A DNA stretch of 33,310 nucleotides, from NCBI GenBank assembly GCA_002726915.1, contig PBSY01000022.1, forward strand, positions 77,102 to 110,411, read 5' to 3'. The stretch is from Verrucomicrobiales bacterium. Its GTDB lineage: Bacteria > Verrucomicrobiota > Verrucomicrobiia > Verrucomicrobiales > DEV007. The notes beneath the pieces are model-generated. The model did not search any database. It was not told the DNA's origin and worked only from the letters and a program-made list of their open reading frames with translations. Positions 1 through 33,310 of this stretch are shown piece after piece (positions within the stretch are counted from its first letter, which is position 1; every line of letters begins with the position of its first letter). A program made the position numbers and the translations under genes.

Positions 1-408
1 CTTGATGAGATGGCCAGCATGTTATTGGATCTTGGAGGCGAATCCGCTCTTCTCAGTTGTGGCTCCAGCACCCACCTTGCGATCGGAAATTATGCCTGGT
101 CTATGGCACTCCGAGGAGATAAAGAGAACTTCAAAATTGAACTCAAGTCGCAGGCGCTTAGTGCGAGCGGAATCGGCGAGCAAGGGGCTCATGTCGTCCA
201 CCCCGATACAGGTCAACCGCCAGTGTATCAATTTCAGCGAGCCTGGGTCGTCGCACCCTCTGCGGCTTTGTGTGACGCCCTCTCCACGGCATGTCTCATC
301 ATGGATGAGGAAGAACTCGCCGGTTTTGCTGCTGCTACCGAAGAACAGGGAATTATGATTAACACTGAAAGCGCCCTTGATCACGCTATTCGTAAAGTCA
401 TACCATAG
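1..408 (+). CDS. FAD:protein FMN transferase (ApbE-like), 5' truncated by window edge
   Basis: This is the C-terminal part of an ApbE-family protein, which attaches FMN covalently to threonines of target flavoproteins outside the cytoplasm. The reading frame is open from base 1, so the true start lies upstream. Visible family landmarks are the LLDLGGES segment near the start, SGIGEQGAHVVHPDTG in the middle (the family's ligand-binding stretch ending in the H-x-x-x-P-x-T-G signature) and VVAPSAALCDALSTACLIM, matching the usual V-x-A-x-S-A-x-x-A-D-A-x-x-T-A block. The C-terminal end appears complete. The next gene starts about 60 bases downstream on the same strand, so co-transcription is possible but not shown. 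Family assignment is fairly secure; its flavoprotein target is unknown. Confidence 0.82.
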   Translation, partial: LDEMASMLLDLGGESALLSCGSSTHLAIGNYAWSMALRGDKENFKIELKSQALSASGIGEQGAHVVHPDTGQPPVYQFQRAWVVAPSAALCDALSTACLIMDEEELAGFAAATEEQGIMINTESALDHAIRKVIP

Positions 409-470
409 AACGAAGTTAGCATCCGCTGCAGGGCCGGCAAATTTCACTCATATTTTTCAAGAATCCAACC

Positions 471-1961
471 ATGACAACAAAATCGAACTCTTCATCATTC
501 TCTCGTCGCAAATTTATCTCGACCGGGGCTGCCGCTGGCGCTGGAATAATCGGGGCACCGGCTATCCTTAGCGCTCAAAATAAGGGTGATCGGCTTCGGG
601 TGGCCTTCATTGGAGTCGGCGGCATCAATAAGCGTCACGTTAACGATACGGCTGACCACAATGATATTTGCGCGGCTTACTGTGACGTGGACTCCAACCG
701 CTGGGGTAATATTCCCGGCACTATTGACCGGTTGGAGAAGGAAGAAAAGTCCGAGCTTGCGAAGCACTGGAAGAAAGCAAAGGGCTACCAAGACTATCGT
801 GAGATGTTTGACAAGGAAGCTGACAATTTTGATGCCGTTGTTGTCGGAACGCCAGATCACTCACACTACCCGGCGACCGTGTTGGCGATGAATGCCGGAA
901 AGCACGTTTTCACCCAGAAGCCGCTCACTCATACTGTTTGGGAAGCCCGGCAGCTGGCGGAGGCAACTGACAAGTATAAACTCGCCACCCAAATGGGTAA
1001 TCAGGGGCATGCCAACGAAGGTAACCGCACTATTGCTGCTTTCGTCCAAGGTGGTCACCTCGGTGACATCAAAGAGATACATTGTTTCACCAACCGCCCA
1101 GTCTGGCCTCAGGGCACTGAGTTCCACCAGAGCGAGAGCCCTATTCCGGATGGCTTTAATTGGGATAATTGGCTTGGGCCGGCGCCTGAGCGTCCTTTCA
1201 CGGCTGAGCCGGAAAATAAGCGCGGCGGCCCCTACCACCCCTTCAACTGGCGCGGCATTCTTGACTTCGGTGGTGGAGCCCTCGCCGACATGGCCTGCCA
1301 CACGATGGACTCCATTTTTATGTCGCTCGATCCGGGCTTCCCGACGCACGTGGAAGCTATCAACGTTGACACTCTGACCGATGACGCTTTTCCGAAGGGT
1401 TCCACCCTCAAGTGGACTTTCGGACCGAAAGGTGACCGGCCGGGTTTCGAAGTTTATTGGTATGACGGGACCGACAACGAATATATCGACAAAGACGGTA
1501 AAAAACGTCGTCATCCTCGTCTGGAAGAGCTCGCAGAAGGCGAAGAGTTGCGTTCTTCTGGCAATATTTACGTCGGAACCAAGAACAAGCTGCTCGTGTC
1601 CGGTGACTACGGGGATTCCAGTAAGATTATTCCCGCGGATGCTTACCGTGAGTTCGCGATGGCATTGAAAGAGGAAACGGGCGATCACCGTCCGGCTCGT
1701 GTTTACGAGCCGTCCATTGGTCACCACACGGAGTGGCGCGAGGCAGCCATGGGCAACTACGCCTATGACTATCCGGGTTCGAACTTCAAGTATGCCGGAC
1801 CGTTTACGGAGACCATCCAACTCGGTAACATCTGTTTGCATCACCCTGGTGAAAAGCTTGCCTGGGACGGACCGAACCTCCGTTTCTCCAACAACGAAGA
1901 AGCGAACAAGTTGATTACGAAATCCTACCGTGAGGGTTGGGACTTCAAACTGGATAAGTAA
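471..1961 (+). CDS. Tat-exported Gfo/Idh/MocA-family oxidoreductase
   Basis: A 496-residue NAD(P)-dependent sugar or polyol oxidoreductase of the Gfo/Idh/MocA family. The N-terminus carries a twin-arginine motif (SRRKFIS, R12-R13) followed by a glycine/alanine-rich hydrophobic stretch, so export folded with cofactor is likely. The Rossmann dinucleotide site is seen as RVAFIGVGGINKRH around residues 43-56, followed by VVVGTPDHSH and QKPLTHT. The last is the family's E-K-P catalytic lysine motif with Q in place of E, which I recall as common in the PVC-type subgroup. The C-terminal half has the GGGALADMACHTMD segment typical of these proteins. It lies 19 bases before the ankyrin lipoprotein and probably starts an operon to about 6774. 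Substrate cannot be told from sequence. Confidence 0.9.
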   Translation: MTTKSNSSSFSRRKFISTGAAAGAGIIGAPAILSAQNKGDRLRVAFIGVGGINKRHVNDTADHNDICAAYCDVDSNRWGNIPGTIDRLEKEEKSELAKHWKKAKGYQDYREMFDKEADNFDAVVVGTPDHSHYPATVLAMNAGKHVFTQKPLTHTVWEARQLAEATDKYKLATQMGNQGHANEGNRTIAAFVQGGHLGDIKEIHCFTNRPVWPQGTEFHQSESPIPDGFNWDNWLGPAPERPFTAEPENKRGGPYHPFNWRGILDFGGGALADMACHTMDSIFMSLDPGFPTHVEAINVDTLTDDAFPKGSTLKWTFGPKGDRPGFEVYWYDGTDNEYIDKDGKKRRHPRLEELAEGEELRSSGNIYVGTKNKLLVSGDYGDSSKIIPADAYREFAMALKEETGDHRPARVYEPSIGHHTEWREAAMGNYAYDYPGSNFKYAGPFTETIQLGNICLHHPGEKLAWDGPNLRFSNNEEANKLITKSYREGWDFKLDK

Positions 1962-1980
1962 TCCTGAATCGATTCCCGCT

Positions 1981-2679
1981 ATGAACCGTCACCGCTTGTC
2001 CTGGCTTCCTACGATTGTTATTGCCCTGTTCCTTGCTTCTTGCGGTGGGGAAAAAAAGCAAGCTGAGGAATCACAAGCCGCCGGCGTTGAAGCGGAGACA
2101 GAAGTGCCGACTCCAAAGACGATCGATGAGGCGATTGCACGGGGGAACATCGAAGCAGTGAAAAGCTTCATTGCCGCTGATCCCAATGCGGCTAGTAGCG
2201 GGGCTCGCCCCGGTTCGCCGCCATTGCACCAAGCGATCCTGCGCCAGAAATCAGATATTGCTCTGCTCCTGATCACTTCAGGAGCAGATGTCAATGCCGT
2301 CGATTCGAGTCGGCGTACGCCACTGCATCTTTGCGTGGAGCGCGATCTTGCTGATCTCGTTGCGCCGCTTACTGAGGCGGGGGCTAAACCTGATGAGAAA
2401 GATCCGGCCGGTTGGACACCACTGCACCACACAGGAGCGAAAGATCGCGTGGCGGTGGCTAAGGCTCTGCTCGAAAATGGTGCCGACGTCAATATTCGCA
2501 GCGAACTTGGTGGGACGCCGCTTCACGAAGCTGCTGCCAGTGCGAGCGCAGAGCTCGTCAAGATTCTGCTCGATGCCGGAGTTGATGCCTCGATTGTGGC
2601 CGATGGAGGCTCAGCCCTCGACATTGCCAAAGAGTTTGAGAACGAAGCCGCCATCAAGCTCCTGAGTGAGGCGAAGTAG
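1981..2679 (+). CDS. Ankyrin-repeat lipoprotein
   Basis: A 232-residue predicted lipoprotein. The start is ATG 1981 rather than the in-frame codon at 1930, because it gives a clean lipoprotein signal peptide: basic MNRHR, hydrophobic core, lipobox LASC with the lipidated cysteine at residue 21. A low-complexity charged linker follows, then four to five ankyrin repeats to the C-terminus, seen as recurring PLHQAI, TPLHLC, TPLHHTG and TPLHEAA turns and GADVN/GAKPD helix ends about 33 residues apart. Ankyrin repeats bind proteins, so a scaffold role at the cell envelope is the likely job. It sits between a Gfo/Idh oxidoreductase and a cytochrome/DUF1549/DUF1553 protein, all co-directional, which suggests it serves that exported system. 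The partner is unknown. Confidence 0.88.
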   Translation: MNRHRLSWLPTIVIALFLASCGGEKKQAEESQAAGVEAETEVPTPKTIDEAIARGNIEAVKSFIAADPNAASSGARPGSPPLHQAILRQKSDIALLLITSGADVNAVDSSRRTPLHLCVERDLADLVAPLTEAGAKPDEKDPAGWTPLHHTGAKDRVAVAKALLENGADVNIRSELGGTPLHEAAASASAELVKILLDAGVDASIVADGGSALDIAKEFENEAAIKLLSEAK

Positions 2680-2800
2680 AGAGCGACCTCAGAATCTTCG
2701 GGGTAAGGCTGGAGTGATCGGATTAATCCCATTTCGTTCATACGCATACGCAATCACGCATATTATCCGATGGCCCTTTCACGATAGGATGGCTCGAGCA

Positions 2801-5317
2801 ATGAGGAGAATATCCACTGTTTGCCTGGGATGGCTTTCCCTGTTGGTTTTGGCTGGAAGAGCGGAGCCGGTCATTGACTTTAACCGCGATATTCGCCCGA
2901 TCCTCTCGGAGAATTGCTTCTATTGCCACGGGCAGGACGGAGCCAAGCGGGAGGCAAACCTGCGTCTCGATCAACGCGTCGGCGCTCTTGAAGGCGAAGC
3001 TTTTGTCCCGGGCGACTCCGATGCGAGCGAAATGATCTATCGTATCCTGACCGACGATGAGAACGACCTCATGCCGCCGCCGGATTCCAACCGTCGACTT
3101 TCTGAAGAGGAAAAAAAATTGCTCCAGAAGTGGGTCTCGGATGGTGCCGATTATGACGAACACTGGGCCTTCGTCAGTCCGCAACGCCCAAGCTTGCCTA
3201 GGGTGGACCGGGGAGAGTGGATCAGGAACCCAATCGATCGGTTTGTTCTTGCTAAGCTCGAGCAAGAAGATCTGAGTCCTTCAGGTGAAGCGGACCGGAC
3301 GACTTTGATAAAGCGGCTTTACGCCGATCTTGTGGGGCTGGCACCCGGACCGGAGGAGGTGAAGGCATTTGTGAGCAGCGAAGATCCTCAGGCCTATGAA
3401 AAACTGGTCGACCAGTTACTCGCCAGTCCCCATTACGGGGAGCGCCTTGCCCTGCCATGGCTTGATGCGGCGCGCTACGCGGACTCGAACGGATTTCAGC
3501 AGGATGGAGAAACCTGGCAGTGGATGTGGCGTGACTGGGTCGTCAAGGCAATCAACGAGGACCTTCCATTCGACCAGTTCACGATTTGGCAACTCGCCGG
3601 CGACCTTCTCCCAGCTTCGACCGACGAGCAGAAAATTGCTTCGGGCTTCAACCGCAATCATCTCAGCAATGGAGAAGGCGGCGCCATCCCCGAAGAGCAG
3701 CGTTTCGTGGTGCTATTTGATCGCGTGGATACGACTGCCACCACCTGGCTCGGCCTTACTATGGCCTGTGCTCAATGTCACGATCACAAGTACGATCCAA
3801 TCACGTTGGCAGACTATTACCAGTTTCTCGATGCCTTCAATCATGTTCGAGAGACGGGCCGACCAGGGCGTCAATCGACCCGGATTCGGGTGGCGACACC
3901 TTTCCTAGAATTGACGACAGAGGAGAACACCGAAGAGATCGCGGCATGGAATGCCATGATCTCTGCGCAGCGTGAAATCGTCGATCCCATTATTAAAACG
4001 GAACGGGCCAAGTGGGAGGGGGCCTTGTCTCCAGAGGACAAATCGATTGATAAAAAGCTTAAGGGGTTGCTCGCCAATAAAAACCTGACCGAAGCAGAAC
4101 AGAAATCTCTCAGCCAGCAATTGCGAAGTCACTTCGACAAACTGGTAAGACCTAAATTGAACGAAAACTTACCTGAGTTGAAGAAGCTCGAAGAATTGAA
4201 CAAAAAGTTGGGTGAGTACAAAGGAGAACACCTGCCGCGCCCTATGGTGATGAACGATGACCAGAAGCGTCAGACTCATATACTCGACCGGGGAGCTTAC
4301 CTAAGCCCATTGGAACCGGTTTCTTTTGCGACGCCGTCGTTTCTGCCTCCACAAGCAGAGGACGCTCCCCGCAACCGCCTCGGTTTGGCGCAGTGGCTCG
4401 TGGAACCGGACCATCCCTTGACCGCGCGGGTCCAAGTTAACCGCATGTGGCAGTATTTCTTTGGGGTCGGCATTGTGAAGACTTCCGAAGATTTGGGAGT
4501 GCAGAGCGAATATCCCGAGCACATGGCGCTGCTGGATTGGCTCGCGACCGAGTTCGTGAAGCAGGGGTGGTCCATGAAAGCGATTCATCGACTAATTGTC
4601 ACTAGTGCCGCCTACCGCCAGGATTCGCGGCAGAACAACTGGCATCGCGAGCACGACCCGGAGAATCGCCTTGTCTCACGCGGATCGCGATTTCGCATGC
4701 CTTCCATGGTTCTGCGTGACTGGGCGTTGAGTTCCTCTGGTTTGATTAATCCAGAGGTCGGTGGCAAACCGGTCTATCCCTACCAACCGGAAAATCCGTG
4801 GGAGACGCTGGCTCAAGTCACGAAGGAGCGAGATTTCAGCTATCCCACGTCCTCGGGAAAGGATCTCTACCGACGATCGATCTACAGCTTCTGGCGTCGA
4901 ACCGTGACTCCGGCGAATCTCTTCGATACATCGAGTCGCCAGGTCTGCCGAGTCTCGGAGAGCCGCAACAACACGCCTTTGCATGCCCTGACGACCTTAA
5001 ACGATCCAACCTGGGTGGAGGCTTCCCGCGCGCTCGCGGCTCGAGTTATGAAGCAGGAATCCGAACACCTTGATCAATTGTTGCTCGCCTTCCAGTCGGT
5101 GACGGGAAGAGTCCCGTCGAATGAAGAACAGGCGATGCTCAATGGGCTCTATCAGAAGCAGTTTTTTATTTACCAGAGTGAACGTGAGGCAGCTAAAGAA
5201 TTCCTCTCCGTCGGTGAGAGCCCGCAGAGCGAGTCTCTCCCTATTCCAGAGCACGCCGCCATGACGGCGACCTGCCTTGCGATTTTCAACCTTGATGAGT
5301 CTCTTACCCGTCTTTAG
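2801..5317 (+). CDS. Planctomycete cytochrome c / DUF1549 / DUF1553 protein
   Basis: An 838-residue exported protein with the three-domain order typical of PVC bacteria. After a signal peptide (MRRISTVCLGWLSLLVLAG) comes a PSCyt1 cytochrome c domain with heme motif CFYCH (C39, C42, H43) and a later MPPP segment, then a DUF1549 domain (about residues 135-345) ending in a second CxxCH (CAQCH, C323-H327), and the DUF1553/PSD1 domain in the C-terminal half. A charged, probably helical linker separates the last two. ATG 2801 is chosen for the signal peptide, with AGGAT at 2786-2790 as a possible ribosome site; ATG 2789 is an alternative four codons longer. It is followed after 20 bases by the DUF1501 gene, its usual partner. 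A role in redox-linked polysaccharide use is often proposed for such pairs but not established. Confidence 0.92.
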   Translation: MRRISTVCLGWLSLLVLAGRAEPVIDFNRDIRPILSENCFYCHGQDGAKREANLRLDQRVGALEGEAFVPGDSDASEMIYRILTDDENDLMPPPDSNRRLSEEEKKLLQKWVSDGADYDEHWAFVSPQRPSLPRVDRGEWIRNPIDRFVLAKLEQEDLSPSGEADRTTLIKRLYADLVGLAPGPEEVKAFVSSEDPQAYEKLVDQLLASPHYGERLALPWLDAARYADSNGFQQDGETWQWMWRDWVVKAINEDLPFDQFTIWQLAGDLLPASTDEQKIASGFNRNHLSNGEGGAIPEEQRFVVLFDRVDTTATTWLGLTMACAQCHDHKYDPITLADYYQFLDAFNHVRETGRPGRQSTRIRVATPFLELTTEENTEEIAAWNAMISAQREIVDPIIKTERAKWEGALSPEDKSIDKKLKGLLANKNLTEAEQKSLSQQLRSHFDKLVRPKLNENLPELKKLEELNKKLGEYKGEHLPRPMVMNDDQKRQTHILDRGAYLSPLEPVSFATPSFLPPQAEDAPRNRLGLAQWLVEPDHPLTARVQVNRMWQYFFGVGIVKTSEDLGVQSEYPEHMALLDWLATEFVKQGWSMKAIHRLIVTSAAYRQDSRQNNWHREHDPENRLVSRGSRFRMPSMVLRDWALSSSGLINPEVGGKPVYPYQPENPWETLAQVTKERDFSYPTSSGKDLYRRSIYSFWRRTVTPANLFDTSSRQVCRVSESRNNTPLHALTTLNDPTWVEASRALAARVMKQESEHLDQLLLAFQSVTGRVPSNEEQAMLNGLYQKQFFIYQSEREAAKEFLSVGESPQSESLPIPEHAAMTATCLAIFNLDESLTRL

Positions 5318-5337
5318 GGCAATGAATTTGTATAGCT

Positions 5338-6774
5338 ATGATTGCTGACTTGATTCATCAAAATTCCCAGCGCGTCACGCGACGTCAGTTTTTCGGTCGC
5401 GCCTCAGCGGGCGTCGGAACTGCTGCCCTGGCTTCCCTCCTAGGGCAGGATACCGTGGCCGCGGTGAAACCATCTCACTTTGCGCCGAAAGCCAAGCGGA
5501 TCGTGTTGCTTTGGCAGGGGGGAGGGCCTTCTCATATCGATCTCTTTGATCACAAGCCGATCCTGGCGAAGCAAGCGGGCGAAGACATCCCGGCTTCGGT
5601 TCGCGGGGACACCCGCTTGTCGACGATGTCGGCCAACTACTCGAAGTTTCCCTGCGTGCCGGCGATCAAACCCTACAAACGCTATGGGGAGTGTGGCATG
5701 GAGCTCAGTTCTATGATTCCTCAAACCGGATCGATTGCTGATGATATCTGCTTAGTGCGTTCACTCCACACCGAGGCTGTCAATCACGCCCCCGGGGTAA
5801 CCTTTTTCCTTACCGGCGGTCAAATCCCTGGCCGACCCAGCATGGGTTCATGGTTGACCTATGGCTTGGGCAGTGAAAGCGAAAACTTGCCGTCTTTTGT
5901 GGTAATGACCTCTTCGGACGAAGGGCGCACCTGCGGCCAGTTGTTCTTCGATCATTATTGGGGCAGCGGTTTTCTGCCCTCCCGCTATCAAGGGGTGCGC
6001 TTGCGCAGCGCGGGTGAGCCGGTGCCATATCTTTCCAACCCGCCGGGGGTGAGTCGCGAAGCCCGCCGTAGCTTACTTGATGATCTTGGCCAGATGAATC
6101 GGAAGCACCTTGAGGACTACGGCGATCCGGAAACTGATACCCGAATTGCCCAGTATGAAATGGCTTTTCGAATGCAGACCAGCGTGCCGGAGCTGACTGA
6201 TTTTTCCAGCGAACATCCGAAGGTGATGGAACGTTATGGCCCCAAGGTGATGCAGAAGGGTAGTTACGCAAACAACTGCCTAATTGCCCGCCGCCTACTC
6301 GAGCGAGGCACTCGTTTTGTGCAGTTAATGCATTCCGGCTGGGATCAACATTCCAATCTCTACACGCAGCTTGAGGAACAGTGCCGCGATACTGACGCCC
6401 CGAGTGCCGCCTTGGTCATGGATCTGAAAGAGCGTGGACTGCTCGAAGACACGCTCGTGATTTTTGCCGGCGAGTTTGGCCGAACGCCTTTTGGACAGAG
6501 CCGGCCGGGCCGACCCAATGCTGGACGTGATCACTTCGGCCGGGCCTTCTCGTGGTGGATGGCTGGTGGCGGCGTCAAGGCGGGTATGACTTACGGTGCG
6601 ACCGATGAGTATGGGTGGAACATCACCGAAAATCCGGTTCATGTGCACGATATGCAGGCGACAATTCTCCACCTCGCTGGGATCGATCACACCAATCTGA
6701 CCTACCGCTACCAAGGGCGTCAGTTCAGACTGACTGATGTGCACGGTCGTGTGAAGCATGGTATCCTCGCGTAA
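5338..6774 (+). CDS. DUF1501 protein (Tat-exported, sulfatase/alkaline-phosphatase-like fold)
   Basis: A 478-residue protein of the DUF1501 family, related in fold to alkaline phosphatases and sulfatases. The N-terminus has a Tat motif (TRRQFFG, R15-R16) and an alanine/glycine-rich core, so it is likely exported folded. Family segments seen are LLWQGGGPSHIDLFDHKP near residue 57, VRSLHTEAVNHAPG in the middle, a GWDQHSN segment, and FAGEFGRTPFGQ with GRDHFGRAFSWWMAGGG near the C-terminus, where metal-binding Asp, His and Glu residues cluster. It follows the cytochrome/DUF1549/DUF1553 gene by 20 bases. That tandem is a hallmark of Planctomycetes and Verrucomicrobia, and the two products very probably act together outside the cytoplasm. 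The reaction is unknown. Confidence 0.92.
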   Translation: MIADLIHQNSQRVTRRQFFGRASAGVGTAALASLLGQDTVAAVKPSHFAPKAKRIVLLWQGGGPSHIDLFDHKPILAKQAGEDIPASVRGDTRLSTMSANYSKFPCVPAIKPYKRYGECGMELSSMIPQTGSIADDICLVRSLHTEAVNHAPGVTFFLTGGQIPGRPSMGSWLTYGLGSESENLPSFVVMTSSDEGRTCGQLFFDHYWGSGFLPSRYQGVRLRSAGEPVPYLSNPPGVSREARRSLLDDLGQMNRKHLEDYGDPETDTRIAQYEMAFRMQTSVPELTDFSSEHPKVMERYGPKVMQKGSYANNCLIARRLLERGTRFVQLMHSGWDQHSNLYTQLEEQCRDTDAPSAALVMDLKERGLLEDTLVIFAGEFGRTPFGQSRPGRPNAGRDHFGRAFSWWMAGGGVKAGMTYGATDEYGWNITENPVHVHDMQATILHLAGIDHTNLTYRYQGRQFRLTDVHGRVKHGILA

Positions 6775-6882
6775 GATCGAGCGAGGTGGTAATCTATATT
6801 CCGGGTTGAATTTCACAAAACCTCTTCGCGTATGGCAGCATAGGGTTGAGAATTCCTGGATTTTCGGGAACACTTCTAGGTC

Positions 6883-8094
6883 ATGAATCTATCGGTTATT
6901 AAAACTACCTTCACATTTGCCTGTCTTTCTACTGCGCTTCTAGTTTTGCCTGTCATGGCAGAGGATTCTTCGCCTCTCGTCTACGAAGGCAGTGAAGGGC
7001 CTGGTCAAGGAAAGCATATCGTCTTTATTGCCAATGATCATGAGTACCGCTCTGAGGAAACCTCGCCACTGATTGCTAAGATTCTTGCCAAACGCTATGG
7101 CTTCCGATGCACAGTTCTATTTGGGATTGATGAGGACGGTCACATCAAAGCAGGTGGCGCTCCCGTGCCGGGGATGGAGGCGCTGAAAGACGCTGATTTG
7201 TTGTTCTTCTATACCCGCTTCATGAATTTGCCCGATGAACAGGTGGACTTACTGGTAGACTATTTTGAGCGAGGTGGGCCTGTGGTAGGTCTGCGAACTT
7301 CAACTCACTGTTTCAACGGTCAGAAGGGTAAGTGGGAAAAATTGAACTTTAATTACAAGGGCGAGGATTACCTAGGCGGACTTGGAGAACAAATATTAGG
7401 TAATACCTGGAATAAGGAACGTGGCCAGAGTCACTACGGTGGAAATCATCAGATGGGGGGGCGCATCACTCCTGTGTCTGAAGCGAAGAATCACCCGGTA
7501 AACTCAGGCGTCACGCAAATGCACACCTACTCGGGAGCCTATAGTTCTCAACCTCCTGCGGCTTCGACTCCGTTGCTGGAAGTACAAGTGCTAAATACGT
7601 TCGAGGCGAGCGATGATATCAACGCGCAAAAACCTATTGTGAATGCCGGTTGGGCGCGTGATCACTACGTGGCCCCATCGGGAGCTATGAAACAAGCACG
7701 GGTCGTTTACACTTCATATGGGGCTTCCGAAGATGTGCTTGATGAAGACGCGCGTCGATTTCTCGTGAATGCCTGCCTTTGGGCGGGTGGATGGGAGGAT
7801 GTGATCACCCCCGATCTCGATGTCAGCATTGTTGGTGGATTTGATCCGGTTCCCTACACCACAGGTGCCTTCGCCCGGCAGAGAGTGAAGCCGTCCGACT
7901 TGGCTGGATGGGACAGCCAGATTATGCCTGCCGAGGCTCGTGTTTGGGGCGTTGGTGACAGTTCCGAGGGTATGGTGTCCAAGTTGTCCCGGGCGCTGAA
8001 GTCCCGCCCAGAGTTGGTCAAGAAGCTTAAAATGACTTATCCAGAATTTGATGCTTCGCTTTACCAATCAGAGGATAAAAAGCCAAAGAAGTGA
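6883..8094 (+). CDS. Exported ThuA-like domain protein
   Basis: A 403-residue protein with a signal peptide (hydrophobic core about residues 8-24, likely cleavage after VMA at residue 26) and one ThuA-like (trehalose-utilization, glutamine-amidotransferase-like fold) domain. Typical pieces are KHIVFIANDHEYRSEE early on, DADLLFFYTRFMNLPDEQ, GGPVVGLRTSTHCF, and a C-terminal VVYTSYGASED...RFLVNACLWAGG stretch, which in PVC proteins closes the domain. It is 108 bases after the DUF1501 gene and on the same strand, so it could share its transcript or have its own promoter; no promoter stands out. It converges on the DUF1080 gene. ThuA-like and DUF1080 proteins frequently occur together in glycan-use loci of these bacteria. 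Activity is unknown. Confidence 0.87.
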   Translation: MNLSVIKTTFTFACLSTALLVLPVMAEDSSPLVYEGSEGPGQGKHIVFIANDHEYRSEETSPLIAKILAKRYGFRCTVLFGIDEDGHIKAGGAPVPGMEALKDADLLFFYTRFMNLPDEQVDLLVDYFERGGPVVGLRTSTHCFNGQKGKWEKLNFNYKGEDYLGGLGEQILGNTWNKERGQSHYGGNHQMGGRITPVSEAKNHPVNSGVTQMHTYSGAYSSQPPAASTPLLEVQVLNTFEASDDINAQKPIVNAGWARDHYVAPSGAMKQARVVYTSYGASEDVLDEDARRFLVNACLWAGGWEDVITPDLDVSIVGGFDPVPYTTGAFARQRVKPSDLAGWDSQIMPAEARVWGVGDSSEGMVSKLSRALKSRPELVKKLKMTYPEFDASLYQSEDKKPKK

Positions 8095-8169
8095 GTCGTA
8101 TTCGAAGCATCTTAAAGCGCTCCCTCAGGTGATAAACCAGCTAATGCCGTCACTGCACTGGCTTCCGTA

Positions 8170-8949
8170 TTATCGTTTGGCCGCAGGTCCAGTTCCTTGG
8201 GGGCGACTCGTCCGCGGCCTTTCAATCTTGGTGGCACCTTCGAGACTGGATTCAGTGAAGGGAATCGGCTCGCTCGGTTCGAGGTGCTTGAGCTTTATCT
8301 CTTTGATCTCGACTCGATTGGCGTTGCCCCGGTGAAGTTGAATGGCAATGAGTCCCTCAAGGGAGCGACCAGCTTCGTCGTAATCGGTCAGTTCGGAAGT
8401 GGTTTTTCCATTCACCTGGTGAATCATGTGATTACCTCGGGCGATGACACGAAATTCCGTCCATTTAGAAAGGTTGGCTTTGACTGGCTCCTGTTCCGAA
8501 AGAACCCAGCGATTTTGTTCCGCATCGAGCGCAACGTTTTTACCGTTGAGACCGAAAATTCCTCTTCCTTTTTCTTCGTAGGTCATGCCGGTGTGTTCGA
8601 TCGCTGGATGAACGTCGCATTGGTAGCCAGAGATAACAAAAGGACCATGATCGGATACTTTGCGGGATCGGTATTGGACTCCAGAGTTGTTGTCACCGAT
8701 CACGCGCATGGTCGCAACGAGTTCAAAATCGCGAACAGTTCCCTCCTTCCAGATAAGAAAAGTGTTTCCCTCTAAGTGCGCCGGGCCTTCGCAGGTCCCG
8801 ACCACGATGCCATCTTGAACGGTCCAAAGTCCTTCGGCCCCTTCCCAACCCGACAAGTCATTGCCGTTAAACAGAGAAGTAAAATCATTGGCCTCAAGGG
8901 CGAGACAGGAGGCAGCAAGTAATAGTGAAGTAACGGTGGCAAGATTCAT
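8170..8949 (-). CDS. DUF1080 / 3-keto-disaccharide hydrolase-domain protein
   Basis: A 259-residue exported protein with a DUF1080 domain, a concanavalin-like beta sandwich now often named 3-keto-disaccharide hydrolase. The diagnostic start FTSLFNGNDLSGWEG is at about residues 23-37, followed by WTVQDGIVVGTCEG, then VRDFELVATMRVIGDNNSGVQYRS and a closing IAIQLHRGN...VEIKEIKLKHL segment, as in the family. ATG 8949 gives a short hydrophobic leader with no basic residue. An in-frame TTG at 8997 would add 16 residues including Lys and Arg, so the start is uncertain. The gene is downstream of the minus-strand sulfatase (gap 77 bases) and probably shares its transcript. It converges on the ThuA-like gene across a 75-base gap in which I see no clear terminator. 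Confidence 0.88.
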   Translation of the reverse strand: MNLATVTSLLLAASCLALEANDFTSLFNGNDLSGWEGAEGLWTVQDGIVVGTCEGPAHLEGNTFLIWKEGTVRDFELVATMRVIGDNNSGVQYRSRKVSDHGPFVISGYQCDVHPAIEHTGMTYEEKGRGIFGLNGKNVALDAEQNRWVLSEQEPVKANLSKWTEFRVIARGNHMIHQVNGKTTSELTDYDEAGRSLEGLIAIQLHRGNANRVEIKEIKLKHLEPSEPIPFTESSLEGATKIERPRTSRPQGTGPAAKR

Positions 8950-9026
8950 GAAAAGAAGAAGTATAAAATGAAAACGGGATTTTCCGCAACTGAGCAATTA
9001 GTTGCCTAACCTACCGTTTACAAATC

Positions 9027-10466
9027 CTAATTGTCGTCCCGCAGAAAGTCGTATTCGGGCGATTCCACCTCGCCTTTGGCGTAGTCGTAGACCGCGGTGA
9101 GTTCTTCGGGACTATCCATTTCTTGGCCCTGATCTCCCGTTTTTTCGATCCATTCTTCGAGAATCTGGCGGTGCTGTTTCAGCACCGAGACGTATTCGGG
9201 ATCCTTGGCCAGGTTGTTGAGCTGGTCAGGATCATTTTCGAGATCGTAGAGTTCTTCTTCAGGGCGTGTCTCGGCACTCATGTAGGAAGCCTGCAGGGGG
9301 GTCATTTCGCCGTCGGCGTAGGCGCGGCGCAGCTCGATGATGCTGGCATGCTTGTTCCGGTACTGTGACTGGTAGAAAGCGCGGTCGGTCAGGTAATTGC
9401 GAATGTAGCGAAAGCGTTCCGTCCCGACCGCGCGGATGCGATCGACGGCTATGCCGCAACGATCTCGGGCGGAAATGACGAACTTCTGGGGCTGGTAATC
9501 GGCTGCGAATAAATCGTGACCTTCAAAGGAAGCCGGGATTTCGAGTCCGCCCAGGGCGACAGTGGTTGCGGTGATATCGATGCCGTTGACGAGATCCTCA
9601 CGCACCGTGCCCGCTTCCGGTGCACCTTCGATGGATGGAGGAAAGCGTACGATGAGCGGCACCTTGGTCCCGTCTTCGTAGAGGAACTGCTTGGCGCGGG
9701 GCAGGGGAGCGCCGTGGTCGGTGAAGAAGAAGACGATGGTGTTGTCCCAGAGGTCATACTCCTTCAATCCGGAGACAATGGCGCCGACCTGTTCGTCGGT
9801 TTCGACGACCTGCTCAAAGTGTCGAGCGATGGCATTGCGAATGACGGGTGTGTCAGGGTAGTGAGCGGGCACGTGAACCAAGTCCTCATCGACCCGGGTC
9901 GGCATGGGATACTTGGAACCAGTTTCGCCTTCGAACTTGCCACCGGAGAGTTGGATCTGGCCAAAGAAAGGTTTGCTCTGGAGTTGTTCAAGGAAGGACA
10001 CGTCGCGTCCTTTGAGATGGCCACCGTAGCCGGGGCGCTCGAAGTCGCGGGAGAACAGGTCCTTGCGTTCGTAGATGAAATTGTAGTCCTCCTTGGATTC
10101 GTTGAAGGTGGAGAATCCTGCCTCCTTGAAAAGCGAAGGCACAGCGAAGACGCCTTCCGGCAGCGGCTTCTTCAACATAGTGCGGTGGCGATGCAGGCCA
10201 TGCGTGGTCTGCATGGTGCCGGTGATGATGGCCGAGCGGGTCGTGGAGCAAACCGGTGACGGCATGTAGGCGCGGTCGAAGCGAACGCCGGCTTCAGAGA
10301 GGGCGTCGATGTTCGGAGTTTCGACGGCATCGTAGCCATAGCACCCCATCCAGTCGCTCATGTCGTCGACAAAAATCCAGAGGATATTTGGTTTTTCATT
10401 CGCTGTATTCGCTGCTTGGAGGGTTGGTAGCACCAGCGCGGAGAAGAGCAGAACCAGTGATCTCAT
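9027..10466 (-). CDS. Exported sulfatase (heparan-sulfamidase-like) with atypical CSTTR active site
   Basis: A 479-residue type I sulfatase with signal peptide (MRSLVLLFSALVLPTLQAA). The metal site is seen in NILWIFVDDMSDW (D34, D35) and later FFFTDHGAPLPRAK. The formylglycine motif region reads PVCSTTRSAIITG with the modifiable cysteine at residue 73. The usual core is C-x-P-x-R, or C-x-A-x-R for anaerobic maturases, and here the third position is threonine; I checked the codons on the minus strand and the reading is unambiguous. The overall shape resembles the sulfamidase-like branch. The C-terminal ELYDLENDPDQLNNLAKDPEY block is intact, so the gene is not decayed. It is transcribed away from the MATE gene and towards DUF1080. 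Substrate is unknown. Confidence 0.9.
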   Translation of the reverse strand: MRSLVLLFSALVLPTLQAANTANEKPNILWIFVDDMSDWMGCYGYDAVETPNIDALSEAGVRFDRAYMPSPVCSTTRSAIITGTMQTTHGLHRHRTMLKKPLPEGVFAVPSLFKEAGFSTFNESKEDYNFIYERKDLFSRDFERPGYGGHLKGRDVSFLEQLQSKPFFGQIQLSGGKFEGETGSKYPMPTRVDEDLVHVPAHYPDTPVIRNAIARHFEQVVETDEQVGAIVSGLKEYDLWDNTIVFFFTDHGAPLPRAKQFLYEDGTKVPLIVRFPPSIEGAPEAGTVREDLVNGIDITATTVALGGLEIPASFEGHDLFAADYQPQKFVISARDRCGIAVDRIRAVGTERFRYIRNYLTDRAFYQSQYRNKHASIIELRRAYADGEMTPLQASYMSAETRPEEELYDLENDPDQLNNLAKDPEYVSVLKQHRQILEEWIEKTGDQGQEMDSPEELTAVYDYAKGEVESPEYDFLRDDN

Positions 10467-10892
10467 GGATTAGTGTTTCATCGAATGAGAGAGGTCGCAA
10501 GGTAGGGAGATTGACCGGTTTGCGCCAAAATCGGATGTGTTACTTTTTTACTAAGTTTTCGATCGTGGCAGAGGTAGCATCACCAAGATACGAACTTCAA
10601 TCGCGTTGAATCGGAACAGTGAAGTCGATTGCGCTGGTCACTTCATGAGAGTCGTTGGCTTTAATGCCGATCCGGTGTTGGTGAGTGGCTTTATCGCCAC
10701 GGCGCTGGCGCTGCATTCCGGTCACGCCGCCAAAGAGTCCAGAATGTGTCACTGGTAAGCCTGCGGGCTCTTCCAAAGTAAGCCCTTTGAGGCAGCATTC
10801 CTGACCAAGAGTGTTACCTTCGCGTGGGTTGTAGCGTAAGAAGTTTTGCCCGTTCGGTCCGTTTTCATTAGTCGCCACAACAAATTATTGCT
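10467..10892. other. 426-base divergent intergenic region
   Basis: This gap separates the start of the minus-strand sulfatase from the start of the plus-strand MATE gene. Its centre holds the SufE-like remnant at 10660-10758 (separate entry). I find no strong promoter, terminator hairpin or RNA gene elsewhere in it. A minus-strand open frame (10597-10878) crosses the remnant, but I do not call it a gene. Confidence 0.6.
10660..10758 (+). pseudogene. Decayed SufE-like fragment
   Basis: Bases 10669-10737 align without gaps to 12588-12656 of the intact sufE downstream. By hand I count 56 of 69 identical bases and 18 of 23 identical residues (shared core VLVSG, IATALAL, SGH). About half of the substitutions are silent third-position changes, which suggests the copy was a translated paralogue for some time before it decayed. 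The frame reads on for only six codons after the match and stops at TAA 10756-10758. The upstream part, where the catalytic cysteine (VWGCQS) should lie, is not recognisable. The ends are approximate. It lies just before the MATE gene, so MATE is flanked by a SufE remnant and an intact SufE. Confidence 0.72.
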
Positions 10893-12248
10893 TTGAACTC
10901 TCAATCGCTCACCGAGGGATCGATCCCGAAACATATTCGCAACATCGCTGTACCGATGAGCATCGGGTTTCTTTTTAATACGATGTATAATGTGGTCGAC
11001 TCGTTTTATGCGGGGCGGGTTTCGACTTCTGCGCTGGCGGCACTGGCCCTTTCGTTTCCGGTATTCTTTATCATCATTGCCATTGCCGAAGGCATTGCCC
11101 GGGGCTCATCCGCCCTCATCGCCAATGCAATCGGAGCGAAGGATGAGGAAAAAGAAAAGCGACTCTCGCGCCAGGTCTTTTCGCTAGGGTTGATATGCGC
11201 GCTGTCTTTGACTGCAATTGGACTGACAGTGGCGCCTACTTTATTTCGGATTCTGGGGGCCGAGGGAGAATATTTTAATCTGGCGTTGGGATACGTTTCG
11301 CCCTTGTTCATTGGAGCGGTCTTTTTCCTGATCAGTAGCATGAGCAATGCCATCCTGCTCGCGCATGGGGACAGCAAGACGTTCGGCAAGGTGTTGATCG
11401 CCGGGTTCCTGCTCAACCTGATTCTCGACCCCTGGTTTCTCTATGGCGGTTTCGGCTTGCCCGCGATGGGCGTGCCGGGGATAGCCTGGGCGACCGTGTT
11501 GATTCAGGCGCTAGGAGGAAGCTTTCTTTTCTCCGTGGTCGTGAGGCGTGGATATGTCGATCTCGGTGCGCTCTTCAAGCAGCGGCCCAAACCTAAGATC
11601 TACGGCGAAATCTTGAGGCAGGGCATTCCGACCAGCTTCAACATGATGTCGATTGCGCTCGGATTTTTCGTCACGACTTATTTCCTGAAATTCTATGGCG
11701 AAGTGTCGGTGGCGGCTTTCGGCGTCGGCACCCGCATCGAACAGATCGCGCTTCTCCCCGCGATCGGGCTGGGGGCTGCCATTGTTTCTATTGTCGGTCA
11801 GAACAACGGGGCGGGACGCATGGACCGGGTTGGCGATTGTGTGAAACTTTGCGTGAAATATGGCCTGATCCTGATTTTGGGTTCCTCTGTGCTTATCTTT
11901 GTGTTCGCCACTCCGCTAGTGCGCCTCTTCACTAGTGATGAGAAAGTCATCGAGGTCGGGGCCAACTACACGCGTATCATGGCCTTTATCCAATGGGCCT
12001 ACGTGATGGGTTTTATTTTCATCGGATTTCTCCAGGCGATCAAGCGACCCATGTATGGATTCTTTGAGGCGGTGATCCGCAAGATTATCCTGCCAATCGG
12101 CATCTTTTATCTGGCCGTCAAAATCTGGGACGTCGACTTGAATGGCTTTTATTACAGCATGGTGGCAATCAACGTGATCATGACTGTGGTAACGATTATC
12201 TACGCTCAGATGGTGTTGAGAAAGATGACTCACTGTTCCTCGTCTTGA
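10893..12248 (+). CDS. MATE-family efflux transporter
   Basis: A 451-residue inner-membrane cation-coupled drug or metabolite exporter of the MATE family. The N-terminal block SLTEGSIPKHIRNIAVPMS then GFLFNTMYNVVDSFYAG is characteristic, and about twelve hydrophobic segments follow in two similar halves (second half from IYGEILRQGIPTSFNMMS, near residue 230). Length is normal. The start appears to be TTG at 10893, because an in-frame TAG lies at 10869-10871, no ATG occurs in between, and the first ATG in frame would remove a conserved helix. No good Shine-Dalgarno sequence precedes it. SufE follows after 102 bases on the same strand. Substrate cannot be predicted. Confidence 0.92.
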   Translation: MNSQSLTEGSIPKHIRNIAVPMSIGFLFNTMYNVVDSFYAGRVSTSALAALALSFPVFFIIIAIAEGIARGSSALIANAIGAKDEEKEKRLSRQVFSLGLICALSLTAIGLTVAPTLFRILGAEGEYFNLALGYVSPLFIGAVFFLISSMSNAILLAHGDSKTFGKVLIAGFLLNLILDPWFLYGGFGLPAMGVPGIAWATVLIQALGGSFLFSVVVRRGYVDLGALFKQRPKPKIYGEILRQGIPTSFNMMSIALGFFVTTYFLKFYGEVSVAAFGVGTRIEQIALLPAIGLGAAIVSIVGQNNGAGRMDRVGDCVKLCVKYGLILILGSSVLIFVFATPLVRLFTSDEKVIEVGANYTRIMAFIQWAYVMGFIFIGFLQAIKRPMYGFFEAVIRKIILPIGIFYLAVKIWDVDLNGFYYSMVAINVIMTVVTIIYAQMVLRKMTHCSSS

Positions 12249-12350
12249 TCCAGGTTGGGGAGCACAAGTGTTGTTTGAAAGACGGGCGCTCTGAGTTATG
12301 ATACCCACCCTCCATCGGGAAGCGTATTTTCAAGGTGAGAGCAGCCATAC

Positions 12351-12788
12351 ATGAGCACGCAGGCACAGGAATTACCGGACTTTGACGAGATCGCTGAAAC
12401 CATGGGATATCTTCCCGATCTGGACGCGAAGTTTCAGTTTCTAATCGACTTGAGCAAGCGGCTGCCGCTGATTCAAGAGGACGAAGAAACCGATAACTTC
12501 CGCGTATGGGGCTGCCAGTCTTCCGTATGGATCGTGCCGTTTGAAGACGAAGCCAAAAAAGGTGTGCTCAACTTTCGGGGCAAGAGTGATTCGGTATTGG
12601 TGAGCGGCATCATCGCCACGGCGCTGGCACTATATTCCGGCCACACTGCCGAGGAGATTTTGACCATCGACGGCACGGCCGAGATGAAGAAGTTAGACCT
12701 CGAATCTCACCTCAGTCCGACCCGACGTAACGGCCTCATGGGCATGATCGAGCGGATTCGTGAATACGCGGCCGCGACCCTTGGTTAG
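12351..12788 (+). CDS. sufE: SufE-family cysteine desulfurase activator
   Basis: A 145-residue SufE-like protein. SufE accepts persulfide sulfur from the cysteine desulfurase SufS and passes it to the SufBCD scaffold for Fe-S cluster assembly in the cytoplasm. The acceptor cysteine is C55 in the conserved RVWGCQSSVW motif. The following VLVSGIIATALALYSGHTAEEI and HLSPTRRNGLMGM blocks are also typical. Length is normal. AAGGTGAGA about ten bases upstream of ATG 12351 is a plausible ribosome site. No other suf gene is in the window, so this is a stand-alone copy between the MATE and PhoD-like genes. A decayed relative is found at 10660-10758. Confidence 0.93.
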   Translation: MSTQAQELPDFDEIAETMGYLPDLDAKFQFLIDLSKRLPLIQEDEETDNFRVWGCQSSVWIVPFEDEAKKGVLNFRGKSDSVLVSGIIATALALYSGHTAEEILTIDGTAEMKKLDLESHLSPTRRNGLMGMIERIREYAAATLG

Positions 12789-12894
12789 TTGGGAGCGCGA
12801 TTCGCAGGGCTTAATACCGGGTTACATTTTTTCGCTCTGTTCACGCCATAAGATGGCGGTTTACACCGAGACGATCAATCGGTTTCATGGGTGC

Positions 12895-15222
12895 ATGATT
12901 GAACGGATCTCCCGACGACTCAGTTTAAAGTTTCTCTCCGTGGTCGCTTTGTTCGGTGTCTATGTTAAGCGTCCCGCGGTAGCTCAAGGCAAGAAAGTGT
13001 TAAAGCGCATCGACCGCTGGGGCCAGACCCACGATCGCATCTTTCTCGGAGGCGGTTTCTGGGCTAACCCGATGGAGGACTGGCACATTAGGGACGGCTG
13101 GGCAGAATCGACCACTGATGCGGCCAATCGCAGTATTCATTCGTTGACTCACCAGCTTGCTTGGCCCGCCAAGGGTTTCGTTATGTCCGTAAAAATGGGT
13201 CGAAGCCGTATCCTGAAGAAGGACGGCGGTGCCGGTTTCCGCCTTGGAGTGAAGAGCGACCTCAACGAGGTGAAGAGCAATGTTTTCGCGAACGGTGGAG
13301 TCAACGCCGGTCTCGTGGGACAGGAAATCTTCATTGGGAAGAAAATAGCCAAGCTCTCTGGCGTGCTCGATGGCGACGTGGTGATTCTCGAACTTGAGGG
13401 AGCCGGCAGCGGCGATCAGGTAGAACTCACCCTCACCGCAAAGTCCTCGGACGGAACCGAGGAATTTGGGAAATTGAAAGCCAAGGCCGGAGCTGAAACT
13501 CTCGTTGGCAACATCGCTCTGGTCAGTCAATACACCGGAGCCAAGAATCGATCCGCGAGCCAAGAGGGTCATCGCTTCACTGACTGGCAGGTGGGTGGAG
13601 ATGCCTTTTCAGTAAGTCCGGAGCAGAGTTTCGGTCCAATTCTCTGGTCGATGTACACTCTGAGTGACTCCCGTGGTGAAGAAGGGTTCGTCATGAAAAT
13701 TTCTGCTCTTCTTGGGCCTGTTGGCGAAAAAGATAACCGTGAAGTTGAACTCGAAGTGCAGCGTGACGGCCAATGGGAGTCGCTGGGCAGCGAAACACTC
13801 GATCCGGCGGCGTGGGTGTCCACCTGGCGCATCCCAAATTGGGACGAGAAAGTGGACGTGCCTTTTCGCCTCGTCTATCGCGAGCAATTTAAAGATGGGA
13901 GTGAGGTGCCGGCTGAGTGGGTTGGTAAGATTCGTCAGAACCCGGTCGGACGTCCCGTTCGGATCGGTGGGCTGACTTGCCAGAAAGACTATGCGTTCCC
14001 TTACGAACCAGTGGCCAACAATCTGGTCAAGCTCGACCCGGACCTGTTGTTCTTCTCTGGTGATCAGCTTTACGAAAACCACGGAGGCTTCGGCATCATT
14101 CGCAATGAAGAAGGGCCGGCCATTCTAAATTATCTACGTAAGTTCTACATGCATGGATGGGCCTTCGGTGATGCCATGCGAAACGCGCCGACGATCTGCA
14201 TCACGGATGATCATGATGTCTTTCACGGCAACATCTGGGGCGAAGGCGGTGAAGCGTGGGATATGGAAACGGGAGGTCAATCCAAGGCGGGTTACAAGCA
14301 GCCTGCCGGAATGGTCAATGTAGTACATACCACGCACGCTAGCCATCACCCCGATCTCTACGACGACACGCCGATGAAGCAGGATATCAGTGTCTACTAC
14401 GGTGACATGGTCTATGGTCGTGTTAGCTTCGCTATCCTCGGCGACCGAATGTGGAAGAGCGGCCCGGAGCGGGTCGATACCGGTAGCGGTCGTGCCGATC
14501 ATGTCTACGACCCAACCTGGGACACCTCGGCTCTCGACGTGCCGGGGCTCAATTTACTCGGCGAGCGACAGGAGAAGTTCCTTGAGGAATGGGGCGATGA
14601 CTGGCGCGGCCACGAAATGAAAGTGCTGCTCAGTCAGACACTCTTTGTAAATGCTGCGACTCATCACGGCAAATACGATGGTTACATCAAGGCCGACCTT
14701 GACTCCGGCGGTTGGCCGCAGACGGCGCGTAACCGGACGGTTGATATTCTTCGCAAGTCCAAGGCATTGCACATCAATGGTGATCAGCACCTTACAACAA
14801 TGACACAGTATGGGTCGTCAAAGCAGCGCGACGCAAACTGGTCCTTCTGCACACCGGCGATCGCCGCAGGATACCCTCGCTGGTGGCGTCCAGATGAAAT
14901 CGAAGGTATGAGCCATCAGAAACGGCCCTCCCATGGTCACGACAATACGGGTGAATACCTCGACGGTTTCGATAACAAAGTCTATGTTTACGCCGTTGGG
15001 AATCCAGAGGTCGGCACTGAAAAGCATCGCTATGACCTGGCTCACCAGAAGGCGAGCGGTTTTGGATTGGTGACCATCAATACGGTGAAGAAGACCTACC
15101 ACTGTGAGAGCTTCAAGTTCCTTGTTGATGCCACTGACGGAAATCCCGAGAACCAGCACCCTGGTTGGCCAGTAACCATCCACATGGACGAGAACGGAGG
15201 AGAAAATCGCTTGGAAGTCTAG
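12895..15222 (+). CDS. Exported PhoD-like metallophosphatase
   Basis: A protein of about 775 residues whose C-terminal half is a PhoD-like metallophosphatase, a family of phosphomono- and diesterases acting outside the cytoplasm. Metal-site motifs seen are LFFSGDQLYENHGG (D390), ITDDHDVFHGNIWGEGG (D438-D441), and HINGDQHLTTM near residue 626. The N-terminal third (about 30-330) is beta-rich and not clearly assignable; it may bind the substrate or a glycan. ATG 12895 gives a signal peptide (MIERISRRLSLKFLSVVALFG, cleavage near AVA-Q). ATG 12853 and GTG 12760 are in-frame alternatives, but the latter overlaps the end of sufE and adds non-signal residues. Family is fairly sure; it is unclear whether the substrate is a phosphodiester, a phospholipid or a phosphorylated glycan. 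Confidence 0.82.
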   Translation: MIERISRRLSLKFLSVVALFGVYVKRPAVAQGKKVLKRIDRWGQTHDRIFLGGGFWANPMEDWHIRDGWAESTTDAANRSIHSLTHQLAWPAKGFVMSVKMGRSRILKKDGGAGFRLGVKSDLNEVKSNVFANGGVNAGLVGQEIFIGKKIAKLSGVLDGDVVILELEGAGSGDQVELTLTAKSSDGTEEFGKLKAKAGAETLVGNIALVSQYTGAKNRSASQEGHRFTDWQVGGDAFSVSPEQSFGPILWSMYTLSDSRGEEGFVMKISALLGPVGEKDNREVELEVQRDGQWESLGSETLDPAAWVSTWRIPNWDEKVDVPFRLVYREQFKDGSEVPAEWVGKIRQNPVGRPVRIGGLTCQKDYAFPYEPVANNLVKLDPDLLFFSGDQLYENHGGFGIIRNEEGPAILNYLRKFYMHGWAFGDAMRNAPTICITDDHDVFHGNIWGEGGEAWDMETGGQSKAGYKQPAGMVNVVHTTHASHHPDLYDDTPMKQDISVYYGDMVYGRVSFAILGDRMWKSGPERVDTGSGRADHVYDPTWDTSALDVPGLNLLGERQEKFLEEWGDDWRGHEMKVLLSQTLFVNAATHHGKYDGYIKADLDSGGWPQTARNRTVDILRKSKALHINGDQHLTTMTQYGSSKQRDANWSFCTPAIAAGYPRWWRPDEIEGMSHQKRPSHGHDNTGEYLDGFDNKVYVYAVGNPEVGTEKHRYDLAHQKASGFGLVTINTVKKTYHCESFKFLVDATDGNPENQHPGWPVTIHMDENGGENRLEV

Positions 15223-15318
15223 CTCTGCGTGCATCCAAGCCTTGTTGTTTTGGAATCCTGACACTTTTTTGACAACTTCCCGATTGGGGAATTAGCAGGA
15301 ATGATCGAAAGTTGTATT

Positions 15319-15792
15319 ATGAAAAAGTCTCTCCTCGTTTTGGCCCTTGCCATTTCTGTAGTAGTATCTAACGGCTCTCCTGAGCACCCGGAACTTAAGG
15401 CCTTTGCGGAAGCCAAAGAGGGTCAAGTCCGACACGTCTTTGTCCTTCCTGAAAAAACTCGTCAGGAGGAAGTCGACTTCAAAGTCGAATTAATTCCCGG
15501 TAAGGTGATGGAAACAGACGGGGTGAATCGAATTTACCTCGGAGTGACGTTGGAGTCTCGCTCATTGAAAGGGTGGGGATACACGTTTTATGACCTCACA
15601 GGAAAAGATAACGCGATGAGCACTCTCATTGGAGTTCCACCCGGAACGCCAAGGGTGGAAAAGTTTGTCGCAGGAAAGCCCCTTATGATCCACTACAATA
15701 GCCGCCTTCCGGTGGTCATCTATACACCGAAGGGCTTCAAGATCCGCTACCGGATTTGGGAGGCGGGAAAAGAGCAGTCGATTAGTGAGTGA
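15319..15792 (+). CDS. eco: Ecotin-like periplasmic serine protease inhibitor
   Basis: A 157-residue protein with signal peptide (MKKSLLVLALAISVVVSNGS) and an ecotin domain. Ecotin is a dimeric periplasmic inhibitor of trypsin-fold proteases. Matches I recognise against E. coli ecotin are VKVELIPG/VELLIGQ-type residues near 57, LKGWGYTFYDL (E. coli LEGWGYDYYVF), the reactive loop AMSTLIGVPPG (VSTMMACPDG), HYNSRLPVVIYTP and IRYRIWEA. The inferred P1 residue is L103, in place of methionine. Both cysteines of the E. coli loop disulfide are absent here, replaced by G68 and V106. TTGACA at 15269-15274 could be a -35 box, but no good -10 is visible. ATG 15301 is an alternative start that adds six residues before the signal peptide. 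It converges on the sialate esterase. Confidence 0.87.
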   Translation: MKKSLLVLALAISVVVSNGSPEHPELKAFAEAKEGQVRHVFVLPEKTRQEEVDFKVELIPGKVMETDGVNRIYLGVTLESRSLKGWGYTFYDLTGKDNAMSTLIGVPPGTPRVEKFVAGKPLMIHYNSRLPVVIYTPKGFKIRYRIWEAGKEQSISE

Positions 15793-15821
15793 CGGTTCTC
15801 TCAAAAGTGATTGTCGTCACT
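15788..15821. terminator. Candidate bidirectional hairpin between convergent genes
   Basis: AGTGACG (15788-15794) and CGTCACT (15815-15821) form a perfect 7-bp inverted repeat around a 20-base loop. It spans the stop codons of ecotin (TGA 15790-15792) and the minus-strand sialate esterase (15817-15819). No T-run follows on either strand, so it is at best a weak terminator and may be chance. Confidence 0.3.
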
Positions 15822-17511
15822 GTATCATGGTCGGCCGTTCCCAATCTTTGGAATTGTGACCTTCGGGCTTGGCCGGCTTGTTTACTTCGACGGGATCAGC
15901 CTCGGGATCGTAAAGCGGCCAATCGTCCGTGCGAAAGGGGGAAGCGGGTAGCCCCTCTTGATTGTAAATCAGATTGCGCTGGGAAGGGTTCATCGCCCAG
16001 CCATAGCGAACCGCGACGGGCTTTTCGACCTCAGGAGAGGAAACGACAATAGTGTCTCCGTTGAGGCGCGCATTAGCCCAATTCCAGATCTGATCTTCTC
16101 CTGCGATGGCGAATGAGTCGATCGGTCCTCTCTTCGCTGCCATCAGCCCGCTGCCGATAGAGTCAAATGACAGAATAACGCGGTGCTTACGAATGGTGTG
16201 ACCCCTGTATTGAGGGCCGTCTCCGACAATGTCTTGGCCGTAAGTGTTGGCGAGAGCGTGGTAGGCGTGGCGAATGCCTATCGGTTTCTTGTTTTTGGGA
16301 TGCAGATCAATGGGGTTGCCAGTGTCGATCGTGACGGCCATGCCGGTATTTGGAATGTCGTGGGTCGCGAGGCGCATTGCTTCCCGGCTAACGGCCCAGG
16401 AAGCTTCGATACCTTCAACTGGCTCGATTTGTTCGGGGTTCCAGCTGGGAAGTTGGGTGAATTGAAAAGGAAAGGTGTCAGAGACCTCGCCATTGGAGAG
16501 TTCGTGCCAAGACTTTCGGTAGTAAGTAATCAGGTTGGCGAGTTGGTTGCGGTAGTGCTCCGCCTGGGGAGCGTTTTTGGCGTTGCGTTCTCCCTGATAC
16601 CAGATCATACCCCGAATGCCGTAGGGGCGAATCGGGTAGATCATGGCATTAAATTGATGACCGGGATACTGATGTCCAAGATTCGCTGGCTTGGTGATGA
16701 TGGGTGGTGAGAGTTGTTTGAAGGAATTCTTCATTGTTTCGCCGGAATCGATGAGAGCGTTGTATTCTGCGAGTTCTTTTTCGAAGGAAGCGAAAGCTTT
16801 TTCTTCGGTATCACCGCGGGTGATCATGCGTTTGGCATTCTCTGCATAGCCTTTTTTGTGGGCGATAGCCCGGGGATCGTCTTTCTGAATCTCCCACGGC
16901 ATCCAGCCTTCGATGGGAGTGCCGGCGAAAGCTTGCTGAATGATGCCGACGGGAACGCCAAGTTCCTTGTGAAGTTTCTTGCCGAAGTAGTAGGAGACTG
17001 CGGAGGTCTCAAGAGCCGCCTCGGGATTGCACGGCTTCCAAGTGCTGAGCCGGTCACGTGATTGCTCGAGCGGCTCGTGCCAGTGTTCTCGGCTGGATTT
17101 GAAGATGCGGAAGTCAGGCAGATCGACATTCGTTTCGCCTTCAGCTTCAAAGCTGTTGCCAACGGACCAGCCCATGTTGGACTGGCCGGCGCAGAGCCAG
17201 ACTTCGCCGACCGCTACGTCGTTGAGTTCGATGGTATTGTTTCCTTTGATCGTGAGGCTGTGTCCGGTGCCGTGCTCCGGAGTTTCTAAGTAAACCCGCC
17301 ACTGGCCTTTGTCGTTGGTGGTGGTGTTTTCTTCAGCGCCCCAACTGGCAGTGACCTTGATTTTTTCACCTGGTTCAGCCCAGCCCCAGATCGTATTGCT
17401 GATCTGTTGCTGCAGAATCATATGATCAGCAAAGAAGTTGGGAAGTCGAATCTCAGCTAAAGCGATGCTGGAAAGTCCGAGTATTGTGATGACTAGTGAG
17501 GGGAATTTCAT
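15817..17511 (-). CDS. Sialate O-acetylesterase family protein
   Basis: A 564-residue exported SGNH/GDSL-type esterase. Sialate O-acetylesterases remove acetyl groups from the 9-O or other hydroxyls of sialic acids so that lyases and sialidases can act. Evidence is a signal peptide (MKFPSLVITILGLSSIALA), the LPNFFADHMILQQ opening typical of the family, the nucleophile motif VWLCAGQSNMGW (S111), the GIRGMIWYQGERNA block, and a C-terminal DLHPKNKKPIGIRHA segment carrying the predicted catalytic Asp/His. The gene lies 248 bases downstream of the N-acetylneuraminate lyase on the same strand, which supports a true sialic acid role. Relatives also act on acetylated xylan, so specificity remains an inference. 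Confidence 0.9.
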   Translation of the reverse strand: MKFPSLVITILGLSSIALAEIRLPNFFADHMILQQQISNTIWGWAEPGEKIKVTASWGAEENTTTNDKGQWRVYLETPEHGTGHSLTIKGNNTIELNDVAVGEVWLCAGQSNMGWSVGNSFEAEGETNVDLPDFRIFKSSREHWHEPLEQSRDRLSTWKPCNPEAALETSAVSYYFGKKLHKELGVPVGIIQQAFAGTPIEGWMPWEIQKDDPRAIAHKKGYAENAKRMITRGDTEEKAFASFEKELAEYNALIDSGETMKNSFKQLSPPIITKPANLGHQYPGHQFNAMIYPIRPYGIRGMIWYQGERNAKNAPQAEHYRNQLANLITYYRKSWHELSNGEVSDTFPFQFTQLPSWNPEQIEPVEGIEASWAVSREAMRLATHDIPNTGMAVTIDTGNPIDLHPKNKKPIGIRHAYHALANTYGQDIVGDGPQYRGHTIRKHRVILSFDSIGSGLMAAKRGPIDSFAIAGEDQIWNWANARLNGDTIVVSSPEVEKPVAVRYGWAMNPSQRNLIYNQEGLPASPFRTDDWPLYDPEADPVEVNKPAKPEGHNSKDWERPTMIQ

Positions 17512-17541
17512 TGGGGTTCAGGTGCGTTTATTTTTTTGGGC

Positions 17542-17561
17542 CAGTGTCGAAAGTAACACTG
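17542..17561 (-). promoter_or_regulatory. Inverted repeat upstream of the sialate esterase
   Basis: CAGTGT (17542-17547) and ACACTG (17556-17561) are perfect 6-bp arms around an 8-base spacer, 31-50 bases upstream of the esterase start. It could be a regulator site or a leader hairpin. It does not share the sequence of the palindrome next to the GntR gene. The rest of the 248-base gap 17512-17759 shows nothing I can name. Confidence 0.25.
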
Positions 17562-17759
17562 AATTAGTCTTTGTTCCAAGGGACTACTTGCTTCAGGATC
17601 AAGTCCATTTGCGATGGTGAGGGTGTCTTCGGTTGAGACGATACTCGCATCGATTAGATCCCGCTGATTGGATGGAGCACATGCTTAAGCCGGAAAGGCA
17701 GCGCACCCCTGAGAAAAGAATTACGGTAAAGTTCGCGCAGACCGATGGTTCACAATCTT

Positions 17760-18692
17760 TTAATTCAGCCGAAAGTTACCGGAGATGAGCTCTTCGGCGA
17801 GGGAGGTTTCTTCAAGCCTTGCGCGTGCTTGCTGAACTTGCGAAGCGGTCATGGAAGGTTGAGGGAGGCGGCAAGGTCCGGTTTGGAATCCGAGTAGTGG
17901 CCAGATGACTTGTTTGACGCAGGCCTGAAATGGCCCCGGTTCGGAGTTGATCAGCTTTACGAGTTGAACGGCCTTCGCCATCCAGGCTTGGGCCTGTTCC
18001 ATATCCCGAGCTTCGTAGGCAGTGATGATTTCTTTCCAGAGGGGAGCGGCGAAGCCATAGCAACTGCCAACCGCGCCCGTGGCTCCAGTAGCGAGGGCAC
18101 CGAGGATCATTTCATCAGATCCGAAGAGAATATCGTAACGCCCGCTATCGAATTGTTGGCAGGCCATCATTTCCGCGAGGAAGAAGTCGCTGAACTTAAT
18201 GCCTGCAAAACTGGGGACGCGATCCTTGACTGCTTTGAGCAGGGCAACGGTATCAAAGGCGACGCCGCTGAGGCGGGGTATGTGATAGTAGTAATAAGGC
18301 AGGTCCGGAGCGGCTCCGGCAACCTCAGCGATGTAGTCGACCAGCAAGTCGAGCGTTGGCGGTTTGAAGTAGGTTGGAGGTAGCGTGGAGATGGCGTCGG
18401 CTCCGATATCAGCGGCGTGGCTGGCAAGTTCACGGGCGGAATCGATTGAGTTGTGACCCACCTGGATCACGGTGGGGACCCTCTGGTTCGTCGCGGTGAA
18501 GTAGGAAGCAGCGACTTTTTTTCGTTCGTCGACAGAAAGGGATTCACCTTCGCCCGTACTGCCGCAAATGTAGAAACCCGAAGCGCCGCGTTCGATCATG
18601 TGATCGGTCATGGCAGGGATGAGTTCAAGATTCACTGCGCCGTTCGAGTGGAAGGGTGTGTAGGTTGCTGCAATGAGTCCCTTGAGTTTCAT
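17760..18692 (-). CDS. nanA: N-acetylneuraminate lyase (DapA/NAL family)
   Basis: A 310-residue class I aldolase of the dihydrodipicolinate synthase/N-acetylneuraminate lyase family. It is expected to cleave sialic acid to N-acetylmannosamine and pyruvate in the cytoplasm. The features favour NAL over DapA: GSTGEG (S45, T46), catalytic tyrosine at the end of the YYYYHIPR run (Y136), Schiff-base lysine in AGIKFSD (K166) and the GSDEM motif (residues 191-195) that contacts sialic acid in known lyases. There is no signal peptide. It is divergent from the GntR regulator across 145 bases and stands before the sialate O-acetylesterase. The neighbouring sialidase and NanM-like domain strongly support the assignment. 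No ManNAc kinase or epimerase gene is in the window. Confidence 0.9.
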   Translation of the reverse strand: MKLKGLIAATYTPFHSNGAVNLELIPAMTDHMIERGASGFYICGSTGEGESLSVDERKKVAASYFTATNQRVPTVIQVGHNSIDSARELASHAADIGADAISTLPPTYFKPPTLDLLVDYIAEVAGAAPDLPYYYYHIPRLSGVAFDTVALLKAVKDRVPSFAGIKFSDFFLAEMMACQQFDSGRYDILFGSDEMILGALATGATGAVGSCYGFAAPLWKEIITAYEARDMEQAQAWMAKAVQLVKLINSEPGPFQACVKQVIWPLLGFQTGPCRLPQPSMTASQVQQARARLEETSLAEELISGNFRLN

Positions 18693-18747
18693 AGTGTGAT
18701 TCGAAGTGACTAGACAGGGTTGGCTCGATGACGTGATTCTGTTGATT

Positions 18748-18757
18748 CAGAATTCTG
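18748..18757. promoter_or_regulatory. 10-bp palindrome CAGAATTCTG in the nanA-gntR gap
   Basis: This perfect palindrome is flanked by another ATTCTG at 18736-18741, which also pairs with CAGAAT at 18748-18753. It lies 56-65 bases upstream of the nanA start, where a promoter or regulator site would be expected. It differs from the palindrome at 18787-18798. Function is a guess. Confidence 0.3.
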
Positions 18758-18773
18758 CTAAAAACCCTTTTCC

Positions 18774-18801
18774 TTGATGTTAGAAAATGTTATAACATAA
18801 T
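18774..18801 (+). promoter_or_regulatory. Predicted gntR-operon promoter with overlapping palindromic operator
   Basis: TTGATG (18774-18779) and CATAAT (18796-18801) are spaced by 16 bases and resemble -35 and -10 boxes; the regulator starts at 18838. The perfect 12-bp palindrome ATGTTATAACAT (18787-18798) fills the spacer and covers half of the -10 box. Short AT-rich palindromes close to their own gene are usual GntR/FCD operators, so bound regulator would block RNA polymerase. The palindrome is directly seen; autorepression is inferred. The same site could act on nanA, divergent 95 bases away. Confidence 0.55.
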
Positions 18802-18837
18802 CGAACGCGCAAGTGTTTTTAAAGAAATTTCAAACGT

Positions 18838-19533
18838 ATGTCGGTTGCCTCTCTCAGCGAAAAAGCGTATCACCATATCCGGAGACAGGTCTTTGCCGGG
18901 GAGTTGTCTCCCGGAGATCGGTTGGTTAATCGTGTTCTCGCTAATGAGCTTGGAACCAGTTTTATTCCGGTTCGAGAAGCGATCAGTCGACTGGCCAGTG
19001 AGGGATTAGTGGAGCAGGTCGCCGGGGCAGGGGCGTTCGTGCGTGTCTTTGACCGTCAGGAAATTTCTGAGATCTACGATGTGAGGGAGTTGTTTGAACC
19101 ACACGCTGCAGGGCAGGCGGCAAGATTCATGACTGACCACGAAGTGGCGGAATTGGAATCGCTTTTGAAGGAATGGGAGGACATAGGTGATACCATTCTG
19201 GCTCGAAAGCGGGGTGCCACAGAATTAGATCTGGATCGCTGGCTTGAACTCAATGAGCGGTTTCACGCGGTGATGATCCAGGCCTCGCGCAACCGGATGC
19301 TCTCGAAGATTACCAAGGATGTGAATGTACTCTCGAAATGCTTCGCTGCCCACCGCGGGTCTCCGCGACTGCTGTCTGAAGATACGGTGAAGTCCACGCT
19401 CAGCTCTCACCGCGAGCTATTTAAATTGCTGGCAGATCGAGATTCGAATCGTGCGGAAGCGTTGGTAAGAGACCAGCTCAAATTCGGGCGTGAGTCTGTT
19501 CTCGCCTTTTTCGATCAGAATAGGAACCGATGA
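18838..19533 (+). CDS. GntR-family transcriptional regulator with FCD domain
   Basis: A 231-residue regulator. Residues 5-70 form the GntR winged helix (SEKAYHHIRRQVFAGELSPG, VREAISRLASEGLVEQ), and the rest is an all-helical FCD ligand domain (YDVRELFEPHAAGQAARFM; LNERFHAVMIQAS with a metal-type His; SSHRELFKLLADRD with a second). The last position that is often His in FCD proteins appears to be Gln in RDQLKFG, so metal binding may differ. The gene is first in the sulfatase-sialidase-transporter operon; its stop overlaps the next start as ATGA (19530-19533). NanR of E. coli is of the same class, so a sialic acid or ManNAc-related effector is reasonable. The effector is inferred from context only. 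Confidence 0.9.
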   Translation: MSVASLSEKAYHHIRRQVFAGELSPGDRLVNRVLANELGTSFIPVREAISRLASEGLVEQVAGAGAFVRVFDRQEISEIYDVRELFEPHAAGQAARFMTDHEVAELESLLKEWEDIGDTILARKRGATELDLDRWLELNERFHAVMIQASRNRMLSKITKDVNVLSKCFAAHRGSPRLLSEDTVKSTLSSHRELFKLLADRDSNRAEALVRDQLKFGRESVLAFFDQNRNR

Positions 19534-20960
19534 AGAAAATTAAACAGAGGGTGAGCTTGCTGGGGTGTTTGGCTGCGTTGAGCCTTTCGGCCGCCATCGG
19601 TTCCGAGCGTCCCAATGTGATCTTGTTCCTCGTTGATGACTTGGGATGGAAAGACCTTGGGTGTCAGGGAAGTGAATATTATGAAACCCCGAACATTGAC
19701 GCGTTAGCGGAGTCGGGGCTTCGCTTCACGGACGCTTACGCAGCTTGCGCGGTTTGCTCGCCGACTCGGGCTGCCATTTTGACGGGCAAATATCCGGCCC
19801 GGCTCATGCTGACCCAATGGCTGCCGTCAGGGCGTTGGAGTGCGACGAAGAACAAGATGAAAGAGGGGCGCTTTCTTCGTTCTCTGCCGCTGGAAGAAGT
19901 GACTTTGGCGGAAGCCCTGCGTGACGAGGGCTACGCTACTTTTCACGTCGGAAAATGGCATCTCGGTGGCGAACCTTTCTCGATGCCGAGACACCATGGT
20001 TTTGATGAAAATGTCGGTGGTGACGACCACGGCGCCCCGGGTAGCTACTTTTACCCTTTTAAGGGAAAATGGACCATTCCGACGACAAAAGAAGCGGTGG
20101 CCAAGCAGGCATTTGAAGGAGGTAAGGAGGGTGACTTTCTCACTGACCTGATGGCGAAAGAAGCTGGCAAGTTGATTATCAGCGCAGGGGATGAGCCCTT
20201 CTTTCTTTATCTTCCCTTTTATGGTGTTCACAGCCCGCTTCAGGGCAAAAAGGACAAGGTCGAACGCTACGCGGCGATACCAAAAGAAGAACGGCAGGGT
20301 GACCCCAAATACGCTGCCATGGTGGAGTCGATTGACGATGCAGTGGGTCATGTCATGGGCGTGGTTGAGGAACGGGGAGAAACGGGAAATACTCTCGTCA
20401 TTTTCACTTCGGATAACGGGGGGCTGGCCAAGGCGACCAATCATAGGCCGCTACGCGCCAACAAAGGTTCTCACTACGAAGGTGGCATTCGGGTGCCTCT
20501 AATCATGGCGGGTGCAGGCATCGGGCTGGATGCACCAGATGGCGTCAACCTGCCGGTCACTTCCTGTGATCTCTATCCGACTATTCTTGCATTGACTCGA
20601 ACACCGATGCGGGAGTCCGATGGATTGAATCTGGCACCCGTGGTTAGTGGGTTGGAGGGAGTGCCATATGCCCGGGAGAATCCTCTTTTCTGGCACTATC
20701 CGCATTACAACCAGCATCCATCGAGTGCTCCGGTGTCGATTATTCGACGGGGAGATTGGAAGTTAATCGAGTTTCTTGAGAGTGGTGAACTGGAGCTCTA
20801 CAACTTGGCAGAAGATATTGGGGAATCTAGGAATCTGGCGAAGGCTCAACCTGAATTGACAGCGGAGTTGTTGACCAAGTTAAAAGAATGGAAAGTAGAT
20901 GCAGGGGCAGAACCGATGCGTCCAAATCTGCAGTACGTAGCGAAGGAGGGAAAGCGATGA
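19530..20960 (+). CDS. Exported type I sulfatase (CSPTR)
   Basis: A 476-residue sulfatase with a signal peptide (basic MKKIKQR, hydrophobic core, cleavage near residue 25). The metal site NVILFLVDDLGWKDLG and the canonical formylglycine motif AVCSPTRAAILTG (C76) are present, followed by FHVGKWHLGG (sulfate-site Lys/His) and FTSDNGGL with the C-terminal metal ligands. It resembles the arylsulfatase A or N-acetylgalactosamine sulfatase branch more than the iduronate type of its neighbours. Start ATG overlaps the stop of the regulator by ATGA, with TAGGAA just upstream, so translation is probably coupled. A formylglycine-generating enzyme or anaerobic maturase is needed but none is in the window. 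Substrate is unknown; the context points to a sulfated sialoglycan. Confidence 0.92.
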   Translation: MKKIKQRVSLLGCLAALSLSAAIGSERPNVILFLVDDLGWKDLGCQGSEYYETPNIDALAESGLRFTDAYAACAVCSPTRAAILTGKYPARLMLTQWLPSGRWSATKNKMKEGRFLRSLPLEEVTLAEALRDEGYATFHVGKWHLGGEPFSMPRHHGFDENVGGDDHGAPGSYFYPFKGKWTIPTTKEAVAKQAFEGGKEGDFLTDLMAKEAGKLIISAGDEPFFLYLPFYGVHSPLQGKKDKVERYAAIPKEERQGDPKYAAMVESIDDAVGHVMGVVEERGETGNTLVIFTSDNGGLAKATNHRPLRANKGSHYEGGIRVPLIMAGAGIGLDAPDGVNLPVTSCDLYPTILALTRTPMRESDGLNLAPVVSGLEGVPYARENPLFWHYPHYNQHPSSAPVSIIRRGDWKLIEFLESGELELYNLAEDIGESRNLAKAQPELTAELLTKLKEWKVDAGAEPMRPNLQYVAKEGKR

Positions 20961-23833
20961 GGTCCTTTCTTTCGGTATTGTGTTTCGCCGGTTTGTCGGC
21001 ACTATTAGGTGCGGCAGAAAGCCCTAACATTCTCCTGATTGTCTCCGAAGATAACGGGCCGGAACTTGGCTGCTACGGCCAGCCTTATGTGCAGACTCCG
21101 GTGCTGGATAAACTGGCTGCGGGTGGTATTCGTTTCGAACGGGCTTATGTGCCCCAGGCGGGTTGCAGCCAGTCACGGGCGGCGCTGATGACAGGCCTTT
21201 ACCCCCATCAGAACGGTCAGATTGGTTTGGCGACGTGGAAGTTTGGTCTCTACGACGGGGCTACACCCAATTTGGTGGGTTCGCTCAAAGGGGCGGGCTA
21301 TCGCACCGGCATTATCGGTAAGCTTCACATTAATCCAAAGGAAGCTTTTCCTTTCGACTTTCGGGCGATCTCCACTTCGAATTTTGCCCGCAAAGATCAT
21401 GATCAGTATTCGGTCAAAGCGAAGGAGTTTATCGAGGCTTCCAATGAGCCGTTTTTCTTGAGCGTGAATTATCCAGATGCGCACCGGCCCTTCATTGCTC
21501 AAGTTGACGGGGTGCCGTCGGAGCCGCTCACAGAGCAGGATGTTACACCGCTGGCGTATTTCGGGCTCGATACTCCTGAGTTGCGTCGCCAGACCGCGGA
21601 CTACCTCAACTGCATGAGTCGTCTCGATGTGCAGGTTGGGGAGTTGCTCGAGGTGTTAAAGGCCTCAGGAAAAGCGAACAATACGCTGATTGTCTACATG
21701 GGGGATCACGGAGCTGATATGTTGCGCGGTAAACGAACCTCGTATGAGGGAGGTGTCAGGGTGCCGTTAATTGTATCCTGGGCAGGGCAGGTTGAACCGG
21801 GCCAGGTACGTCATGAGCTCGTCTCGACCCTCGACTTGATGCCGACCTTTCTCGAGGCCGCAGGGGCGGAGCCGGTCGACGGATTGCCGGGACTTGATCT
21901 CGCTCCCATGTTTGACGGTAGGAAGGTGAAGTGGCGTCCCTATCTTTTCACTGAGTATCACACGCACTCGGCGCACAACTATTATCCGCAACGCACCGTA
22001 CGAGATGATCGCTACAAGTTGATTAGCAATTTGATGCCGGGCGTGGTCAATCCAGGCTACGAATTCACGCGGCGAAAGTTCTTTGAGGAGAAACGCGAGG
22101 TCGTTGCGGTTGCGCCGGAACCAGTAAGGTCTGCTTATGAGCTGATGGAGCAACCTCCGGCCTATGAGCTCTATGACCTCGAGGCTGATCCTTACGAATT
22201 TACTAATCTAGCGGAGAATGAAGAGCACGCGGAAGTGCTCGCCCGATTGCAAGGGGAACTAGAGGACTGGCGCAACGAGACGAATGATCCAATGCGCGAT
22301 CCGGAGAATATTCTTCGGCTCAAGGCGGAGATCGATGCATGTCTCGACGGTGCCGATGCGTCCAAGGCGAAGTTGAACCTGACCTATCCGGAATACTTTT
22401 TCTCTGCCTCCGCTGCCATACCCAGAGGGAACAGGAAGAATGTACTCTTCATTGCGATCGACGATTTGCGTCCGGCCCTGAGATGTTTCGGTGACCCCGT
22501 GGCGATAACACCCCACATCGATACGCTTGCCCGTCGGGGGGTGATTTTCAATCGGGCCTATTGCCAGTTGGCCGTCTGTGCGCCTTCACGGCACTCCCTG
22601 CTGACCGGGCTTCGACCGGATACAATCAAGGTTTGGGATTTAGGAACGCATTTTCGTGAGGCGCTTCCCGAAGCGGTGACCTTACCGCAAGCGTTTAAGG
22701 AGGCGGGATATTCGACTCGGTCGATAGGGAAAATTCTTCACGGAAGCGGAGCGCCTTCTCAGGATCCTCCGTCCTGGTCGGTTGATCCCATACTTGATAC
22801 CAATCGGGAGCCGGAGCTGCGTTATGCCCGAGCTGAGAATCTTAAGGGTTCGGGTTTGAAGCGAAATAGCTCAGAGGCTGCCTCCGTCGAGGATGATTAC
22901 TATATCGACGGACTGATCTGCCGGGAAACGATCACCGCGCTAAAGGAATATGCGGAATCGGGAGAGTCCTTCTTTCTTGCGGTAGGCTTCAAGAAGCCGC
23001 ACTTGCCGTTTTGTGCTCCGCAGCGCTATTGGGAACTCTATGATCGGGAAGCCATTTCGCTGCCTGCTTCGATGGCGCATCCTAGGAAAGCTCCCGAATT
23101 CGCCGTTCGCAGCTGGGGGGAGTTGGAAGGATACCGTGATATCGCGAAAAACGGCTCGCTAACCATGGCTCAGGTGAAAGAGCTACGTCATGGCTACTAC
23201 GCCTGCGTGAGTTACATTGACGCTCAGGTTGGGAGATTGATGGAAACCCTGGAAGCGTCCGGACTCCTAGAAACCACCGTCATCTGCATCTGGGGGGACC
23301 ATGGGTTTCACCTTGGAGAGCAGGGCCTTTGGACCAAGGCCAATAACTACGAGTGGTCGACGCGAGTGCCGCTTCTGATTGCTGACCCTGATCGGGAAGC
23401 GGGAAAGACGGAGGCGCTCGTCGAGTTGGTCGATGTTTACCCAACCTTAGTAGAGCTTTGTGAGCTGCCGATTGGCAGTCAGCTTGAAGGACAGAGCCTC
23501 GTTCCTTTGCTGAAGGATCCTGATCAGCCGTGGGCGGAGTCAGCGATGAGTCAGTATCCCCGAGCAAAACAGGGGAATCGTCACAGTCGCCATGGAGATT
23601 TTATGGGTTACACCATTCGAACACGCGATTACCGCTACGTGGAATGGCGAAACTCTGACACGGGCGATGCCGTGGCGGTGGAGTTTTACGATCATCTCAA
23701 AGATCCTGACGAGACTATGAACGTGGCTCAGAACTCTGATTATCATTCTATTCTCAAGCGGCACGAAGCGCTGCTTTACCTCAGTCTCGAAAAATCCCGT
23801 TCTGCTTCACGAAACCCTTCTTTACCTCAATAA
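20957..23833 (+). CDS. Double-sulfatase fusion (sulfamidase-like + iduronate-2-sulfatase-like)
   Basis: A 958-residue exported protein carrying two full sulfatase domains in one frame. Domain 1 (about 20-470) resembles heparan N-sulfatases: LIVSEDNGPELGCYG, active-site motif GCSQSRAALMTG (C70), IGKLHINP, YMGDHGADMLRGKR and closing YELYDLEADPYEF. Its motif has Gln instead of Pro at the third position. Domain 2 (about 490-940) is iduronate-2-sulfatase-like: FIAIDDLRPAL, canonical VCAPSRHSLLTG (C541), IGKILHGSG, WGDHGFHLGEQG. The signal peptide is MRSFLSVLCFAGLSALLGAA. ATG 20957 is chosen for the strong GGAGGG ribosome site and the ATGA overlap with the gene before. No frameshift or remnant stop is visible at the joint. 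The sialidase follows after 14 bases. Confidence 0.92.
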   Translation: MRSFLSVLCFAGLSALLGAAESPNILLIVSEDNGPELGCYGQPYVQTPVLDKLAAGGIRFERAYVPQAGCSQSRAALMTGLYPHQNGQIGLATWKFGLYDGATPNLVGSLKGAGYRTGIIGKLHINPKEAFPFDFRAISTSNFARKDHDQYSVKAKEFIEASNEPFFLSVNYPDAHRPFIAQVDGVPSEPLTEQDVTPLAYFGLDTPELRRQTADYLNCMSRLDVQVGELLEVLKASGKANNTLIVYMGDHGADMLRGKRTSYEGGVRVPLIVSWAGQVEPGQVRHELVSTLDLMPTFLEAAGAEPVDGLPGLDLAPMFDGRKVKWRPYLFTEYHTHSAHNYYPQRTVRDDRYKLISNLMPGVVNPGYEFTRRKFFEEKREVVAVAPEPVRSAYELMEQPPAYELYDLEADPYEFTNLAENEEHAEVLARLQGELEDWRNETNDPMRDPENILRLKAEIDACLDGADASKAKLNLTYPEYFFSASAAIPRGNRKNVLFIAIDDLRPALRCFGDPVAITPHIDTLARRGVIFNRAYCQLAVCAPSRHSLLTGLRPDTIKVWDLGTHFREALPEAVTLPQAFKEAGYSTRSIGKILHGSGAPSQDPPSWSVDPILDTNREPELRYARAENLKGSGLKRNSSEAASVEDDYYIDGLICRETITALKEYAESGESFFLAVGFKKPHLPFCAPQRYWELYDREAISLPASMAHPRKAPEFAVRSWGELEGYRDIAKNGSLTMAQVKELRHGYYACVSYIDAQVGRLMETLEASGLLETTVICIWGDHGFHLGEQGLWTKANNYEWSTRVPLLIADPDREAGKTEALVELVDVYPTLVELCELPIGSQLEGQSLVPLLKDPDQPWAESAMSQYPRAKQGNRHSRHGDFMGYTIRTRDYRYVEWRNSDTGDAVAVEFYDHLKDPDETMNVAQNSDYHSILKRHEALLYLSLEKSRSASRNPSLPQ

Positions 23834-23847
23834 ATCGCCAACACTTG

Positions 23848-25011
23848 ATGAAACCCTCATTTTACGTCAGTCAATTTATCTCCCTTGCTGGACTCATTCT
23901 CTTGTCCGGTCAAACCAGTCTCTCGGAAAACGCTCAAGAAGCAGGCCTTGATCCGTTTCTCGGTGACCCCGTTGTCGAAATTCAAACAGTCTTTGAGGAT
24001 GAACGATTCCCCAATGTGGTCGTTTCGACGAAAGGCACTGTTCTCGCCACTTTTGGCAGGAAGACCTTGCGTGTTTGCCGGAGCGAAGATGGTGGCAAGA
24101 CCTGGGGCGAACCGATACTGATTGCGGAATCAGGAATTCACGGAGGAGGAACGACGGTGGATGAGAACACCGGGGATATTCTTACGTTTGTGGAGGAGGA
24201 GCATCCACCGGCACGACTGACGGTCTATCGCAGTCAGGATGATGGCAAGACCTGGGTGGTCGACGATGTCACCATCCATCCGGATTCAGAGGGACGCGAT
24301 GTCTCGATGCACATGAATGAGCGTGGTATCACCTTGCGCCATGGAGAGCACAAAGGACGTTTGCTGAGGCCATCGCGTCACTACGGGGAAGGGAATCGTC
24401 CCGAAAGTTTGTTCCCCACTCACTTTACCAACGCCATCTACAGCGATGACGGTGGCGAAAACTGGAAGGCCAGCGATCCATTTCCGCACATGGGGACTGG
24501 TGAGGCCGCTGTGGCAGAGTTGTCAGACGGTCGTATTTATTACAATTCCCGTCGCCACTGGGCGCCCGAAAATGAAAATTCGCGCCGCCGTTGGATTGCA
24601 TGGAGCTACGACGGGGGTGAAACCTGGCAGGATAGCGGTATCTGTGAAGTGCTCCCTGATGGCGCTCAGGACAGAGACTATGGCTGCATGGGGGGATTAG
24701 TCAGATTACCAGTGAAAGGTCGGGATATTCTTTTCTACAGCAACTGCGATAGCGATACTGGTCGAAAGCAGGGCACGATCTGGGGCAGTTTTGATGGCGG
24801 TAAAACTTGGCCGATTAAGCGTCTCATTTATGAAGGTAAATTCGCCTATTCATCCCTTAGCGCAGGTCGCCCGAAAACTGATTCCGAAGGTTGGGTCTAC
24901 CTCCATGTTGAAAGCGAAGGTGGTTCAAAAGTGGCGCGCTTCAATCTGAGTTGGCTGCTGGAAGGAGAATTGACGGGAGATGGTAAAGTCCCGAGTGACC
25001 TTGCTCAATGA
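23848..25011 (+). CDS. Exported exo-alpha-sialidase (BNR/Asp-box, GH33-like)
   Basis: A 387-residue predicted sialidase that would release terminal sialic acid from glycans. After the signal peptide (hydrophobic core about 11-22) there are five Asp boxes: SEDGGKTW (79), SQDDGKTW (129), SDDGGENW (199), SYDGGETW (253), SFDGGKTW (314), one per propeller blade. ERFPN (R53) fits the FRIP-type arginine site, R235 in YNSRRHW another arginine of the triad, E219 near TGEAAVAEL the helper glutamate, and Y334 in FAYSSL the nucleophile; these assignments are by eye. ATG 23848 is preferred to the TTG just before. The downstream sulfatase start overlaps its stop (ATGA). BNR proteins without sialidase activity exist in these bacteria, but neighbours with lyase, mutarotase and esterase homology support the call. 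Confidence 0.85.
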   Translation: MKPSFYVSQFISLAGLILLSGQTSLSENAQEAGLDPFLGDPVVEIQTVFEDERFPNVVVSTKGTVLATFGRKTLRVCRSEDGGKTWGEPILIAESGIHGGGTTVDENTGDILTFVEEEHPPARLTVYRSQDDGKTWVVDDVTIHPDSEGRDVSMHMNERGITLRHGEHKGRLLRPSRHYGEGNRPESLFPTHFTNAIYSDDGGENWKASDPFPHMGTGEAAVAELSDGRIYYNSRRHWAPENENSRRRWIAWSYDGGETWQDSGICEVLPDGAQDRDYGCMGGLVRLPVKGRDILFYSNCDSDTGRKQGTIWGSFDGGKTWPIKRLIYEGKFAYSSLSAGRPKTDSEGWVYLHVESEGGSKVARFNLSWLLEGELTGDGKVPSDLAQ

Positions 25012-26534
25012 AGCGATTCGGACTCATCCTGGTCGGACTGGTCAACTTGTTGGGAACGTCGCTTCGTGGCGAAGCGGAGCGACCCAATGTGCTCTTCCTG
25101 GCGGTTGATGACATGAAAGATTGGGTGAACTGCCTTGGTGGCTATGAGGGCACGGTTAAAACGCCGAATATTGATCGTCTCGCGGCCAGGGGAACTCTTT
25201 TTACAAACGCTCACTGTCCCTCACCCAAGTGTGCGCCGTCACGCGCGGCCATTATGACAGGGTTGATGCCCTCGACCAGCGGACTCTACGATAATGGACA
25301 CTGGTGGTATGCCAATTTCCCTGAGGTAACCACCATTCCTGTGCACTTTCAGAAACACGGTTACCAAGTAGTCGGGGCGGGGAAGATCTTTCATCATACC
25401 GCGGGTAATCATCCTCCGAACCAATGGCATGACTTTCAGAAACTACTCTTCCGAGACGATCCATGGTTTCGAGGAGTAAAGCTGAACTACCCGTGGTCAG
25501 ATCATGGTCCGTATCCGGAAGGATTTCCGTTCAGCGGTGTCGAAGGGCTCGGGCATGAAAACGACTGGGGATCGTTGGGCTACGAAGAAATTCAATACGA
25601 TGATTCCAAGTCGGCGACCTATGCGGTGGAGTTTCTCAAACAAGAGCATGATGAGCCATTCTTTCTGGCCTGTGGCTTGTTTCGACCGCATTTGCCGTGG
25701 TATGTGCCGAAGGATTACTTTGATTACTACCCTTCTGATAAAATCGTAATGCCAAAGGTGAGAAAGGATGATCTCGAAGATGTGCCCGACGCTGGAAAGG
25801 CATTTGCCAAAGCACGGGAAAAAGACTTCGAGTCAATTCTCGAGGCAGGCAAGTATCGGGAGGCGGTGCGGGCTTATCTGGCCAGCATCACCTATGCCGA
25901 TGCGCAGTTGGGGCGTGTTCTAGCGGCGCTGGACGTGAGTGGGCAGGCTGGCAACACTGTGGTGGTGCTGTGGTCGGACCACGGCTGGCATCTTGGAGAG
26001 AAGGGCCACTGGCACAAAACCACATTATGGGAAGAAGCCACACGTGTTCCCTTAATTATTTCGGCTCCTGGCTATGAGCCGGCTCGTTGTTCCCGTCCGG
26101 TTAGTCTGATCGATCTCTATCCGACATTGGACGAATTATGCGGCCTGCAGCCTGATCAAGCTTATGATGGTCAGAGCCTAGTACCGTTGTTAGAATCCCC
26201 TGAAGCAACCCTCGATCGCATCGGGGTCACGATTGAATACAAGCTTGGAAATGTTGCGCTTCGCACAGACCGGTTTCGCTACATTCGCTACGCCGATGGT
26301 AGTGAGGAATTTTATGATCACGAAACTGATCCTTATGAGTGGAAAAATTTGGTAAACGATAATGACTTGATGGAAATAAATATTATACGGGAGCGCTTGG
26401 CGACGCAGGAGTGGGCAGAGTCAGTCTCTAAGAAAGGGGAATTCGATTTTGATCCTGACACTTTCACTTGGAAGGAAAAATCAACAGGTCGAGTTATCGA
26501 TGGCAAGGCTCCTGTAATCCGGTCACTGAGATGA
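25008..26534 (+). CDS. Exported iduronate-2-sulfatase-like sulfatase (CAPSR)
   Basis: A 508-residue sulfatase with signal peptide (MKRFGLILVGLVNLLGTSL). Diagnostic stretches are NVLFLAVDDMKDWVN (metal Asp pair), KCAPSRAAIMTG (canonical formylglycine motif, C75), VGAGKIFHHTAG, FFLACGLFRPHLPW and VVLWSDHGWHLGEKGHW, the set typical of iduronate-2-sulfatase relatives. The first codon overlaps the stop of the sialidase as ATGA (25008-25011), and its own stop overlaps the next gene in the same way. The next gene is a close relative, so this is probably a tandem duplication with divergence. Ribosome site is weak, consistent with coupled translation. Whether it acts on uronate, hexosamine or sialate sulfate cannot be read from sequence. 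Confidence 0.92.
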   Translation: MKRFGLILVGLVNLLGTSLRGEAERPNVLFLAVDDMKDWVNCLGGYEGTVKTPNIDRLAARGTLFTNAHCPSPKCAPSRAAIMTGLMPSTSGLYDNGHWWYANFPEVTTIPVHFQKHGYQVVGAGKIFHHTAGNHPPNQWHDFQKLLFRDDPWFRGVKLNYPWSDHGPYPEGFPFSGVEGLGHENDWGSLGYEEIQYDDSKSATYAVEFLKQEHDEPFFLACGLFRPHLPWYVPKDYFDYYPSDKIVMPKVRKDDLEDVPDAGKAFAKAREKDFESILEAGKYREAVRAYLASITYADAQLGRVLAALDVSGQAGNTVVVLWSDHGWHLGEKGHWHKTTLWEEATRVPLIISAPGYEPARCSRPVSLIDLYPTLDELCGLQPDQAYDGQSLVPLLESPEATLDRIGVTIEYKLGNVALRTDRFRYIRYADGSEEFYDHETDPYEWKNLVNDNDLMEINIIRERLATQEWAESVSKKGEFDFDPDTFTWKEKSTGRVIDGKAPVIRSLR

Positions 26535-27967
26535 AGACTCGCCGCGCAGTTCTTTTTCTACTGCTCAGCCTTAGCGTGGGCTTTGGTTCCGCGGCGATCC
26601 CATCCTCTGCCGAGCCTCGCCCCGATATCCTCTTTATCGTAATCGATGATATGAATGACTGGATCTCGCTTCTAGATCCGGAATCACCGATTCAAACTCC
26701 CAATCTGGAGCGTCTCGCCAAACGTGGCAGCCTCTTCACGAAGGCCTATTGCGCTTCGCCTGCCTGCAATCCCTCCCGCGTCGCAACCCTGACGGGACTG
26801 CGTCCAACGACCAGTGGCGTTTACGGGAACAAGAGTAATTGGCGCAAGGCGCTGCCGGGGCGAAAGACCATCATGCAGCAGTTTCGGGCTGCGGGTTATG
26901 AAGTGAAGGGTGCTGGGAAGATCTTTCATCACCACCTCGACGGGGCGTTTCACGACGACGCGTCATTCAATGAGTTTCAGCCTATGGCAACGCAGAATAT
27001 GCCGGAAGAGAAGTTGAATGGTAGGCCGGGTTATGGCTCGTCCAATACGGACTGGGGTGAGTGGCCGCCGGCAGAAACGGACACAATCGATTTCAAGACG
27101 GCCGACTACTGCATAGAGGTGTTGCAGGGAGACCGAAGTGAGCCACCACTTTTTCTTGCCTGTGGGATCTTCAAGCCTCATTCACCGTTTTTTGCACCAG
27201 CCATCTACCACGAGCCTTATCTCGGGATGGAACTTCCGATACGGAATCCGGATGACTGGGACGACCTGCCTTCGGGAGCCAATGACTTAATGAATTCAAA
27301 GCGTTGGTTTTGGGCTGGCATGATGGGAGTGGAAGTCAAATCTCCGGGATCCTACCAGCGATTCATCGAAGCTTATGCTGCTTGTTGTGCCTTTGCTGAT
27401 GCTCAGTTGGGGCGCGTCCTCGACGCGCTCGATTCTAATCCTCGCGGGAAAGAAACCGTTGTCGTCTTGTGGTCGGATCACGGCTTTCATCTGGGTGAGA
27501 AAGATCACATCGAAAAGTTTGCGCTTTGGGAAAAAGCGAATCGCATTCCCATGATAGTGGTTGCACCCGGCGTCGCCACCCCGGGAAGTGTCTGTGATGC
27601 ACCGGTTGATTTGACTGCCTTGTATCCCACCCTGTTGGAATTGGCAGGGTTGCCTGAAGACAAAAAAGCGGATGGTTACAGCCTTGTTCCGCAACTGAAG
27701 AATCCCGGCCGCAAGCGCCCGATACCGGCGCTAATGACCTATAGCAAAGGCAATCATGCGGTGCGAACGGACCGCTGGCGCTACATTCGCTATTCCGATG
27801 GCACAGAGGAACTTTACGATCACGAGGTGGATCCTGATGAGTGGGCTAACGTGGCTTCCGCTCCGGAGCATGTTGCTGTTTTGAAAGAACACCGGAAGTG
27901 GCTCTTCAGGGTTGAGGCTGATCCCGTCGGTGATTTAAAACGAAAACCCAAGATGAAAACGAAATGA
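26531..27967 (+). CDS. Exported iduronate-2-sulfatase-like sulfatase (CNPSR), tandem paralogue
   Basis: A 478-residue sulfatase with signal peptide (MKTRRAVLFLLLSLSVGFGS). Motifs are ILFIVIDDMNDWIS, ACNPSRVATLTG (C79), VKGAGKIFHHHLDG, FLACGIFKPHSPFF and VVLWSDHGFHLGEKDHIEK. The parallel blocks in the upstream enzyme show they are paralogues. Differences around the substrate pocket (for example DHIEKFALWEKANRIPM against GHWHKTTLWEEATRVPL) suggest different regioselectivity. ATG 26531 is taken because it makes an ATGA overlap with the stop before and begins a signal peptide; an earlier in-frame codon would overlap by 60 bases. The stop overlaps the start of the kelch-symporter gene, again ATGA. 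Substrate is unknown. Confidence 0.92.
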   Translation: MKTRRAVLFLLLSLSVGFGSAAIPSSAEPRPDILFIVIDDMNDWISLLDPESPIQTPNLERLAKRGSLFTKAYCASPACNPSRVATLTGLRPTTSGVYGNKSNWRKALPGRKTIMQQFRAAGYEVKGAGKIFHHHLDGAFHDDASFNEFQPMATQNMPEEKLNGRPGYGSSNTDWGEWPPAETDTIDFKTADYCIEVLQGDRSEPPLFLACGIFKPHSPFFAPAIYHEPYLGMELPIRNPDDWDDLPSGANDLMNSKRWFWAGMMGVEVKSPGSYQRFIEAYAACCAFADAQLGRVLDALDSNPRGKETVVVLWSDHGFHLGEKDHIEKFALWEKANRIPMIVVAPGVATPGSVCDAPVDLTALYPTLLELAGLPEDKKADGYSLVPQLKNPGRKRPIPALMTYSKGNHAVRTDRWRYIRYSDGTEELYDHEVDPDEWANVASAPEHVAVLKEHRKWLFRVEADPVGDLKRKPKMKTK

Positions 27968-30603
27968 AGGGCCGAGTTGGAACTGCGCTGGCCGGGATAA
28001 TCTGTCTGGTGGCTAATGTTGTCGCCACCGCCGAAGACCTGTCTGTCGGGGTGGGGCTGATTCAATGGCATTCACTCCCAAAGCTTCCTGATACTCACGG
28101 GCTGGCTGGTCCGTTTGCCGGTAAAATTGGCGAATCGCTGGTCGTTGCCGGTGGGGCCAATTTCCCAAAGGCACCGCCGTGGGAGGGTGGTAAGAAGGTC
28201 TGGCATGATCGTATCTTTGTTTACTCAGCTGAGCAGAACTCGTGGATAGTTTCAGAGACGAGGCTTCCGCAATCACTAGCTTACGGGGTGTCGCTGACAC
28301 TCCCAGGGCGTGCTTCTGTGGTGTTACTGGGGGGCAGTGATCAGGAGAACGTTCCCACCACTACGGCGATGGAATTGCGATTGGTTTCGGGGAACGTGAC
28401 CCTGACCGAATTGCCTCCGCTCCCCGTTCCCCTTGCTGAAATGAGTGGGGAGGCGATTGGCAACGCGCTTTACCTTTTTTCGGGACGAACCAGCGAAAAA
28501 ACATCTCAGACTCTGTTTCAAATCGACCTCGATGCCATCAAGCCCCAATGGAAGGCTTTGCCATGGCCCGGTGAGGCCAGAGGGCGCATGCATTCCATCG
28601 CTGGGAAGCAAGATGGGAAGCTTTACTGGTTTGGGGGTCGCGACGGAATGTCTGAAGGTTCTATTCCCTTTTCTGAAGATCGTATGGAACCCGAGAGTCT
28701 CGACTTTCTCAGGGACTGTTATTGCTTTGATCCAGCTACGACTGAATGGGAGCATTTGGCGGATCTTCCCGCTGGCCTCTCTGCGGCCCCGTCTCCAGCG
28801 GTTTCAGTCGGAGAAGCACACCTTCTCATCCTTGGTGGCGTGACCGTAAATTTTTTAAAAGAACAGTTAAGGGCGCGCCCTGAGTTGAATGGGCAGGGTC
28901 ATGAGCACCCCGGATTTCCAAGGACGGTTTGGGGGTATCATACCGTCACTAATACCTGGGCGCCAGTGGATGAAATTCCCCTGGAGTTCGAAGCGCCGGT
29001 CACTGTGCCGGTGGTGATGGCTGACGCGAACACTTTCTTAATTTCGTCGGGAGAAATTAAGCCAGGAGTGAGAACACGGCAGGTCATTCGCGGTCAAGTC
29101 GAGTCCAACCGTGCTTCCTTTGGAGTGGTCAATTGGATTGTGGTCGCGGTTTATCTGCTCGCCATGGTGGCGGTCGGCTACGGATTCATGAGGCGCGAAT
29201 CTGCTGCTTCGACCGATGCCTACTTCCGAGGGGGTCAGCGGGTGCCATGGTGGGTGGCTGGTCTTTCAATTTTCGCAACGATGCTGTCGGCAATCACTTT
29301 TATGGCGATTCCGGCGAAAGCCTATGCCGAGAACCTCAACTTCTGGATCGGACAGTGGGCCATGGTGCTGATCGTGCCGCTGGTGGTCCTTTTTTATCTC
29401 CCGTATTTTCGAAAACTGAATATCACTTCGGCCTACGAGTTTCTCGAGAACCGTTTTAATCTTGCTTCGCGTTTGGTAGCCAGCGCTTTGTTCATGCTCT
29501 TTCACGTGGGGCGGGTTGCCATCGTGCTCTACCTGCCGGCCCTTGCGCTATCGAGTGCAACGGATATCAACATTTACGCGGCTATTCTTGCCATCGGCTT
29601 GCTTTGCATCATCTACACTGTCATGGGTGGCATCGAAGCTGTGGTCTGGACAGATGCGATTCAGGCGTTGGTTCTATTAGGGGGAGCACTTCTTTGTCTT
29701 TTGATCGTGATTTTCAATCTCGATGGTGGCATGGGCACGCTTGTCAGTATCGCTGGGGAAGATGGAAAGGGACTAGTCGCTGACTGGAACGGTTTCGACT
29801 TCAGCTCCTCGACGAACTCCGGTTGGGTGATCTTTCTTGGGTTCCTATTTGCTTCGCTGCCATCCTACACAGCGGGCCAAGATGTGGTGCAGCGATACGT
29901 GACGACTCCGAGTGAGAAAGACGCGGCGCGTTCTCTCTGGCTCAATCTTCCGATGGCTTTGTTAGGCTCCTTGCTCTTCTTTGGCTTAGGAACCGCACTC
30001 TATGCTTTCTACAAAACTCAGCCTGAATTGCTCGACCCCACCCTTGAGCGAAATGACGGCATCCTTCCTTTCTTTATCCTTCAGAATCTGCCAGTCGGCG
30101 TAGCTGGTTTGATCGTGGCCGGAATTTTTGCGGCGGCCCAATCGACTATTTCTAGTTCGTTGAACTCGGTTGCGACCGCCTTTGTGACCGACTATTACGG
30201 TCGGATTTTGAAACCGCAATCGCCGGATGCATTACGTCTTGCTGTGGCGCGACGAATTGTGATCGTTCTAGGCCTCATTGGAATTGTTCTCGCCTCGTGG
30301 ATCTCAGCGACGGGCATCAAGTCAGCGTTCGACGCATTCAATACATTCATCGGCATGGCACTTGGGCCAGTGGGGGGCATGTTTTTTATTGGCGTATTTG
30401 TGAAGAGGGCGTCAGGGGCAGTCGCCTTGATCGGAGCAGTGGTGGGATTCCTTATCGTGTTAGCTCTTCATTTTGCGAGGCAGGCAGGAGCGATCGATCT
30501 CTGGCCGATTCTCAATGGTATGATTAGTTTTGTCGTCACCGTTGTGGTGGGAGCGCTTGTGGGACTTTTAAAGCGACAGACCGCGTCATTGGAGGACGCT
30601 TAG
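27964..30603 (+). CDS. NanM-like kelch mutarotase fused to sodium:solute symporter
   Basis: An 879-residue fusion. After a signal peptide (about 1-23) residues 24-380 form a kelch propeller like N-acetylneuraminate epimerase NanM: LPKLPDTHGLAGPFAGKIG, VVAGGANFP...WEGGKKVWHDRIFVY, LYWFGGRDG, LLILGGVT. NanM converts alpha- to beta-sialic acid in the periplasm. Residues from about 388 to 875 are a sodium:solute symporter with roughly thirteen membrane segments (NWIVVAVYLLAMVAVGYG first; DAYFRGGQRVPWW, YEFLENRFN, YTVMGGIEAVVWTD are family blocks). A periplasmic N-terminal domain agrees with the expected outward N-terminus of this family. The gene closes the operon, and its start overlaps the stop of the sulfatase (ATGA). 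Sialic acid as transported sugar is inferred from the fused domain and neighbours. Confidence 0.9.
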   Translation: MKGRVGTALAGIICLVANVVATAEDLSVGVGLIQWHSLPKLPDTHGLAGPFAGKIGESLVVAGGANFPKAPPWEGGKKVWHDRIFVYSAEQNSWIVSETRLPQSLAYGVSLTLPGRASVVLLGGSDQENVPTTTAMELRLVSGNVTLTELPPLPVPLAEMSGEAIGNALYLFSGRTSEKTSQTLFQIDLDAIKPQWKALPWPGEARGRMHSIAGKQDGKLYWFGGRDGMSEGSIPFSEDRMEPESLDFLRDCYCFDPATTEWEHLADLPAGLSAAPSPAVSVGEAHLLILGGVTVNFLKEQLRARPELNGQGHEHPGFPRTVWGYHTVTNTWAPVDEIPLEFEAPVTVPVVMADANTFLISSGEIKPGVRTRQVIRGQVESNRASFGVVNWIVVAVYLLAMVAVGYGFMRRESAASTDAYFRGGQRVPWWVAGLSIFATMLSAITFMAIPAKAYAENLNFWIGQWAMVLIVPLVVLFYLPYFRKLNITSAYEFLENRFNLASRLVASALFMLFHVGRVAIVLYLPALALSSATDINIYAAILAIGLLCIIYTVMGGIEAVVWTDAIQALVLLGGALLCLLIVIFNLDGGMGTLVSIAGEDGKGLVADWNGFDFSSSTNSGWVIFLGFLFASLPSYTAGQDVVQRYVTTPSEKDAARSLWLNLPMALLGSLLFFGLGTALYAFYKTQPELLDPTLERNDGILPFFILQNLPVGVAGLIVAGIFAAAQSTISSSLNSVATAFVTDYYGRILKPQSPDALRLAVARRIVIVLGLIGIVLASWISATGIKSAFDAFNTFIGMALGPVGGMFFIGVFVKRASGAVALIGAVVGFLIVLALHFARQAGAIDLWPILNGMISFVVTVVVGALVGLLKRQTASLEDA

Positions 30604-31616
30604 AGGTTTCCAATGATCTCCAACGCTCGATCCATCATCTCGTCTGTAATGTCCTTGTGAGTGACAAGGCGCATCCGACGGGGACCCATCGCGACGGTGA
30701 GAATGTCTTCGCTGGACAAACGTTCCATGGCAGATGTCAGGGCTTCCGGCGTTTCAAAATCGAACATAACCAGGTTGGTTTCGGGAGTAAGGGTGTTTCC
30801 GGACAGCGATGAAACGGCGAGAGCTTCACTGAGACGCTCGGCGTTGCAATGATCATCGGCCAACCGCTCGATATTGTTCTTCAGGGCAAACAATCCTGCC
30901 GCCGCAAGATAACCGGCCTGGCGCATGCCGCCGCCGAAAGCTTTGCGCATGCGGTTGGCTTCCTTAATGAAATCAGCCCCTCCCAGCAGGAGAGAACCTA
31001 CCGGGGCGCCGAGTCCCTTTGAGAGGCAGACGGAAATACTGTCGAAAACCTCGCCAAAGTCTCGAGGCGTTTCTGCTGTTTCGACGATCGCGTTGAAAAC
31101 GCGCGCCCCGTCGAGATGGAGGCGGAGATCGTGTTCGAGGCAGATCGAACTGATGTGTCGGATCTCATCGAAGTCCCAGATCGTTCCACCACCCTTGTTG
31201 CAGGTGTTCTCAATCGAAACGAGACGAGTGCGCGGGTAATGAGGATCGTCGGGGTTGATCGCCGCCGCTACGTCTTTGGCTGAGAAGCGACCGCCGTCGC
31301 CGTGCATCAGCTTGCAGGAAATGCCCGAGTGCAAGGCAGCGCCGCCGCCTTCATACACGTAGACGTGAGCGGTCTCATCGCAGATCATCTGGTCGCCCGG
31401 ACGCGTGTGCGACTTGATCGCAATCTGGTTGCTCATCGTACCGGACGGGCAGAAGAGCGCACCCTCCATTCCGAAGAGATGCGCCGCGAAAGACTCCAGT
31501 TCCAGCACTGTAGGATCGTCTCCGAATACCGCATCGCCCACCTCTGCCGCGGGCATCGCCTCAAGCATGGCCGGGCAGGGCCGGGTGACAGTGTCGCTGC
31601 GGAAATCGATCTGCAT
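30600..31616 (-). CDS. ltaE: Low-specificity threonine aldolase family protein
   Basis: A 338-residue PLP enzyme that splits L-threonine or L-allo-threonine into glycine and acetaldehyde. Visible features are IDFRSDTVTRP at the N-terminus, FCPSGTMSNQIA (cofactor phosphate loop), DETAHVY with the stacking His84, LHLDGARVFNA (D169, cofactor N1 contact) and the PLP lysine in VCLSKGLGAPVGS (K200). ATG 31616 is chosen because MQIDFRSD is the usual family start; TTG 31643 would add nine residues. No signal peptide, so cytoplasmic. The gene converges on the kelch-symporter gene and the two stop codons share bases 30601-30602. It appears unrelated to the sialic acid locus. Confidence 0.92.
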   Translation of the reverse strand: MQIDFRSDTVTRPCPAMLEAMPAAEVGDAVFGDDPTVLELESFAAHLFGMEGALFCPSGTMSNQIAIKSHTRPGDQMICDETAHVYVYEGGGAALHSGISCKLMHGDGGRFSAKDVAAAINPDDPHYPRTRLVSIENTCNKGGGTIWDFDEIRHISSICLEHDLRLHLDGARVFNAIVETAETPRDFGEVFDSISVCLSKGLGAPVGSLLLGGADFIKEANRMRKAFGGGMRQAGYLAAAGLFALKNNIERLADDHCNAERLSEALAVSSLSGNTLTPETNLVMFDFETPEALTSAMERLSSEDILTVAMGPRRMRLVTHKDITDEMMDRALEIIGNL

Positions 31617-31707
31617 AGATGGGAAGAGATGGAGTTTAGGCAAGCTCTGCTACCATCTTACAGCCACAGAAAATGCCAATCTACCGTTCGTTGAAAATCG
31701 AACCTGC

Positions 31708-33030
31708 TTATCCAAAGGAATAGGGTGCTCGGTATTCGCGCGTGAGCCATGCCGGATCACCGGTGCCTCCGGCGAATTGGTTGGTTTCTGGATTCCACTT
31801 CACGTTCGCATTGAAGTAGTAGCCGATGTTCATGAGGTGACAGCATATCGCGGAACCACCGCCAACGACTTCATCCGTTATCGGCTTGGTGCGGTTGGCA
31901 ACGGCCTGAAGGAAGTCCGGCACGTGTCCAACGCTTTTGTAGAGTTTAATCTCGGCGGTTTCGAGAAATTCCCGTTCCGCGAGAGTGTATTGTGAGGTTA
32001 CCGATTTATCTTCTTTGCTGAGTGCTCTGTATTTCTCATCGCCATCGATGGTGAGGGCAAACTTGCCGCGGGAAACCTGGACGACGCCCTTAGATCCGTG
32101 GAATTCGACTCCGATTCCACCGCCGTGGGTAACGGTGACTCCGTTCGCGTATTTCAGCGTACAGCCGCGTTTCGCCTCGGGGTCCTCCGGAGGAATGACT
32201 TCGATGGGGCCTGAGCCATCCATGCCAAGTCCCCACTGAGCGATATCGAGGTGATGAGCACCCCAGTCGGTGACCATACCACCGCCAAATTCGCGGTAGT
32301 TTCTCCAACGGGGGAAATTATTGTGAAGGCCCCGGGGGCTCAGAATGGAATGGTAGGCGCGTTTCGGCGCTGGCCCTAGCCAACGCTCCCAGTCAAGGCC
32401 TGGCTCCATTTCCTCTTCTGGCAAATCACAAGGTCTACCGGGATCACCAAAACTGCATTCGACACGTTCGATCTCGCCAATGACGCCATTGCGAACCAGT
32501 TCGCAGGCGACGCGGAATTCCTTGGAGGAACGTTGCATCGAGCCGGTCTGGAGAACACGACCATTTTTTTCCACCTCGTCAATGACGGTAACGGCCTCGA
32601 AGATGTTGTGAGTCAGCGGCTTTTCACAATACACGTCTTTGCCGGAGCGCAGCGCAGCGACAGTCGGGATGGCATGCCAGTGGTCGGGGGTAGCGATGCA
32701 GACTGCATCGATGTCATCGCGGGCGATGATGTCCTCGTATTTTGTTGTCGCGACGCACTCGATATCGAGGCCTTTCTTGGCATTCTGTTCATCAACCCCT
32801 ACCTTGGCATCCTTGAGGCGGGTTTGATCGACGTCACAGACGGAAACAACATGTGTGCCGTGGCTCATGAAATTTCGAAGTAGTCCGCGGTTCTGCTTAC
32901 CCATGCCGATGAAGCCCATGCGAAGAGGCTTGGGTGAGGCGTCCTGGGCAGAGAGGCCTAGCGGGAGTATCAATGGAGCCGCGGCGGCGCCTGCAGAAGT
33001 CTTGATAAAGTTTCGACGAGAATTGTCCAT
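31708..33030 (-). CDS. Tat-exported Gfo/Idh/MocA-family oxidoreductase
   Basis: A 440-residue NAD(P)-dependent oxidoreductase. ATG 33030 gives a typical Tat signal: MDNSRRNFIKTSAGAAAAP, with R5-R6 and an alanine-rich core. The nucleotide site is MGFIGMGKQNRGLL at about 38-51, followed by IATPDHWHAI and the canonical catalytic EKPLTHN motif. FGGGMVTDWGAHHLDIAQWGLG in the C-terminal half is the family's substrate-side segment. It differs from the protein at 471-1961, which has QKP, so the two are distant paralogues. It lies upstream of the threonine aldolase on the same strand with a 91-base gap. Its substrate is unknown; many relatives oxidise sugars released by neighbouring glycan-degrading enzymes. 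Confidence 0.9.
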   Translation of the reverse strand: MDNSRRNFIKTSAGAAAAPLILPLGLSAQDASPKPLRMGFIGMGKQNRGLLRNFMSHGTHVVSVCDVDQTRLKDAKVGVDEQNAKKGLDIECVATTKYEDIIARDDIDAVCIATPDHWHAIPTVAALRSGKDVYCEKPLTHNIFEAVTVIDEVEKNGRVLQTGSMQRSSKEFRVACELVRNGVIGEIERVECSFGDPGRPCDLPEEEMEPGLDWERWLGPAPKRAYHSILSPRGLHNNFPRWRNYREFGGGMVTDWGAHHLDIAQWGLGMDGSGPIEVIPPEDPEAKRGCTLKYANGVTVTHGGGIGVEFHGSKGVVQVSRGKFALTIDGDEKYRALSKEDKSVTSQYTLAEREFLETAEIKLYKSVGHVPDFLQAVANRTKPITDEVVGGGSAICCHLMNIGYYFNANVKWNPETNQFAGGTGDPAWLTREYRAPYSFG

Positions 33031-33225
33031 AGGCAGATAAGTTAGACGGAAGGGTTGGGAAAAACCATTTTTTTTCAACTGCCGATCTTTCGATTAAGTT
33101 CGCTTTTACCTGGCGCCGACAGCCCTGCCTTGCCAATCGAACCGCGGATCGTGCCTTGATCTACTCTCGTTTTCGGCCTTTGGTTGCTTTCCCGACCATT
33201 TTTATCCAGAAACGTATACTTCGTG

Positions 33226-33310
33226 ATGAATCGAGACCAGCCTTCTCAATGTCCCTTTTCGGCAGGGGAAAAGGCGGCGCAGCCATCATTAGAAGGTTAT
33301 AATCTGCGAT
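33226..33310 (+). CDS. 5' end of an unidentified gene (runs off window)
   Basis: ATG 33226 opens a frame that has no stop before the window ends, giving 28 codons (MNRDQPSQCPFSAGEKAAQP and on to GYNLR). I do not recognise the protein. The start has no signal peptide and only a weak ribosome site. It is divergent from the Gfo/Idh gene across 195 bases, where I see no firm promoter. It may be a real gene start or a chance frame. Confidence 0.35.
   Translation, partial: MNRDQPSQCPFSAGEKAAQPSLEGYNLR

Follow-up and report, generated by a model that had tools for sequence, protein, structure and literature searches.

The window analysed here is a 33,310-nucleotide stretch of DNA from a Verrucomicrobiales bacterium, and the features of the locus within it are listed in Table 1. 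A GntR/FCD regulator gene on the plus strand is followed by genes for four sulfatase proteins, a GH33-like BNR protein and a fusion of NanM to a symporter, while a lyase gene, and beyond it a SASA-family gene, run in the opposite direction. With the likely start codons, five of the six plus-strand junctions are four-base overlaps and the remaining one, between the double sulfatase and the BNR protein, is a gap of 11–14 bases, so the genes from the regulator through the NanM-symporter fusion likely form one operon. The SASA gene lies 248 bases beyond NanA on the minus strand, and we are less sure that the two are co-transcribed. This content and order, established from open reading frames and Pfam domains, agree with the initial annotation (a GntR-led operon, a divergent lyase, then an O-acetylesterase), and its four sulfatase proteins with five domains were likewise confirmed as five PF00884 domains, as was the fusion, in which PF24996 and PF00474 share one chain. 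The gene order is conserved in two other genomes, G075 (L061) and G081 (L062), and more distant genomes again contain the sulfatase set, which argues that the arrangement is not due to chance.

Table 1. Positions of the genes and of the candidate operator in the window.
Feature	Position	Strand	Domains and remarks
SASA-family esterase, putative sialate O-acetylesterase	15817..17511	-	PF03629; signal peptide by eye
NanA-type N-acetylneuraminate lyase (DHDPS superfamily), predicted cytoplasmic	17760..18692	-	PF00701
Palindromic operator candidate ATGTTATAACAT	18787..18798	.	NanA/GntR intergenic region
GntR/FCD regulator	18838..19533	+	PF00392 + PF07729
Sulfatase S1a	19530..20960	+	PF00884
Double sulfatase S2a+S2b	20957..23833	+	two PF00884 stretches; ORF from 20888, likely start 20957
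GH33-like BNR protein without catalytic Asp loop	23845..25011	+	PF13088
Sulfatase S3	25008..26534	+	PF00884
Sulfatase S4	26531..27967	+	PF00884; ORF from 26468, likely start 26531
NanM kelch mutarotase fused to SiaT-type sodium symporter	27964..30603	+	PF24996 + PF00474

The palindrome ATGTTATAACAT occurs once in the window at up to one mismatch, against 0.03 occurrences expected. Its core, TGTTATAACA, is exact in seven of eight aligned intergenic regions (L080 has one change) and was found in 15 of 250 loci, which come from eight genomes. The same regulator family is present in L061-L063, L080-L082, L107 and L109, and we infer that the palindrome is probably the operator site of the GntR/FCD protein. 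The regulator itself scores 39.5 bits against the NanR subfamily model NF003011, far under the cut-off of 260.

The symporter part of the fusion matches 5nv9, the structure of SiaT from P. mirabilis, with 416 bits, and the NanM part matches 2uvk (YJHT) with 47 bits. Four SiaT residues at which mutation abolishes sialic acid uptake (S60, T63, Q82 and R135; PMC5931594) are conserved in the window symporter, and T58, where an Ala mutant doubles uptake (PMC5931594), is replaced by M. The fusion, which is common in the order (33 of 189 genomes match at E 1e-100), is predicted from this homology to be a dedicated sialic acid transporter. The best solved match of the lyase is 6arh, an N-acetylneuraminate lyase (211 bits), and chains named as DHDPS reach about 100 bits or less; its conserved regions are GSTGEG, YYYHIP.L.G, K166, GSDE and GAVGS. 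The protein scores below the cut-offs of the NCBIfam nanA equivalogs, and its closest structural relative marks it as a predicted N-acetylneuraminate lyase.

No ManNAc epimerase of the AGE type was found in the window's own genome (G000, a draft that is 92.5% complete), G075 or G081, and NanE gave only matches below the cut-off in G000 and G081 (about 20 bits, cut-off 27). By BLAST, AGE was missing from nine of the ten genomes tried, and its absence is possibly wider than the species since six further genomes also lack it by this search. Of the genes of a nan locus, those for the lyase, NanM and the SiaT-type symporter are present in the window, but none for a ManNAc epimerase was found in the draft G000. 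A nonulosonic acid other than Neu5Ac as target, such as Kdn from microalgae or animals, would account for this lack in the three full-operon genomes, because cleavage by the lyase would release mannose, which requires no ManNAc epimerase; Kdn is made by a haptophyte and probably by further microalgae (PMC6200933). We nevertheless consider such a target unlikely, given that AGE adjoins NanA in relatives (L063/L106, L080/L102, L081/L103 and L109), that F78 is conserved, as are in alignment G81 and F243 of the acetyl-amino pocket of SiaT, and that the lyase has Glu at the position apparently equivalent to Asp50, the residue named for a Kdn-specific aldolase (PMC10017367).

The solved sialidase nearest to the BNR protein is 1eur (E 1.2e-25), and the top Foldseek matches are 1eus and other sialidases, the AlphaFold model used (five-row alignment, pLDDT 54) being of low confidence and informative on the fold rather than on residue geometry. 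By alignment, the active-site arginines, Glu and Tyr of GH33 are present, and R54, E220, R236, R307 and Y335 are invariant in ten alignment rows. The loop bearing the GH33 catalytic Asp (the acid/base) is missing from the aligned window protein; the canonical GH33 enzymes of L063, L215 and L239-L241 carry this residue. The term "BNR sialidase" in the initial annotation thus suits the sialidase match and the Arg, Glu and Tyr residues, but not the missing Asp. A GH33-family search, made with the BNR part by itself since a whole sulfatase-BNR fusion used as query was swamped by sulfatases, found no canonical GH33 in the draft G000 or in G081. Proteins 58–64% identical to the BNR protein are also encoded outside the neighbourhood of nan genes (L083-L089 and L094). 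The SASA protein scores 61 bits against PF03629 (cut-off 24.8), and its nearest solved chains are 9h4u, carbohydrate esterase FI8 (the best), 9ega, a sialate O-acetylesterase, and 7kmm; its gene adjoins NanA in L061 and L062 and in none of the other NanA loci examined.

Among solved chains, S1a is nearest to 9fo1, a kappa-carrageenan sulfatase of S1_16 (E 6.5e-112), S2a, an S1_8-like domain, to the S1_8A sulfatase 9bb9, and S2b to 6hhm and iduronate-2-sulfatase (IDS); S3 matches 6hhm (E 4.8e-59) and IDS (E 5e-47), and S4 matches 6hhm (E 3e-42). The maturation site follows C-x-P-x-R in four of the five operon domains (S1a CSPTR, S2b CAPSR, S3 CAPSR and S4 CNPSR). In S2a it is CSQSR, which is also present in close orthologues, and C-x-Q-x-R occurs in none of the 61 own-genome background domains with a parsed site (12 of 73 gave no site). 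An FGE-type gene (PF03781) adjoins sulfatases in L241.

Sulfatase genes are abundant throughout G000, which holds 154 PF00884 matches (some being pieces of one domain) and, among the 149 starts listed, four runs of at least five with gaps of up to 3.5 kb, the operon included. Domination by sulfatases, to which the initial annotation had drawn attention, is therefore not unusual by itself, and we rejected sulfatase number as evidence on its own; it is the gene set that is out of the ordinary. Counts across 17 genomes proved unusable, with about 76 candidates per genome scored in most. The richness of G000, the carrageenan sulfatases among the nearest solved relatives and the S1_7, S1_8 and S1_16 sulfatases of Verrucomicrobiota polysaccharide loci (PMC8857213) would all fit sulfatases directed at a sulfated polysaccharide of algae or animals that is unrelated to sialic acid, with the nan genes their neighbours by chance in sulfatase-rich genomes. 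This appears improbable in view of the type-by-type co-inheritance, including that on an Opitutia contig, a reverse test and domain fusions.

Eight sulfatase domains in the 20.9 kb around NanA in Opitutia UBA7876 (L108) were compared with those of G000, where 73 domains formed the background. Five of the eight match the window operon best, by wide margins (bits for operon/background: S2a 556/205, S1a 501/285, S2b 584/359, S3 579/379 and S4 535/353), while one ties S1a with a background domain and two match the background. All five operon types are present on this contig, together with a canonical GH33, a NanM-SSF fusion and a divergent NanA. In a tree of 132 domains, including 71 from the own-genome background and 10 from control loci, all five types cluster with members from sialic acid loci alone before any background domain joins (S1a, support 0.909 with 7 members; S2a, 0.989 with 10; S2b, 0.999 with 6; S3, 0.899 with 5, or 0.607 with L241 added; S4, 1.0 with 6), and S0, the window sulfatase outside the operon, joins the background at once. 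The purity of these clades is relative to the own-genome background and the control loci, because most relatives were taken into the tree for their NanA or S2a.

In the reverse test, S2a-type matches of at least 50% identity were found in 4 of 387 genomes besides the window's own; GH33 or BNR genes adjoin them in all four, NanM-SSF in two and NanA in one of those two. Six-frame searches of eight loci with S2a matches of 42–47% found no GH33, BNR, NanA, NanM or AGE, and the control loci have SASA genes in two of eight and a weak SSF match in one. Some relatives encode these domains in single chains, as sulfatase-SASA-BNR (1517 and 1734 aa) or sulfatase-BNR (1186 aa) fusions. Sulfatases are no general feature of nan loci, since a six-frame search found none in four such loci from other families in the order (L065, L066, L067 and L070), and L239 and L240 carry the sulfatase-GH33 set with NanA and NanM absent within 20 kb. 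The ORF caller takes the longest frames and misses genes in GC-rich loci, as in L242, where NanA and an S1a-type sulfatase emerged only from the six-frame search by which 16 loci were rechecked; other loci may hold further missed genes. On these sequence comparisons, we take the link between the sulfatases and the sialic acid genes to be real.

The locus is thus probably a sulfated-sialoglycan variant of the bacterial nan utilisation locus, best read as desulfating sialoglycans before or during the harvest of sialic acid. The sulfatases, presumably exported (signal peptides were identified by eye), would take sulfate off a sialylated glycan or sialic acid itself, and the SASA esterase would probably remove acetyl groups from the same substrates. 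A GH33-type enzyme would then free sialic acid, the outward NanM domain would turn the released alpha anomer into beta, and the fused SiaT-type symporter would import it with sodium for cleavage by cytoplasmic NanA to pyruvate and an acylmannosamine, all under a GntR/FCD protein that may control the divergent promoters, probably via the ATGTTATAACAT site. Pfam detected no galactosidase, hexosaminidase or fucosidase among the genes scanned (20 in the window, five in L108 and ten in L239/L241/L215), so the set looks made for terminal-sugar harvest rather than chain depolymerisation, and we place the sulfates, tentatively as to substrate and position, on or beside the sialic acid.

The dedicated sulfated-sialoglycan system of the initial annotation is upheld here in its uptake and cleavage module and its conserved sulfatase set, but not in its example of sulfated mucins or in a sialidase with the catalytic Asp. 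A target in sulfated mucin, or in some other host glycoprotein that bears sialic acid, with sulfates on galactose, GlcNAc or GalNAc and not on sialic acid, is a narrower form of the preferred explanation, with which its odds overlap, and seems to us rather doubtful. Sialic acids cap mucins, and 4-sulfated galactose or GalNAc is a conceivable substrate of an S1_16-type enzyme. Characterised gut mucin sulfatases belong, however, to S1 subfamilies other than those matched here, and besides the lack of any other glycosidase among the genes scanned, none of the best solved matches of S1a-S4 is a mucin sulfatase, mucin-desulfating entries appearing only as weaker matches (7p24). With S1_16, S1_8A and 6hhm/IDS as best matches, the mucin target named earlier as one example gains no specific support. 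The specificities described for gut mucin sulfatases are 3S-Gal and 6S-GlcNAc (PMC10017367).

A bolder reading, which we regard as possible but not probable, is that the five sulfatases act directly on sulfated sialic (nonulosonic) acids, with an adapted Asp-less GH33-like protein and an acylmannosamine route that uses neither AGE nor NanE. One or more sulfatases might then serve each position or linkage, and the loss of the acidic catalytic residue from the GH33-like enzyme might be an adaptation to a sulfated or otherwise unusual sialoside. If true, this pathway for sulfated sialic acid would have no known bacterial precedent. Sulfated sialic acids are reported to be ubiquitous in vertebrates and are known from sea urchin gametes (PMC9304399), and section 12 of a 2023 review gives no microbial sulfatase active on them as known (PMC10017367). 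Direct tests can start from the candidate enzymes, fused proteins and regulator site that the locus supplies, and it directs attention to enzymes for a sulfated sugar on whose degradation by bacteria there is little work. The large sulfatase sets of Verrucomicrobiota, which are usually interpreted as acting on algal polysaccharides, would thereby also gain a role with sialic acid.

Among the titles and abstract openings listed by searches of the PMC literature, which includes few subscription papers, we noticed no nan locus with sulfatases. A nan cluster and numerous sialidases have been reported from planctomycete strains (PMC11929135), and the main text of a nanE-keyed survey (PMC10570557) contains neither "verrucomicrobi" nor "sulfatase". 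The L065, L066, L067 and L070 loci share NanA and the NanM-SSF fusion with the present one, but carry AGE and no sulfatase and look like an ordinary Neu5Ac route. The sulfated fucose and rhamnose loci described from the same phylum (PMC8857213) also combine clustered S1 sulfatases with symporters, whereas the scanned window genes include no fucosidase or rhamnosidase, their place being taken by a lyase and a mutarotase for sialic acid and by SiaT. With canonical nan/SiaT loci the window shares the lyase, mutarotase, SiaT-type symporter, GntR-type regulator and GH33-like protein; it differs from them in its five predicted exported sulfatase domains, in the fusion of NanM to the symporter, in a GH33-like protein without the catalytic Asp and in that no ManNAc epimerase was found. 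The nearest parallel to the L080 and L082 proteins is the O-acetylesterase/sialidase fusion of Bifidobacterium bifidum (PMC10017367), in which an enzyme that removes blocking groups is likewise joined to a GH33 sialidase, although in the relatives described here the chain also includes a sulfatase domain besides its esterase and BNR parts.

The coupling of sulfatase and sialic acid genes, rightly recognised in the initial annotation, is unusual and inherited, and the combination is conserved across relatives. The complete gene order was found again in genomes G075 (locus L061) and G081 (L062). When relatives were collected in named genomes with the lyase NanA as bait, 8/9 loci with a lyase identity of at least 56% (L101–L109, of which L101, L102, L103, L105 and L106 duplicate L061, L080, L081, L062 and L063, respectively) had a sulfatase label within the examined stretch; the ninth, L109, is a contig of 5.8 kb. 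In L108 (Opitutia UBA7876), five of eight sulfatase domains have their best match among sulfatases of the window's own genome (G000) in the window operon, and the closest of the 73 background domains compared (about half of the G000 set) scores much lower; of the others, one ties the operon's S1a with a background domain and two match background. The extension of this contig (L215) has NanA divergent from S3-S2a-S2b-S4, together with one more sulfatase, a gene resembling M50 peptidases, S1a, a GH33 sialidase that retains the catalytic Asp loop and a NanM-symporter (NanM-SSF) fusion.

The G081 lyase is only 64% identical to the window NanA, unlike the BNR and NanM-SSF proteins of that genome (88–89%), and looks as if it had been replaced. 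In two Planctomycetota NanA loci (L126, Phycisphaerae; L110, Sedimentisphaerales), other sulfatase types lie near GH33/BNR genes and the ManNAc epimerase gene AGE, possibly a separate sulfatase-nan association.

Coordinates of features in the window and in related loci
Sequence	Coordinates	Strand	Feature
Window	2666-6774		paired PSD1/PSCyt (DUF1553/DUF1549) and DUF1501 genes that lie upstream of the locus
Window	20957-22400	+	S2a sulfatase domain
L062	4686-5612		NanA of G081
L080	6247-7161, 868-1644, 8593-9291		genes of the G043 sulfatase-BNR cluster: cupin, PhyH-like (presumably, from sequence) and GDSL-type
L241	5555-6775		sulfatase-modifying factor gene (FGE, PF03781), adjoining an S4-S2a-GH33-S3 run

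Sulfatase number, which had been read as the sign of a special locus, fails in that role. G000 is sulfatase-rich (154 PF00884 matches, some being pieces of a single domain), with four runs of at least five sulfatases (gaps of at most 3.5 kb) among the 149 match starts listed, and the count at the window locus is not unusual for it. Ancestry was examined in a tree (FastTree, midpoint root) of 132 domains: 71 own-genome background, six window, ten control-locus and the rest from relatives mostly picked for NanA proximity or S2a. Clades formed around S1a (7 members, support 0.909), S2a (10, 0.989), S2b (6, 0.999), S3 (5, 0.899, or 0.607 once L241 is included) and S4 (6, 1.0), and their members come exclusively from loci having sialidase or nan genes, a purity tested against own-genome background and control loci only. 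S0, the window sulfatase outside the operon, groups at once with background paralogues, and the S2b-like domain of L242 was placed outside the S2b clade.

In the reverse test, 387 genomes of the phylum were compared with the L215 S2a enzyme, and 15 matched it at E 1e-80. Besides its own genome, G463, G389, G444 and G334 match at 50% identity or above, and GH33 or BNR genes adjoin the S2a-type sulfatase in 4/4; NanM-SSF is also present in G444 and G334, and G334 (L242) has NanA at 41% and S1a at 54%. Among the weaker matches, whose loci were fetched in part, eight loci at 42–47% (L243–L250; L244 is a 6 kb contig) yielded no GH33, BNR, NanA, NanM or AGE in a six-frame search at E 1e-5. Genes for SASA proteins (PF03629, putative sialate O-acetylesterases) occur in L245 and L248, a weak SSF match in L245, and S2b-like sulfatases in L245, L248 and L250. 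In L239 and L240, S2a-S2b-GH33 and S1a lie next to genes for a sugar-type ABC transporter in place of NanM-SSF; in L239, Pfam identifies the binding protein, ATPase and permease. The formylglycine site of the window S2a domain is CSQSR rather than C-x-P-x-R; this is kept in close orthologues (L061, L107, L108, L239–L241), and more distant ones (L063, L080, L081, L242) have CSPSR.

A candidate regulator site is shared as well. The sequence ATGTTATAACAT, in the NanA/GntR intergenic region, has a single match in the window when one mismatch is allowed, against 0.03 expected. Its core, TGTTATAACA, occurs in 15/250 loci (2.97 Mb, overlaps included) representing eight genomes, always at this GntR gene and/or NanA. 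G086 (L005, L082) has the core with NanA absent from the contig, L104 has the site between NanA and S1a without an adjoining GntR gene, and the L080 site carries one change; the exact core was not found in L108/L215.

The window forms the end of contig C22; the draft genome measures 3.53 Mb and is 92.5% complete. The window's lyase is 94% identical to that of 'Akkermansiaceae bacterium UBA1506' (L101), the nearest named relative by lyase. Pfam bore out the gene identities named initially. With likely starts, 5/6 plus-strand junctions from the GntR to the NanM-symporter gene are 4-base overlaps and the remaining one (S2/BNR) is a gap of 11–14 bases, so this run is probably one transcript. By eye, hydrophobic signal-like N-terminal segments are present in the sulfatases, BNR protein, NanM-symporter and SASA protein, and absent from the start of the lyase and regulator.

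Judged by sequence, the symporter is the strongest functional clue. It matches the P. mirabilis SiaT structure (5nv9) at 416 bits and keeps S60, T63, Q82 and R135, with T58 replaced by Met; in SiaT, as described in PMC5931594, mutants of the four kept residues abolish transport and T58A doubles it. The lyase is closest to N-acetylneuraminate lyases, 6arh above all. The 'BNR sialidase' had been named too confidently: the protein matches sialidases by sequence, a low-confidence model also gives sialidase fold matches, and the arginines, Glu and Tyr are kept, but the short loop bearing the catalytic Asp is missing. Mutants of this catalytic Asp keep some activity. The deposited M. viridifaciens structure 1w8o concerns the contribution of this residue. 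A GH33-family search found no canonical member in G000 or G081, and in G075 one canonical GH33 (at C110) plus a second, partial match. Because the BNR protein lacks the Asp loop and G000 gave no canonical GH33, the release step at the window locus is uncertain. In L085–L088, BNR proteins 61–63% identical to the window's are encoded in gene clusters with S0-like sulfatases and no nan labels; one L085 neighbour is a sulfatase that also carries a 3-keto-disaccharide hydrolase domain.

Fused proteins unite sulfatase, SASA and BNR domains in L080 (1517 aa), sulfatase, SASA, BNR_assoc_N and BNR in L082 (1734 aa), and sulfatase, BNR_assoc_N and BNR in L063 (1186 aa); a SASA-GH33 frame is additionally found in G152 (L183). 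Having these domains in one chain gives the most direct hint of desulfation, deacetylation and sialic acid release working on a single substrate. The NanM-SSF fusion is common (33/189 genomes of the order at E 1e-100). Some of the G043 cupin, PhyH-like and GDSL-type genes recur in G152 and G086.

AGE adjoins NanA in L063, L080, L081 and L109. By BLAST it is absent from 9/10 genomes (G000, G075, G081, G104, G124, G164, G189, G190 and G191). In G000, G075 and G081 a further search also gave no AGE, and the other epimerase, NanE, reached no more than below-cut-off matches, in G000 and G081. Draft gaps could hide some AGE genes, hardly all nine. One option is an alternative ManNAc route, for example via the Gfo/Idh/MocA-like gene that lies directly after NanM-SSF in L075, L076, L124 and L125, the position taken by AGE in other nan loci; no AGE match came from G104 or G124 (L075, L076). 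Another is Kdn as substrate, with mannose as product. NagB is present in 9/9 genomes tried.

The nearest solved sulfatases are an S1_16 kappa-carrageenan sulfatase for S1a, S1_8A for S2a, and 6hhm, which we take to be an S1_7 ulvan sulfatase, and iduronate-2-sulfatase for S2b, S3 and S4. These do not fix the sulfate position, and the proposal of mucin as substrate was too sure. The substrate is likely to be a sulfated sialoglycan; that the sulfate sits on the sialic acid itself is less likely than not. Sulfated sialic acid is documented in sea urchin and vertebrates in the account of PMC9304399. According to PMC10017367, the gut mucin sulfatases that have been characterised target 3S-Gal or 6S-GlcNAc, and none from microbes was known for sulfated sialic acid. 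Set beside known nan loci, the window locus is a real, conserved and coherent variant.
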